Virus record (IMG/VR): IMGVR_UViG_3300042308_000549
Coordinates: 1 to 43,887 of that record
Length of the DNA: 43,887 nucleotides
Reading direction: 5' to 3' (one strand)
From: a virus
Each line of letters starts with the position of its first letter. Within the stretch, counting starts at the first letter, position 1. The translations under genes were made by a program, and so were the position numbers. Below, one piece after another: positions 1-43,887 of the stretch. The notes beneath the pieces are model-generated. The model ran no database searches, was not told the origin of the DNA, and saw only the letters and a program-made list of their open reading frames with translations.

Positions 1-177
1 CATGACTCCAATACTGTCATCAAGTGCGATTTCATTATCGCTGGTGAAGGTGTCGGAGAACGCCGCTCCATCTTCAAATGCAAAAACAAAAGTGATGCCG
101 ATGACATTTGGGAGGTTCTGACCGACAAGCTAGAGGACTGGTCTGCTGGTGGCATTGCAACAATTGAACTAGAGTAA
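1..177 (+). CDS. 3' end of an unidentified gene (partial)
   Basis: An open frame runs from base 1 to the TAA at 175-177 and gives the last 58 residues of a protein whose start lies outside the window. The visible part is a mixed charged sequence (EGVGERRSIF, DDIWEVLTDKLEDW) ending in ATIELE. It looks like a small alpha/beta domain, but I do not recognise the family. It is followed directly by a copy of the 16-bp palindrome and a promoter, so it is probably the last gene of an upstream plus-strand unit. Confidence 0.6.
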   Translation, partial: HDSNTVIKCDFIIAGEGVGERRSIFKCKNKSDADDIWEVLTDKLEDWSAGGIATIELE

Positions 178-193
178 TTATCGGTTCCGATAA
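178..193. repeat. Palindrome site 1 (TTATCGGTTCCGATAA)
   Basis: Exact copy of the dispersed palindrome with arms TTATCGG/CCGATAA. It starts on the base after the stop codon of the upstream gene and ends 9 bp before a TTGACA -35 box, so it is well placed to control the promoter of the replication operon. Confidence 0.9.
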
Positions 194-202
194 AAAAGAT
201 GC

Positions 203-231
203 TTGACACTGAATACAACATCTAGTAGTTT
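203..231 (+). promoter_or_regulatory. Candidate promoter of the replication operon
   Basis: A perfect TTGACA (203-208) is followed after 17 bp by TAGTTT (226-231), a weak -10 match. Transcription would start near 238 and give a leader of about 155 nt before the ATG at 392. The -35 match is convincing and the -10 is not, so the exact start is uncertain. Confidence 0.5.
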
Positions 232-236
232 CTTTT

Positions 237-388
237 GCGTGTGAGAAATCACGCCTTCGGGGTGAGAGCCGAAGTAAATAGAACGCAGTCTAAATTAACT
301 AAAACATATATGATCCCTTGTGGTGGTTTCACCACTCTCATGCGTCAGTTGCCGCACTGCTTCGCCACTACAAGGGGTCGCCTTTTTC
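237..388 (+). promoter_or_regulatory. Structured 5' leader with attenuator-like hairpin
   Basis: Successive inverted repeats fill the leader: GCGTG/CACGC (237-241, 250-254), CTTCGG/CCGAAG (255-260, 269-274) and GTGGTG/CACCAC (320-325, 330-335). A long pair, 312-326 with 365-379, is 15 bp with two G-U pairs and is followed by CTTTTTC, like an intrinsic terminator just before the start codon at 392. The 320-335 hairpin shares bases with the long stem, so the two can compete, as in attenuation. No known riboswitch class is recognised. Confidence 0.55.
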
Positions 389-391
389 TAA

Positions 392-1303
392 ATGAGCAAA
401 TCAAATCTATTGATTGACGAAACGCCCATCGTCTTTCAGCCAACCTTGGCAAAACTAATCGGGCTACCAGAAGCAATCGTGCTTCAAACTTTAAAGTTTT
501 GGTGTGGTCAAAAACGATCTGGAAAGGTTGTCGATGACGAGCGTTGGATTTTTAACACCCTTGAACAATGGCGCGAATTCTCGTTTCCGTTTTGGTCAAC
601 AAGGACAATCGGTGAGGTATTTCGGACGCTTGAAAGTATGGGTTTGGTTAAGTCAAAGCAGTTCGATTTGCAGTCTGGAAAGGCAATGAAGTATTATACA
701 ATCAGCCAATCTGCACTCACAATTTTGACCTCCGAAAGAGCAGACCATCTGGAAGATTCTTCCACATCCATTTGGAAGATTCTTCCTGACCATCTGGAAG
801 ATTCTTCCCGTTCCGCGCGGGCGCGTCATATTAAACAATATACAGAGAAACAAACAGAGAAACAAAAACCCCTAACCCCTTTGCAAGGGGAAGAGGAAAA
901 CTCGGCAGTGGCCTCGCATTCCTCAACTCAACCTAATCTTTTCCAGACCTCCTCACATGAAGGTCACATCTCAGGTTCAGCTACCGCCGAACTGAAATCT
1001 GCCGATGGCAAAAAAAAGACCCCCCATTGCGCGGCCCCCCCACGAACCAAAAAACTCTATTTGGTCACCCGACCAAATGGAGTAAGCGAACAAGTCTGGG
1101 ATGACTTCATCGCCCTCCGTAAAGCTAAACGCGCTCCGCTATCGCAAACTGCGTTAGCTGGGATTTTGAATGAAGCAGACAAGGCTTTGATGACTTTGGA
1201 AGATGCCTTGACCGAATGCGTCACCCGTGGATGGCAGAGCTTCAAGGCTGAATGGATGAAACCAAAAACAACTACCAAACCAGAACGATTCTCCAACATT
1301 TAA
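392..1303 (+). CDS. Replication initiator / helicase-loader-like protein
   Basis: This 303-residue protein has the layout of phage replication proteins that sit before a replicative helicase. Residues 1-110 look like a winged-helix domain (LIGLPEAIVLQTLKFW, then TRTIGEVFRTLESMGLV and a strand ending KYYTIS). A low-complexity linker covers about 115-215. The C-terminal segment (VSEQVWDDFIALRKAKRAPL ... WQSFKAEWM) resembles the DnaT/DnaD-type C-terminal region common in phage initiators. Role by context: bind the origin and load the helicase encoded at 1561. Its own gene carries three origin-like iterons (745-808), as in lambda O. The ATG at 392 directly follows the terminator-like leader hairpin. 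Initiator versus loader cannot be separated from sequence alone. Confidence 0.75.
   Translation: MSKSNLLIDETPIVFQPTLAKLIGLPEAIVLQTLKFWCGQKRSGKVVDDERWIFNTLEQWREFSFPFWSTRTIGEVFRTLESMGLVKSKQFDLQSGKAMKYYTISQSALTILTSERADHLEDSSTSIWKILPDHLEDSSRSARARHIKQYTEKQTEKQKPLTPLQGEEENSAVASHSSTQPNLFQTSSHEGHISGSATAELKSADGKKKTPHCAAPPRTKKLYLVTRPNGVSEQVWDDFIALRKAKRAPLSQTALAGILNEADKALMTLEDALTECVTRGWQSFKAEWMKPKTTTKPERFSNI
745..868. other. Candidate replication origin: three iterons plus A-rich tract
   Basis: Three 19-bp copies of CCATYTGGAAGATTCTTCC lie at 745-763, 768-786 and 790-808, spaced 23 and 22 bp, about two helical turns. Each contains the dyad GGAAGA-T-TCTTCC. Copy 2 is in a different reading frame from copies 1 and 3, so it reads WKILP where the others read LEDSS. 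The conservation is therefore at DNA level, not protein level. A GC-rich block (810-826) and then an A-rich tract (about 828-868) follow, a suitable unwinding element. The arrangement matches the lambda-type origin inside the initiator gene. Confidence 0.72.
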
Positions 1304-1309
1304 CCTAAC

Positions 1310-1564
1310 ATGAAAACAATAAAACAAGAGATAATAGAAAACTACGGAGAAGAAATTCTCATGATGGATGGATACGATGACTGCATTATCGGAGTAGTAG
1401 AGCAATTCGGAAGACCTCCGATTGTCTGCTACAATCGTGAACTGGTCATTCGCAAGTTAATGGACGAAGGAATGAGTGAAGAAGAGTCCATTGAGTTTTT
1501 TGAATACAACCAGATTGGTGCTTGGGTTGGCGATTACACTCCTTGCTTCATTACGCTTCTATGA
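1310..1564 (+). CDS. Small conserved phage protein of unknown function
   Basis: 84 residues, acidic, with the pattern MMDGYDDCIIGVVEQFG near the N-terminus, then EGMSEEESIEFFEYN and IGAWVGDYTP. This type of small protein is common beside phage replication genes, but no function is known to me. No signal peptide or membrane segment is seen. It starts 6 nt after the initiator stop, behind an A/C-rich leader (AACCTAAC), and overlaps the DnaB start by ATGA, so the two are probably translationally coupled. Confidence 0.8.
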   Translation: MKTIKQEIIENYGEEILMMDGYDDCIIGVVEQFGRPPIVCYNRELVIRKLMDEGMSEEESIEFFEYNQIGAWVGDYTPCFITLL

Positions 1565-2793
1565 AAAAAGTCCCAATAGCACACAAGAGCGAAGCGGCAG
1601 CATTGTCGCTGATAGCAACAGACCGAAATATCCTTTCCCAACAAACATGGGATGCCGATTATTTCGCGCTACCTGCCCACAGAATCGTTTTTAATGCTCT
1701 CCAAGGGGTTCACCAGCGGACAGGCACTTGCTGTCAATTCTCGGCGATTGCTGAACTAGAATCCACGGGTCAGCTAGAATCGGCTGGTGGTGAGAACGAA
1801 GTCCATGACATCCTAGCTACGATGAAGATCGCATCTGGTAAGGTCTGCCAAGACATGGCTGATGACTACCGAAAGAATCTTCACAAGATGAAAGGCTACC
1901 GAGATGCCATCTCTATCATTGAGAAAACAGAGCATGACCTTCGCGGGGGAAGGGCTGACCTACGCTCGTTATCGGAAACGATAATGAAGTGTGCTGAAGA
2001 TCGGACAACAAAAGTGAAACCAGTCAAAGACCTGATCATCGAGATCATTGATGAGATGGAAGGCAAAGCGGTAAACGAATGCTTCACCACTGGAATGATA
2101 AAAGTAGATCGTGCGCTCAAGGGTGGGATGCACAAAGGAGAAATGATGACAGTAGCTTCTGAAACAGGAGGAGGTAAATCCATCTACCTAGTCCAAGCGG
2201 CCCTAGCAAATCTACTAGATGGGAAGCCAGTCTTATTCTTTTCCCTAGAGATGAAGGCTAAAGACATCCTAACCCGCATGGCTTGTAACATGGCAGGCTA
2301 CCCGATCCGCGAACCAGAGGATTACAAGAATGCAAACCAACACGAACTAGCCAAAATCAGTGGCGCATTGTTGAAATTACACCAGTTACCCATCGAAATC
2401 GTGGATGGAGTGTCCGAAATCACCGAGATTGAGGCCCATATCGCCCGATACACAGGGGAAAAACGGGCAGATGTGATTGTGGTAGATTACCTGCAAATCA
2501 TCTCTTTTGATGGTTCAGACAGCCGAGAAGGGCAGATTTCCGAGATAGCAAGGCGGTTAAAGGTATCTGCACTCAAGAATAATTCGATTATGCTGACAGC
2601 TTCCCAATTAAACGACGAGGGAAGACTGCGCGAATCACGGGCAATCGGGATGCACTCTGACCAAGTAGTGTATGTCGAACACTTCAAGACCAAGAGTATG
2701 TTAACAATCAAGAAGAACCGCCGTGGCGCGAGGAACTACACAACGGAAATCATCATGCGTGGTGACATTTCCAAACTAGAGGAGGTATACTGA
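1561..2793 (+). CDS. dnaB: Replicative DNA helicase, DnaB family
   Basis: The product is a 410-residue DnaB-type hexameric helicase that unwinds the replication fork. The N-terminal helical domain (about 1-150; EAAALSLIATDRNILSQ, HRIVFNAL) is the primase- or loader-contacting part. The RecA-like domain shows a Walker A (SETGGGKS, about residue 200), Walker B with the DnaB signature (VIVVDYLQII, about 305) and the SQLN motif. Length is slightly short for the family but complete. The start at 1561 is chosen because it overlaps the previous stop (ATGA) and begins MKKVPIAHKSEAAAL, as expected for DnaB; an in-frame ATG at 1522 would lie inside the previous gene. A palindrome site lies inside the gene at 1969. 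Confidence 0.93.
   Translation: MKKVPIAHKSEAAALSLIATDRNILSQQTWDADYFALPAHRIVFNALQGVHQRTGTCCQFSAIAELESTGQLESAGGENEVHDILATMKIASGKVCQDMADDYRKNLHKMKGYRDAISIIEKTEHDLRGGRADLRSLSETIMKCAEDRTTKVKPVKDLIIEIIDEMEGKAVNECFTTGMIKVDRALKGGMHKGEMMTVASETGGGKSIYLVQAALANLLDGKPVLFFSLEMKAKDILTRMACNMAGYPIREPEDYKNANQHELAKISGALLKLHQLPIEIVDGVSEITEIEAHIARYTGEKRADVIVVDYLQIISFDGSDSREGQISEIARRLKVSALKNNSIMLTASQLNDEGRLRESRAIGMHSDQVVYVEHFKTKSMLTIKKNRRGARNYTTEIIMRGDISKLEEVY
1969..1984. repeat. Palindrome site 2 (TTATCGGAAACGATAA)
   Basis: Exact match to TTATCG-N4-CGATAA inside the DnaB gene, in the linker between the N-terminal domain and the ATPase domain. Confidence 0.9.
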
Positions 2794-2987
2794 TGACAAC
2801 TGACCAAGCATTCGCAAAATCATCTAGGCTCATGGACGCTGCTCTGACGATCTGGGAGTCTTTTGACAAAGAAAGGTATTCTATCGCAGATAATTATTGG
2901 AATGAAGGAATGAAAATATACCATGAATACTTCTCTGAAACAAAAGTATTGACAGAACTACAAGATGTAGATAGCTTGCTGCCATGA
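2793..2987 (+). CDS. Small hypothetical protein
   Basis: 64 residues, probably helical (AKSSRLMDAALTIWESF, NYWNEGMKIYHEYF). No family is recognised and no membrane segment is present. Its ATG overlaps the DnaB stop (TGATG) and its TGA overlaps the next start (ATGA), so it is a genuine member of the replication operon. Confidence 0.7.
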   Translation: MTTDQAFAKSSRLMDAALTIWESFDKERYSIADNYWNEGMKIYHEYFSETKVLTELQDVDSLLP

Positions 2988-3196
2988 GTGACACACCAGA
3001 AACCGACAAGAATACTTGGTCTGATTCATCTGAAGGAATATTTACTGAGGTTGTATCTTCAGATTTCGCTAGGAAACTGGAACGTGAGCGCGACGAGGCA
3101 AGGAATGAGCTTAAGCAATGGCATACACTGCGATTGTATGGGGCTGAACCAGAATACATCCACGAATACATTAGGATGCTTCGCTATAATTGCTAA
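2984..3196 (+). CDS. Small phage protein with ARKLERE motif, unknown function
   Basis: 70 residues. It begins MSDTPETDKN and contains FARKLERERDEARNELKQW, a charged helix likely to form a coiled coil. Short proteins with this MSDTP...FARKLERE layout are frequent in phages and of unknown function. It is coupled to the previous gene by ATGA and ends 1 nt before the nuclease gene. Confidence 0.75.
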   Translation: MSDTPETDKNTWSDSSEGIFTEVVSSDFARKLERERDEARNELKQWHTLRLYGAEPEYIHEYIRMLRYNC

Positions 3197-3197
3197 T

Positions 3198-3527
3198 ATG
3201 ATCAACTCAAGAGCTAAAGGGGCTAGAGCAGAACGCCAGTGGCGAGATGAACTCCGCGCCCAAGGATTCAATGCTAAACGAGGACAGCAATTCGCGGGTG
3301 GTCAAGACTCACCGGATGTAGTCTGCGAAGAACTGAAAGGTAAACTCCACTTTGAGGTGAAGCACGTTCAGAACTTAAATTTAGATAAGGCTTGTGAGCA
3401 GGCCGAGCGGGATGCTAAAGGCATTGCTTGGGCGGTGGCTTCAAAGAAGAATAATAAACCTTGGAAAGTCACGATGTCATCAGAAACATTTTTTAAACTT
3501 CTCAGAGATGGGATGGAATCATTATGA
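3198..3527 (+). CDS. Holliday-junction-resolvase-like endonuclease (PD-(D/E)XK fold)
   Basis: 109 residues. The pattern matches Hjc/VRR-NUC-like resolvases: an N-terminal basic helix (SRAKGARAERQWRDELRAQGF), then DSPDVV giving the catalytic Asp, then LHFEVKHV giving the E-x-K pair, and a helix with a conserved basic patch. Such enzymes cut four-way junctions or branched DNA before packaging. The start at 3198 (MINSRAKG) is preferred over an upstream in-frame ATG at 2988, because the extra N-terminus would be read out of frame through the previous gene. The gene overlaps the following small basic protein by ATGA. Confidence 0.75.
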   Translation: MINSRAKGARAERQWRDELRAQGFNAKRGQQFAGGQDSPDVVCEELKGKLHFEVKHVQNLNLDKACEQAERDAKGIAWAVASKKNNKPWKVTMSSETFFKLLRDGMESL

Positions 3528-3709
3528 AAAAACCAACAACAAAAGCAGGTAAGGCCGCGAAAGTGGCAAAAACAATGGGTGAATACAAGCGTGGAACTCT
3601 CAAGGCTGGAGTTAACCCTAAAGGCCCGAAGAAAGCACCTATGGCTAAGAGCCGTAAACAAGCAGTGGCAATTGCAATGAGCCAAGCAGGAATGAAAAAG
3701 AAAAAGTAA
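3524..3709 (+). CDS. Lysine-rich small protein, DUF6496-like
   Basis: 61 residues, very basic (KKPTTKAGKAAKVAKTMGEY, SRKQAVAIAMSQAGMKKKK). The QAVAIAMSQAG segment resembles the AVAIGLSEA motif of DUF6496 phage proteins. The charge suggests nucleic-acid contact or a virion-packaged basic peptide, but function is unknown. It is the first of three consecutive small basic genes and overlaps the resolvase gene by 4 nt. Confidence 0.72.
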   Translation: MKKPTTKAGKAAKVAKTMGEYKRGTLKAGVNPKGPKKAPMAKSRKQAVAIAMSQAGMKKKK

Positions 3710-3711
3710 TT

Positions 3712-3858
3712 ATGAAAACTGGACTCTACGCTAACATCAACGCAAAGAAAAAACGCATCGCCGCTGGTAGTGGTGAGAAGATGAGGAAGGTTGGAAGCAA
3801 AGGCGCACCGACCGCCAAGGCATTCAAGCAATCAGCTAAGACTGCAAAGAAGAAATAG
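3712..3858 (+). CDS. Small basic protein (48 aa)
   Basis: ATG at 3712, TAG at 3856-3858. The product MKTGLYANINAKKKR...GSKGAPTAKAFKQSAKTAKKK is rich in Lys and Ala. Short proteins with the KTGLYANI and GSKGAPTAKAF segments recur in phage genomes next to DUF6496-like genes. The start is 2 nt after the upstream stop, with no other ORF in the gap. Function unknown; a DNA- or RNA-binding peptide is an inference from charge only. Confidence 0.72.
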   Translation: MKTGLYANINAKKKRIAAGSGEKMRKVGSKGAPTAKAFKQSAKTAKKK

Positions 3859-3895
3859 TGGGTTATACGATAAACTCGCTAAACTTGATATAACT

Positions 3896-4138
3896 ATGGA
3901 AAAGAGATTCACAAAGGTAGTCAAGAACGCCAAGACTGGTAGGACAAAGACTGTGAAGTATGGTCAGGCTGGTAAGGCTAAAGATGGTGGAGATCGCATT
4001 CGCCCCGGAACATCCAAGGGTGACGCCTACTGCGCCCGTTCCGCTAAGATTAAGGGTGACTGGAAGAGTGATCCTAACTCCCCTAACAACCTATCTCGTA
4101 AGAAGTGGCGTTGCCGTGGTAGCAAGTCAATGAAATGA
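3896..4138 (+). CDS. Small basic Cys-containing protein, DUF6321-like
   Basis: 80 residues. After a Lys/Gly-rich N-terminal half (KAKDGGDRIRPGTSKGDAY) comes CARSAKIKGDWKSDPNSP and LSRKKWRCRGSKSMK, which matches the CARS...DPNS...LSRKRWNC layout of DUF6321 proteins. The start at 3896 gives MEKRFTKVVKNAKTGR; a longer in-frame start at 3791 lies inside the previous gene and is rejected. It overlaps the next gene by ATGA. Function unknown. Confidence 0.75.
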   Translation: MEKRFTKVVKNAKTGRTKTVKYGQAGKAKDGGDRIRPGTSKGDAYCARSAKIKGDWKSDPNSPNNLSRKKWRCRGSKSMK

Positions 4139-4302
4139 AGATCAACAAGAAGTTGCACGTAGACAACTTGTCCAATGATGATGGAAGGGTAGGGTGGAAA
4201 TACCCACTTAAATCCAAAGAAATCATCAAAGCCTGTGAGAAGTTCTTTGAAAAACGCGGAATGAAGAAACCTACTTTCATGCCTACTTTTGATAAAAAAT
4301 GA
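4135..4302 (+). CDS. Small basic hypothetical protein (55 aa)
   Basis: ATG at 4135 overlaps the previous TGA, and its TGA (4300-4302) overlaps the next ATG at 4299. The product has the segments VGWKYPLKSKEIIKACEKFF and KKPTFMPTFDKK. No family is recognised. The tight overlaps on both sides are the main evidence that it is real. Confidence 0.65.
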   Translation: MKINKKLHVDNLSNDDGRVGWKYPLKSKEIIKACEKFFEKRGMKKPTFMPTFDKK

Positions 4303-4538
4303 CCTGTCCCGAATGCGGTAAAATAACATCAGTAGTTAATAGTAGGAAGGTTGATAAGACAGTAATGCGGAGGAGAGTTTGTGAGTGTGGATTCAGATTC
4401 ACAACCAACGAAGTCGTTGTTGTATTATCCAACCGGAACTACATAAAGAAAAAGGAAACAGAACCAAATGTTGTCTGGACTGGATCAGTCACAGAAGACA
4501 CTCCAGATTGGGCTAAAAAGATACTAAGCAACCTATGA
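4299..4538 (+). CDS. NrdR-like zinc-ribbon protein
   Basis: 79 residues. Residues 1-40 reproduce the zinc ribbon of NrdR: CPEC, VVNSR, RRRVCECGFRFTT, with Cys pairs at 3/6 and about 28/30. NrdR represses ribonucleotide reductase genes in bacteria, but there the ribbon is followed by an ATP-cone. Here only about 35 unrelated residues follow (ETEPNVVWTGSVTEDTPDW), so nucleotide sensing is absent. It may be a phage regulator or simply a DNA-binding ribbon. It sits in the operon before a glycosyltransferase, with 4-nt overlaps. Confidence 0.7.
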   Translation: MTCPECGKITSVVNSRKVDKTVMRRRVCECGFRFTTNEVVVVLSNRNYIKKKETEPNVVWTGSVTEDTPDWAKKILSNL

Positions 4539-5662
4539 GTATCGGAAACGATAAATTCAGATTCCATTGCCTTGGGCTTCCACATACAGTTAGTTCCAAG
4601 GAATTCAACGCCTGCGCTTACACCCAGAAGGTAGTTAAGTTCGGGAAGATGATGACCGAGCGCGGCCATGAAGTAATCCACTACGGGCATGAGGATAGTC
4701 AACTCCCATGCACGGAACACGTCACAGTATTAACCAACGACGACTTCAAGAAGAGCTATGGTTCCCATGACTGGAGGAAGACATTCTTTAAATTCAACAC
4801 GAATGACCATGCCTACCAGACGTTCTACAAGAATGCTATCGAAGAAGTAGGTAAGAGGAAACTCAAGCATGACTTCATCCTACCCTTCTGGGGTAGCGGA
4901 GTAAGACCGATCTGTGACGCACATCCAGACCTAATCACAGTCGAGCCGGGGATTGGATATGCTGGTGGACACTGGGCAAGGTGGAAGGTATTTGAATCCT
5001 ACGCAATCTACCATGCTTATTGCGGAATGCAGGCAGTAGGGAATTGCCGCCAAGATAACTATGAGGTAGTCATCCCAAACTACTTCGATAAAGAAGACTT
5101 CGACTTCTGTGATAAGAAAGAAGATTACTTCCTCTATCTTGGTAGGGTTTACTCTGGAAAAGGTGTAGATATCGCCATAGATGCCACTAAACGGGCAGGG
5201 GTTAAACTGGTCATCGCAGGCCAAAAAGAGGAAGGTTACAAATTACCAGACCATGTAGAGTATGTAGGATACGCTGACGTCCCTACTAGGAAGAGGCTCA
5301 TGTCGAAAGCTAAAGCATCCTTTGTTCCTAGCCAGTATGTAGAACCATTCGGGGGTGTCCAAGTAGAGAACCTACTATCTGGGACTCCAACGATTACCTC
5401 TGACTGGGGTAGCTTCACCGAGAACAACCTGCATGGGATAACAGGATTCCGCTGCCGCACGATGGGGGATTACGTAGAAGCCATTAACAGCATTGAGAGT
5501 ATCGAACCCTACGATTGCTGGGCGTTCGGTAATAACTTCATCCTAGAGAATGTAGCACCAATGTATGAAAAGTATTTCGCGGATGTAATGGATGTCTACA
5601 CCGGAGAAGGGTGGTATTCCAAATCAAACGGACTCCTAGCAAACTACAAAAAATACCTATGA
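4535..5662 (+). CDS. Glycosyltransferase, GT4-like (GT-B fold)
   Basis: 375 residues. The C-terminal half has the GT4 hallmarks: YLGRVYSGKGVDIAI (about 200), LVIAGQKEEG, then EPFGGVQVE (about 270), which is the E-x7-E sugar-nucleotide motif, followed by LLSGTPTITSDWGSF. The N-terminal half is the acceptor domain, with an HYGHE segment. Phage glycosyltransferases modify phage DNA, virion proteins or host surface glycans; the substrate here is not visible. The first codons coincide with a palindrome copy (4539-4554), which therefore encodes SIGNDK. It overlaps both neighbours by ATGA. Confidence 0.85.
   Translation: MSIGNDKFRFHCLGLPHTVSSKEFNACAYTQKVVKFGKMMTERGHEVIHYGHEDSQLPCTEHVTVLTNDDFKKSYGSHDWRKTFFKFNTNDHAYQTFYKNAIEEVGKRKLKHDFILPFWGSGVRPICDAHPDLITVEPGIGYAGGHWARWKVFESYAIYHAYCGMQAVGNCRQDNYEVVIPNYFDKEDFDFCDKKEDYFLYLGRVYSGKGVDIAIDATKRAGVKLVIAGQKEEGYKLPDHVEYVGYADVPTRKRLMSKAKASFVPSQYVEPFGGVQVENLLSGTPTITSDWGSFTENNLHGITGFRCRTMGDYVEAINSIESIEPYDCWAFGNNFILENVAPMYEKYFADVMDVYTGEGWYSKSNGLLANYKKYL
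4539..4554. repeat. Palindrome site 3 (GTATCGGAAACGATAA)
   Basis: One mismatch at the first base. It begins 4 nt after the A of the glycosyltransferase ATG (4535), so the palindrome occupies codons 2-7. Confidence 0.85.
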
Positions 5663-5985
5663 AAACAACACTAATACTACTAACCATGTCATTGTGCGCT
5701 TGCTCTTCAATGCACAAGGAAACCTACACAGAAACCCGCGAGTTTAACTATCCTAAAGGGACAACTCCTCACCTAAAGGAGATGTATATGCACAAACCGC
5801 CAGTAACTGAGCCGCAGGTCAGACAAGCAGAACCTGTGATCCACCAAGAATTCAACCACAATCCCGACCCAGTAGACTTCGATTATGTAGGTGATATGCC
5901 AGAGAAGACGCTAGAGGAGGTAAATAATGAAAACAATCTCCTATACGCAATGATGCTAAACAAAATGCTAAAAGGGAATCAATGA
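5659..5985 (+). CDS. Small predicted lipoprotein
   Basis: 108 residues with a short signal peptide and lipobox: MKTTLILLTMSLCACSS, cleavage before a Cys at position 13 or 15. The mature part is polar and Pro-rich (PKGTTPHLKEM, HKPPVTEPQVRQAEPV), as expected for a periplasm-spanning or outer-membrane lipoprotein. A role in lysis (spanin) or superinfection exclusion is possible, but its place among early genes gives no proof. The start at 5659 overlaps the glycosyltransferase stop; an in-frame ATG at 5611 would disrupt the signal peptide. Confidence 0.7.
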   Translation: MKTTLILLTMSLCACSSMHKETYTETREFNYPKGTTPHLKEMYMHKPPVTEPQVRQAEPVIHQEFNHNPDPVDFDYVGDMPEKTLEEVNNENNLLYAMMLNKMLKGNQ

Positions 5986-6488
5986 GTTGGGATGAATACG
6001 CTATGAGCATCGCCGAGGCGGTAGCTAAGAAGAGTAAAGACCCGTGGCAAAAAGTCGGCGCGGTGATCCTAAGAGAAGACAACTCCATAGCATCAGTAGG
6101 ATTCAACGGATTCCCTCAAGGCCAAGAAGAAGACTGGTCAGATAGAGAAGAGAGAAGGAAGTATGTCATCCACGCAGAACAGAACGCACTGAGGTATACC
6201 AACCCCGGCGAGGGAAAGACACTAGTATCCACCCTACTACCCTGTAGGGACTGCCTAAAGACCATAGCCGCCTATAAGATAAAGAGAGTCCTCTACAAAG
6301 ACATCTACAAGTCCGACCCAATAGCCCTAGAGATAGCAGAAAAAATGGGAGTCACAGTAATCAAATTTGAACCAGAACCCATATCAGCCTACTGGGATCA
6401 CAACACAAAACCATCCATGTTCATCGTAAAGCGCGGAGGTAAAGAAATCCACCGAGGAACATTCTCACAAGGAAGGAAGCTACTATGA
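5982..6488 (+). CDS. dCMP/CMP deaminase family enzyme
   Basis: 168 residues. The zinc-binding deaminase signature is complete: HAEQNAL (His and catalytic Glu) and PCRDC (two Cys ligands), with VGAVILRED and GFNGFPQG typical of deoxycytidylate deaminase. It would convert dCMP to dUMP for dTTP synthesis during phage replication. The C-terminal 40 residues (PEPISAYWDHNTKPSMFIV) go beyond the minimal fold. It overlaps both neighbours by 4 nt in the early operon. Substrate choice between dCMP and related cytidines is inferred. Confidence 0.9.
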   Translation: MSWDEYAMSIAEAVAKKSKDPWQKVGAVILREDNSIASVGFNGFPQGQEEDWSDREERRKYVIHAEQNALRYTNPGEGKTLVSTLLPCRDCLKTIAAYKIKRVLYKDIYKSDPIALEIAEKMGVTVIKFEPEPISAYWDHNTKPSMFIVKRGGKEIHRGTFSQGRKLL

Positions 6489-6568
6489 ACGACCAACTCC
6501 TAGCCATAGCACTAGCATGGGCAGTAGTCACAGCTTGCTTCGTTCTACACAACATCAATAGAGACTAA
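6485..6568 (+). CDS. Tiny hydrophobic peptide (27 aa)
   Basis: The ATG at 6485 overlaps the deaminase stop and TAA lies at 6566-6568. The peptide MNDQLLAIALAWAVVTACFV is one membrane helix with a short polar tail (LHNINRD). Coupling by ATGA supports translation, but such short frames can be chance. It ends the early operon. Confidence 0.5.
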   Translation: MNDQLLAIALAWAVVTACFVLHNINRD

Positions 6569-6581
6569 TTTGAGAGCAATA

Positions 6582-6661
6582 ATGTGGTATTGTGGCGGCT
6601 GGTCTTTAAGGGGCCAACTGGTCAGCAAGTGAACCATTCCCGTAACCACATAAAACGGGAA
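6582..6661 (+). promoter_or_regulatory. Possible pseudoknot leader
   Basis: The hairpin TTCCCGT/ACGGGAA (6637-6643, 6655-6661) has an 11-nt loop containing ACCACAT (6645-6651), which is exactly complementary to ATGTGGT at 6582-6588. This allows an H-type pseudoknot in the RNA. A 6-bp direct repeat CTGGTC lies between. The element is followed by a palindrome site and the start codon at 6685. It does not fold as a tRNA. Confidence 0.45.
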
Positions 6662-6667
6662 CTCTCA

Positions 6668-6683
6668 TTATCGGTAACGATAA
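6668..6683. repeat. Palindrome site 4 (TTATCGGTAACGATAA)
   Basis: Exact copy ending 1 nt before the ATG at 6685, occupying the position where a ribosome binding site would be. Confidence 0.9.
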
Positions 6684-6684
6684 C

Positions 6685-7230
6685 ATGAATACAAAAATCG
6701 GCGCACTGCCAACTCACAGATACATCTACATAGATAGCCAATACACCCACGAAAAACCAATCGGCCCGGTAGAAGCTATGTGGGTAGGGCTAACTAGTAT
6801 CCCATCCAGAGCATGGGGAATCAACGTCATCCTAAGAGACGGCGGCGCACTCTACAGAAACATACCTCCAAACGCAGTGAGATTCAAAGAAAAAGCCCTA
6901 GAAGGATGGAGAATAGAAGAAAGCCAACTCTGGGACTGCTACTCATATAACTTTACAATACTACAAAACCCCATCCTAAGAGGACTACCAGTAACAACCA
7001 AGATCAACCAAAACATCTACAAGGGAACCTACCTCTTCTCCACAGCCCACCTAAACGATGGCTGGTCAGATAGCCCAGACCAAGACAAAGAATTCATCTT
7101 CATAGAACTCGACAACGGAAGACTAACCATCCAACCCACAAACAAAGTAGCCTTCCAAGACAATAGCTACACCACCCCCATTATCCCCAAACTCAAACTC
7201 CAAGATACCATCTACTCTTGTGAGAAATAA
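6685..7230 (+). CDS. Conserved phage protein of unknown function
   Basis: 181 residues. The recognisable conserved parts are MWVGLTSIPSRAWGINVIL, ALYRNIPPNAVRF, WDCYSYNFTIL, YLFSTAHLNDGWSD and FIFIELDNGRLTIQPTNKV. I have seen this layout in phage genomes without a known function. No signal peptide or transmembrane segment is seen. The region is strongly A-rich on the coding strand. It has its own leader with a possible pseudoknot and a palindrome directly before the ATG, so it is probably regulated separately from the operon upstream. Confidence 0.75.
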   Translation: MNTKIGALPTHRYIYIDSQYTHEKPIGPVEAMWVGLTSIPSRAWGINVILRDGGALYRNIPPNAVRFKEKALEGWRIEESQLWDCYSYNFTILQNPILRGLPVTTKINQNIYKGTYLFSTAHLNDGWSDSPDQDKEFIFIELDNGRLTIQPTNKVAFQDNSYTTPIIPKLKLQDTIYSCEK

Positions 7231-7759
7231 AGGATGGTTAAGTAGCCAATAAACACAAGACAACTGATCACAGAAATCCATTACTCAGATTTCTAAAGGA
7301 TGGTTACATGATTCTATTAACAGAGGTCAGCGTAGCTGCATAGGACGAAAGAGGGAGAAAGAGGGAAATATGGTGTTTTTCTGGGGAGAGGGGTTTTCCG
7401 CATTTGGAGCTGCGCCAGTTGGGTGTCATGGGGCAGGGGGGCAGGCCGTCCCGCCTCCCTATAAAAAAGAGATTCCTTCCCGCCATGCGTGCGTGCCTGT
7501 GCTGTGCGCTGTGCTAATACCAGTGTCGTGCTGGTAGCGTGTGGCGCGTGTGCCATTGTTATAGTGTCACCGGATCGGCGAGCGTGTCGCATCATGTGGC
7601 TTGCCGGTAGCGTGTGAAGGGATCGTGCCGGCAGCGTGTCGCATTATGTCGGATCGTGTGACAATCGGGTTTGCGGTAGCTGATGAGATTGGCGGAACTG
7701 GTATTGCTGGCAAGTATCGCTTTGAGTGATTATTTGAATTTATCAATCGCTTTTTCCAG

Positions 7760-7816
7760 TCTCAATAATATTGGCGGATTCGGGTGTTTTCCCGAGTTTT
7801 GGGAGCCTTATTGAGA
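7760..7816. other. Nested inverted repeat
   Basis: The outer arms TCTCAATAA (7760-7768) and TTATTGAGA (7808-7816) are perfect complements. Inside lies a second perfect hairpin, TCGGG (7780-7784) with CCCGA (7791-7795). The arrangement would form a cruciform in DNA or a two-part stem-loop in RNA on either strand. No coding frame explains it. Confidence 0.5.
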
Positions 7817-8107
7817 ATGGCGCAAAGTGGCATCGCATGGCCTGATTTTTGGGCGGATCGGTGTTGCCAATAGTTGCGTGTTGATGGAATCAAGCGCACC
7901 ATCCTTGCGACACTAGGAGAGGGAATGAAAATAAATAAAAATAAATGTGGACAAGCGAGAGGAAAATGATATTGTTTGTCCCGTGATGTTCGCGGAAGGC
8001 CGTTGAATGCGGGTTTGCGGACAATTTCACAATCGCTCTTTGAAGAAAAAATAATTTCGCACGCTAGAAAACAAGTGTGCGGATACATAAGAAAAACCTA
8101 AACCATA

Positions 8108-8124
8108 TCCCGAATCATTCGGGA
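8108..8124. promoter_or_regulatory. Operator-like perfect dyad
   Basis: TCCCGAAT-C-ATTCGGGA is an 8-bp perfect inverted repeat around one base, 17 bp upstream of the ATG at 8142. The 1-nt centre is too tight for an RNA hairpin loop, so a protein-binding operator is more likely. No second copy was seen. Confidence 0.5.
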
Positions 8125-8141
8125 AAACCTAACAGACTAGA

Positions 8142-8354
8142 ATGAAAATAACACCACTAAAAAACCAAGACGGGGATCGGTTCTTGTCAGTAGATGGCGA
8201 GATCATGCCAATCGGAATCGCTGCCATTTGTTGCGACAGTCGCATCGCTGGTTTTGAGATTAAATGCACGGAATGCCGGACTCTTTATCCTGTGCGTGAA
8301 TTGAATGAGGGTGGCTATTGTGAAGCGTGCGTGAATGCTGACTTTGAGGAATAA
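8142..8354 (+). CDS. Small zinc-finger-like protein
   Basis: 70 residues with paired cysteines: ICCDS, then CTEC (about 44-47) and CEAC (about 62-65) spaced 15 residues apart, typical of a zinc ribbon. The N-terminal part (GDRFLSVDGEIMPIG) is a short beta region. It probably binds nucleic acid or protein, but the family is not identified. It begins the second plus-strand block, behind an operator-like dyad and an A-rich leader. Confidence 0.65.
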   Translation: MKITPLKNQDGDRFLSVDGEIMPIGIAAICCDSRIAGFEIKCTECRTLYPVRELNEGGYCEACVNADFEE

Positions 8355-8358
8355 TCCC

Positions 8359-8487
8359 ATGAACACTATTAACCACATCCTGTCCCTTCCCGTGGATCAA
8401 TCGACAATAGACTTTGCTTTGATCTGCGCCGCCATGGTCGCCGTTCGCATCATGCTTTCCGTCATCTTTCACAAGCTGTCCCGTTAA
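8359..8487 (+). CDS. Small membrane protein (42 aa)
   Basis: ATG at 8359, 4 nt after the previous stop; TAA at 8485-8487. After a polar start (MNTINHILSLPVDQ) it has one hydrophobic helix, FALICAAMVAVRIMLSVIF, and a basic tail. Position in a close series of small genes supports it. Function unknown. Confidence 0.55.
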   Translation: MNTINHILSLPVDQSTIDFALICAAMVAVRIMLSVIFHKLSR

Positions 8488-8491
8488 TCAC

Positions 8492-8638
8492 ATGAAAAAC
8501 TCTGCCCAACTCTACGCCTTAAAATGCAAAGCTGCTTCTCTCCATGTCCGCGTTCTCTCTAATAAAGGGGATTCTGTGTTGCGTGGGAAACTGGCCGCGC
8601 TTGTCTCTAAAATTAATCAACTCGAATCTGCTCGCTGA
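8492..8638 (+). CDS. Small basic hypothetical protein (48 aa)
   Basis: ATG at 8492, 4 nt after the previous stop; TGA at 8636-8638. The product is basic and helical (NSAQLYALKCKAASLHVRV, LRGKLAALVSKINQLESAR). No family is recognised. The close spacing to both neighbours is the main support. Confidence 0.5.
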   Translation: MKNSAQLYALKCKAASLHVRVLSNKGDSVLRGKLAALVSKINQLESAR

Positions 8639-8642
8639 TATT

Positions 8643-8834
8643 ATGAACCTTATATTTGAATACGCTATCAAAAACAAGTCCGGCTTGTTCTACAACGGGA
8701 ACGCCTATGGTGATTCCCGCGACTGGTCATCTATTCCCATGGATGTTTACACTTATACGGAAGCGGGAGCATACCGCAAAATTTCCCTTTTCCCTGCTAT
8801 GTTCGCAGGTTGTGAAGTTGTCCGATTTATTTGA
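8643..8834 (+). CDS. Small hypothetical protein (63 aa)
   Basis: The start at 8643 (MNLIFEYAIKNKSGLFYNG) is chosen because it is 4 nt after the previous stop; a longer in-frame start at 8544 would overlap that gene out of frame. The sequence YNGNAYGDSRDWSSIPMDVY looks like a small beta-rich protein. No membrane segment or known motif is seen. Confidence 0.55.
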   Translation: MNLIFEYAIKNKSGLFYNGNAYGDSRDWSSIPMDVYTYTEAGAYRKISLFPAMFAGCEVVRFI

Positions 8835-8838
8835 TCCA

Positions 8839-8997
8839 ATGAAAATCCTCTCCTATTCTCTCGCCTTCGCCTCCCTCGCTTCTCTAGCTATGGGCTGCGC
8901 GTTCCTGCTATTCTCCGCGCCGTTCCCGGCTTTGCTTTGCTTCTGTGGCTTTGCATTGTTTGGCTTGGCCGCCGCGAAATTAAATCCTGAAATCTGA
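8839..8997 (+). CDS. Small membrane protein with two hydrophobic segments
   Basis: 52 residues from the ATG at 8839. Hydrophobic stretches cover about 5-27 (YSLAFASLASLAMGCAFLLF) and 29-46 (FPALLCFCGFALFGLAAA), giving a helical hairpin. It could be a holin-like or inner-membrane accessory peptide, but the real lysis cassette appears to be at 37.7-38.8 kb. It follows the previous stop by 4 nt. Confidence 0.55.
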   Translation: MKILSYSLAFASLASLAMGCAFLLFSAPFPALLCFCGFALFGLAAAKLNPEI

Positions 8998-9043
8998 ACC
9001 TTTGTTCCCCTCAGAACATCAAACCATAAACCTATAAAACAAC

Positions 9044-9319
9044 ATGAATCGTATATCCAAAAAAATCCTTCAATCCCGCGTCGAAACCATTAATTGCGTT
9101 CTTGGAATGCCTGACAGCCCATACACTCGCACGGAAGATAAATTTGTTGCCAACATTGGCAATTTCCATTTGTCCCAAGCATACGGGGGATATTGCGTTC
9201 ACCGTATGTGCAACGAAAATGGCGGGGTTTCCACTCCTATATGGGCGGGTCACATTCCAGCACGGGAAGCCTACGAGCGCATTTGCGCCTTCATCGCCGG
9301 ACTCACCTTTACCAAGTAA
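9044..9319 (+). CDS. Conserved small phage protein, unknown function
   Basis: 91 residues: MNRISKKILQSRVETINCV, GNFHLSQAYGGYCVHRMCN and SREAYERICAF-like helices. The layout (basic N-terminal helix, short beta pair with GGYCVHR, C-terminal helix with IAGL) resembles a small protein often seen in phage accessory regions. Function unknown. Its leader (ACCTATAAAACAAC) has no Shine-Dalgarno sequence. Confidence 0.7.
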   Translation: MNRISKKILQSRVETINCVLGMPDSPYTRTEDKFVANIGNFHLSQAYGGYCVHRMCNENGGVSTPIWAGHIPAREAYERICAFIAGLTFTK

Positions 9320-9323
9320 AAAT

Positions 9324-9530
9324 ATGTCGCGCTATAATTCCGACCCCTATTTCACTACCGCAAAATTCAACTCCACTTGCCCGGAAACGGGCTTGCCAAT
9401 TAAGAAAGGCGATAAAATAGCCTACTTTCCACGAGAGAGAAAAGCCTATCACGAAAACAGCAAGGGCGGCGATCAAATCCGCGAAATGCAATTCAATAAA
9501 TGCTTCGAGATGGCCGACGCTAATTGGTAA
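9324..9530 (+). CDS. Small phage protein (68 aa), unknown function
   Basis: Start at 9324 (MSRYNSDPYFTTAKFNSTC). The segments STCPETGLPIKKGDKIAYFPRERKAYH form a short zinc-ribbon-like or beta hairpin unit (a CPETG turn with a single Cys pair later), similar to small phage proteins of the ...C..tG..I.kGd... type. It follows the previous stop by 4 nt. Directly at its stop codon is the 12-mer TAAACACTCCAC, which recurs at the stop codon at 10198-10200. Confidence 0.65.
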   Translation: MSRYNSDPYFTTAKFNSTCPETGLPIKKGDKIAYFPRERKAYHENSKGGDQIREMQFNKCFEMADANW

Positions 9531-9659
9531 ACACTCCACACAAAGCGGGGTTTCGTTCTATCCGTCTCCCTGCTTTGCTCTATTCGCCTCTGTAGCGCGT
9601 TTTCTTTCCATGTGCCTAGTCATTCCCCTCCTTTCCACTCCCGCGCATTCCTTGGGGCG

Positions 9660-9675
9660 TGATCGTTTCCGATAA
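9660..9675. repeat. Palindrome site 5 (TGATCGTTTCCGATAA)
   Basis: One mismatch at the second base. It lies in the 206-bp gap 9531-9736, which also holds a weak AAAGC/GCTTT hairpin (about 9543-9575) and two copies of TTCCCTCCACA (9676-9686, 9693-9703). The site is 61 bp before the ATG at 9737. Confidence 0.85.
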
Positions 9676-9736
9676 TTCCCTCCACAAGATTTTTCCCTCC
9701 ACAGAACACAAAACCAAAAACCAGACAAACCAAAAA

Positions 9737-10030
9737 ATGAATAATACACTCCACACTCCCGCACCTTGGAAGCATGATCCAACTTGGGGCATCATCAAAC
9801 ACGGCAAAAGTGAGATTTGCGCCCTCCACAGCGGGAATCTTGCCAATGCAAACCTCATAGCCTCCGCACCGGATTTGCTTTCCGCCGTGGATTCATGCCT
9901 TGAAATAATGCTGCGAGCAATAGGTGAACGGCTTCCCATCAATCGCGGGACAGAATGCGAGGAAACAGATTGGCAAACAGCAATCCGCAAAGCTAAAGAA
10001 GCCATCCGCAAGGCGAAGGGGGAAGCATGA
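9737..10030 (+). CDS. Conserved phage protein (HTPAPW / APDLL type), unknown function
   Basis: 97 residues. The pattern HTPAPWKHD near the start, then NLANANLIASAPDLL, is that of a very common small phage and prophage protein family of unknown function. The C-terminal helix is charged (TAIRKAKEAIRKAKGEA). It starts after an A/C-rich leader without a Shine-Dalgarno sequence and overlaps the next gene by ATGA. Confidence 0.8.
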   Translation: MNNTLHTPAPWKHDPTWGIIKHGKSEICALHSGNLANANLIASAPDLLSAVDSCLEIMLRAIGERLPINRGTECEETDWQTAIRKAKEAIRKAKGEA

Positions 10031-10200
10031 GCGCGGAGTTTCATTCCATGTCCAAGCGCATCAAAGCGGCTTCCACACTCGCCGACCTTGTGAAGCTGGA
10101 AACTTCACTCGATAGATGCTGGAATGCAGGTTGCTTTTCCAAGGGCGAGTTTGTCGTTCTGGATTGCATGATTATCCAGCGGAAAATGCGCTTCGATTAA
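10027..10200 (+). CDS. Small hypothetical protein (57 aa)
   Basis: The ATG at 10027 overlaps the previous stop. The product is helical and amphipathic (SKRIKAASTLADLVKLETSL, GEFVVLDCMIIQRKMRFD). No family is recognised. It ends in TAA within the repeated 12-mer TAAACACTCCAC (10198-10209), and the convergent minus-strand gene ends 20 bp further on. Confidence 0.6.
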   Translation: MSAEFHSMSKRIKAASTLADLVKLETSLDRCWNAGCFSKGEFVVLDCMIIQRKMRFD

Positions 10201-10220
10201 ACACTCCACGGGGGCGCGAG

Positions 10221-10814
10221 TTAGTCCGATCCTTCCCCGCCTTCCGTTTCCGATTCCTCCACATTTTCGCCATGAGTTTCCACTTTGACATATTCAGCGG
10301 ATACAATTTCCCCTTCCACGGCTTTTCGCGGCCCTTCCACATGAAGCGAAATCATTGCGTTTACGCTTAACCCTTTCCTGTCGTGCATATTATTCTCATC
10401 CAGTCCCAACGCACGGGTCGCCATCTTTTCGTATTGCGCGAGAACATCGAGACGCGCCGACTGGTCTTTAATGTTTCCCGTTTTGTATCTCCCTTCCACT
10501 TGCGCTCGTTCCTCCGCAATTTGCTTGAGCATAAACTGATAGTGTGCAGATGTTTCTGCCGCCATCAGGTCTTCCATCTTCGGCGCAACGATATTCGCTA
10601 CGCTCTCCCTCAGTTTTTTCCTTTTGTCGATCCACTTCCCTTTCACCATGCAATTCTTGAGGTAGAATCGGCTCATCTTGCTAAACTCAGGCAATTTCAG
10701 AATGTCCGACATCTCCGCCCCTCCCATGAATAGTTGCTCGATCCTGTCCATGTCCCATTTCTTTCGCCTTCCACGCCCTAGCGTTTCGCTGTTCAATTCC
10801 GGTGTTTTGTTCAT
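10221..10814 (-). CDS. HTH protein, possibly a small-terminase-like subunit
   Basis: 197 residues. Residues 15-65 (WDMDRIEQLFMGGAEMSDIL, FSKMSRFYLKNCMVKGKWIDKRKKL) look like the N-terminal helix-turn-helix of phage small terminase subunits, in which a specificity helix is followed by a W-x-x-R/K-K-R segment. A long helical middle (LMAAETSAHYQFMLKQIAEE) and an acidic tail (EESETEGGEGSD) follow, which also fits TerS. If correct it would recognise pac/cos DNA for packaging. It is oddly alone on the minus strand between plus-strand genes, with no large subunit nearby, so a transcription regulator is an alternative. Confidence 0.55.
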   Translation of the reverse strand: MNKTPELNSETLGRGRRKKWDMDRIEQLFMGGAEMSDILKLPEFSKMSRFYLKNCMVKGKWIDKRKKLRESVANIVAPKMEDLMAAETSAHYQFMLKQIAEERAQVEGRYKTGNIKDQSARLDVLAQYEKMATRALGLDENNMHDRKGLSVNAMISLHVEGPRKAVEGEIVSAEYVKVETHGENVEESETEGGEGSD

Positions 10815-10821
10815 ACTTTAC

Positions 10822-10849
10822 TATTCACAAAACCAATCCACTTTGTCAA
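10822..10849 (-). promoter_or_regulatory. Candidate promoter of the minus-strand HTH gene
   Basis: On the minus strand a perfect TTGACA (10849-10844) is followed after 16-17 bp by TGAATA/GAATAG, close to an extended -10 (TGTGAATAGT). The start codon is at 10814, so the transcript would have almost no leader. The same short gap holds the leader of the divergent plus-strand gene at 10887. Confidence 0.5.
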
Positions 10850-10886
10850 CAATTTCCCTCCACAACACAACCAACAAACCAAACCA

Positions 10887-11033
10887 ATGAGTGCAATCGA
10901 GAAAAACCAACCAACTTGCCTTCCACCGGAGGCTTATATCAGAATCATTCGCAATTGCGAAAACAATGTGCCGAAGTTCCGTTCTTCGGTTTATCCTAAA
11001 ACTCAACCCAACCCAACGAAAAAAACGAAATGA
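10887..11033 (+). CDS. Small basic hypothetical protein (48 aa)
   Basis: ATG at 10887 after the A/C-rich leader AACAAACCAAACCA; TGA at 11031-11033. The sequence LPPEAYIRIIRNCENNVPKF is followed by a Pro/Lys-rich tail (KTQPNPTKKTK). It overlaps the following gene by ATGA, which supports translation. No family is recognised. Confidence 0.5.
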   Translation: MSAIEKNQPTCLPPEAYIRIIRNCENNVPKFRSSVYPKTQPNPTKKTK

Positions 11034-11203
11034 ACACAACACAAAGCAACTGGACAAAACACACACGCAAAAAGGGAATGACCTCCCGCGAGAAAAGACT
11101 ACTGACCGCATTGCAGGACATAGCCGCAATGGTGGTCAGTCCTAACGACACACGGGCCGATATTCTGAATCGCGCTCTTAAAGCAATCGGAAAGGATGAA
11201 TAA
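11030..11203 (+). CDS. Small hypothetical protein (57 aa)
   Basis: ATG at 11030 overlaps the previous stop; TAA at 11201-11203. The product is basic at the start (KHTRKKGMTSREKRLLTALQ) and then helical (DIAAMVVSPNDTRADILNRAL). The general pattern resembles short phage proteins with a single helical domain. Function unknown. Confidence 0.55.
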   Translation: MNTTQSNWTKHTRKKGMTSREKRLLTALQDIAAMVVSPNDTRADILNRALKAIGKDE

Positions 11204-11204
11204 A

Positions 11205-11570
11205 ATGAAAATCAACGGAATAAATTACAAGACAACTCCAAGGGAAACCAGACTTTTGGAGACTGCTTTGAATGACTGTATCAACATCAAAATTGTTCCC
11301 AACGAAGGGTTTGAAGGATTGATTGCAAGCCATGATTGGTTGGGTAACGATTATATTTTTGCATCCATATATTTAAATCCAAAAAATGGAATGTGGGACT
11401 TGTTCAAGGTAATTGATAATTTTGATGATGAGAAAAAAATATCTTCATCAAGAGATCATTTCCAAGCAATAAATAGTTTAAGAAAGTTACAAGACGAAAT
11501 ATGGGCAGATGCTTACAGGAATCCTGTAATGGATTCTTCTGAAGGCGTAATGCTAAGGCAAACAAACTGA
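11205..11570 (+). CDS. Hypothetical protein (121 aa)
   Basis: Start chosen at 11205 (MKINGINYKTTPRETRLLET), 9 nt after GGAAAGG (11189-11195), one of the few good Shine-Dalgarno matches here; an in-frame ATG at 11196 is possible. The protein is mixed alpha/beta (FEGLIASHDWLGNDYIFASI, GMWDLFKVIDNF). The gene is more AT-rich than its neighbours. No family is recognised. Confidence 0.65.
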   Translation: MKINGINYKTTPRETRLLETALNDCINIKIVPNEGFEGLIASHDWLGNDYIFASIYLNPKNGMWDLFKVIDNFDDEKKISSSRDHFQAINSLRKLQDEIWADAYRNPVMDSSEGVMLRQTN

Positions 11571-11611
11571 TTTAGTTCCCCAAGGACATAACATAAACCA
11601 ATAATAAATAA

Positions 11612-11872
11612 ATGAGTATCATACAACAACTCGCAGAAATTGAGGCGAAAGCACTCAAGTATAAACAACAGGACACCTTGTATATTTACACTCGGCATCC
11701 ACGAGCAGGGGAATCAGTTCCACAATTTGAACTCCGCATTGATGGTGACGACCAAGAGTATGTCCGTGCTTTCATGGACTTTCTGAAAGCCAATGGACTT
11801 TGCGCCAGGGTTTCTTCAGCAATCGAATCCCACAACAGACAAAACTTCACTTACCTTCCACGCGAAAAATGA
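11612..11872 (+). CDS. Hypothetical protein (86 aa)
   Basis: The product has MSIIQQLAEIEAKALKYKQQ, a helical start, and VPQFELRIDGDDQEYVRAFM, a beta-alpha unit. No known motif is seen. It follows an SD-less leader (ATAACATAAACCAATAAT) and overlaps the next gene by ATGA. Confidence 0.6.
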   Translation: MSIIQQLAEIEAKALKYKQQDTLYIYTRHPRAGESVPQFELRIDGDDQEYVRAFMDFLKANGLCARVSSAIESHNRQNFTYLPREK

Positions 11873-12243
11873 AAACACAAAGCGAAGCAATCGACGAAAT
11901 GTATAATGAACTACATTCCCTATACGGCAAAGTATTAGGGCCAATGTGGTTGGAAACCAAAGACAAAACATGGGCGTTCGACATTGAGAAATACGAAGGC
12001 GGCGAGAAATACGAAGGAGCAAATCCTGTGCAGGACATTATCCGCTCCTCTGACGGCATGGTGGAAATCATGGTCGAGCAAACCAATTCAATCTGCCGCA
12101 GAACTGCATGGAAATATATGGTCTATGCCGTTTACAATGATGATATTGGCGAGATGTATGAATACAATTGGAGGAACGCCGCCGCCAATAAGTTTATGGA
12201 GATTCAACTTTCAATGAAATTTGCAGTTGCAAACAACAAATGA
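11869..12243 (+). CDS. Hypothetical protein (124 aa)
   Basis: Start at 11869 (MKTQSEAIDEMYNELHSLYG), overlapping the previous TGA; an in-frame ATG at 11800 lies inside that gene. The protein contains an imperfect duplication (KYEGGEKYEG) and a Trp/Tyr-rich C-terminal half (WKYMVYAVYNDDIGEMYEYN). Function unknown. It overlaps the helicase gene by 4 nt. Confidence 0.65.
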   Translation: MKTQSEAIDEMYNELHSLYGKVLGPMWLETKDKTWAFDIEKYEGGEKYEGANPVQDIIRSSDGMVEIMVEQTNSICRRTAWKYMVYAVYNDDIGEMYEYNWRNAAANKFMEIQLSMKFAVANNK

Positions 12244-13862
12244 ACATCCACGATCTCATGGCAACAGTTGAGTGGTCGCATCCCATTCAGCTAAACACTA
12301 AACGCGGGGTCAGACTTCTAAAGAAGGCTCCAATCACCGATCAGTTCTGGAAAATCTACCGAGAGGATAAAGAGTTGTTCAAAGAGCAGATGAGTAAAGC
12401 AGGGATCAACCTTGGCAAGTTCCGCGAGGAGTGGGGCTTGTCTTGGTGGTCTGACGATCAGCTCAAGTTCAAGCAGATAATCGGTAACGATAACCAAGTC
12501 GAAGTGGTTGCCGAGCTTGATGTTGTTCCTCTCCTACACCCCGAAGGACTCTTTGAGTATCAGCAGACCTCAGTCCAGATGGGTGTTGCATCCATGAACA
12601 AATATAATCGTGTCTTGCTCGGTCACTCCACAGGTGTAGGAAAAACATTCTGCGCCTTGGGCATCGCCAGAGAGTTAGGCAAACGCATTGCGGTAGTCTG
12701 CCCGAAGCCGATCACCACAGACTGGTATCGTGCCGCGAAGATGATGGGCGTCGAAGTCTTCGAGATATGCGGCTGGGAATGGGCTAAGACAGGCAAGAGT
12801 CAGTTAGGTAGATGGACAGATGATAACAAGAAGACATTCCGGTTCATGTTACCCGAAGATGTTCTGCTAGTGTTCGATGAAGTCCACAGGGGGAAAGGTG
12901 AAGCTACCCAAAATGCTTTCCTAGTCCGAGATTCGGTTATCCAGAACATCCCTGCTATTGCTCTGTCTGCTACCATCGCCGACGATCCTACAAAGTTGTG
13001 GGCAATCGGGCAGTTCCTTGGTCTGCACCAAGGCGGGAAGGATTACTTCCGATTCCTCAGTCAGAACGGATGCCGAAAGACAAGGTTCGGAATGCAGTTC
13101 ACCGGAGGCAATGCAGTTCTGAAACGACTACATAGCCGAATCTACCCCGAAAAGGGTAATCGGTTGAGGCATTCTGACCTTGGCGATGCGTTCCCTGAAA
13201 CGCTAATCAAAGCCAAGGCTTTCGACATGGACAACGCAAAGAAGATTGCCAATGAGTATGATGATCTTTGCAACCGAATCGAAGAGCTACGGATGCAGGA
13301 GAACTTCTCGGCCAATGTCCTAGCAGAACAGACTAGAGCCAGACAAAGGATCGAGATGTTGAAAGCTCCCGCTGTAGCGGCGATGGCCCGTGATCTAATT
13401 GAAGAAGGGAACTCGGTGTTCATCGCAGTCAACTACACCGAGACCCGTGAGTGGTTGATGGAGGAGTTGGATACAGATTGCGCTATCTACGGAGGACAGA
13501 ATGAAATTGAGCGGAGAGGTAAGATTGATTCCTTTCAAGCGGATCGTTCCCGAATCATCATCGGAATCATCCAAGCGAGTAGGGAAGGTCTGAACCTCCA
13601 CGATCTCAACGGCAATCACTCACGGGTTGCGCTAATAATGCCTTCGCCTAGCGTTTTCGATCTCAAGCAGGTTCTTGGACGAGTCCATAGGGCTGGAGGT
13701 AAGTCGAAGTCGATCCAGTATCTCATCTACGCGGCGGGCGTTCCTATCGAGGAATCCATCTGCGAAAAGCTAGATGAAAAGCTAAAGCGTATGGATACAC
13801 TCAACGATGGGGAGATAGATGGGACTATCTCACTAGCTCCAAAAAGTGAAGAATTGATTTAA
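12240..13862 (+). CDS. SF2 helicase, SNF2/DEAD-like
   Basis: 540 residues. The motifs run in family order: Walker A GHSTGVGKT (about 128-136), DEVH (about 212), SAT (ALSATI), and in the second RecA domain SREGLNLHDL and QVLGRVHRAGG (motif VI, about 480). This is an ATP-driven DNA or RNA translocase of superfamily 2 similar to phage SNF2-like helicases, likely acting in replication, recombination or transcription switching. The N-terminal 100 residues (FREEWGLSWWSDDQLKFKQI) are not a known domain. A palindrome copy lies at 12478 in this N-terminal part. The gene ends the plus-strand block and runs into a terminator. Confidence 0.85.
   Translation: MNIHDLMATVEWSHPIQLNTKRGVRLLKKAPITDQFWKIYREDKELFKEQMSKAGINLGKFREEWGLSWWSDDQLKFKQIIGNDNQVEVVAELDVVPLLHPEGLFEYQQTSVQMGVASMNKYNRVLLGHSTGVGKTFCALGIARELGKRIAVVCPKPITTDWYRAAKMMGVEVFEICGWEWAKTGKSQLGRWTDDNKKTFRFMLPEDVLLVFDEVHRGKGEATQNAFLVRDSVIQNIPAIALSATIADDPTKLWAIGQFLGLHQGGKDYFRFLSQNGCRKTRFGMQFTGGNAVLKRLHSRIYPEKGNRLRHSDLGDAFPETLIKAKAFDMDNAKKIANEYDDLCNRIEELRMQENFSANVLAEQTRARQRIEMLKAPAVAAMARDLIEEGNSVFIAVNYTETREWLMEELDTDCAIYGGQNEIERRGKIDSFQADRSRIIIGIIQASREGLNLHDLNGNHSRVALIMPSPSVFDLKQVLGRVHRAGGKSKSIQYLIYAAGVPIEESICEKLDEKLKRMDTLNDGEIDGTISLAPKSEELI
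12478..12493. repeat. Palindrome site 6 (TAATCGGTAACGATAA)
   Basis: One mismatch at the second base. It lies inside the helicase gene, encoding part of KQIIGNDN. Confidence 0.85.
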
Positions 13863-13876
13863 TCCTAAAAAGCAAG

Positions 13877-13914
13877 AAGCCCACCAAGGAGAAATCCAAG
13901 GTGGGCTTTTTTGT
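13877..13914. terminator. Bidirectional intrinsic terminator
   Basis: AAGCCCACC (13877-13885) pairs with GGTGGGCTT (13900-13908) around a 14-nt loop. TTTTTTG follows on the plus strand and an A-run precedes, giving a T-run on the minus strand. It lies between the convergent ends of the helicase gene (13862) and the minus-strand operon (13927), so it can stop both. Confidence 0.88.
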
Positions 13915-13926
13915 TGTCTTGATACT

Positions 13927-14205
13927 TTAGCTGATGATCCGAGAGACTTCTTCCTTCTCTTCAGTATCGAATCGTTTGCGGAACTGGCTCTCCTTGTAGT
14001 AGAGGAATGCAAGCTCAAGGTATTTGATTGCTTCAAACCCTTCACCCTTGCGGGACTCGGATCGGACAACCATCATGCTTGCTGTATGCAGGAGGCTCGC
14101 CATAGCGTGGACTCGTTCGTTTAGTTTCTCGTCCTCGCATTTGATGAAGCTGAAAGCCTCAAGAATTGTTTTGGAGGTTTCGTTTTGTGGTGTTTGTTCT
14201 GACAT
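13927..14205 (-). CDS. Hypothetical helical protein (92 aa)
   Basis: Predicted all-helical: ILEAFSFIKCEDEKLNERVH, AMASLLHTASMMVVRSESR, EAIKYLELAFLYYKESQF and a charged end. The pattern resembles small phage proteins sometimes called Acb2/Tad1-type by their size, but no diagnostic residue is seen and I do not assign it. It is the last gene of the minus-strand operon. Confidence 0.65.
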   Translation of the reverse strand: MSEQTPQNETSKTILEAFSFIKCEDEKLNERVHAMASLLHTASMMVVRSESRKGEGFEAIKYLELAFLYYKESQFRKRFDTEEKEEVSRIIS

Positions 14206-14207
14206 AA

Positions 14208-14618
14208 TTATTTTTTTGGTATATATTTTTGGCTTGCGTATTTATTGAATGCTTTTTTAAGCCTTACCGCTTGATTGTAGAATGAATCCACAATTTCTTT
14301 TGTGGATTCAGGCATGAAATCCTCCCAAGGAGAACCGCTTAGTTCGTCTTTTATGAATTGATCTACAATCTTTTTTACAGTAATTTCAATAGGTGGATAT
14401 TCGTAACCTTTGGGATGCTTAACTTCAATGATTGCTATACTGCCACCACCCAAAAGTCTAACAGTCATGTCCTCCATCATTTTGTCTATGGCTAATGCTA
14501 TCTCTAAAGAAGCAAGTTCTTTGTCTCCTTGCAATAATTCTAAAATCGCATCTTGGACGCAACAAGATAGTGCTTCCTTAACAAATGGATTTTTTAGGGC
14601 TTTAGTTGTTCTTTTCAT
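14208..14618 (-). CDS. Hypothetical protein (136 aa)
   Basis: Start at 14618 (MKRTTKALKNPFVKEALSC), where the ATG shares one base with the upstream TAA (TAATG) and AAGGA lies at Shine-Dalgarno distance; an in-frame ATG further upstream lies inside that gene. The middle has LLGGGSIAIIEVKHPKGYEY, a beta region, between two helical parts. The gene is distinctly AT-rich compared with the genes upstream, which may mark separate acquisition. No family is recognised. Confidence 0.65.
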   Translation of the reverse strand: MKRTTKALKNPFVKEALSCCVQDAILELLQGDKELASLEIALAIDKMMEDMTVRLLGGGSIAIIEVKHPKGYEYPPIEITVKKIVDQFIKDELSGSPWEDFMPESTKEIVDSFYNQAVRLKKAFNKYASQKYIPKK

Positions 14619-15592
14619 TATTGTTCCTTCAAGAATTTTAGCCACTCACCTTCGGCTGGGTCAAACCATGACTTATCACCAAGGTCGATCAGAAGTTGGT
14701 GTTCTTGGACTTCCTCTGGCATATTACGGAGGACTTCGGAGTTGCTGAAGTTCCCGACATTGAGGAGCAAGAAGCGATGACCGGATGGCTTATCGTCTTT
14801 ACCTTGCTCATGGCGGACTCGGTTGCGAACCTCGGTTGAGGATAGCTTCTCTGTCTTCGCCGCCTCAAGAAGTTCATCCTGCTTCTTCTTGTTGGTCTTC
14901 TCATCTCCGAAGTTGGCGTTGCCAATCTCACGATAGACTGTGAATGGAAGCATTGGATCACGCTTGTCTGTAGGGAAAGCGCGGCAAGCTCTAGCGTAGC
15001 CAGAGACAGTCGAGTAGGACTTCTTGAAGTTAGAGCAGAGTTGGTTGACCACATCCTCATGCCCTCCATTCTCCAAAGCACACACCGAATCTCCGATGAT
15101 CCATTGCGCGCCCGATTCTAGGGTAAGACCGAAAGCGAATGCCGCCACCCAGTCTTTCATCTCTACCTTACCTTTTGGAACGCATTGAGTCATTCCCGCG
15201 CCAATGTCGAACTTCTGAGTGAAGGAGGATAGTTCCAACCCATTCTTCACACTCTCCACAAGGGCAAGGGATTCGTTGACTGGTTCCGGTGTAGCAGCGA
15301 TTTGCTCTGGTTTGTAGTCGTCTACATTCTGACGCTCCTCTTCCATCTCTTTCGCCATGTCCCAGTCAGCGGACATACGCTCATACATCTCCAGCATTTC
15401 ATCTGGTGCATCATCATCCAGATATTCGTTCTTTTGGAGCTTGCTCCATGCCTTCTTGATGTGAGCCTCGGTGATCGTGATCCCCGGCCATTCGTCTTTT
15501 ACGAACTCCCCCATGTGACGGAGGTAGGTGGACAGAGGGACAAGGACTCCCTCTTGAGTTGGGCTAAACAATTCTAGTTCTTTCTTTTTCAT
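14618..15592 (-). CDS. Hypothetical helical protein, possibly DNA-binding
   Basis: 324 residues. The central part (about 150-265) has the order W-x-IGDSVCALENG, YSTVSGYARACRAFP, R-x-PMLPFTVYREI and LSSTEVRNRVRHEQG. This order of helices resembles a domain in phage and plasmid proteins of unknown function, with an HTH-like segment (YSTVSGYARACRAF) and the S-x-x-EVR end. The N-terminal half is acidic and linker-like (DDDAPDEMLEMYERMSADWD). It lies between the SSB-like gene and two small genes. It is one candidate reader of the dispersed palindrome, purely by inference. Confidence 0.55.
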   Translation of the reverse strand: MKKKELELFSPTQEGVLVPLSTYLRHMGEFVKDEWPGITITEAHIKKAWSKLQKNEYLDDDAPDEMLEMYERMSADWDMAKEMEEERQNVDDYKPEQIAATPEPVNESLALVESVKNGLELSSFTQKFDIGAGMTQCVPKGKVEMKDWVAAFAFGLTLESGAQWIIGDSVCALENGGHEDVVNQLCSNFKKSYSTVSGYARACRAFPTDKRDPMLPFTVYREIGNANFGDEKTNKKKQDELLEAAKTEKLSSTEVRNRVRHEQGKDDKPSGHRFLLLNVGNFSNSEVLRNMPEEVQEHQLLIDLGDKSWFDPAEGEWLKFLKEQ

Positions 15593-15636
15593 TTTGGTTT
15601 TATGTTATTTGGTTAGGTGTTCTGGGAGGAACAGGA

Positions 15637-16455
15637 TCAGTATGGGATGTCGTCTACTTCTTCAGTAGGCGCATCGAGGTTAAGGTCTTCAGCGGCTTTC
15701 TCCACGCACTTGGCGAATGGAGTAGTGAACCCCTTCTCCAAGTAGTATTCATAGAGTTTAGTGAGGGCAGGCTTGCCAATAGCGGCGAGCTTCTTGCCCT
15801 TCTGCGAGCCAGATGGGACGATGGCAGAAGCCCAATCAGATGGGTCTGGTTCAACTACCTTTGGTTCCTCTACCTTCGGCTCTTCTACCTTGTGCCTAGA
15901 GTAGCGGATGCCCTTGCGGTTAGCTTCGATGAAGACCGACGAGACATAGGAGCGAAGGGTTTCTTCATCCTCCACATCTTTGTAGCTATGGCGCACCAAG
16001 CTATTGATGTAGCGGTGCATCTCTACGATTTCATCAATCGCCTTCTCTGGATTATCGGTAACGATACTCTTGGGTGTAGCAGAAGATGCTACACGGGCAG
16101 GCTCCTCGCTAGGCTGGTCGAACTCAATCTTTCCAGTAGCTGTGACTTTAATTATGTCACGATCTACCTTGCCGTTCTTACCTTCGTAGGACTCATGCTC
16201 CAAGGATACTCCGGTCAGACCATGCTTTCCACGGACTGAGGACAAGGTAACTACATTACCTTTGATAGATTGTTCCTGTGTGTTGTTGAAGAACTTGAGT
16301 CCGTAGGTATTGCCGTCGATCTCAATGTCTCCACCTTGGATCACAAACTCACCCTTGGGGCCAGTAAATGTCTTAGGTTCCCACAATTTAGTGACCTTGC
16401 CAGTCACTCGTTTGATGATGTCTTTCTGTTCGATTCCGTCTAGTTGGTTACTCAT
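15637..16455 (-). CDS. SSB-like OB-fold protein
   Basis: 272 residues. Residues 12-110 look like one OB fold (IIKRVTGKVTKLWEPKTFTG, GDIEIDGNTYGLKFF, GNVVTLSSVRGKHG). The extreme C-terminus is EEVDDIPY, very close to the acidic DDIPF tip with which bacterial SSBs recruit partner proteins. Between them lies a helical module (EIVEMHRYINSLVRHSY) and a Pro/Glu-rich linker (VEEPKVEEPKVVEP). It therefore probably coats single-stranded DNA and recruits replication proteins. It follows the nuclease gene by an 8-nt overlap. A palindrome copy lies in the linker-coding part at 16052. Confidence 0.65.
   Translation of the reverse strand: MSNQLDGIEQKDIIKRVTGKVTKLWEPKTFTGPKGEFVIQGGDIEIDGNTYGLKFFNNTQEQSIKGNVVTLSSVRGKHGLTGVSLEHESYEGKNGKVDRDIIKVTATGKIEFDQPSEEPARVASSATPKSIVTDNPEKAIDEIVEMHRYINSLVRHSYKDVEDEETLRSYVSSVFIEANRKGIRYSRHKVEEPKVEEPKVVEPDPSDWASAIVPSGSQKGKKLAAIGKPALTKLYEYYLEKGFTTPFAKCVEKAAEDLNLDAPTEEVDDIPY
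16052..16067. repeat. Palindrome site 7 (TTATCGGTAACGATAC)
   Basis: One mismatch at the last base; it lies inside the SSB-like gene. Confidence 0.85.
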
Positions 16456-17317
16456 TAGTTTTATAGGTTGATTTGTAGTAGTGGCAGAAGGGTGCTACTG
16501 AGCAATAACGCTCGCAACGGATATCCCCTCCGCTTCGTTTCTCTATGCTGTGCTTCGGCCCGTAGGTAGGTAGCAGGTTCTCTGCTTCCTCCAAGGTCTC
16601 GCACACTTTGGCTGCTCGTTTGTTCCCGTCCTTCTTGATCGCAAAGGTATCTGGTTTGGCCCAGCGTTCCTTTGCATTACAAGCAGGGATGGTATCGTCT
16701 GGCATTTCAGCCGCCGCTTGGTGCAGTTTGATCCGCTCCGCTGCGTAGGCTATACACTCTTCGTTATCCCACAATGGTATGTCTACAATATGCACTGCAC
16801 ACTGAGGATACTCTTTGTCAAACTCGGCCTTGCTTGCCTGCCAGTCACGGAGGATGGCGACGATCTGACCTTTATTGACTTCGTAGCCATAGCTTCTCCA
16901 GAGCATGGCATTCAGATTGATCTGCGCTTCCCACTCAGACTTGCCGCCAAGAAGGAAGGAGAACACGGATGTTACCTTGAAGTCAGAGATTACTTTATTG
17001 CCAGTCTCGTAGAGGTCAGTCTGTCCGGTCAGCGTCCAGTCGTTAATCTGCAAGTAAAGACGCTTCTCAGTCAACTCTTCCTCTCCTCCAGCTAGCTCAA
17101 GAACCTTATGCACCGACTGACCGAGCAATGCCCACACCCTATCGGATGCGTCTTCCACGATCTCCTCGGAGTAGCGTTTCTTGAGTTGGTTAATCTTCGG
17201 TGGCCCGATTAATGTAGTCACCGAGATGTCTGCTTTCTTCGTTCCTGCCATATACCCATCGTGCGCTAACGCCCGATACATTGGTGCTGGGAGCGAGTAT
17301 CGATTTGTTATTTGCAT
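16448..17317 (-). CDS. RecB/Cas4-like PD-(D/E)XK nuclease
   Basis: 289 residues from the ATG at 17317 (MQITNRYSLPAP). The motif series of RecB-family nucleases is present: LGQSVH with His 70, TGQTDLYE with Asp 101, ISDFKVTS (D-x-K at 112-114) and AQINLNAML (Gln 132). A C-terminal Cys cluster (CERYCSVAPFC) recalls the iron-sulfur site of Cas4/AddB-like enzymes, though the matching N-terminal Cys is not seen. It would be a phage recombination exonuclease. An in-frame extension to 17407 lies inside the homing endonuclease gene and is rejected. AAGGAG about 10 nt upstream is a good ribosome site. Confidence 0.8.
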   Translation of the reverse strand: MQITNRYSLPAPMYRALAHDGYMAGTKKADISVTTLIGPPKINQLKKRYSEEIVEDASDRVWALLGQSVHKVLELAGGEEELTEKRLYLQINDWTLTGQTDLYETGNKVISDFKVTSVFSFLLGGKSEWEAQINLNAMLWRSYGYEVNKGQIVAILRDWQASKAEFDKEYPQCAVHIVDIPLWDNEECIAYAAERIKLHQAAAEMPDDTIPACNAKERWAKPDTFAIKKDGNKRAAKVCETLEEAENLLPTYGPKHSIEKRSGGDIRCERYCSVAPFCHYYKSTYKTNE

Positions 17318-18000
17318 TTGTTTGCTCTCCTTGTTTCCCAAGCTCTTTTGATAGCTTGTGATCTTTTTATTTTTGCTTCTTCTGTTTGTGCTTTTTCTGA
17401 TTGCCAATATTTTTTTACTCTATCTGAAAATGCTTTTCTTCCTTCTTCGCTTTCTCTGAAAGCTCTATTTCTATCTGCCTGCATTTTTCTTTTTTCTTCA
17501 GAAGAATAAGCGGATTTTATACTTTCTGAATGTTGTTTTCTTTTTTCTTCATTCAATTCACTCCATCTTTTTGTATGAACTTCTGATAATTTCTTTTTTA
17601 AATCTGGAGTTATTTGAAGTTTTCTTATAGCGCACATTTTTAATCTTGATTGATCATTTGACCAAAAATCTTTGGATGTTTTTGAAAACTTTTTTCTACT
17701 TTCTTCGTTATGTCTATAACCTGAAACGCCATCTCCTCCATCTGTGAAATTTGCTAAAAGATTACCGTTTTCTCTGTATGTCTTAATTAATTCTTTTTCG
17801 TGTTCAAAGGCTTTCTCCTCTGAATCCCATAAAAAAATTATCATGACTTTGTAACCATGCTTATTTGCGATTTTATGCCACAAATTATTTCTGCAATATT
17901 TAGAGTATGCTCGTTTACCCCTTCCTTTCCCAACATAGAAAACTTCAGAGGTGTCATTTCGCAGATGAATGTATGTGTAGAATTTTTTAACACTTTCCAT
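17308..18000 (-). CDS. GIY-YIG homing endonuclease with NUMOD3-like repeats
   Basis: 230 residues. The N-terminal GIY-YIG nuclease has FYTYIHLRND, FYVGKGRGKRAYSK (YVG half of the motif plus the catalytic Arg region), HEKELIKTY with the metal-binding Glu, and NFTDGGDG. The rest is a run of short helices of the type GYRHNEESRKKFSKTSKDFW, NEEKRKQHSESIKSAY, EEGRKAFSDRVKKYW, resembling NUMOD3 DNA-binding repeats. It is a free-standing mobile endonuclease. The gene is strikingly AT-rich within a more balanced operon, ends by overlapping the nuclease start by 10 nt, and supplies that gene's ribosome site. Confidence 0.88.
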   Translation of the reverse strand: MESVKKFYTYIHLRNDTSEVFYVGKGRGKRAYSKYCRNNLWHKIANKHGYKVMIIFLWDSEEKAFEHEKELIKTYRENGNLLANFTDGGDGVSGYRHNEESRKKFSKTSKDFWSNDQSRLKMCAIRKLQITPDLKKKLSEVHTKRWSELNEEKRKQHSESIKSAYSSEEKRKMQADRNRAFRESEEGRKAFSDRVKKYWQSEKAQTEEAKIKRSQAIKRAWETRRANKCK

Positions 18001-18009
18001 TCCTCACTA

Positions 18010-18068
18010 TTATTCGTTATTTTCATTTTGGCAATCTAAATCTTCATTGCTTCGTAGTTATTCGTTAT
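18010..18068. repeat. Direct repeat at the upstream border of the homing endonuclease
   Basis: TTATTCGTTAT occurs at 18010-18020 and 18058-18068. The second copy encodes the end of the upstream gene (DNE stop) and the first lies between that gene and the endonuclease start. The duplication looks like a scar of cassette insertion. Confidence 0.6.
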
Positions 18069-18195
18069 CGTCATCGTCCCAGTAGGTAGGTTGGATGCCT
18101 TGATCCATGTCACGCTGGGCGCACTTGTGAATGTATGCCTCGCGCTTACCTTCCTCAATTTCTGAGGTCAAATCGTAATCGTCTTCGTCTCTCAT
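18058..18195 (-). CDS. Small acidic hypothetical protein (45 aa)
   Basis: The product MRDEDDYDLTSEIEEGKREA...PTYWDDDDNE is very acidic at both ends. The ATG at 18195 overlaps the previous stop (ATGA), supporting expression. Acidic small phage proteins often mimic DNA or bind basic host proteins, but nothing specific can be claimed. Before the endonuclease arrived it probably directly preceded the nuclease gene. Confidence 0.6.
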   Translation of the reverse strand: MRDEDDYDLTSEIEEGKREAYIHKCAQRDMDQGIQPTYWDDDDNE

Positions 18196-18407
18196 TTCTC
18201 GTAGCAGCTAGTAAGAAGTTCCGCTACACCGCGAAGGTGGTCGCCTTGCTTTACTACTGCGTTAGCGTTCGGAAGATTGCCGAGAAGGAATCGTCCGTCT
18301 GCTGCCGCTGACGAAATCAAGCGGAGGTAAACTTCACGCTGAAGATCGCTGTTCTGAACTACGGGTTTTTCTACTGATTCTGATTTTACTTTTGGTGTGT
18401 CTTTCAT
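18192..18407 (-). CDS. Hypothetical protein (71 aa), first gene of the operon
   Basis: The polar N-terminus (KDTPKVKSESVEKPVVQNS) is followed by a helical part (LQREVYLRLISSAAADGRFL, AVVKQGDHLRGVAELLTSC). No family is recognised. It starts about 30 bp downstream of the promoter -10 box and is coupled to the next gene by ATGA. Confidence 0.65.
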   Translation of the reverse strand: MKDTPKVKSESVEKPVVQNSDLQREVYLRLISSAAADGRFLLGNLPNANAVVKQGDHLRGVAELLTSCYEK

Positions 18408-18443
18408 TGTGTTTATCGACAGGTGTTGTGCTGTCGGAGGTAG

Positions 18444-18471
18444 AATCTACAGACTCCGATAATCGTGTCAA
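18444..18471 (-). promoter_or_regulatory. Promoter of the recombination operon
   Basis: On the minus strand TTGACA (18471-18466) is followed after 16 bp by TAGATT (18449-18444). The spacer contains ATTATCGGAG, half of the dispersed palindrome, and a full palindrome lies 20 bp upstream of the -35 box. The promoter drives the genes from 18407 down to 13927. Confidence 0.75.
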
Positions 18472-18491
18472 TAGCTTTTATTGATTTATTT

Positions 18492-18507
18492 TTATCGGTT
18501 CCGATAA
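18492..18507. repeat. Palindrome site 8 (TTATCGGTTCCGATAA)
   Basis: Exact copy, identical to site 1, and likewise just upstream of a TTGACA promoter (20 bp from the -35 box). Confidence 0.9.
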
Positions 18508-18514
18508 TTAGAAA

Positions 18515-18542
18515 ACGCACACCAGATTTCTCCGATGTGCGT
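18515..18542 (-). terminator. Candidate terminator after the virion operon
   Basis: On the minus strand ACGCACA pairs with TGTGCGT around 14 nt and is followed by TTTTCT. It lies about 70 bp after the stop of the giant virion gene and before the promoter at 18471. A second inverted repeat, CCGCGAA/TTCGCGG (18605-18628), overlaps the stop codon itself. The T-run is short, so efficiency may be partial. Confidence 0.55.
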
Positions 18543-18612
18543 CAACCTAATGAATAACACGAATGAATACAGCAACTGCTGCGGAGATAGATTACATCAG
18601 CCTCCGCGAAGG

Positions 18613-21600
18613 TCAAGGCTTTTTCGCGGCGAGTCTGACTTTCCTCTCGGCGGCATCTCTAGCATTGTTTCCGATTCGCTCAACAACTTTAGAATATTTC
18701 TCAGGTGTCATATCAGAAAGTCGGTTAAATCCATTCTTCATCTTTGTAGAAATAATAGTTCCGTATTCCTTCACGAACATCTCGTATTCTTTGTTCGTTG
18801 GTTGCCTGTCGAGCCTCTGTGCAAGCTGATTCCGAGTAGGGATGCTTGGGCCTCCACCTTGCTTCAAGACTAGCTCATGGAGGTTCACAGAATCCCGGTC
18901 AGTCGGAATGTTGAATGTGATCGGAACTCCGAGCTTGAATATTTTGTCAGCGGCTTCATTCGCTAGTGCGGGTTCACCAAAAGCGTTCAGAGATTTCGGA
19001 GACACAGCAGGCCCGATGAATGGGATGTTCGACCACAACGCACCTTCCAGAGTTTTCCTGTCTACTGGTTCGTTCAAGAAGTCGGAGAGGTTCCTTGCAA
19101 GGCTTGCTCCCAATACTGGAACTAGGGTCTTGGCAGGGAATGCAAGGCTCTTTGCCAAGCTCTCTACTCCACGATCTCCGTAGGCTTCAAAGAGAGGTTT
19201 CGCGGCGAAGGAATACGGGCCTCGGCGAAGTGAAGCACTCAATACAAACCCACCAATGATAGCCGCATCACCCATCTGCATTGGAGTGTTCGTCTCACGC
19301 TTCTGCTTTCTGCGAATCTGCCAATCATCCACCGCGCCAAGCATCATGGCAGGCCAAGCGAAGGCTTCAAATCCTCTCATGGTATTGATCGTGAATTTCG
19401 TTTTCCCGAAGTATACACTCACAGTATTTGCCTTGTGCTTCTTAGTCCACGAATCGTAATACTGCGGGTCTTCGCTACGAAGAGGGCCATTACCAGTCAC
19501 AACAATCTTGAATGGCTTCTCGTCTTCCTCGTCTTCCGTAGATGATGACATTGCCGCTGCGAATCCAAGCAAAACAATACTTCCGGTGATAGTTTCAGTC
19601 AGCCTTTGACGATACTGAAGGTCGTTACCCAAGCTCTGTGCATATGGAGATGTCTTACCCATCTTCTTTGCGATATAGTCGTAGGCAAATCGAACTGCAC
19701 CATACGGAGAGAACCATGCTGTCTCTCGGAATACGCGAGCGGGAACCACCGCGAATCCATAGATCATTCTGCTGAAAAGTTTGATGACTTGGTTGTCGGC
19801 TTTGTTTGCGGCGTTTGCCATCGTCTCCAACAACCATAATGCAGGGTAACTTATCACGCCACCATCGCGGGCGTTCGTTTCTTCTTCACGGAATGCGTCG
19901 AGTGACTGCCTATTCCTACCTACTGCTGACATAGCATCGTTGAGCGCGGCATCCATTACTTGTTGCGCTGGGAGCTTTGCGTCAGTCAATGCCTGTCTCC
20001 ATGAAGAAACAAAGAACTCATCTGCAAGAACCGCCGCTTTGTTTTTATCGGTTCCGATAGCGATCTGGTCATTGTAGAAGATTCGCTTTTGCTCCATCAT
20101 GGCATTGAGCATCTTTGCCCCATCCTTGCTGGACATCCCTTTCGCTTGCATCGCGGCCAAGGCATACTTGGATACCGCTTGGTTTTGAAGTGAGGCAATC
20201 GCTCCGTAGTCGAGAGCATTCAAGACACGGCGAACATAATCCATCATACCAATCATCATGTTCTTCACTCCGTCTGCCCTCTCGCGTGGAGTCTTGCCTT
20301 TATTGAATTGGTCTACGCCTCGCTTGTAGAGCTTTAGTAGCCCTTCATCATTCACTAAGTATTCCACATTGGAATAGACTGTGACGTTGTTCTTGAAAGA
20401 GAAGGCTACTGTGTTTGCCCATGACTTGATTGAGTCGATGAAGGTAGTCAATGAAGCCGTGATCTGCTCCGGTCTTGCTGTCAGTAATCCATTCAATGAT
20501 TGGGTCAACGCATTCTTTACTGCCATACCAGCAGGAGAGAAGATGTTCACAGTCATTGTTGGGATACCACTCAATGCCTGCGCGTCATAGAACTGACCGA
20601 TCACATCCCTTGCTCTGATAGGTAGCTTGGCTTTAGAAATGATGTCTTGGATTGCCTTGTGCGCTTCAGCCTTTGTTGCATCAGCGGATTTTGGATCAGA
20701 AAGGATAGCGTCATACTTGAGCAGGGCTTTGTATTGCTCTGGAGTAAACCCAGTCCATCCATTGAGTGCCGCCATGTCGCTCAACACATTCCTTGCTGGG
20801 TCTAATGCGCCAGCGCGGAGGGCTTGCAATACCTTCTGGAATGCTCGGCGGCTTCTGGTATCTCCGGTCTTCCAAGGTGCAGACTTACTAATAGCATCTG
20901 TGAATGCCTGCTCCTGCGCCATCGTGAAGCGTTTCTGGAGCGAGATGTCCATCAGCTTGGCAATCCTTTCAGCCTGCGCCAATGGTAGCCCTGCCTTGCG
21001 GAGGTAGTCACGCATGACTTCATATCTCCAGTTTGGCTTCTGTTGATCTTCTAGCGGAGTATCCTTGATGGCTTTGACGATCTCCGAGATTGGCCCTTTC
21101 TCGATAGCCTTGTTGATGGAGGATAGTTCTCTCGAAAGACTATTGATCTCATGCTGTCTCCACACAATATCAGCCAATGTCTCTGCTGCCGCCAACTCAA
21201 CCCCTGCTTCTTGTAGCTTGGCAACCAACATGGACTTCCAAGGAGCTTTACGCCCAATGTCTGGCTTTTGTTTTAAGTCATTAGCTACGATAGCACGGAC
21301 ATCATTTGTGATCTGCCTTGCCGCCGCTGGATCGAATGAAGGTGTGTCAGATTGAATCTTGGCGAGCTTTTCAATCTCAGCGTCAGCTTGCTTCTGAATC
21401 CTGTTGTATTCCTTATCAAGTTCCTGCTCTTCAGTCTTGCGTTTTTCTTTACCCTTCTCCGTAGCTTTAGTGAACTCGTCGTTAATCTTACCAACCAAGT
21501 CAGTCCCAGTTCTGCCACCAACCGATTCAAGCTCATCAGTCAACTCTTGCTCGGTGACTGGCGCAGTCTTGTCCACCGCTGCATAAGCATCCTTGATGGA

Positions 21601-24600
21601 TTGGATTTGTTCTTTCGTTGGGTTAGGCCCGTAGATGAACTCTGCTACATAATTGGTGTAGGCATCCTGCTCGGCGCGTCCCATCATGATGAATCGAGCT
21701 TTCAACTCTGCCCTTGCTGCGAGCGTTCTACCCGCATCACTAGCTCCAATCATTGCGGTAGGTAGCCTGTTGATGTTTGCCATCATTATACCAAGCATCT
21801 TGCTATCACCTTCTGCCGCGAGTCTGATGGAATACTCAAACAAATCATTCACGAACAACGCTGCACCCATGCTGATCTCACTCGCTGCTCCAGACTTATC
21901 TACCAATCTACCAATGTCATTAAGTTCTTCGGCGTATGCCAATGCTTCTTTCCTATTTCCAGCCAGCTTCCCTAATGCGCGGAATGCTTCAGTGGTATTC
22001 TTCTCAGTTACTTTTGTAGGATCGAATCGCTTGCGGAGTAAATCTTTTGTTCTGGCGATGATAGCATCTGGAGTTTCTACTTCTTCTCCCGCCTCTACAC
22101 TCATTATTTTAGTGCGGCGAGCGGCCATTTTGCGCGGCCCTTCAGCTTCTTCTTCTCTTATAATCTCCTCGCCAGCGGCAAAGCGTTTCTTAGCCGTAGA
22201 TAGGATAGCAAGTGCCGTCCTATTCGGATCGGACATCTGGAAGTTCTTACCAAATACTTTATTTGCGAATGCCTTCAGCGCATCAAGCACAGCATTCCAA
22301 AGGCTTCTGCGTTGCGGATTAACGATTGTATAGGAAGTGAAAGCAATAACTTTACTCTCTTCGATTTGGGATTCTTCAGTCTCCTCGTTATAGCTTTCTT
22401 CTACGATCTTATCTATCTTCGCTTTGTCTTCTGGTGAAAGAGAGTTGTAGAAATTATCGAATGCCGCCTTAAATTTCTTATCTCCGAATGCGTAGTGACC
22501 TAGTTCGTGAGCGATGATGTCTCCGACATTCGCGTTCTTTTTAATGTAAGCATTGTTTACAATAAGGATTCCCAAGTCTGGGTAGTATGCCGCTTGGTAT
22601 TTTTTCTCTTTATCTACTGCGTCATCCACTACATATACTCGGTCTGGAATCTTTCCACCGAAATACCTTTGGATTCTTTGGTTCAGTTTAACCTGCCCGT
22701 ATCTTTCATTCTCTGGAAGAGGGTCTGGTTCTGATGCCATCTTGCGCCTTCTGCTACTGACAGGCTTCATGTCGTTCTTCTCGACTACCTGCGTCTTGCC
22801 TGTGCGCTCGTTCTTTACATTGTAATACTGCTCTCCGAACTTCTTGTCGTTAGCACTCTGCGGGATTTCCTCTTCGATAGTGTAGGTCTGTGGACTCTTG
22901 CCTAGCTTGACTCGGTTGCCTACTGCGATGCCTGTTGAGGCAGCGGCTGGCTCCGTTATCGTTTCCGATACTGCGGGGGTGGGAGGAATTGGTTTAAATA
23001 CATTAACACTTCCGTCTGATAAAATTACCAATTTACCTTGCGGAGTAATAATATTCCCTGATGAAACATTATCATTACTTGTTATTCTTTTTTTGGTTTT
23101 TGTTACTGTATCAAAACCTATCGTAGTTGTAACATCATAAGAGATTTCTGTTTTTATTCCTTTTTTATTTAATGCACTTGCATAATCTTTTGTTGCAGAC
23201 TCTATTCCGTTTTCTGTTGAAATTTTAGTTATTTTTTTACCAGTAATTTCAAAATCTTTTGGCATTTCAGCTTGTTCAGTAGGCGCAACCTCTGGCGCGG
23301 GAGCTTCTGCTGGTGCAGCTTGCTCGGTGACTGGTGCGGGAGTGGAAAGTTTTAATTCTACAAGCGCATCTTGAATGTCGTCTGGATGCGTGTTTGTTAT
23401 TATCTTTTCTTGAAGTTTAATATCTGAAACACCTTGTCTTTTAACTCCAACTCTTGATGCAAGTAAGTCTAACGATTCAGTTTCTTGAGATTCAATGATT
23501 GGTTTTTGATATGCAGATAGATCATCCCATCTTTTAGATTCTTCTGGAGTTGGAATTGAAGAAACATTTTCTACCTTTGGAGGAACGACAACTTCTGGCG
23601 CGGCCTCTGCGATGGTTGGTGCTGGCGTGATTTGCGCGGCAGGAGTAACCATGTTTACAGATGAATCTCTATCAATAAGACCAAGCACTTCATCCAATGT
23701 GGCATTAAGATTTCCTTGCGGCCTTCTTCCTAACTTATAAGCGGAACGGGCAGCAACCTTTGAAGATACCTGACCTTGAAGTGACGGGAATACTTCTTGC
23801 GCTTTCTTTTGCAATGCCGATCCTATGCCTTTTTGTCTAAATTCTTCTGGAACGTAAAGTTCAAATACTGATGCAGGAGAGCCATCTCTTCGATCAACAA
23901 TCGTTATTCTGCCTTCAGTTTGAGGGTCTGTAAAAGTGATGGTCTGCGCTTTCCCTCCATAAATCTTTGATTTATCTTTTGGTTCTCCTTGAATAATTCT
24001 ATCAGTAATAGGTATCTCTACTGGTGGCGTGACTACTTGTTCTACTGGTGCGGCCTGCGTAGGTTGAACTGTCAAGGATTCCTTAACAGTTGGGGTAGGT
24101 TCTTCTACTATCGCCTTGGCTAACTCGGCTTGCTGACGCTCGGCTTCTGTTATCGGTTCCGATAATCCAAACTTGGGAGCTTCGGTTTTAAGCACTGCCA
24201 ACTTCTTTTGATCCGCCGCGATGTCCAGCCTCGCCTTGTTTGCTTCTGGTGAAGTAGATTCAAGCGCATCCAAGTCCATCCGCTTATTATCAATGCCGCG
24301 CTCCAGCCTTGTGATCTCTGTGGAGAGTGCTTGCGCTGCTGGAGTATCAGAATCCAAGTCGCGCATCCTTCGGTTAGATTCTTTTTCAATATCAATGAGA
24401 GCCTTCTGTTCTGGACTCATTGCTTCGATAGCACCCGCAGCGCCACCGATAAGACCACCAGCAACCACTCCGGTTGTAGCACTTTCAATCGCGCCTCGGA
24501 ATGTTGGGACATCAAAGCCTTCTCTTTGTAGAGCTATGTTAGGAGCAATCGCTTCTTGTGCGCTTTGGACACCTTCAATTGGAGCTTCCGCGCCAGCACC

Positions 24601-25422
24601 CTTCAAGATTCCCTTAATGATACCGCCGCTTGCTTCTTTGCCTTGCTTGGAAAGAACGCGAGTCAAGATAGCTTCAGCACCCGTAGATGCAGCAAGAGCA
24701 TTGAGTCCACCGCTGACAAGAATCTGATCCAAGTTCTTTCCACCATACTCCTGCGCCTGTGAAGCAAGCGTCTCTACTTGATCTTCTGGGATACCCTGCT
24801 CACGGAGATAGTCTTTCGTGCCTTGGTAGATATTCCCCTTACCCATACCTACACCTTGGGCGAATCCAGTTCCAATAGTAAGACCAACTTGTGCGGCTTT
24901 AGACAACTGCGCGGCTTTACCTGCCACACCAAATACTAATTGGGGAACCATATACCCCAAAGTATTTGCAGTCATCTCTGCTGGTGCGGATGCGAATGCT
25001 TCAAACCCTGCGGCAACTTTATCTAGGAAGCCACCATCTTGAGCCTTCTGTAGAAGCTCTGCCACTCGCTTGGAATCTTTCTTTGATTCAGCAGAGAGGA
25101 TGCTATCCATGTAGTCCTCGTAGCCAGCGATGGATTTGGATACTTCATTATCCGCGCCAAACAAATCTGTGTATCCCCTTACCGCACTACCTACACCCTT
25201 AGCAAATTGAACAGGTATATCAGCAGCTTGGCGTAATGCTCCAGATGGCTCTGGTTCTGGAATAGGTTGACCAGAAACAATTGAAGTAACTTCCTCTAAT
25301 GAATATCCACGATCTTTGGCTAAAGATATTTCCTTGTCTTCAGATGCAAGTGTATTCCAGATTTCATCATCAGAATAACCTCTTTCCCTAGCTTGCTTTA
25401 GCTCGTCAAACGTGAAAGTCAT
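18613..25422 (-). CDS. Giant polyvalent internal virion protein with GNAT and metalloprotease domains
   Basis: 2269 residues. N-terminus: two copies of a short helical unit (ARERGYSDDEIWNTL, AKDRGYSLEEVTSIV), then hydrophobic Gly/Ala segments near 155-170 and 318-335. About 500-560 is GNAT-like (FELYVPEEFRQKGIGSALQK). About 950-1050 is a zinc protease with HELGH (about 971-975). The remaining 1200 residues are mostly helical, with a hydrophobic segment near 1940 (GSIVLLGFAAAM). Proteins of this size and position, the last of the virion genes after nozzle and adaptor, act in podoviruses as packaged proteins ejected with DNA. The segment 22980-24050 is more AT-rich than the rest, suggesting an inserted module. 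Three palindrome copies lie inside. Confidence 0.75.
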   Translation of the reverse strand: MTFTFDELKQARERGYSDDEIWNTLASEDKEISLAKDRGYSLEEVTSIVSGQPIPEPEPSGALRQAADIPVQFAKGVGSAVRGYTDLFGADNEVSKSIAGYEDYMDSILSAESKKDSKRVAELLQKAQDGGFLDKVAAGFEAFASAPAEMTANTLGYMVPQLVFGVAGKAAQLSKAAQVGLTIGTGFAQGVGMGKGNIYQGTKDYLREQGIPEDQVETLASQAQEYGGKNLDQILVSGGLNALAASTGAEAILTRVLSKQGKEASGGIIKGILKGAGAEAPIEGVQSAQEAIAPNIALQREGFDVPTFRGAIESATTGVVAGGLIGGAAGAIEAMSPEQKALIDIEKESNRRMRDLDSDTPAAQALSTEITRLERGIDNKRMDLDALESTSPEANKARLDIAADQKKLAVLKTEAPKFGLSEPITEAERQQAELAKAIVEEPTPTVKESLTVQPTQAAPVEQVVTPPVEIPITDRIIQGEPKDKSKIYGGKAQTITFTDPQTEGRITIVDRRDGSPASVFELYVPEEFRQKGIGSALQKKAQEVFPSLQGQVSSKVAARSAYKLGRRPQGNLNATLDEVLGLIDRDSSVNMVTPAAQITPAPTIAEAAPEVVVPPKVENVSSIPTPEESKRWDDLSAYQKPIIESQETESLDLLASRVGVKRQGVSDIKLQEKIITNTHPDDIQDALVELKLSTPAPVTEQAAPAEAPAPEVAPTEQAEMPKDFEITGKKITKISTENGIESATKDYASALNKKGIKTEISYDVTTTIGFDTVTKTKKRITSNDNVSSGNIITPQGKLVILSDGSVNVFKPIPPTPAVSETITEPAAASTGIAVGNRVKLGKSPQTYTIEEEIPQSANDKKFGEQYYNVKNERTGKTQVVEKNDMKPVSSRRRKMASEPDPLPENERYGQVKLNQRIQRYFGGKIPDRVYVVDDAVDKEKKYQAAYYPDLGILIVNNAYIKKNANVGDIIAHELGHYAFGDKKFKAAFDNFYNSLSPEDKAKIDKIVEESYNEETEESQIEESKVIAFTSYTIVNPQRRSLWNAVLDALKAFANKVFGKNFQMSDPNRTALAILSTAKKRFAAGEEIIREEEAEGPRKMAARRTKIMSVEAGEEVETPDAIIARTKDLLRKRFDPTKVTEKNTTEAFRALGKLAGNRKEALAYAEELNDIGRLVDKSGAASEISMGAALFVNDLFEYSIRLAAEGDSKMLGIMMANINRLPTAMIGASDAGRTLAARAELKARFIMMGRAEQDAYTNYVAEFIYGPNPTKEQIQSIKDAYAAVDKTAPVTEQELTDELESVGGRTGTDLVGKINDEFTKATEKGKEKRKTEEQELDKEYNRIQKQADAEIEKLAKIQSDTPSFDPAAARQITNDVRAIVANDLKQKPDIGRKAPWKSMLVAKLQEAGVELAAAETLADIVWRQHEINSLSRELSSINKAIEKGPISEIVKAIKDTPLEDQQKPNWRYEVMRDYLRKAGLPLAQAERIAKLMDISLQKRFTMAQEQAFTDAISKSAPWKTGDTRSRRAFQKVLQALRAGALDPARNVLSDMAALNGWTGFTPEQYKALLKYDAILSDPKSADATKAEAHKAIQDIISKAKLPIRARDVIGQFYDAQALSGIPTMTVNIFSPAGMAVKNALTQSLNGLLTARPEQITASLTTFIDSIKSWANTVAFSFKNNVTVYSNVEYLVNDEGLLKLYKRGVDQFNKGKTPRERADGVKNMMIGMMDYVRRVLNALDYGAIASLQNQAVSKYALAAMQAKGMSSKDGAKMLNAMMEQKRIFYNDQIAIGTDKNKAAVLADEFFVSSWRQALTDAKLPAQQVMDAALNDAMSAVGRNRQSLDAFREEETNARDGGVISYPALWLLETMANAANKADNQVIKLFSRMIYGFAVVPARVFRETAWFSPYGAVRFAYDYIAKKMGKTSPYAQSLGNDLQYRQRLTETITGSIVLLGFAAAMSSSTEDEEDEKPFKIVVTGNGPLRSEDPQYYDSWTKKHKANTVSVYFGKTKFTINTMRGFEAFAWPAMMLGAVDDWQIRRKQKRETNTPMQMGDAAIIGGFVLSASLRRGPYSFAAKPLFEAYGDRGVESLAKSLAFPAKTLVPVLGASLARNLSDFLNEPVDRKTLEGALWSNIPFIGPAVSPKSLNAFGEPALANEAADKIFKLGVPITFNIPTDRDSVNLHELVLKQGGGPSIPTRNQLAQRLDRQPTNKEYEMFVKEYGTIISTKMKNGFNRLSDMTPEKYSKVVERIGNNARDAAERKVRLAAKKP
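20045..20060. repeat. Palindrome site 9 (TTATCGGTTCCGATAG)
   Basis: One mismatch at the last base; inside the giant virion gene (encodes AIGTDKN). Confidence 0.85.
22956..22971. repeat. Palindrome site 10 (TTATCGTTTCCGATAC)
   Basis: One mismatch at the last base; inside the giant virion gene at the edge of its AT-rich segment (encodes VSETIT). Confidence 0.85.
24150..24165. repeat. Palindrome site 11 (TTATCGGTTCCGATAA)
   Basis: Exact copy, identical to sites 1 and 8, inside the giant virion gene (encodes LSEPIT) near the other edge of the AT-rich segment. Confidence 0.9.
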
Positions 25423-25431
25423 TTTTACATC

Positions 25432-26934
25432 CTACTTGGAAGATGTTAGCTTTTCAAGCTCTGATTTTAATGCTTCTCGTTCGCTCCATAGCCTGTCGTA
25501 TTCATCCTTTTGTTTTTTCAAGAATTCTGGTCTCATCAAATCTTTTCTAGTTGAACCTCCAGATAATGATGAAATCTTTTTATCATAATCAGATATTCTT
25601 GTTCTCAATGATTTCTCGTTTGAAGTTTTTTGACTTTTAGATTGGCGAGCCGATGACTCTTGAACAAGTTTAGTAAATGGATTGTCTGGAGCATATGGCA
25701 ATTGAGCGGCAGGTAGTCCAGAAGTTGGTTGCTGTGTAGCGGCTTCTCCTTTTACTGGGAATCTTTCCTTCTGTGGTTGCGCGGGAGCTTCCGCTGGAGC
25801 TTCTGTTACACCTTTTTCTGATCCAAGGAATTTAATGCCTGATCCAGAGAGTGCTGGTATTGATTGAGCTACAGTCAACTTTGACGCTTGATCTTTAGAT
25901 ATAGAATACTCGTCCTTATCATTTCCTTGGAATGTTAAAGAGTATATTTCTGGATCATCTGTTGGTGCAGTCACCGCATTTGCAATGCCACCATTCCTAT
26001 TGAACAACTTTACAAATGGTTCCCTTTCTCCAATAGGAGCCTGTTTATTCATTGCATTAACAGCATCAGGAAGATTGTTTACAGCTTTAATATTAAAGCC
26101 ATATCTTTCTTCTCCAACTTTTTCATCTACTTCAGAAAGTGATTCGCGGATTTCAGACCCCGGCTTATCCGATGTAGATACAGTTCTTTTTATTTTTGTT
26201 ATTGTTCCAACTTCTGGAATTAAAAGGTCTCCCTTTAGATTTGGGAATAGGTTTGATAATCCATCAATCTTTCGTGATTCATATCCCTTTGGTTTTTCAG
26301 TTGTCGTAGATTGTGCAAGCGTAGCTTGTTTATCTTCTGGAGATTTTGCCCTAAATTGAATGACCTGTGCATACATCTCTTCTTGCTCTGGAGTTTCAAA
26401 CTCTGGCATACTTGAGGCTGCTGCTACGTCAATAACATCCGCATCTGGTAATAAAGTTCCTTCATCAACAAACTCTGCATTCATAGCAGGCATTCCGCTG
26501 CCATCACCCGTTCCTCCAGCACCCATTCCACCTTGACCAGCGCGGAGTCTTTCACTTCCAGATGGGCCAGCGGGAAGGGTTGCCCCAGAGGCTGCTAATC
26601 GCATTGTTTTATATCTATTCTCATCTATAGCTTGACCACCCATCATTCCTAGTTTTGCTAGGTTTTGAACATATGGGTTAGATGGGTCTTGTGCTGCTAG
26701 ATTAATAATTGATGAATACCCTGCGCCACTCTGTCCAGCGGAGAATGATTTCATAGCTTCTTGCAAAGCTGGAAGCGCACTCATAGCAAATTGCTTGTCT
26801 CGGTTGTCTTTCATCTGAAGACTGATCTTCTCTCCGTATGCAGCTAGGTCTTTGCCTACTTGCATACCATAGTTCATTACAGCGGTTCCCCCTGTGCCGA
26901 AATCTGCTGCGCTCATTGCTGGTATCATAGCCAT
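25432..26934 (-). CDS. Putative internal virion protein
   Basis: 500 residues. The N-terminal 120 residues are helical (MSAADFGTGGTAVMNYGMQV, GKDLAAYGEKISLQMKDNR, FAMSALPALQEAM); the middle is Pro/Gly/Ala-rich and disordered (GMGAGGTGDGSGMPAMNA), and the C-terminus is a charged coiled-coil-like region (KKQKDEYDRLWSEREALKSE). No enzyme motif is seen. The place between a membrane-active-looking protein and the giant protein suggests a packaged internal protein. The name is based on context, not on family recognition. Confidence 0.6.
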   Translation of the reverse strand: MAMIPAMSAADFGTGGTAVMNYGMQVGKDLAAYGEKISLQMKDNRDKQFAMSALPALQEAMKSFSAGQSGAGYSSIINLAAQDPSNPYVQNLAKLGMMGGQAIDENRYKTMRLAASGATLPAGPSGSERLRAGQGGMGAGGTGDGSGMPAMNAEFVDEGTLLPDADVIDVAAASSMPEFETPEQEEMYAQVIQFRAKSPEDKQATLAQSTTTEKPKGYESRKIDGLSNLFPNLKGDLLIPEVGTITKIKRTVSTSDKPGSEIRESLSEVDEKVGEERYGFNIKAVNNLPDAVNAMNKQAPIGEREPFVKLFNRNGGIANAVTAPTDDPEIYSLTFQGNDKDEYSISKDQASKLTVAQSIPALSGSGIKFLGSEKGVTEAPAEAPAQPQKERFPVKGEAATQQPTSGLPAAQLPYAPDNPFTKLVQESSARQSKSQKTSNEKSLRTRISDYDKKISSLSGGSTRKDLMRPEFLKKQKDEYDRLWSEREALKSELEKLTSSK

Positions 26935-26939
26935 AATAT

Positions 26940-27860
26940 TTATTTTCCTTTGTAAGCAGATTGGGCTAATGTATAGTATTGGCCTCCACTAGAAGATGTT
27001 TGTGGAACATATTGTTGCCCTTGATATCCTGTAATTGGTCTGTTTTGATATTCTTGATATGCTTTATATGCGTCAAGCCCACCTTGAGCTAAACCGCCAA
27101 TCGCACTCGCTGTTCCCATGTTGGCTTGGTTTTGCTGGTTAGCTAATGCGATATTTCCTACAATCTGGTTTGCTCCCGCTTGGTATGATCCACCTAACGC
27201 TGCCGCTGATAGTCCGCCAAGGTTAGTTGCCAACGATCCAGCTTGTGTTGATGTGGTAAGAAATGCAGGAGCCAAACCCATCATTTGTTGGAACATTCCC
27301 ATTCCTTCTTTCAATGCAGCCAGCGATCCTTTAGGATATAATGCTTGTGCCGCTTGGAATCCACCAGCCTTTCCTGCCGTGAATGGATTAAATCCAGCAC
27401 CACCTACTTCTGCTATAGTTTGCATCATGTCAGGAGTTAGCTTCCCTCCTAACAATGAAGAAATAGATTCGCTAATCTGTTGCCTTTGCGCTGTAGCTCC
27501 GGGTTGAAATTGCTCTAACGCTTGCAGTGTTCCAGCGGTCAGTTCACCAGCGGCTACGTTATAATCAGGTATGTTCTCGCGCAAGACTTGTCCAGTTTCT
27601 TTTGGCAATCTTTCAGCCATTTCTTGCGTTTTAGCTGTTTGTTTTTTTAAGCTTTTCTGCCCAGCCTTTGCTGTTTTGTTAGATTGGCTTGATGCAAGCA
27701 TTGTAGCTCCAGCACCTATTGCTGCCGTGCCAACGGCACCTGCCGCACTAGCTACAACAGCACTTGCCCCTAATGCGGTTGCTGTAGCTGCAAATACAAA
27801 GAATTGTTGCGGGTGCTTATTGTATATGTAATCTTCTGGATGTTGAAGTAGTAATCTCAT
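26940..27860 (-). CDS. Putative internal/ejection virion protein with hydrophobic N-terminus
   Basis: 306 residues. Residues 22-58 are a long Ala/Gly-rich hydrophobic stretch (FAATATALGASAVVASAAG, AVGTAAIGAGATMLA), then a Lys/Gln-rich helix and Gly/Gln/Ala-rich repeats (LANQQNQANMGTASAIGG). This matches the style of podovirus proteins that enter the host membrane during DNA ejection. The C-terminus is Tyr/Gln-rich (YQNRPITGYQGQQYV). It overlaps the cupin gene stop by ATGA. Function is inferred from composition and position. Confidence 0.6.
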   Translation of the reverse strand: MRLLLQHPEDYIYNKHPQQFFVFAATATALGASAVVASAAGAVGTAAIGAGATMLASSQSNKTAKAGQKSLKKQTAKTQEMAERLPKETGQVLRENIPDYNVAAGELTAGTLQALEQFQPGATAQRQQISESISSLLGGKLTPDMMQTIAEVGGAGFNPFTAGKAGGFQAAQALYPKGSLAALKEGMGMFQQMMGLAPAFLTTSTQAGSLATNLGGLSAAALGGSYQAGANQIVGNIALANQQNQANMGTASAIGGLAQGGLDAYKAYQEYQNRPITGYQGQQYVPQTSSSGGQYYTLAQSAYKGK

Positions 27861-28372
27861 TGCAATTCCTTTATTTTATTTTGATCCCATAATGGCATTC
27901 TAGGATCGTTTATATCTATAAATGGATTCATGTCTGTGCATATAAGAGATTTAGTGAGTTCTTCAATATCTGTCAACTGCGTAGCATAACAAGCAACCCA
28001 GATAGTATCTTCATGGTTGTATAAAAGCCTTCTAGTTCCAGCTTTAGTTATTCCAGAATATGGTGCTTTGTATCTTTCAACAGGACTATCATAATACCAC
28101 ACACTCACATCTCCTTGAAGAATAAAAAATGGATGCGTTGTTAAATGGAGTGCGCTAGTTACAAGAGAACCTGCTGGCATGAAGATTTCCCTAATATACA
28201 TATTTGGAGTAAATGAATGTTTTAAAGGGCAATCGACTTGCGGTTGCTCAATTAACCATGCCTCCATAATATTTAATTTATCATTTGGGTCTTTGTAGGC
28301 AACAAACTCCGATGGGTCTTTATAGTTACCAATAAATCTTCCAGCGATATTCTCTGTAGTTTCTAGTGTCAT
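27857..28372 (-). CDS. Cupin-fold phage protein
   Basis: 171 residues. The core (YIREIFMPAGSLVTSALHLT, PFFILQGDVSVWY, GTRRLLYNHEDTIWVACYAT) has the strand order and G-x-V turn of a single cupin barrel, with His residues at the expected ligand positions. Phage cupin proteins of this type lie beside the adaptor gene and are of unknown function; they may be virion proteins rather than enzymes. It is coupled by ATGA to both neighbours. Confidence 0.7.
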   Translation of the reverse strand: MTLETTENIAGRFIGNYKDPSEFVAYKDPNDKLNIMEAWLIEQPQVDCPLKHSFTPNMYIREIFMPAGSLVTSALHLTTHPFFILQGDVSVWYYDSPVERYKAPYSGITKAGTRRLLYNHEDTIWVACYATQLTDIEELTKSLICTDMNPFIDINDPRMPLWDQNKIKELQ

Positions 28373-29331
28373 CTATACAAGAAGTAATCGTTGGGTGAGG
28401 GAGAGAGTAGATCAGACCCGATTAGGTTATCTGCTCTACTATAGTTGGCTATCCGTAATGGGGCGCAAGTTGGTATCTCGTATCCTGACATTTCCTTCTC
28501 TTGCTCTTTAATGGCAAGGTCTAGGTTTACAAGGAACTCTTGCGCCTTCCTGTTGTCTCTGGAGTTCAGAGCAAGGATAGCGTAGATCATCGAATCAGGA
28601 ATGAATTCTATCAACTCTTTCGGATCAGTCAGATCAAAGTATTTCTTCGATGCGTAAAGCGTGATACACTCGCAGGTCTTGGGTGCTTTGAACCTACGGA
28701 AGGTTGGGTTAGCATCGTTCGGTTGATAGATCGCTATCAGCGTCTTTGCTTCCAATGCTGTATCGTAGGCATACACCCGAATCCTTCCTTTGGTAATTGG
28801 CTTGGTTACTGCCCGAATTCCTTTCACAAGGAGATCAGACTTTGCCAGCGTTGGAGGATTGGCAGTAGCTACCTTAACCTTGTGGTAGGTGTCATACTGG
28901 TCTTGCGCTTCAAACATCAATTCTACGCCGATGTCTTCAGCTTCCTCGGCCATTACTCCGATTTGGTATGGATGCGTAGTGTAATCGCGGAAGAGGACAT
29001 GGAGTCCTCCTACTTCTACGATTCCTCTATGGCATGAGTGATCCGCATGGAGAGCAAAAGCGTTGGTCGCATTGAACCATTCGTCTGCTAGAGACGCAGA
29101 TTCATTCCCGATCCAAGCTAGTTTGATTTGCTCATATCGGGCTGGCAGCGTGAAGCAATCGTTCACACAGCAGATTTGGACATACTCTTCTTGAGATGTC
29201 CATGCTCGCTTATTCCATAGCAGTCGCCTTGCTTGGTTTACGGCTTTGACTCCGCGCTCGTATGAACAAGTGCCTGAATCTCCGACGAACCCCTTCACAA
29301 GCTCTACCATCTCTTCGAGGGTATCGGCCAT
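28369..29331 (-). CDS. Putative head-tail adaptor / tail structural protein
   Basis: 320 residues. It begins with a helical region that includes SYERGVKAVNQARRLLWNKR, a pattern seen in adaptor or tail-tubular-A-type proteins, then has an all-beta middle (CFTLPARYEQIKLAWIGNE, GRIRVYAYD) and a helical end (YAILALNSRDNRKAQEFL). The position between the nozzle-like protein and the internal proteins supports a tail or connector role. The start at 29331 lies 5 nt after a palindrome site. Confidence 0.55.
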   Translation of the reverse strand: MADTLEEMVELVKGFVGDSGTCSYERGVKAVNQARRLLWNKRAWTSQEEYVQICCVNDCFTLPARYEQIKLAWIGNESASLADEWFNATNAFALHADHSCHRGIVEVGGLHVLFRDYTTHPYQIGVMAEEAEDIGVELMFEAQDQYDTYHKVKVATANPPTLAKSDLLVKGIRAVTKPITKGRIRVYAYDTALEAKTLIAIYQPNDANPTFRRFKAPKTCECITLYASKKYFDLTDPKELIEFIPDSMIYAILALNSRDNRKAQEFLVNLDLAIKEQEKEMSGYEIPTCAPLRIANYSRADNLIGSDLLSPSPNDYFLYR

Positions 29332-29336
29332 AGGGA

Positions 29337-29352
29337 TTATCGTTTCCGATAA
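29337..29352. repeat. Palindrome site 12 (TTATCGTTTCCGATAA)
   Basis: Exact copy. On the minus strand it directly follows the stop of the 54-aa gene (29353) and ends 5 nt before the ATG at 29331, filling the 21-bp intercistronic gap. Confidence 0.92.
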
Positions 29353-29517
29353 TTATTTTGAGCCAACGGGCTTTCCAGACTTGGGAAGCGGTGCGCTGGA
29401 GTATGGGTTCTTACCAGTGTTAGGTGGGTTCATGTTGCCCATGCCTTCACGGATCATGCCGCGAGTTGGTGCGCCGCCCGAAACTAACTTGGGTTCTGTT
29501 CCTTTTAGTGGTGTCAT
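29353..29517 (-). CDS. Small Pro/Gly-rich protein (54 aa)
   Basis: ATG at 29517, stop at 29353-29355. The product is basic and unstructured (MTPLKGTEPKLVSGGAPTRG, MGNMNPPNTGKNPYSSAPLP, KSGKPVGSK). Similar short Pro/Gly peptides occur among phage tail genes. It stands alone in the gap between two structural genes, with its stop abutting a palindrome. Function unknown. Confidence 0.6.
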   Translation of the reverse strand: MTPLKGTEPKLVSGGAPTRGMIREGMGNMNPPNTGKNPYSSAPLPKSGKPVGSK

Positions 29518-29542
29518 ATTTTTAGTTTTTCTTTGTGATGGC

Positions 29543-30085
29543 TTATGGTTGTGAGGTATGAACTGCCATCCAGTTCAAGCTCGTAATTTCTGCAATGTTG
29601 TTATCAACGCGAATTGTAAATCCTGATGCGTTTTGGGAGATAATTGTGAAAAGAGGGGTTGATGCTGGAGTTCCAGAACCATAGATAGGAGTCAACGAAA
29701 TCCCATAAACAGCAGACGGGAGAACGGAGCTAAAGGTGATTCCAATAGATGTTGTGTCTCCAGCCGCAATTCCTGTTTGTGTTCCGTATCGAACTTTGAC
29801 AATTGGAATAGCGTTAACCTGCGTGGTTAGATTTGTTATATTAGTCTCAACAGTATCGACTCGCGTATCAAGTGCGTTAATTTGATTCTGCTGGTCAGCA
29901 AGGTCTTCGTTGATTTGGTTAATCTGCGCTGGAGTTACATCGCCAAGTCCCGGAACATTGATGGTTCCGTTAGTCAGAACTTCATCAATGAATACTTGGA
30001 AAACATTCTGCCAGTTACCAGTTGGACAGAAGTCATCTGGGACATTTGGAAATGTAAGTGCTGGCGATGAAGACTGATTGTCCAT
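29543..30085 (-). CDS. Putative tail fibre protein with coiled coil
   Basis: 180 residues. A Pro-rich N-terminus (SSSPALTFPNVPDDF) leads to a trimeric-coiled-coil-like heptad region (INQINEDLADQQNQINALDT, RVDTVETNITNLTTQVNAI), then a C-terminal beta domain of about 85 residues (VRYGTQTGIAAGDTTSIGIT ... VDNNIAEITSLNWMAVH) like a small fibre head. It lies immediately after the nozzle-like gene, so a fibre or plug attached to the tail tip is likely. Confidence 0.65.
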   Translation of the reverse strand: MDNQSSSPALTFPNVPDDFCPTGNWQNVFQVFIDEVLTNGTINVPGLGDVTPAQINQINEDLADQQNQINALDTRVDTVETNITNLTTQVNAIPIVKVRYGTQTGIAAGDTTSIGITFSSVLPSAVYGISLTPIYGSGTPASTPLFTIISQNASGFTIRVDNNIAEITSLNWMAVHTSQP

Positions 30086-30088
30086 AAA

Positions 30089-32095
30089 TTAGTTCACGAT
30101 ATTGTAGTTCCAGTATTTCTCTTGGCAACACAAAAATGGTTCGCACTCTTGATTTTCTTCTGGGCAGTCACCAATCGGAGAGTCATCGTTGTTCTTGATG
30201 TTCGCCATTAACCTTACTCGGTCAACTGTAGCTGCTCCGGTTAGGTTTACTTTGATCTGGAATTCTGATCCTTCTACCGATGGGATACCTGCCAAATCAT
30301 TACACTCGCTTGGGTCTGGTGTGTTAAACTTGTAGCGTTTGTAGCGATTACCGCCCCGTTGTGGGAAGCATTCAGTTACTACTGGTGAACATGGGTTGCA
30401 ACCAAATGTCGTAGGCACTTTCAGTTGTGACCAGCATGGATTGGAGTCAGCGCGGAAATCGACATAGCTATCTACTTCCCCTTTAATCTCACTCATCCAC
30501 ATTTCTCCACCAGTAATCTTTTTGCGGAGGAACTTGTTTGTAGCCCCACTTCGGTTGAAGTCATACCTGCCAGTTGTGAAGAAGGATTCAATCTGCCTTG
30601 TTCCATTAGGGCCGTAGTCGTCGCCTTGGCTATCTGTGAACTCGTAGAGGCGGTTCTTATTGTCTTTGTCGAATGAGAATCCGAATCCCCGCTTTTCGCC
30701 TTGGATCAGTGCAGTTAGAAGTTGAGTTGGTCTGATGCCTGTCCATACTCCATTCCAGCGGAACTGAAGTTGTGCGTCCGGTGCTGGCGTTGAGGATTGG
30801 TCGAGGTCGAGAACTACCATGCCCCGATGAAACCTGTTCAGTCCTTCTACTCCTTCTGCTCGGTAGGTCTGCGGTGCAACTGTATTGATGAGGTAGTTGT
30901 TGAAGAAGATAGTCGAAGCGAATTGCTTCATCCACGGGGTATCATTTGATACCCACTTGTTCACATCCCTTGATAGTTTACGAAGGGAGAAGTATCTATT
31001 GAACTCGGATTGAGTATTGGAATAGAACGCCCAACCATCATGTGATCTGAACCAAAGTTCGGAGTTTACCAATGCAAGATTGGGGCTAGTGCATCCACGC
31101 CCAAGAAGTGAGATACGCTGGATGTTCGATGTGTTCCATTGTGATCTTGGTAGAGAGACATCCATTGAGAATGCTCCGTTCCCTGTAAGGACTACAAGCT
31201 GACCTTGGCCGCGAAGGTTGTAGCCTAACTCTGGCATTACCTTCATTCCTGTAATGTTTCCCATCATTGCTGGAGTCGAGAACGCCCCGCCTTCTGCCCA
31301 GTATCCAATCTCCGTGAAGTTCTCTGTATTCTTGGTGTCGGTAAAACCACCACCATAGATAATGTCAGAAGCGTAAATTTGGTTGAACCTATCAGATACG
31401 AATACTCGCCCGAAGGCATACTCCATGATCGTTCCAATCGGCATCTTTTTTAGATAAGGGTTGAGTCTATAGGCAGGTAGCTTAACTGTTCCTGTCCCTG
31501 TTCCCCTTTGAGTGTCTGTAATAACTGCTGTAAACTTAACTCCAATCGTATTGGATGGCGCACCGATCAAAGTGAAGTTCGTAGTTCCGACTGAAACTAT
31601 CTCGCAGAAGTCTCCGTTCTGTATTTCGCTTGCTGTCAGCGTTCCTAATACCCCATCCCATGCTATGGCATTCTGGTAGCCATTTTGGATATACGCCCGA
31701 TCTTCAGCTTGCACGAAGAATGTGTGCATCATGCCCGGATCGTTACCTTCGATGATCTTATAGGCGAACGCTCGGTTGTTTACCATCTTTAGAAAGTAGA
31801 TGATCCCCGATACCGATAGCAGGATACCATCGCTCGTTCGCAAGTTGGTAGAGCGATATGGATACGCACCTTGGAAGTTGCCACCAAGAATATCGTTAAC
31901 GATAGTATCGGCTTCTCCGTCACCAACGAGAATCGGGATGTTCCGAATGCTTGGTCTTGTTCGGTTGATGCCGCCTCGGAATGTTCTATTTACCGACTCT
32001 GATACTACAGACTCCGGTAAATACGATGGATGAGTATCTGCGTCTTGCGCGATGATACTTGTGAATCCATCAAAGACTGATCCTTCCGCTGGCAT
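30089..32095 (-). CDS. Putative tail nozzle / beta-propeller-like structural protein
   Basis: 668 residues, almost all beta. It begins GSVFDGFTSIIAQDADTHPS and has repeated blades with W-x-F and GRVFVSDRFNQIYASDI, and LGYNLRGQGQLVVLTGNGAF patterns. Length and position, beside the adaptor, resemble podovirus nozzle (tail tubular B) proteins. Residues about 155-205 (GDFCEIVSVGTTNFTLIGAP, GVKFTAVITDTQRGTGTG) form an insertion module that recurs in many phage proteins. The C-terminus is Cys-rich (CPEENQECEPFLCCQEKYW). A palindrome copy lies near its start. Confidence 0.6.
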   Translation of the reverse strand: MPAEGSVFDGFTSIIAQDADTHPSYLPESVVSESVNRTFRGGINRTRPSIRNIPILVGDGEADTIVNDILGGNFQGAYPYRSTNLRTSDGILLSVSGIIYFLKMVNNRAFAYKIIEGNDPGMMHTFFVQAEDRAYIQNGYQNAIAWDGVLGTLTASEIQNGDFCEIVSVGTTNFTLIGAPSNTIGVKFTAVITDTQRGTGTGTVKLPAYRLNPYLKKMPIGTIMEYAFGRVFVSDRFNQIYASDIIYGGGFTDTKNTENFTEIGYWAEGGAFSTPAMMGNITGMKVMPELGYNLRGQGQLVVLTGNGAFSMDVSLPRSQWNTSNIQRISLLGRGCTSPNLALVNSELWFRSHDGWAFYSNTQSEFNRYFSLRKLSRDVNKWVSNDTPWMKQFASTIFFNNYLINTVAPQTYRAEGVEGLNRFHRGMVVLDLDQSSTPAPDAQLQFRWNGVWTGIRPTQLLTALIQGEKRGFGFSFDKDNKNRLYEFTDSQGDDYGPNGTRQIESFFTTGRYDFNRSGATNKFLRKKITGGEMWMSEIKGEVDSYVDFRADSNPCWSQLKVPTTFGCNPCSPVVTECFPQRGGNRYKRYKFNTPDPSECNDLAGIPSVEGSEFQIKVNLTGAATVDRVRLMANIKNNDDSPIGDCPEENQECEPFLCCQEKYWNYNIVN
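31890..31905. repeat. Palindrome site 13 (ATATCGTTAACGATAG)
   Basis: Two outer mismatches but a perfect ATCGTTAACGAT core; inside the nozzle-like gene (encodes TIVNDI). Confidence 0.75.
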
Positions 32096-32910
32096 TATGC
32101 GTTGACACTCTTGATTACGATAAAGCGCAATGTCAGTGCTTCAGACAAACTTCCTGCGGTGATATTGCGGATTACGATGTTCGCATTGCCTGCCGCTGGA
32201 GCTACCGCAAAGTTGTATGCACCAAGCGTTCCTCCAGAGATGTGACTTACCACAACGATGTCCGTAGCTTCGATAACTGAATTGCTCAAGTTAAAGGTAA
32301 CGGCAGTAGCGGATGCGAGGGCAGCGTTATCGGTTACGATAATTCCAGTAGGACGATTCAGCGTAACAGAGTTTGTCTTTGCTCCTGCGCCTTGGGTAAT
32401 CGTTCCACCTGCACCAGTATTGTATCCAATCTTGGATGAGTTACCATTAGCGAGGATCGTGCTGCTGGAAGTAATCGCGGCAGTCGATGTCGCTCCGCTC
32501 ACGCTCAATGATCCAGTAGATGTTGCACCAGAAACAGTCAGCGACGATGCTGTAATAGCAAGCGTTGGAGAAAGTGAACCTACAGTCAATGCTCCAGTAG
32601 TAGTCAATGGCTGGCTACCAAGATCAACTGGGCCAGATTGAAGGACACTATTAAGCGTAGCAAACTCTACAAGACCCGTTGAATCTTTTCTCAATACAGT
32701 TCCGCTCGCTCCGTTTGTCCAAGTCAAATTACCAGCACCATCAGTCTTCAAGACCTGTTGTGCAACCGGAGTTTGAATCGTTTTCTGACAAGCGGCAGAG
32801 TCTTCTACTACCAATCGTTTACCATTGGCAGTTGTTTCGAGTGGTTCACACAACAACGGAAACTCCGTATCGCATGGTGGGCAAGGTGTGCAAGGTGTGC
32901 AGAGGCTCAT
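32095..32910 (-). CDS. Putative tail fibre protein
   Basis: 271 residues. A Cys/Pro N-terminus (MSLCTPCTPCPPCDTEFPLL) is followed by a stretch common in phage fibres (VLKTDGAGNLTWTNGASGTV), then Ser/Thr/Ala repeats (SLTVSGATSTGSLSVSGATS) typical of a beta-prism or shaft, and a beta-rich head (NIVIRNITAGSLSEALTLRF). It shares one base with the next gene (TAATG). The Cys-Pro N-terminus probably anchors it to the tail. A palindrome copy lies at 32327. Confidence 0.7.
   Translation of the reverse strand: MSLCTPCTPCPPCDTEFPLLCEPLETTANGKRLVVEDSAACQKTIQTPVAQQVLKTDGAGNLTWTNGASGTVLRKDSTGLVEFATLNSVLQSGPVDLGSQPLTTTGALTVGSLSPTLAITASSLTVSGATSTGSLSVSGATSTAAITSSSTILANGNSSKIGYNTGAGGTITQGAGAKTNSVTLNRPTGIIVTDNAALASATAVTFNLSNSVIEATDIVVVSHISGGTLGAYNFAVAPAAGNANIVIRNITAGSLSEALTLRFIVIKSVNA
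32327..32342. repeat. Palindrome site 14 (TTATCGGTTACGATAA)
   Basis: Exact match to the arms, inside the fibre gene (encodes IIVTDN), only 437 bp from site 13, the closest pair in the window. Confidence 0.9.
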
Positions 32911-32932
32911 AGTGATGCTTTAATGTTTGCGC

Positions 32933-33127
32933 TCATAGTGTATTTGATAAATTCAATTCGGCATTGATTTCTTCAATGTCTTTAACCAATTCAATGCCAT
33001 TTTCGTCATCTGGATTTTTTTTATAGATATTGTATCCATCTGGAATTTCGATTACATTCCATCCATCTGTATTTGGATGATCGTCTCTACATACTACTTT
33101 TACATTGTCTTTAAATAATATTTTCAT
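32933..33127 (-). CDS. Small hypothetical protein (64 aa)
   Basis: Start at 33127 (MKILFKDNVKVVCRDDHPNT). It has WNVIEIPDGYNIYKKNP and a helical acidic end. The gene follows the beta-helix spike gene by 2 nt and is AT-rich like it, so the two probably travelled together. Small proteins after spike genes can be chaperones, but no motif shows this. Confidence 0.6.
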   Translation of the reverse strand: MKILFKDNVKVVCRDDHPNTDGWNVIEIPDGYNIYKKNPDDENGIELVKDIEEINAELNLSNTL

Positions 33128-33129
33128 AA

Positions 33130-35274
33130 TTAAATTTGAGACCAAGTTGATCCACCATCTTGTGAAAGATATGCTTTAGCCCCAGAGGATATTGTTTCAA
33201 CTCCTGTAATAATTCCTGTTTTATACACCCTTCCATTTCCCCAGAATGCAGGAACATTGGTATATGCAACTGCAGTTGTTGATGGAGTTTCAAAATTGCA
33301 TCCGCATAGGATATTAGATAGATTAATTGGCAAAGTTACCCTATTTCCACCAATAGCTGACGGGCTTGATCCGATATGATTATCTTTTACAGATATGCTA
33401 GATGTATATGCAAATGGTTGGGCATTGTATAATGCTCCTCCGCTTGTTACAATTACATCTCTACCAGAATCTGTATAGATAAAATTGTTGCTTATATTCC
33501 AAAACCATTTTCCTACAAAATCACTATTATCTGTTATTGCAACACTTAATATTCCAGCAGAGCAAGATATTTTGTTTTCTGATATGTCTAACAGATTTCT
33601 TCCAGTAAACGAGGCCAAAGTTGCATTTCCAGATAGGTATATAAATCTTGCAACTGACGCATTCACAGCTGTTCCAGTAAGCGTCATTGGTTCGTCTGTG
33701 GAAAAGGTATTGTTTTTTACAATATAATTTACATTTGCCTGTGGAGTATTGTCGCTATAAACAATTACGCCATATGCAACTCTTTTTGTAGTATAGAAAT
33801 CGTTGTTTTCAAAACGAGATGTGAAAGTTTCATTTGTTTCCCATACTTCTGAAGGATATTGAAGCGTAGCTACTGAAAATGAAGAGCCTCCAGACCAATT
33901 GGCTAAAGACTGGAATTTGTTATATGCTATTGTGGCCGATGCCACTTGACTATCAATAAATTTAAAATTATCAATTAAAGTGTGAGTTGGGTCTGTTAAT
34001 GAAAATATATTGTTTTCGACAACTGTATTTCCACTAGTTTGTAACTTTACTCCCCTTCCTTCTGTATTTATGATTCTATTATTGATAATAGTTGTTGCGC
34101 CTTGCCTATAATATCTACTTGATCCATCAAGATAACTAAAGACAACAATTCCATCTGCATCTACTGGACTGCTTGCCATTCCGTGACGCACAGAATTTAT
34201 TATATTGTTTTGAATTAATACACTGACAATATCATCAACTACTATTCCTTGTGAGGCCCTGTCTGCCTGCCCGTCTCTTGTTACACCAAATATCCTGCAA
34301 TTTGTTATTGCACAGGTATAACCAAGTGGTGAACTAACAAATATACCAAATGCGCTTGATGATGCTCCCGTGACGCATTTCGCGTCATTTACTTCACAAT
34401 TGTCAATTAAGATAGATTCTGAAGCATTGTTTGATCTAACAACAATCCCAGCAGCTACTTTATTATTGCAGTTTATTGTAATGTCTCTAACGATACAAAC
34501 AACAAGAGTTGATGGGAAGATGTATATCCCATAATTAGTAAATGTTGTCGGTTGACAATCTATAATTGTTCCTGCTTCTCCTAAAAGCTGAATAGATATG
34601 GTATCAACAACTGCTGTCCCGATATAATCTGTAATTTTATATTTACCTGATGGAAAATATACTGTTCCACTTTTCCTTGTAGCAATTAGACCGATTGCTT
34701 GATTTATATTTGATGTGCAATCAAATGTTGATGTGCCTGCTTTGATGGCAGCGTGTTCTGATTCTGGAATAAAATCCAACACATTCACCATATCAGCAAA
34801 CCTATTTGCCAATGTCCTTGCCGTAGTCGATCCGGTAGATAAAAATGGAGTTGTCTCGTTAAAGTTTGTCCTTATCCATGTCGATCCGTTATATGCCCAC
34901 AAGTTATTTGATCCCGTATTCCAATATAGATTTCCTAATTGTAATGGAAGTCCTTGATTGTTTAATGTTGGAGCAACAGAAAAACCTCCGAGATAAATTT
35001 CATCATCATCTATTGCTGTCCATGATGTTCCATTCCAAACAAACAAAATGTTACTTACAGTATTAAAATACAAGGCTCCTTCTTGTAGAGGCTGACCTTC
35101 ATTGTCAGTAGTTGGAGCTGTATCTTTTGCGCCAAGATAAATTCTTGTAAATTCATCTAAACTGTATTTTGCGATACGAGCGTAGTAAGCTGCACGATCT
35201 GCAATCGCATTCATTGCCGCCTCACTTGGGCCACACGGATTGCATTTAGAACTTCTGGAATTTCCGCAACTCAT
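33130..35274 (-). CDS. Tail spike with pectate-lyase-like beta-helix
   Basis: 714 residues from the ATG at 35274 (MSCGNSRSSKCNPCG). Residues 60-150 hold two copies of a tail-anchor module (EGALYFNTVSNILFVWNGTS and LGNLYWNTGSNNLWAYNGST). Then comes FADMVNVLDFIPESEHAAIK, with TVYFPSGKYKITDYI as the typical start of a phage pectate-lyase domain, and a long right-handed beta-helix with repeating N-N-x-I rungs (NIINSVRHGM, TIINNRIINTEGRGVKL). Such spikes bind or cleave host polysaccharide. The gene is far more AT-rich than its neighbours, suggesting recent exchange. A start at 35310 would place a palindrome inside the coding region and is less likely. Confidence 0.85.
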   Translation of the reverse strand: MSCGNSRSSKCNPCGPSEAAMNAIADRAAYYARIAKYSLDEFTRIYLGAKDTAPTTDNEGQPLQEGALYFNTVSNILFVWNGTSWTAIDDDEIYLGGFSVAPTLNNQGLPLQLGNLYWNTGSNNLWAYNGSTWIRTNFNETTPFLSTGSTTARTLANRFADMVNVLDFIPESEHAAIKAGTSTFDCTSNINQAIGLIATRKSGTVYFPSGKYKITDYIGTAVVDTISIQLLGEAGTIIDCQPTTFTNYGIYIFPSTLVVCIVRDITINCNNKVAAGIVVRSNNASESILIDNCEVNDAKCVTGASSSAFGIFVSSPLGYTCAITNCRIFGVTRDGQADRASQGIVVDDIVSVLIQNNIINSVRHGMASSPVDADGIVVFSYLDGSSRYYRQGATTIINNRIINTEGRGVKLQTSGNTVVENNIFSLTDPTHTLIDNFKFIDSQVASATIAYNKFQSLANWSGGSSFSVATLQYPSEVWETNETFTSRFENNDFYTTKRVAYGVIVYSDNTPQANVNYIVKNNTFSTDEPMTLTGTAVNASVARFIYLSGNATLASFTGRNLLDISENKISCSAGILSVAITDNSDFVGKWFWNISNNFIYTDSGRDVIVTSGGALYNAQPFAYTSSISVKDNHIGSSPSAIGGNRVTLPINLSNILCGCNFETPSTTAVAYTNVPAFWGNGRVYKTGIITGVETISSGAKAYLSQDGGSTWSQI

Positions 35275-35278
35275 AGTT

Positions 35279-35294
35279 TTATCGTTAACGATAG
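35279..35294. repeat. Palindrome site 15 (TTATCGTTAACGATAG)
   Basis: One mismatch at the last base. It is 4 nt before the preferred spike start (35274) and 10 bp downstream of a TTGACA on the minus strand (35310-35305), so it would overlap the spacer or -10 of that possible promoter. Confidence 0.85.
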
Positions 35295-35333
35295 TTAAAG
35301 TTTCTGTCAAGCGTTTTTGTGTCTTGTAAAGAT

Positions 35334-35756
35334 TTATGCAGATAGCGCATTGAAGGCATCAATGACTGTCTCCGAGAATCCGTATGGAGCATTTCCCCAG
35401 CTCTCTTTCGGCGATTCATCTTGGACGAACTCTGCTAGAATTGCATCCGTCCATTCACGCACAGTATCAAGTTTTACTGATGATTTGCCAGCAACGATCA
35501 GCTTTCCTTGCAAGTCAAGCAATGTGACTAATTGCGTTGAGCCATAACCTTCTTTCTCCAGCCATTGATTTGCTGTATATGTTTGAGTAGGTGGAGTGAT
35601 CCAGCATCCATCTCCCCATATTGCGTTTGGCGATGGTTGCGGAGGAGTTAATTCATACTCATTGAGTTTTGGATTACTCGTCTCAACCCAAATATCAATC
35701 GTTTCTTGAGCGATGTCTTTGCGTTCAAATGTTATTTTGTCGAAATAGTTAGGCAT
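35334..35756 (-). CDS. Hypothetical tail-region protein (140 aa)
   Basis: The product has a beta N-terminal half (ITFERKDIAQETIDIWVETS), a central segment WGDGCWITPPTQTYTANQWL and a helical end (REWTDAILAEFVQDESPKES). It overlaps the LamG gene by 8 nt. No family is recognised. Position between fibre genes suggests a fibre accessory or a tail-tip component. Confidence 0.6.
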   Translation of the reverse strand: MPNYFDKITFERKDIAQETIDIWVETSNPKLNEYELTPPQPSPNAIWGDGCWITPPTQTYTANQWLEKEGYGSTQLVTLLDLQGKLIVAGKSSVKLDTVREWTDAILAEFVQDESPKESWGNAPYGFSETVIDAFNALSA

Positions 35757-36387
35757 AGACTCTTGGATGGTTGGCGACGGTTGCGCCGTTGTTGTTGGTG
35801 ATGGTCAATCCGCCTTTTTGGTCGATGAGGTCGCGGACGAGGGGGGCGTAGAAGACGAGAGACTGCGGGCGCACCTTGTCGCAGGTCATGCCGTCTGCGA
35901 GGGATGCTACTTCGGCGGCGGTAAGGGCAGCGTTCCAGATGCCGACTTCGGCGATGAGGCCGGGCATAAATCCGGTGCCGTTAGGGAATCCAGATAACCG
36001 TTGAGTTCCGATAGATGCTTGGTTCAAGCCTGTAAGAGCTTGGCTGGATGTATTTGTTCGACTGCTTCCGCCATTAAGATAGACAGTTCGCAATATGGAT
36101 GACGAAGCTACTCCGCAAGCGTGCATCCAAGTGTTTGCGGTAAAACCAGAAGTTGTATCTGCATTCGCCGTTCCGTTAATTTGGAAACGGATGGGATCAC
36201 CTGCAATATCTCCCCGTCCAATTAAAGTTATTCTACTTGTTGACGCGCTATTATTTACGCAAATCAAAGGAACTTCAGAGGTAATATTTGTAGCATTAAA
36301 CCAGCACGCCATAGTCAAAGGCACATCGGTAACAACGGCAGACGGCAGGCTCAAAAATTGATTAGTTCCGTTGAAATTGTAAGCCAT
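35749..36387 (-). CDS. LamG / concanavalin-A-like receptor-binding protein
   Basis: 212 residues, the complete jelly-roll pattern of a LamG/concanavalin-like domain: YNFNGTNQFLSLPSAV, PLTMACWFNATN, NTWMHACGVASS, TVYLNGGSSR, LIAEVGIWNAALTAAEVASL. These domains bind carbohydrate. The C-terminus PQSLVFYAPLVRDLIDQKGG is common after phage LamG units. It follows the collagen-like gene by 1 nt and probably forms the tip of that fibre. Confidence 0.82.
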   Translation of the reverse strand: MAYNFNGTNQFLSLPSAVVTDVPLTMACWFNATNITSEVPLICVNNSASTSRITLIGRGDIAGDPIRFQINGTANADTTSGFTANTWMHACGVASSSILRTVYLNGGSSRTNTSSQALTGLNQASIGTQRLSGFPNGTGFMPGLIAEVGIWNAALTAAEVASLADGMTCDKVRPQSLVFYAPLVRDLIDQKGGLTITNNNGATVANHPRVYA

Positions 36388-36388
36388 A

Positions 36389-37705
<1,317 letters not shown>

Positions 37706-37710
37706 ATGGA

Positions 37711-37726
37711 TTATCGTTTACGATAA
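37711..37726. repeat. Palindrome site 16 (TTATCGTTTACGATAA)
   Basis: Exact copy 5 nt before the ATG of the collagen-like gene; identical to site 17, which is 5 nt before another virion gene. Confidence 0.92.
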
Positions 37727-37739
37727 TTGAGTATCTAAT

Positions 37740-38282
37740 TCAAGCGTTTTCCACCAATAGATATGGAATCGTCTTCTGGTTGTATCTACTCATCTCCGAG
37801 TAGACTAGATTTATGAACCCGTCCCATTGCGGCGGGTAGATCGTCTGACAGCCGAGACTGCTGGTAGTGTTATATCCTCCCTTATGGATGTTTATCGCAG
37901 TCCCCATCGAATCACCTTCACCATCTCGCGTAACAGGGAGTTGTTCTTTTGCGTTAGCAGGTCGTAACGCTGGGTAGCCACCTCCGGGTTTAGAGATACC
38001 ATGATTGCCTTTACGAAAGCGATGCACACCAGTTTTAAGCACCGCAATGCCTTTCTTAAAAACTGATGGATCAGTATTAGCGTTAAACGTAGCATGAACG
38101 CTTGGTGATATAAGAATGATCGCATCGTCGTAGATACCTCTGTCGTTCTTTCCTTTTGCTCCCATTGAATCGAGGTAGTATCCACGAATCCCGACCAAGC
38201 AAGCCAAGTCTTCGATACCCGCTTTGATTACCATTGCGAGTGTCTTTTCCTTGGCCTGCTGTGGTCTGGAGTGGGGAATCAT
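37740..38282 (-). CDS. Putative endolysin with L,D-transpeptidase (YkuD)-like active site
   Basis: 180 residues from the ATG at 38282 (MIPHSRPQQAKEKTLAMVIK), overlapping the holin-like stop; longer in-frame starts lie in that gene's other frames. The conserved part runs ISPSVHATFNANTDPS, VLKTGVHRFRKGNHG and GTAINIHKGGYNTTSSLGCQ. The H-x-G...S-x-GC spacing recalls the YkuD catalytic His and Cys. With the holin- and spanin-like genes just upstream, a peptidoglycan-acting lysis enzyme is likely, though whether it cuts or transfers is unknown. Confidence 0.6.
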   Translation of the reverse strand: MIPHSRPQQAKEKTLAMVIKAGIEDLACLVGIRGYYLDSMGAKGKNDRGIYDDAIILISPSVHATFNANTDPSVFKKGIAVLKTGVHRFRKGNHGISKPGGGYPALRPANAKEQLPVTRDGEGDSMGTAINIHKGGYNTTSSLGCQTIYPPQWDGFINLVYSEMSRYNQKTIPYLLVENA

Positions 38283-38452
38283 TTTCCTTTGCGGATAACG
38301 TTGATGAGTCCTACGAGTCCTAGCCCCGCGACGATAATGGACTCTTGAAGCTCTGGCTCCAGCTTCACTCCTGCCGCAGTAGCGATTAAGATCAATCCGC
38401 GCCATGTGCTGTTCTCTGATAGCCGTTCTAATAGTATATTTACGATTTTCAT
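38279..38452 (-). CDS. Holin-like small membrane protein (57 aa)
   Basis: MKIVNILLERLSENSTWRGL is followed by hydrophobic segments ILIATAAGVKL and SIIVAGLGLVGLINVI and a basic tail (RKGK). The STWRG start, ELQES loop and GL-LVGLI-V-RK end match a common class of small phage holins. It would permeabilise the inner membrane at lysis. ATGA overlaps link it to both neighbours. A longer frame to 38533 crosses the previous gene. Confidence 0.7.
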   Translation of the reverse strand: MKIVNILLERLSENSTWRGLILIATAAGVKLEPELQESIIVAGLGLVGLINVIRKGK

Positions 38453-38607
38453 TTTTTTGTTCCTGTTGGTTTTGGTAGCTCGTATGTGAACCGACCATAT
38501 TGTGTTTCTAGGGAGATTCCAAGTGTAGTGCATCCGGTTAGGAATGCCAGTGCAAGAAATGCAAACGAAATTAAGATTAACCCAAGTGCCATTTGTTTTG
38601 CGCTCAT
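38449..38607 (-). CDS. Small lipoprotein, candidate outer spanin (52 aa)
   Basis: The product has a signal peptide and lipobox (LISFAFLALAFLTGC) with Cys near position 26, then a short mature region (TTLGISLETQYGRFTYELPK, PTGTKK). The size, lipobox and Pro-containing tail, inside a holin/lysin group, suggest an Rz1-type outer-membrane spanin, although no inner-membrane Rz partner is obvious. ATG at 38607 overlaps the previous stop. Confidence 0.6.
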   Translation of the reverse strand: MSAKQMALGLILISFAFLALAFLTGCTTLGISLETQYGRFTYELPKPTGTKK

Positions 38608-38780
38608 TTTTTCATTATTTGTTTGGTCATATAGACGCAGGTTAGCACACCAGCGATTATACTGATGATTCCTCCCGCTATTCTAATAGACGCTTCTATT
38701 TCCGGTAGCATACTTACTATAAATCCTGTGGTCGAAATGATCGTTCCAAATATTCCATGAGTTGTTGTATTATCGTTCAT
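38604..38780 (-). CDS. Small two-helix membrane protein, lysis-associated (58 aa)
   Basis: A polar start (MNDNTTTHG) precedes two hydrophobic segments (IFGTIISTTGFIVSMLP and IRIAGGIISIIAGVLTCVYM) and a basic end (TKQIMKK). This is a class II holin-like layout, so it may be the holin, an antiholin or an Rz-like partner for the lipoprotein. ATG at 38780 overlaps the esterase stop. The first codons contain half of the dispersed palindrome (AACGATAA). Confidence 0.6.
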   Translation of the reverse strand: MNDNTTTHGIFGTIISTTGFIVSMLPEIEASIRIAGGIISIIAGVLTCVYMTKQIMKK

Positions 38781-40249
38781 ATGTTGTTAGGTATGAATGC
38801 GGCCTGTTTTGAGCAAACGATAATTGTAGATGAATATGTTATTTGTGCATAAGCGAAAACATAACGAGTTCCATCTGAATATGGAAATTGTGCGCTCCAC
38901 GTTCCATCCCCATTGTTTGTTGTCGTTGCAGTAATCCATGTCCTAGCTAGAGAATCTGCTGTTACTAGAGCATAGTAAAACTGAACTGCTGTTACATCTG
39001 CTGGTTGAGAAGGAGAAACTGTTGCCTTTGCAGTTCCAATTGAAACAATACTGGGAATTGTATTAGGATTAGAAGGCCAAGTAATTGCAGAACCTTTTAG
39101 ATACTTGTCAAACCACAAGCGGACATTCTGCTCAAATCCAGAAATGTCATGCGAGGCATTAGCCTTAAAAGCATAGCTTCCTTGGACTGGAGTTATTTCA
39201 AAGTTGCGGAATCCTCGATCAAATTGACCATGAAAGTCATTCGTTGACATCATCCACAACATTGGGTTCCTAGCGTATTTTGCGTAGGCTTGGCATTCCA
39301 GAGTTGAGATATAAAGATTATTTCCGTCTGAAAACGGAGGCTCCGAATATGGAATGTTATACAACCAAACGGAGTTTGTTTTCCAATAATGAATCCATCC
39401 ATTCCCATATTGAGCCACACAACATTTAATATCTGGGTCGATATTCATGTTGTAAGCAATCTGACCACCCCAGCTATTCCCGTAGAAACCGATCTTAGTA
39501 ATGTCAATGTCAGCGGTTAGAGTTTTGGTATACGCAAGAACCCTACGAGGCATTGCGAACCAGTAATACATATCTTGGTTGCGGACATCCTCAATAGTCG
39601 CAACAGACGATTGACTAGCATAGTTCGAGTTGGGATTCGTTACTTGGTTCAGTCGATTCAATGCCGCTGGGTAAAGCGTCATTAAAGTAGATGGATAACT
39701 ATATGTTCCATTGAATGTTCCACGCCAATCGTATTGAATTACTGCATAGCCCAGATTTGCGTAGGTTGTAAAATCATCGACGGATGCACCCCAGCCATTT
39801 GAGAAAATAAAACAAGGAAGGTTGCCAAATCCGCGAAGCGATGACTTAACTTGATATTTAACATAGATGCGAATCAAGTATCCATTGATAGTGCAATCAA
39901 TGAAAGAATTTTGCGTGAATACTCCATTCAATGTTGATGCTCCAATAATCGTTTCATTGAACGCCCCAGTATTGGGATTGTAGTTGTTGTAAAGAGAACC
40001 AACATCCCAGACGCTCAAAGGGTTCGGGGTTACTGGCGTATTAGTGTCAGTCCTAATCCAACTTCCATTCGCAGCATAGGCAATCGCCTGATTGTTTACA
40101 CCCTGTTTTCCAAAGCCTGTTCCATCCGTGCAATAGACTTGCGTTCCATTTGAAGAAGAAACAGAAAGTTCATTAACTGGCAGTTGGACTAAACCTCCCG
40201 TTGTGGCATAGTCTAATTTGCGTGTAAATGGATTGAACTTAAACCCCAT
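38777..40249 (-). CDS. Tail spike with serine-hydrolase (esterase-like) domain
   Basis: 490 residues from the ATG at 40249 (MGFKFNPFTRKLDYATTGGL). The N-terminus shares the FNPFT-KLD anchor with the collagen-like protein at 40405. Residues 100-420 form an alpha/beta hydrolase: FSNGWGASVDDFTTYANLGY, AVIQYDWRG, then the nucleophile elbow GFYGNSWGGQIAYN, STNDFHGQFD (acid candidate) and ANASHD (His candidate). It resembles acetyl-xylan-esterase or S9-type hydrolases. The C-terminal 90 residues are a beta domain. A tail protein of this type would remove acyl groups from surface glycans. An upstream start at 40282 adds residues unlike the anchor. Confidence 0.75.
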   Translation of the reverse strand: MGFKFNPFTRKLDYATTGGLVQLPVNELSVSSSNGTQVYCTDGTGFGKQGVNNQAIAYAANGSWIRTDTNTPVTPNPLSVWDVGSLYNNYNPNTGAFNETIIGASTLNGVFTQNSFIDCTINGYLIRIYVKYQVKSSLRGFGNLPCFIFSNGWGASVDDFTTYANLGYAVIQYDWRGTFNGTYSYPSTLMTLYPAALNRLNQVTNPNSNYASQSSVATIEDVRNQDMYYWFAMPRRVLAYTKTLTADIDITKIGFYGNSWGGQIAYNMNIDPDIKCCVAQYGNGWIHYWKTNSVWLYNIPYSEPPFSDGNNLYISTLECQAYAKYARNPMLWMMSTNDFHGQFDRGFRNFEITPVQGSYAFKANASHDISGFEQNVRLWFDKYLKGSAITWPSNPNTIPSIVSIGTAKATVSPSQPADVTAVQFYYALVTADSLARTWITATTTNNGDGTWSAQFPYSDGTRYVFAYAQITYSSTIIVCSKQAAFIPNNI

Positions 40250-40403
40250 CGCTTGGTCTTTCTGGCAGAGAATGCAAATCAATCTCGCTGGCTAATTTCG
40301 CTTCAGTCCCAGCGGGAGGTTGCCAATCTTCAAGATTGCCATTCCAGACGACAAGGTTGACCAACCATCCGCCTTCTTTATCAAGTATTGCGTAAGTGTC
40401 CAT
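40239..40403 (-). CDS. Small tail-associated protein (54 aa)
   Basis: ATG at 40403, TAA at 40239-40241, overlapping the next start by 11 nt. The product (MDTYAILDKEGGWLVNLVVW, NGNLEDWQPPAGTEAKL) has the W-x-VN-VVWNG...W-PP pattern seen in short phage tail proteins near fibre genes. Function unknown; a fibre cap or assembly factor is possible. Confidence 0.6.
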   Translation of the reverse strand: MDTYAILDKEGGWLVNLVVWNGNLEDWQPPAGTEAKLASEIDLHSLPERPSDGV

Positions 40404-40404
40404 T

Positions 40405-42276
40405 TTAGAAATATGTAGTTACAATGACGATTCCTTGCGCTCCGTTTCCGCCAGCACCAGAAGTTAAAACGCTACCTTGGGTTCCTTGGCATCCACCTCC
40501 ACCACCACCGCCACCATAAAGCCCCCCATTTCCTCCCGTGCCAGCGTTAACAGTTACACCACCAGCACCGCCACCAGCACCGCCACCAGCGTGAATATAT
40601 GATCCCATTGTGCTTCCATTTGCCCCAACCGCGCCTTCGGTTTGTCCGCCTAATGCTTGTCCGCCAGATGTCAGAGGATTGTTCCCTAGAACCCATTGAC
40701 CATTCCCGCCGATAAACCATGATCCGGCAGTATTGCATCCACCGCCAGATCCTCCACCAGCGGCAGAAATTAAAGCAGTCCCACCAGCACCTCCAGCACT
40801 TGCTATTGAACCAGTCCCACCAGCACCTCCGGGGTTTACATTTCGTCCATTTGATCCACCTCCACCTCCAGAAGACCCAGAGCCAGTTCCACCGCCACCG
40901 CCTCCAGCATAAACCCACGGATAAAACGCACTCCCGCCAATTGCTCCAAAACTTGAATCTCCACCAGCGGTTCCAGCAAGTCCTTGTGCATTCGCTCCAG
41001 TAACAGCATTTCCTCCAGTCCCGCCAGCACCAACTGTTACAGCTTCGGTGGCAAGCAGAGAAGAAGCGGGGATTTGTGTTCTAAAAGTTAAGCCACCACC
41101 AGCACCGCCACCTCCACCGATTTGACCAGCGTTGACTCGTCCAGATGCACCTCCACCACCACCTGCGATAACAAGAACATCTACTGACCTTGCTCCCGCT
41201 GGCTTCGTCCAAGTTCCAGATGAGGTGAAGATTTGAACATCCGTAGGTGTTGATGTTCCAGCAGGGCCAGTTGCACCTGTAGCCCCAACGCCAGTTGCAC
41301 CTGTCGCGCCATCATTGCCAGCAACGCCAGTTGCGCCTTGAGGCCCAAGCTGGTTATACATTACCTGCATTACTGTGATGATTACTGATGGGATCGCGGG
41401 AGCAGGCGAGACTGCTGCATTATGGTCGATGCCGATGTTTGTGTTGTTAGTTGACCACATCAACTGGAAATTGTCTCCAGCAACAAAGTTATCCATGAAG
41501 TCCCATGCTGCTACGACATAAGGGTTGTTCGTTGGGACTGAAATTCTAGTAGCAGATTCTGGAATATTTGTTCCATTTTTACGGAACCAGATTTGGACAG
41601 TATCACCAGAACCTCCACCACCATTGTTATGAAATTGAGCGGAGAACTGGATGTCGTATGTTCCCGGCGAAGTAAAAGTAATTTGTGATCCGCTAACTAC
41701 TGAAATACCATTTTGTCCAATGACATTATTTACTGTCATTGCATATTCAGTATTAATAACGGCAGCAGTTTGATCAACATTGCTGAAATACGATCCGTAA
41801 AAACCAGATGCACCGCCAGCACCAGCAGGGCCAGTCGCACCACTTGCGCCAATACCAGTAGCTCCAGTTGCACCAGTCGAACCATTCGTTCCTGCTACCC
41901 CTGTGGCTCCAGTCGATCCAGTTGCTCCATCAATTCCGTTGGTTCCTGCAACGCCTGTAGCTCCAGTCGAACCTGTTGCGCCATTGCTACCAGTGGTTCC
42001 TGTGGCTCCCGTAGAACCAGTAGCTCCATTACTGCCAGTTAACCCAGTGGCTCCGGTTGAACCAGTCGATCCAGATAGTCCAGTTGCGCCATCCAAACCA
42101 GTTGCTCCTGTCGCTCCGCTTGCTCCAATTCCTGTAGCACCAGCTCCACCAGTTGCCCCCGTAGCTCCAGTGGGGCCACCAGACGGGCCTGTAGCACCTG
42201 TTGCCCCAATAGCCGATGCTGATCCTGATCCAAGAAAGTCAAGTTTCCCTGTAAATGGATTGAATGTGAGTGCCAT
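40405..42276 (-). CDS. Collagen-like tail fibre with C1q-like and Gly-rich domains
   Basis: 623 residues. Order: anchor ([20 protein letters not shown], 1-20), Gly-X-Y collagen triplets (about 25-155), a C1q/TNF-like beta domain (about 157-305; [40 protein letters not shown]), a second short collagen run, then [20 protein letters not shown], which introduces a glycine-rich domain to the end (many GGGGG runs). The last part is the type of Gly-rich host-recognition domain known from tail fibre tips. The C1q domain probably drives trimer formation. It is likely a main receptor-binding fibre. Confidence 0.85.
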
Positions 42277-42280
42277 ACTT

Positions 42281-42547
42281 TTATGGGTAAGCTATAGACA
42301 CAGTTGTAAGATTAGCATCGTTGGCAACTGGAGGCTGAATAGCGTAGGTAAGAGTGAGCGTTGCAACTGGGTTCCCGTCTTTCAGATACTGCACTGTGGC
42401 AATATTGTTAGTCGAGCCATAGTAACTAATGTCGATCTGATCGTATGCAGGAATCTCAAACCCTGCAATCTCTTTCAGAGACTCGTAGATATTGTAGTTC
42501 TGTTGATCTGGAGCCAGATCAGTAAAGCAAGGTTGAGAGAGTGCCAT
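42281..42547 (-). CDS. Hypothetical virion-region protein (88 aa)
   Basis: An initial helix-turn ([20 protein letters not shown]) leads to a beta part ([37 protein letters not shown]). The [27 protein letters not shown] segment recurs in short phage structural proteins. A palindrome lies 5 nt before its ATG, and its stop is 4 nt before the fibre gene. Confidence 0.65.
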
Positions 42548-42552
42548 ATGAT

Positions 42553-42568
42553 TTATCGTTTACGATAA
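42553..42568. repeat. Palindrome site 17 (TTATCGTTTACGATAA)
   Basis: Exact copy. On the minus strand it abuts the stop of the gene ending at 42569 and ends 5 nt before the ATG at 42547, filling the 21-bp gap exactly as site 12 does. Confidence 0.92.
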
Positions 42569-42835
42569 TTAGGTAACAGGGTTAAGAGCAGCAGACAGAG
42601 CCTCGTTAACAAGGAAGAATTGCTGGTCTTCAGTTTTTTGCACAAAGCAGTTTTGAGTAACTGGGGTGAGGCCACCGATGGTTGCGAAGCCAAGGTAGAA
42701 CTGATAGAGTTTAACGGCATCAGTCGCTGCATCATAACACCCAAAAGAAATGGGAGAAAGTTCAGTAGCAGCAAAGATAGTTTGAAGAAATGGATAGGTT
42801 TTATCGCGGTAAGGAAGAGAGGTGAAACAAGCCAT
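42569..42835 (-). CDS. Hypothetical virion-region protein (88 aa)
   Basis: MACFTSLPYRDKTYPFLQTI, AATELSPISFGCYDAATDAV and GLTPVTQNCFVQKTEDQQFF suggest a compact beta-rich protein. No family is recognised. It follows a strong hairpin and precedes a palindrome. The same length as the next gene is a coincidence as far as I can see; the sequences do not align. Confidence 0.65.
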   Translation of the reverse strand: MACFTSLPYRDKTYPFLQTIFAATELSPISFGCYDAATDAVKLYQFYLGFATIGGLTPVTQNCFVQKTEDQQFFLVNEALSAALNPVT

Positions 42836-42851
42836 AGTAAGAAAAGGGTAA

Positions 42852-42880
42852 GGGTGAGGGAGAATGCAACTCCCCCACCC
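42852..42880 (-). terminator. Strong intercistronic hairpin
   Basis: On the minus strand GGGTGGGGGAG pairs with CTCCCTCACCC over 11 bp with one G-U pair around a 7-nt loop, and is followed by TTACCCTTTTCTT. It lies between two virion genes and may terminate part of the transcripts or protect the 3' end of the upstream message. Confidence 0.6.
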
Positions 42881-42891
42881 AAGGTTGATGT

Positions 42892-43506
42892 TTAGTAGTA
42901 GATACCAACAACGTAGGCATTCACGTAGAGTGCGCCAACACGTCCAGCGGTATCCGCGCCCGAAGCGACATTAGCCCCAGCGTTCGCATAGGTGAACGTG
43001 GTGGAGTCAACAACAGTAACTTCAGCCTGCACATCGTTGAACGAAGTGTCGGTCATGCTGGCAATCGTGATGACATCGCCCGTGGCAAAGCCATGAGCAG
43101 CGGCAGTAACGATGGTAGCAACGCCCGAAGTGCGAGCGCGGGTAGCGGTAGCTTGACCAGCACCCACAGTGCTTTTCAGCAAGCGGAGTTTTCCGGGGCC
43201 AGTAACAACGTAAGGATTGGCGGCAATCGCAAGAGGATTGTAGCGGCCTTGGTTGTCAAGAGCGTCCGTGATGGTCAGCGAACCAGTGATGTTTTCGCCA
43301 GTGGTTCCATTGTCAACGATCACAACTGGATCGGTGGCAGTGGTTCCGCGAGCGTAGGCAGTCTCCAGAACGATGCTGGTTGGGAAAAACTTAGTGTCTT
43401 GGTCGTTAAGAACCAAGAGGTCAGCGTCTCCAGCAGCGAGGAGGTTAACGGCAATCGGGCCAAACAGGTTGACACGATCATAAGCGAGTGGTCGAGAATT
43501 AGACAT
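42892..43506 (-). CDS. Putative virion structural protein
   Basis: 204 residues, mostly beta. The ends form one domain (YDRVNLFGPIAVNLLAAGDA, PVVIVDNGTTGENITGSLTI ... GALYVNAYVVGIYY). Residues about 122-188 are an inserted module (ATIVTAAAHGFATGDVITIA, FTYANAGANVASGADTAGRV) of a type found inserted in many phage proteins. The place beside the right-hand structural gene, with hairpins on both sides, suggests a head-related or other abundant virion protein. Confidence 0.6.
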   Translation of the reverse strand: MSNSRPLAYDRVNLFGPIAVNLLAAGDADLLVLNDQDTKFFPTSIVLETAYARGTTATDPVVIVDNGTTGENITGSLTITDALDNQGRYNPLAIAANPYVVTGPGKLRLLKSTVGAGQATATRARTSGVATIVTAAAHGFATGDVITIASMTDTSFNDVQAEVTVVDSTTFTYANAGANVASGADTAGRVGALYVNAYVVGIYY

Positions 43507-43530
43507 ATATTTTATTTTGTTTAAGGTTAT

Positions 43531-43554
43531 GGGGAGAGGCTTTCGCCCCTCCCC
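43531..43554 (-). terminator. GNRA-type hairpin between structural genes
   Basis: On the minus strand GGGGAGGGGCGAAAGCCTCTCCCC folds into a stem closed by a GAAA tetraloop with one mismatch. No U-run follows, so it is more likely an RNA-stability or processing element, or a partial terminator, than a full stop. Confidence 0.5.
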
Positions 43555-43563
43555 TGTTTAACT

Positions 43564-43887
43564 TTAGGAAGGCACAACGATGTCACCTACGCCAGCGCAG
43601 CTATAGCAGTCCTGATTGTTTTCAGGGACGATGTAGCTTTGCACTTCGCAGCAGGAACCATAGAGGTTTTTGCTCTTAGGCATACGATGCAAGAAGGTGT
43701 GCATGATGGTTGGGTCTTTGACCTGTGCGGCCAGACGGAACTGGGCTTGATAGAAGCCCGTTTTGCGCCAGCGGTTGCACTCCCAATCAGGGTTCTTCCA
43801 TTCCCAATCGCCAGCGTAGTTCTGGGTCATTTGTTGGGCTTGGCCGTAACCAGTCGAGGAAGGCATCGTCCACTTGCACATGGCTTT
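43564..43887 (-). CDS. C-terminal part of a structural-region protein (partial)
   Basis: The open frame continues through the window edge (KAMCKWTMPSS...), so only the last 107 residues are seen. They are rich in Trp, Gln and Cys (QMTQNYAGDWEWKNPDWECN, GFYQAQFRLAAQVKDPTIMH, CCEVQSYIVPE, CYSCAGVGD). I do not recognise the family. It precedes the virion protein at 42892, so it may be a head protein. An internal ATG at 43881 is not considered the true start. Confidence 0.55.
   Translation of the reverse strand, partial: KAMCKWTMPSSTGYGQAQQMTQNYAGDWEWKNPDWECNRWRKTGFYQAQFRLAAQVKDPTIMHTFLHRMPKSKNLYGSCCEVQSYIVPENNQDCYSCAGVGDIVVPS

Follow-up and report, generated by a model that had tools for sequence, protein, structure and literature searches.

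The region between positions 7231 and 8141 of the window, by which we mean the whole 43,887-nt stretch of DNA analysed here, is a gene-free control region, and sequence comparison places it at the same position in many related phages. Its right-hand part (7948-8083) holds a promoter and the 5' leader of an operon starting at 8142, and this leader is rather likely to be a cis-acting element for boxA-dependent antitermination. The promoter is sigma-70-like, a covarying hairpin lies near the putative start, and a boxA-like word is conserved behind it. A second conserved element, block A, lies in the left-hand part. The features are as follows.

7375-7478, no strand assigned: block A, G-rich, GTTTTT(A/C)T....GAGGGGT ... 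AGAGATTCCTT; conserved in place
7536-7639, plus strand: fast-changing G+T-rich tract with four copies of AGCGTGT; not conserved
7756-7820, no strand assigned: nested inverted repeat of hairpin- or operator-like form (CCAGTCTCAATAA ... TTATTGAGAATGG)
7948-7975, plus strand: sigma-70-like promoter, TGGACA-16 nt-TATTGT; nine of 12 consensus bases
7983-8030, plus strand: hairpin 1, at the putative 5' end of the transcript; fold z -3.69 (7983-8090), with covariation
8035-8043, plus strand: boxA-like word GCTCTTTGA; G[CA]TCTTTG[AGC] in 24 of 29 distinct leaders
8056-8083, plus strand: hairpin 2; folds in the window, with weaker comparative support
8142-8354, plus strand: ORF of 70 aa that opens the operon; carries CxxC-type motifs and matches no family

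The gene-free region and its genome

The window comprises its entire IMG/VR record, and the 17 related records that were searched whole measure 49-61 kb, suggesting that the window may be incomplete. Its rightward half encodes an O-like initiator (392-1303), a DnaB-like helicase (1522-2793), a second helicase (12240-13862), a RusA-like resolvase, a glycosyltransferase, and a dCMP deaminase, and its leftward half contains collagen-like tail-fibre genes. No tRNA genes were found in the window. Rfam returned no family at gathering score for the window, and 7231-8160 had no hit even at E up to 1.

The initial annotation saw no convincing ORF in the region, and this holds: the ORFs of at least 50 aa, one on the plus strand (7370-7537) and four on the minus strand, span just 55-108 aa, and blastn against relatives yields short blocks and no gene. 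Homologous loci were collected with the protein of 6685-7230 (61 loci in IMG/VR) and with the helicase alignment (48 loci, partly on the same contigs); the helicase alignment found no relative in the genome contigs collection, and megablast of 6600-8800 found no match in the phages collection. In the blastn comparison with related phages, two blocks are kept in place: block A covers about 7375-7478 and block B about 7970-8062. The DNA between them is mostly unalignable, with the closest relatives aligning more fully, and an alignment of the window with 24 loci gives the same conservation profile. Neither block A nor the promoter and leader had been named in the initial annotation. It had offered a regulatory RNA locus as one reading of the region, which is borne out for the right-hand part, where a covarying leader RNA follows a promoter, a part that had not been pointed at.

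Several observations concern the surroundings of the region. An exact direct repeat, TAAAGGATGGTTA, is found at 7228-7240 and 7294-7306, downstream of 6685-7230, and is also present singly or doubly in several relatives. Ahead of block A, at about 7362-7380, AAAA-type and TTTTT runs enclose about three variable bases (GGC, ACC, ACG, TGG, and others). Elsewhere, palindromes of the type TTATCGG(N)AACGATAA are observed at about nine places (near 193, 1969, 6668, 18507, 24165, 29352, 32327, 37711, and 42553), partly just ahead of gene starts (6668 before 6685, and 42553 before the minus-strand gene at 42547), and are operator-, promoter- or terminator-like. A homing-endonuclease-like gene on the minus strand (17308-18000) overlaps the start of the exonuclease ORF 16448-17407.

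The promoter and the leader RNA

The promoter scores 9.9 of 12 on average in the 29 distinct leaders, the window included, compared with 8.0 in shuffled upstream DNA, and its spacer is 16 nt in 22 of them. A mechanical scan of 6400-14300 gives 15 promoter-like sites versus 11.3 expected, so that the promoter of the window, taken alone, is not remarkable; a site with 10 of 12 bases sits inside the leader. The distance from the end of the -10 box to hairpin 1 is 7 nt in 21 of the 29 distinct leaders and 6 nt in five, the exceptions being L022 (9 nt), L076 (29 nt), and L008 (30 nt). Since hairpin 1 begins 6-7 nt past the -10 box, the transcript would open with the hairpin.

Four leaders folded singly have fold z from -3.00 to -4.05. 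The model R1 matches 18 of 60 sources at E below 1e-13 and 31 of 51 sequences in a later set (the window and 50 of 110 loci), and the leader occurs in one copy each in 13 of the 17 whole phage records. In the alignment fitted to R1 (31 matches, 29 distinct), a procedure that favours structure, 82.8% of the cells of hairpin 1 are paired, compared with 73.3% in shuffles and 32.5-48.9% after displacing the 3' partners by 1-3 columns. Both sides change in 11 of 17 pairs (7.4 in shuffles), and further pair types are not above the shuffles (29 versus 27.7) in the same alignment. Of the 13 pairs in an unfitted consensus of 17 sequences, 6 have changes on both sides. In the closing helix, the fourth pair by itself is found as A-U (13), G-C (7), C-G (5), or unpaired (4). 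Frequent G-U pairs indicate that the leader RNA is read from the plus strand. Hairpin 2 is weakly supported by comparison: 68.8% of its cells are paired and both sides change in 3 of 12 pairs in an alignment of 19 sequences, which consists of 18 phage sequences and a host candidate (L152, described below) and leaves out the hairpin 2 type of the window.

The pattern of the boxA-like word given above appears in 64 of 5800 shuffled leaders (1.1%), and the form G[ACT]TCTTTGA is found in 21 of the 29 distinct leaders. The word is short, and five of the 29 leaders, L004 and L016 among them, depart from the pattern. The consensus GYTCTTTAANA given for boxA in passages of PMC5725501 is gamma-proteobacterial.

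The arrangement in a second group of phages should be noted. R1 missed four of the 17 whole records (L009, L024, L105, and L108), and these belong to a group in which block A is followed by a TTGAC-type promoter, an unrelated hairpin about 5-7 nt past the -10 box, and a boxA-like word. A script that tolerates up to two substitutions in the boxA-like word detects this layout in 11 of 20 loci, with nine distinct hairpins, and fires in 13 of 3300 shuffled regions (300 shuffles of each of the 11). The word is GATCTCTGACA or GATCTGTGACA in eight of the 11 loci. Among the 20 loci, the script does not find the layout in L024, L054, L056, L057, and L058, though a similar arrangement is visible by eye in L024; it also misses L099, L100, L103, and L106, all of which are devoid of the block A anchor. 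Since the two phage groups have unrelated hairpins before boxA, the fixed part of the leader is the boxA word.

From this arrangement we infer transcription, Nus recruitment, and antitermination as follows. Transcription would start at about 7983, judging from the position of the promoter, so that hairpin 1 would emerge first, followed a few nucleotides later by the boxA-like element and then by hairpin 2. As the leader leaves RNA polymerase, the boxA-like element would be bound by NusB-S10 of the host, which, together with NusA, NusG, and possibly SuhB, would turn the polymerase into a termination-resistant form. This polymerase would carry on across the operon, whose genes are small. Its first ORF (8142-8354) has relatives in L007, L012, and L013 (and L027) at 71-78% and no PHROG or Pfam match.

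The composition of the downstream DNA bears on what such a polymerase would resist. On the plus strand, C minus G is +0.01 to +0.15 in windows over 8230-11230, an excess partly due to the minus-strand gene 10221-10814, and the mean skew of the relatives is -0.05 to -0.14 at 750-3750 nt downstream. Rho favours C-rich, G-poor RNA, and as C exceeds G on this strand, a Nus-type shield against Rho over the downstream operon is plausible. The rut sites are likewise called G-poor in passages of PMC5725501.

The main rival to antitermination is a leader that lowers expression, either as a boxA repressor of the suhB type, as an attenuator, or as a 5' untranslated region that senses a ligand or protein through hairpin 1. 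Passages of PMC5725501 on suhB indicate that boxA can also repress, the strong covariation of hairpin 1 would be expected of a binding site, and the leader lies directly ahead of a gene. Against this, no intrinsic-terminator-like site is listed on the plus strand between 7983 and 8142 in the scan of 6400-14300, no Rfam family matches the leader, and the boxA-like word is common to both phage groups, whose hairpins are wholly different. We consider a repressive leader unlikely on this balance. Still less likely is a hairpin that merely guards the 5' end of the mRNA, the boxA-like word being a ribosome- or S1-binding stretch with no antitermination. The hairpin does start at the putative first nucleotide, and most gene starts here have no obvious Shine-Dalgarno sequence by eye; however, the boxA-like word is kept though it lies about 100 nt ahead of the first start codon.

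Antitermination can be extended to a wider proposal, which we put forward tentatively. A widespread group of uncultured phages, perhaps of Verrucomicrobiota, might open its accessory operon with a self-sufficient signal of the rRNA type, made of an initial hairpin that is changeable in sequence and a host-type boxA, and independent of N; the operon, which block A adjoins, would thereby gain the processive, Rho-resistant polymerase that otherwise serves rRNA. If so, RNA by itself would be enough to capture the antitermination machinery of rRNA operons. With its hairpin exchanged entirely from one phage group to the other and boxA retained, such a leader makes it easy to test what minimum a boxA site requires. 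In addition, it serves as a once-per-genome landmark in a group of uncultured phages and draws attention to the second conserved element.

Block A and the DNA between the blocks

Block A is present once in the window and in 40 distinct sequences by a loose pattern, including that of the distant phage L056. More diverged forms ending in AGAGATTCCTT are found in L054, L057, L097, L098, and L105. Several natures of this block were considered and set aside. As a structured RNA it shows apparent compensating helices by eye, but its matched halves pair like shuffled ones (39 sequences, plus strand; P2 z -0.24, p 0.40; P1 z +1.32, p 0.92). RNAalifold gives three pairs, none with changes on both sides, and the single-sequence z of 32 sequences averages -0.64 on the plus strand and -0.02 on the minus strand, with a few below -2. 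An end-to-end pairing of 9-13 of 13 bases was obtained with a free offset and without a control, and is not used as evidence. A coding function is disfavoured by single-base indels between relatives, as seen by eye, and a G-quadruplex by the second G-runs, which are C-runs in several relatives.

Block A is probably a protein-binding DNA site, separate from block B. Of the whole region, it alone is a candidate for the packaging site offered in the initial annotation. The leading candidate, itself somewhat doubtful, is a phage packaging site bound by the HTH-like protein of 10221-10814 (minus strand). This gene (197 aa) stands alone as a leftward gene where the surrounding ORFs run rightward, and it is kept to about 28% in distant relatives. 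The single copy of block A in the window and its conservation as sequence, not structure, are consistent with packaging. In L056, about 3 kb separates block A from a relative of 10221-10814 with 28% identity, and their order is unchanged, though the gene 6685 relative in this phage lies about 3.6 kb upstream. The predicted model of the protein combines short helices at the N terminus with a long helical section, and two weak matches to viral models named terminase small subunit were obtained (E 0.33 and 0.67). However, the protein has no match among families, phage records, or solved sequences and no significant fold match, and the confidence of the model is low (mean pLDDT 63.8). Its resemblance to a small terminase subunit is our own reading of the look of that low-confidence prediction.

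The initial annotation placed weight on iteron-like AGCGTGT repeats and on a possible second replication origin. The four copies are present at 7536, 7581, 7609, and 7633, with one more at 34750. Over the whole window the five copies are unremarkable (3.94 expected), and as a local cluster, at least four copies arise in none of 3000 dinucleotide shuffles of the region, while at least one 7-mer of whatever sequence reaches four copies in 1.7% (7488-7700) or 3.7% (7231-8141) of 1500 shuffles. The repeats exist, but they are not conserved: in 31 homologous intervals, which include the duplicate pairs L080/L081 and L090/L110, the word occurs four times in the window, twice each in L004 and L005, and not in the other 28. 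Many of these intervals have a different repeated word of their own, and the AGCGTGT interval is among the least conserved in the alignment of the window with 24 loci. Conserved iterons are rejected on the absence from 28 of the 31.

A second origin is accordingly very unlikely. What speaks for one is an array of one to four copies of CATA(A/C)GAC(A/T)T just upstream of block A in 18 of the 29 sequences listed (L006, L007, L009-L012, L014-L018, L021-L026, and L049), and also by eye in L056, where the 29 include the window itself as L001 and the near-duplicates L017, L020, and L027. This array is missing from the window and its nearest relatives and does not follow the N-terminal type of the initiator, and block A persists where the candidate initiator genes upstream are of another type. 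An iteron-type origin would have conserved direct repeats that match its initiator, and these are not found here. The GC skew, though also shaped by gene content, passes from positive upstream to negative downstream in 19 of 19 averaged loci; a bidirectional origin would show the reverse. As a side observation, the position of 392-1303, ahead of dnaB, is occupied among near relatives by genes of at least five unrelated-looking N-terminal types and looks like a swapping replication-initiator cassette.

The nested inverted repeat that had been described is real and extends over 7756-7820, with outer arms at 7756-7768 and 7808-7820 that are complementary at 12 of 13 positions. It is kept in near relatives and one distant phage, being found in seven of ten sequences tried (the window, L002, L003, L004, L005, L008, and L056) and not in the other three (L054, L057, and L058). 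The dyad TCCCGAATCATTCGGGA is likewise present at 8108-8124. Relic DNA after gene deletion, also suggested in the initial annotation, is the least probable origin of the region: the tract between the blocks is poorly conserved and in several relatives the place behind block A is taken by a gene of at least about 240 aa, but both blocks stay in place in tens of relatives and block A and the leader remain 485-730 nt apart (median 565; 31 sequences, duplicates included).

Host and comparison with known antitermination systems

The host is possibly a member of Verrucomicrobiota. Two confirmed DnaB relatives were found in species genomes, at 35% and 32% identity, and both are from Verrucomicrobia MAGs; among 749 phage records ranked for DnaB, Akkermansia phage Chambord comes first (27.8%). 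Cyanobacteria are an uncertain alternative, favoured by the dominance of cyanophages among the relatives of two accessory genes. For gene 6685, 90 of 107 records are from Synechococcus, Prochlorococcus, or other cyanophages; the labels of this gene conflict, as its PHROG family is 'ferredoxin' and its deposited relatives are called PurM, ferredoxin, or hypothetical. The glycosyltransferase 4535-5662 is up to 74% identical to that of Synechococcus phage S-CAM7 and its kin, an identity far above that of the other phage genes compared, and probably reflects recent gene exchange in water.

The rRNA leaders available for comparison are from Verrucomicrobia only, namely the family of a Verrucomicrobia MAG, in which 19 of 60 genomes had a 16S match, 16 of them full-length. 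Thirteen leaders with at least 300 nt upstream were used; L122, L126, and L130 were too short, and L137-L139, with partial 16S, were left out. The pattern G[ACT]TC[TC]TTNACA occurs in nine of the 13 versus 0.03 expected, a contrast that is flattered because the pattern was composed after reading the same leaders; it is not in the other four (L121, L123, L129, and L131). By eye, boxA is not directly behind a hairpin in these leaders, unlike in the phage leaders. The -10 form TAGTCT is common to one rRNA promoter (L125) and the phages L009 and L021.

Against 286 genomes of the class, R1 gives three matches at E up to 0.1 per genome, fewer than chance allows. One Verrucomicrobia genome (G280) has, by eye, a promoter, a hairpin, CAACAAATTGCTCTTTGA, a second hairpin, and a terminator-like stem at L152:8288-8480, on a chromosomal contig (match L150/L152) and ahead of a gene for a secreted-looking protein. 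Its fold z is -1.86, it has no Rfam match, and R2, which was built including this sequence, finds just that one in 40 relatives and 387 phylum genomes. It is possibly a host copy of the leader layout, as a single unconfirmed case.

To our knowledge, most of the detailed picture of phage antitermination comes from coliphages. Within the openly licensed PMC literature, no paper titled for a hairpin-boxA phage leader of this kind was found. The novelty is in the layout and the phage group, not in the principle.

The suhB leader resembles the present one in having boxA in a leader outside rRNA operons, and differs in that it represses and in that a 5'-terminal hairpin is absent from the passages on it (PMC5725501). 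The put RNA of HK022 is a two-stem RNA that acts on the polymerase itself, with no need of Nus factors. Of about 70 nt, it also has two stem-loops near a phage promoter, with putL just downstream of PL (passages of PMC9378689), whereas here a boxA-like word separates the two hairpins, which lie about 25 nt from each other; the word 'boxA' is not used in the put RNA paper (PMC9378689). In lambda nut, as here, a phage leader contains boxA and then a hairpin. The nut sites are described as boxA-boxB-boxC, with N binding boxB, in passages of PMC10250234 and PMC11893012. The present leader differs by the covarying hairpin ahead of boxA, and the hairpin behind boxA varies in loop length and sequence, unlike a lambda-type boxB. 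Family scans of some window genes returned no name of an N-like arginine-rich protein family.

In its layout the leader resembles that of bacterial rRNA operons, whose antitermination system comprises boxB, boxA, boxC, and a leader-trailer helix and acts through Nus factors, NusB-S10 among them, SuhB, and S4. According to passages of PMC10250234, the E. coli operons carry boxB, then boxA, then boxC immediately behind promoter P2, and boxA is both required and enough to recruit the factors. The order of promoter, hairpin, and boxA at the start of the transcript is the same (PMC10250234, in part), the hairpin and then boxA standing directly behind the promoter in the phage leaders. The two differ in that small phage genes, not rRNA, follow here, ORFs being what lies downstream, with no Rfam family at gathering score, and in that a second hairpin lies behind boxA. 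The phage leader is not a member of the rRNA-operon leaders, but it may work like one.

What the first reader, a model, noticed from the sequence alone, without database searches (positions are those of the whole stretch)
18613..25422. 2269-residue virion protein combining GNAT-like and HELGH protease segments with an AT-rich inserted stretch
A single packaged protein seems to carry an acetyltransferase-like domain (about 500-560) and a zinc metalloprotease (about 950-1050) that could act in the host right after ejection. The DNA coding for about residues 455-815 is visibly more AT-rich than the flanks, and palindrome sites lie close to both its edges (22956, 24150).
Basis: partly seen in the sequence, partly recalled or inferred. 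Interest (0 to 1): 0.6.

Follow-up and report, generated by a model that had tools for sequence, protein, structure and literature searches.

The report
Phage effector protein with swappable domains
This huge phage protein is built like a plug-in rack: its two ends and the enzyme pieces in its middle are exchanged between related phages at short, almost unchanging DNA joints, which may let the phage swap the enzymes it is predicted to deliver into bacteria.

Summary
The AT-rich stretch is not one insert: it is three cassettes (GC 0.42, 0.40, 0.29) separated by recurring Pro/Ala linkers, followed by an SH3-like hinge and the metallopeptidase. Genes on about 60 IMG/VR contigs share this design. 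The GNAT cassette was found only here; 14 of 25 complete genes carry no HExxH, but the peptidase keeps its catalytic residues wherever it occurs. Linker A DNA is in one reading frame in all 43 contigs found, linker B in all 19. Synonymous sites are nearly frozen in linkers (0.84-0.93 identical) but saturated in the backbone (0.26-0.61). N- and C-terminal modules assort freely (r = 0.06, 171 pairs). Mosaic junctions are enriched at linkers and at the palindrome, a genome-wide dyad. Two contigs 99.97% identical over 8 kb diverge right after linker A. ART-PolyVal and GNAT domains in relatives, plus late-gene location, place it among phage polyvalent proteins. Packaging and ejection are inferred. 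Best reading: an injected multi-effector protein whose cassettes are reshuffled by homologous recombination at conserved in-frame joints.

The parts
18613..25422 (-). Whole ORF, 2269 aa, polyvalent-type protein
   Evidence: relatives
24166..25422 (-). N module, residues 1-419; one of 13 N families (60% identity clusters)
24151..24164 (.). Dyad TATCGGAACCGATA at the end of the N module (codes LSEPIT)
   Evidence: dyad found at this boundary in 36 of 41 genes across N families
23623..24015 (-). Cassette 1, residues 470-600, GNAT-like (motif A RQKGIG); GC 0.415
   Evidence: no relative found in other viral contigs
23596..23619 (-). Linker C (PTIAEAAP), residues 602-609
23335..23595 (-). Cassette 2, residues 610-696, helical, function unknown; 99% nt identical (316 bp) in L012 between the same linkers, 90% in L081
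23281..23334 (-). Linker B (PVTEQAAPAEAPAPEVAP), residues 697-714
22984..23280 (-). Cassette 3, residues 715-813, GC 0.293, function unknown
22948..22980 (-). Linker A (TPAVSETITEP), residues 815-825, containing dyad 22957-22970 TATCGGAAACGATA
22753..22935 (-). Hinge, residues 830-890 (GIAVGNRVKLGKSPQTY...), predicted SH3/KOW/PWWP-like barrel
   Evidence: AF2 pLDDT about 70-83; Foldseek probability near 1 but E >= 0.13
22138..22752 (-). Zincin-like metallopeptidase cassette, residues 891-1095; HELGH at 22495-22509; conserved Glu-Glu of SQIEE (residues 1018-1022) downstream
   Evidence: alignment A2, AF2 pLDDT mostly 73-91, motif positions
18616..22125 (-). C module, residues 1100-2269; one of 6 C families
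20046..20059 (.). Dyad inside the C module (codes IGTD, a different frame)
25432..27860 (-). Two genes directly upstream (500 and 306 aa), also highly variable between relatives; candidate co-ejected proteins
16448..17407 (-). Exonuclease gene (phrog_2139, 9e-51) just downstream; candidate recombination function

Best explanation
The gene encodes a phage polyvalent protein: a carrier with an exchangeable N module, a row of short effector cassettes joined by recurring Pro/Ala linkers in fixed order (C, B, A, hinge), and an exchangeable C module. Made late with the tail proteins, it is probably packaged and ejected with the DNA. Its cassettes (here a GNAT-like acyltransferase, two unknown domains and a zincin-like peptidase) would then act on host targets or defences. 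Between phages of this group the modules are swapped by homologous (short-homology) recombination. Linker and dyad DNA is kept nearly identical across otherwise diverged genes, so crossovers there are in frame and domain-preserving. Shown here: the modular anatomy, the in-frame DNA-level conservation of joints, free assortment of modules, and junction enrichment at joints. Inferred: virion packaging, ejection, enzyme activity, and that joint conservation is maintained because crossovers occur there.
For: (1) Linker A DNA (23 bp) occurs in 43 viral contigs, each time in the same frame of a long ORF of this type. Linker B (23 bp) occurs in 19 contigs, always in one frame. (2) Four-fold synonymous sites are 0.84 (A) and 0.93 (B) identical between genes, against 0.26-0.61 in the C module of the same genes. 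(3) N and C module identities are uncorrelated (r = 0.06, 171 pairs): L010/L087 N 94% C 33%; L005/L006 N 27% C 96%. (4) Cassettes 96-97% identical sit in genes whose C modules are about 41% identical (Q/L015). (5) Ends of shared blocks fall within 15 bp of linker A, linker B or a dyad 45 times against 12.4 expected (max 23 of 300 randomisations). (6) L032 and L033 are 99.975% identical for 8049 bp and diverge right after linker A into two different known cassettes. (7) Polyvalent class: ART-PolyVal PF18760 at 3.7e-20 in L055 and about 3e-6 in L031 and L047; GNAT above cut-off in L078. (8) Late-gene setting: same strand as and downstream of tail-fibre-like genes; terminase in a relative's contig.
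Against: No protein of this group has a known virion or an annotated phage relative, so packaging rests on gene order alone. Q's own GNAT and peptidase do not reach Pfam cut-offs, and the GNAT part of the AF2 model is poor. All relatives are metagenomic contigs; chimeric assembly at linkers cannot be excluded for single cases such as L033. Some linker patterns were chosen after seeing the data, so the 54% against 11% figure is inflated; the stricter test still holds.
Confidence: 0.7

Rival explanations
1. Ordinary internal virion (ejection) protein with disordered, fast-evolving Pro/Ala spacers; the GNAT and HELGH resemblances are incidental and the linkers are alike only because of shared low-complexity composition.
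For: Weak Pfam scores in Q; linkers are Pro/Ala-rich; no PDB or PHROG match.
Against: Composition does not keep synonymous codons identical nor give one exact 23-mer in one frame in 43 contigs. Cassettes of 96-99% identity are shared between otherwise diverged genes. HExxH is invariant in the peptidase alignment. ART-PolyVal passes its cut-off in a relative.
Confidence: 0.1
2. Assembly chimeras: short-read assemblers joined different phages at repeated linkers, so the mosaicism is partly artificial.
For: All sequences are metagenomic; L033 ends 333 bp after its junction and has no second copy.
Against: Identical whole architectures recur in independent assemblies: L002/L011 100% over 5913 bp, L053/L064 99.98%, L073/L074 99.99%, L049/L060/L037 100%. 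Junctions are always in frame. The modules differ by 30-70%, so a chimera should occur equally at other conserved stretches.
Confidence: 0.1
3. The metallopeptidase is a maturation enzyme that cuts the polyprotein into pieces before or after ejection (as proposed for other polyvalent proteins, PMC5512222) and the linkers are its cleavage sites.
For: Iyer et al. predict processing by such peptidases; linkers recur between domains and would make uniform cut sites.
Against: Fourteen of 25 complete genes have no HExxH although they keep the linkers and cassettes (L003, L004, L006, L007, L012, L021). Codon-level freezing of the linkers is not expected from a protease site.
Confidence: 0.2
4. The dyad is a regulatory or DNA-organising site (phage regulator) that happens to lie in this gene; block ends cluster at it only because it is conserved.
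For: Intergenic copies at 180 and 18494 stand 20-30 bp before TTGACA, and three copies lie 8 bp before start codons.
Against: Does not explain linkers B and C, which lack the dyad but are as conserved, nor the dyad at the N-module end in 36 of 41 genes of unrelated N families.
Confidence: 0.4

Closest known systems
Phage polyvalent proteins (Iyer et al. 2017, PMC5512222)
   Same: Very long multi-domain protein near late genes; domain menu overlaps (zincin MPTase, GNAT, ART-PolyVal, MutS-I); predicted injection with DNA.
   Different: The recurring linkers, DNA-frozen joints, dyad at module borders and free assortment of N and C modules seen here; a text search found the word 'linker' nowhere in that paper, and the sections read describe accretion of domains rather than exchange at fixed joints.
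Phage protein domain mosaicism (Smug et al. 2023, PMC10684548)
   Same: Shuffling of protein fragments between phages; recombination as likely driver.
   Different: That survey is annotated-function based; a text search found no mention of polyvalent or ejection proteins or of linkers.
Phage N4 virion RNA polymerase type polyvalent proteins (PMC5512222)
   Same: Very long late-gene protein with an MPTase, injected with DNA.
   Different: No RNA polymerase module recognised here; no sequence match to any PDB chain.
Polymorphic toxin systems (background knowledge)
   Same: Constant delivery part with exchangeable effector parts.
   Different: Here effectors sit in the middle, several per protein, both ends are exchangeable too, and no immunity genes were looked for or expected.
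Short-homology module exchange in lambdoid phages (lambda Red homeologous recombination, PMC2327257, abstract only)
   Same: Phage mosaicism by recombination between diverged sequences; an exonuclease gene lies next to this gene.
   Different: Here the homology segments lie inside one ORF, in frame, between protein domains; no annealing protein was identified.

Membership tests
Phage polyvalent proteins | Two or more disparate domains in one polypeptide | tested here: met
   GNAT-like and zincin-like segments in Q; ART, GNAT, MutS_I-like cassettes in relatives
Phage polyvalent proteins | Carries a domain curated as polyvalent-specific | tested here: inconclusive
   Met in relatives (ART-PolyVal 73.6 bits, cut-off 31.2, L055); Q itself has no such hit
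Phage polyvalent proteins | Encoded beside late/virion genes | tested here: met
   Tail-fibre-like genes upstream on the same strand; order conserved in relatives
Phage polyvalent proteins | Packaged and injected into the host | not testable with these tools
   Needs mass spectrometry of virions
GNAT acyltransferases | Profile score above the family cut-off | tested here: not met
   Q: 14.7 bits against 27. A related cassette in L078 passes (29.7 against 20.7)
GNAT acyltransferases | Motif A R/Q-x-x-G-x-G/A between a strand and a helix | tested here: met
   RQKGIG at 529-534; strand-helix order in the AF2 model, low confidence
Zincin-like metallopeptidases | HExxH invariant in homologues | tested here: met
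   14 of 14 aligned copies
Zincin-like metallopeptidases | Third Zn ligand Glu in a following helix | tested here: inconclusive
   Glu-Glu conserved in a downstream helix (SQIEE, residues 1018-1022) in the copies that reach it; geometry not checked
Zincin-like metallopeptidases | Fold match to a solved zincin | tested here: not met
   Foldseek hits are to the SH3-like hinge only, none with E <= 0.001
T7 gp16/P22-type ejection proteins | Sequence or fold similarity to known ejection proteins | tested here: not met
   No PDB sequence match for the C module; AF2 model of the C module too poor to compare

The most novel reading that the evidence does not exclude
The dyad TATCGNNNNCGATA is a dedicated crossover site: a phage-encoded or host nuclease or DNA-binding protein acts on it, so that module borders in this gene and elsewhere in the genome are exchanged preferentially at the dyad, a programmed in-frame domain-shuffling system in a lytic phage. 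Consistent with it: mosaic block ends near dyads inside the ORF (33 against 4.8 expected within 12 bp) and outside it (51 against 16.4 within 25 bp), the dyad at the N-module end in 36 of 41 genes across unrelated N families, and its reading in two frames.
Probability: 0.13. Interest if true: 0.87.

Novelty: new variant of a known kind. Interest (0 to 1): 0.64.

Why it matters
Polyvalent proteins are thought to deliver many early effectors at once, but how their domains are gathered and exchanged is open. Here the joints are visible in the DNA: short in-frame linkers whose synonymous sites are frozen while the modules they join are diverged, shared or swapped. That makes the exchange directly testable, and the linkers themselves are search handles: one 23-base scan found 43 genes of this kind and can be used to list injected-effector candidates, most of them matching no known family. 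It also shows that the peptidase is optional in this group, which bears on the idea that it processes the polyprotein.

Tried and rejected
Pfam, PHROG, NCBIfam and PDB searches with P0001 gave nothing above cut-offs. tblastn of P0001, its C module, the peptidase, and three other late genes against 50,697 phage records found nothing; the GNAT cassette gave only weak hits, E 0.05 and 0.9. Bacterial genome contigs hold neither the C module nor linker A, so no prophage and no host could be named. The GNAT cassette has no relative in other viral contigs. A T7-type portal model rang nowhere, including controls, so it says nothing. Foldseek of the 470-1100 model matched only the SH3-like hinge, without significance. 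The AF2 model of the C module was too poor to use (pLDDT 49). A single AT-rich insertion flanked by palindromes was rejected: three cassettes of different GC, and the dyad is genome-wide. Relatives L030, L031, L041 and L048 have C modules in other families; they were used only for linker and cassette comparison. One search failed for a wrong frame and was repeated; one search stopped on a script error and was repeated.

Full report
What is in the window. The ORF 18613-25422 (minus strand) encodes 2269 residues. It lies at the downstream end of a block of minus-strand genes that includes tail-fibre-like proteins (33130-35310, 36389-37705, 40405-42276) and a short-tail-fibre-like gene (27857-28372). 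The record is a 43.9-kb linear virus contig; related contigs are 53-68 kb and one holds a terminase. After the ORF come a GIY-YIG-like gene (weak) and an exonuclease (phrog_2139, 9e-51). No annotated phage record resembles this protein or the three other late proteins tested.

HELGH is at 972-976 and a GNAT motif A (RQKGIG) at 529-534. Three Pfam GNAT families agree on residues 499-562, all below cut-off. Residues 455-815 are AT-rich (GC 0.394 against 0.481), but they are three pieces with GC 0.415, 0.395 and 0.293. The palindromes at both edges are real and are members of a genome-wide dyad, ATCGNNNNCGAT (18 sites, 0.5 expected).

Relatives show the plan. Scans of IMG/VR with the protein, its C module and two linker sequences gave about 60 distinct contigs. 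Compared with them, residues 1 to about 470 and 1100-2269 are the shared ends, and 470-1100 is a mosaic. The middle is a string of cassettes joined by recurring linkers: C (PTIAEAAP), B (PVTEQAAPAEAPAPEVAP), A (TPAVSETITEP) and then the hinge GIAVGNR.KLGKSPQTY. When several are present they keep the order C, B, A, with L012's second copy of B as the kind of duplication seen. Gene lengths run from 1964 to 2638 codons among the first relatives.

Cassette content. The GNAT motif of Q is in none of the first 21 relatives, and its cassette was not found in other viral contigs. A GNAT cassette at another place in L078 passes Pfam's cut-off and aligns with Q's (38% over 47 residues, E = 5e-4). The hinge-plus-peptidase cassette is 96-97% identical at DNA level in L015, L016 and L020 and more distant in others. 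Its H, E, G and H are invariant in 14 aligned copies, and the peptidase region has AF2 pLDDT mostly 73-91. Fourteen of 25 complete genes have no HExxH in the variable region, so the peptidase is not needed for the common function of the protein. Other cassettes include ART-PolyVal (L055 at 3.7e-20; L031 and L047 at about 3e-6) and MutS_I-like (L007, 0.008, below cut-off). Most match no family.

The joints are conserved as DNA. A 23-base stretch of linker A occurs in 43 viral contigs, each time in the same reading frame of a long ORF of this type; a 23-base stretch of linker B in 19 contigs, also in one frame. The 43 were selected by DNA, but 19 linker-A copies in genes found by other means show the same codons with few changes. 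At four-fold synonymous sites of identical residues, linkers agree at 0.84 (A) and 0.93 (B) across genes, the C modules of the same genes at only 0.26-0.61. Protein selection alone cannot do this. Either the linkers are homogenised by recombination, or the DNA itself is under constraint, or both. Linker A contains the dyad; linkers B and C do not, so the dyad is not the whole reason.

Modules reassort. N- and C-module identities are uncorrelated (r = 0.06 over 171 pairs of 19 genes). L010 and L087 share N at 94% with C at 33%; L005 and L006 share C at 96% with N at 27%. By 60% clusters there are 13 N and 6 C families; family N0 occurs with C0 and C1, and family N1 with C0, C1, C3 and C5. Ends of shared blocks in the variable region lie within 15 bp of linker A, linker B or a dyad 45 times among 218 unique ends against 12.4 expected (largest of 300 randomisations 23). 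An earlier version with more, partly post hoc, linker patterns gave 54% against 11%. The clearest case is L032 against L033: 8049 bp at 99.975%, then different cassettes immediately after linker A. L032's arrangement is seen again in L028; L033 ends 333 bp later and could be a chimera. Several complete architectures recur unchanged in independent assemblies, which speaks against chimeras as the general cause.

The dyad. It sits at the end of the N module in 36 of 41 genes across unrelated N families, in every linker A, at the start of the C module in the L021 group, and inside the C module. It is read in two frames (LSE[PT]IT; IGNDN or IGTD), so the DNA rather than the peptide is kept. Shared-block ends are enriched near dyads both inside the ORF (33 against 4.8 expected within 12 bp) and outside it (51 against 16.4 within 25 bp). 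Two caveats apply: a conserved motif by itself extends an alignment to its edge, and outside this gene many dyads sit next to gene starts, where breaks are common anyway. Copies at 180 and 18494 stand 20-30 bp before TTGACA, and three copies 8 bp before start codons, which suggests a regulatory site. The role is open.

Mechanism, shown and inferred. Shown: anatomy, DNA-level joint conservation, reassortment, junction enrichment. Inferred from the polyvalent-protein literature (PMC5512222) and gene order: late synthesis, packaging, ejection, and effector action of cassettes in the new host. Inferred from the data: recombination by short homology at the joints, possibly with the neighbouring exonuclease.

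Comparison with the known. The protein belongs with phage polyvalent proteins by domain menu in relatives and by gene setting; injection is untested. The domain-accretion model of Iyer et al. and the phage-wide domain mosaicism of Smug et al. (PMC10684548) cover the general idea. In-frame linkers with frozen DNA, and a genome-wide dyad at module borders, were not found in either text by term search. This is therefore a new variant of a known kind.

Noticed in passing
window 180-42566, 18 sites listed: Genome-wide dyad (T)TATCGNNNNCGATA(A), 18 sites against 0.5 expected, also dense in most relatives (0.2-0.5 per kb; none in L016). Some copies precede TTGACA, some lie 8 bp before start codons. 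Role unknown.
   Followed up: partly
window 25432-26934 and 26940-27860: The two genes upstream of the ORF are also hypervariable (about 25-50% identity) while genes 28369-29331 and 30089-32095 are mostly 84-96% identical across the closer relatives; possibly co-ejected partners.
   Followed up: partly
window 17308-18000: GIY-YIG-like gene (PF22945, E 0.007) between the polyvalent gene and the exonuclease; possible homing endonuclease at a mosaic border.
   Followed up: no
L032 ORF residues 888-912: After linker A, L032 keeps a 45-bp scrap of the KLGEKGGVLIPTKED domain before a different cassette starts: looks like a scar of an earlier exchange.
   Followed up: partly
L015:2-1460, L055: A cassette resembling tRNA-guanine transglycosylase (SGAF...; by eye, no Pfam hit) is shared by L015 and L055 between linker A and the hinge.
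   Followed up: no
L006, L007, L013 near the residue equivalent to Q 1326: A second insertion hot spot inside the C module, 290-390 residues, no Pfam hit.
   Followed up: partly
window 4535-5662, 5982-6488, 6685-7230: Glycosyltransferase (phrog_3408, 9e-193), dCMP deaminase and ferredoxin-like genes in the early block.
   Followed up: no
window 38777-40282: 501-aa protein in the tail block with weak alpha/beta-hydrolase similarity (Peptidase_S9, 0.001): possible depolymerase or esterase.
   Followed up: no
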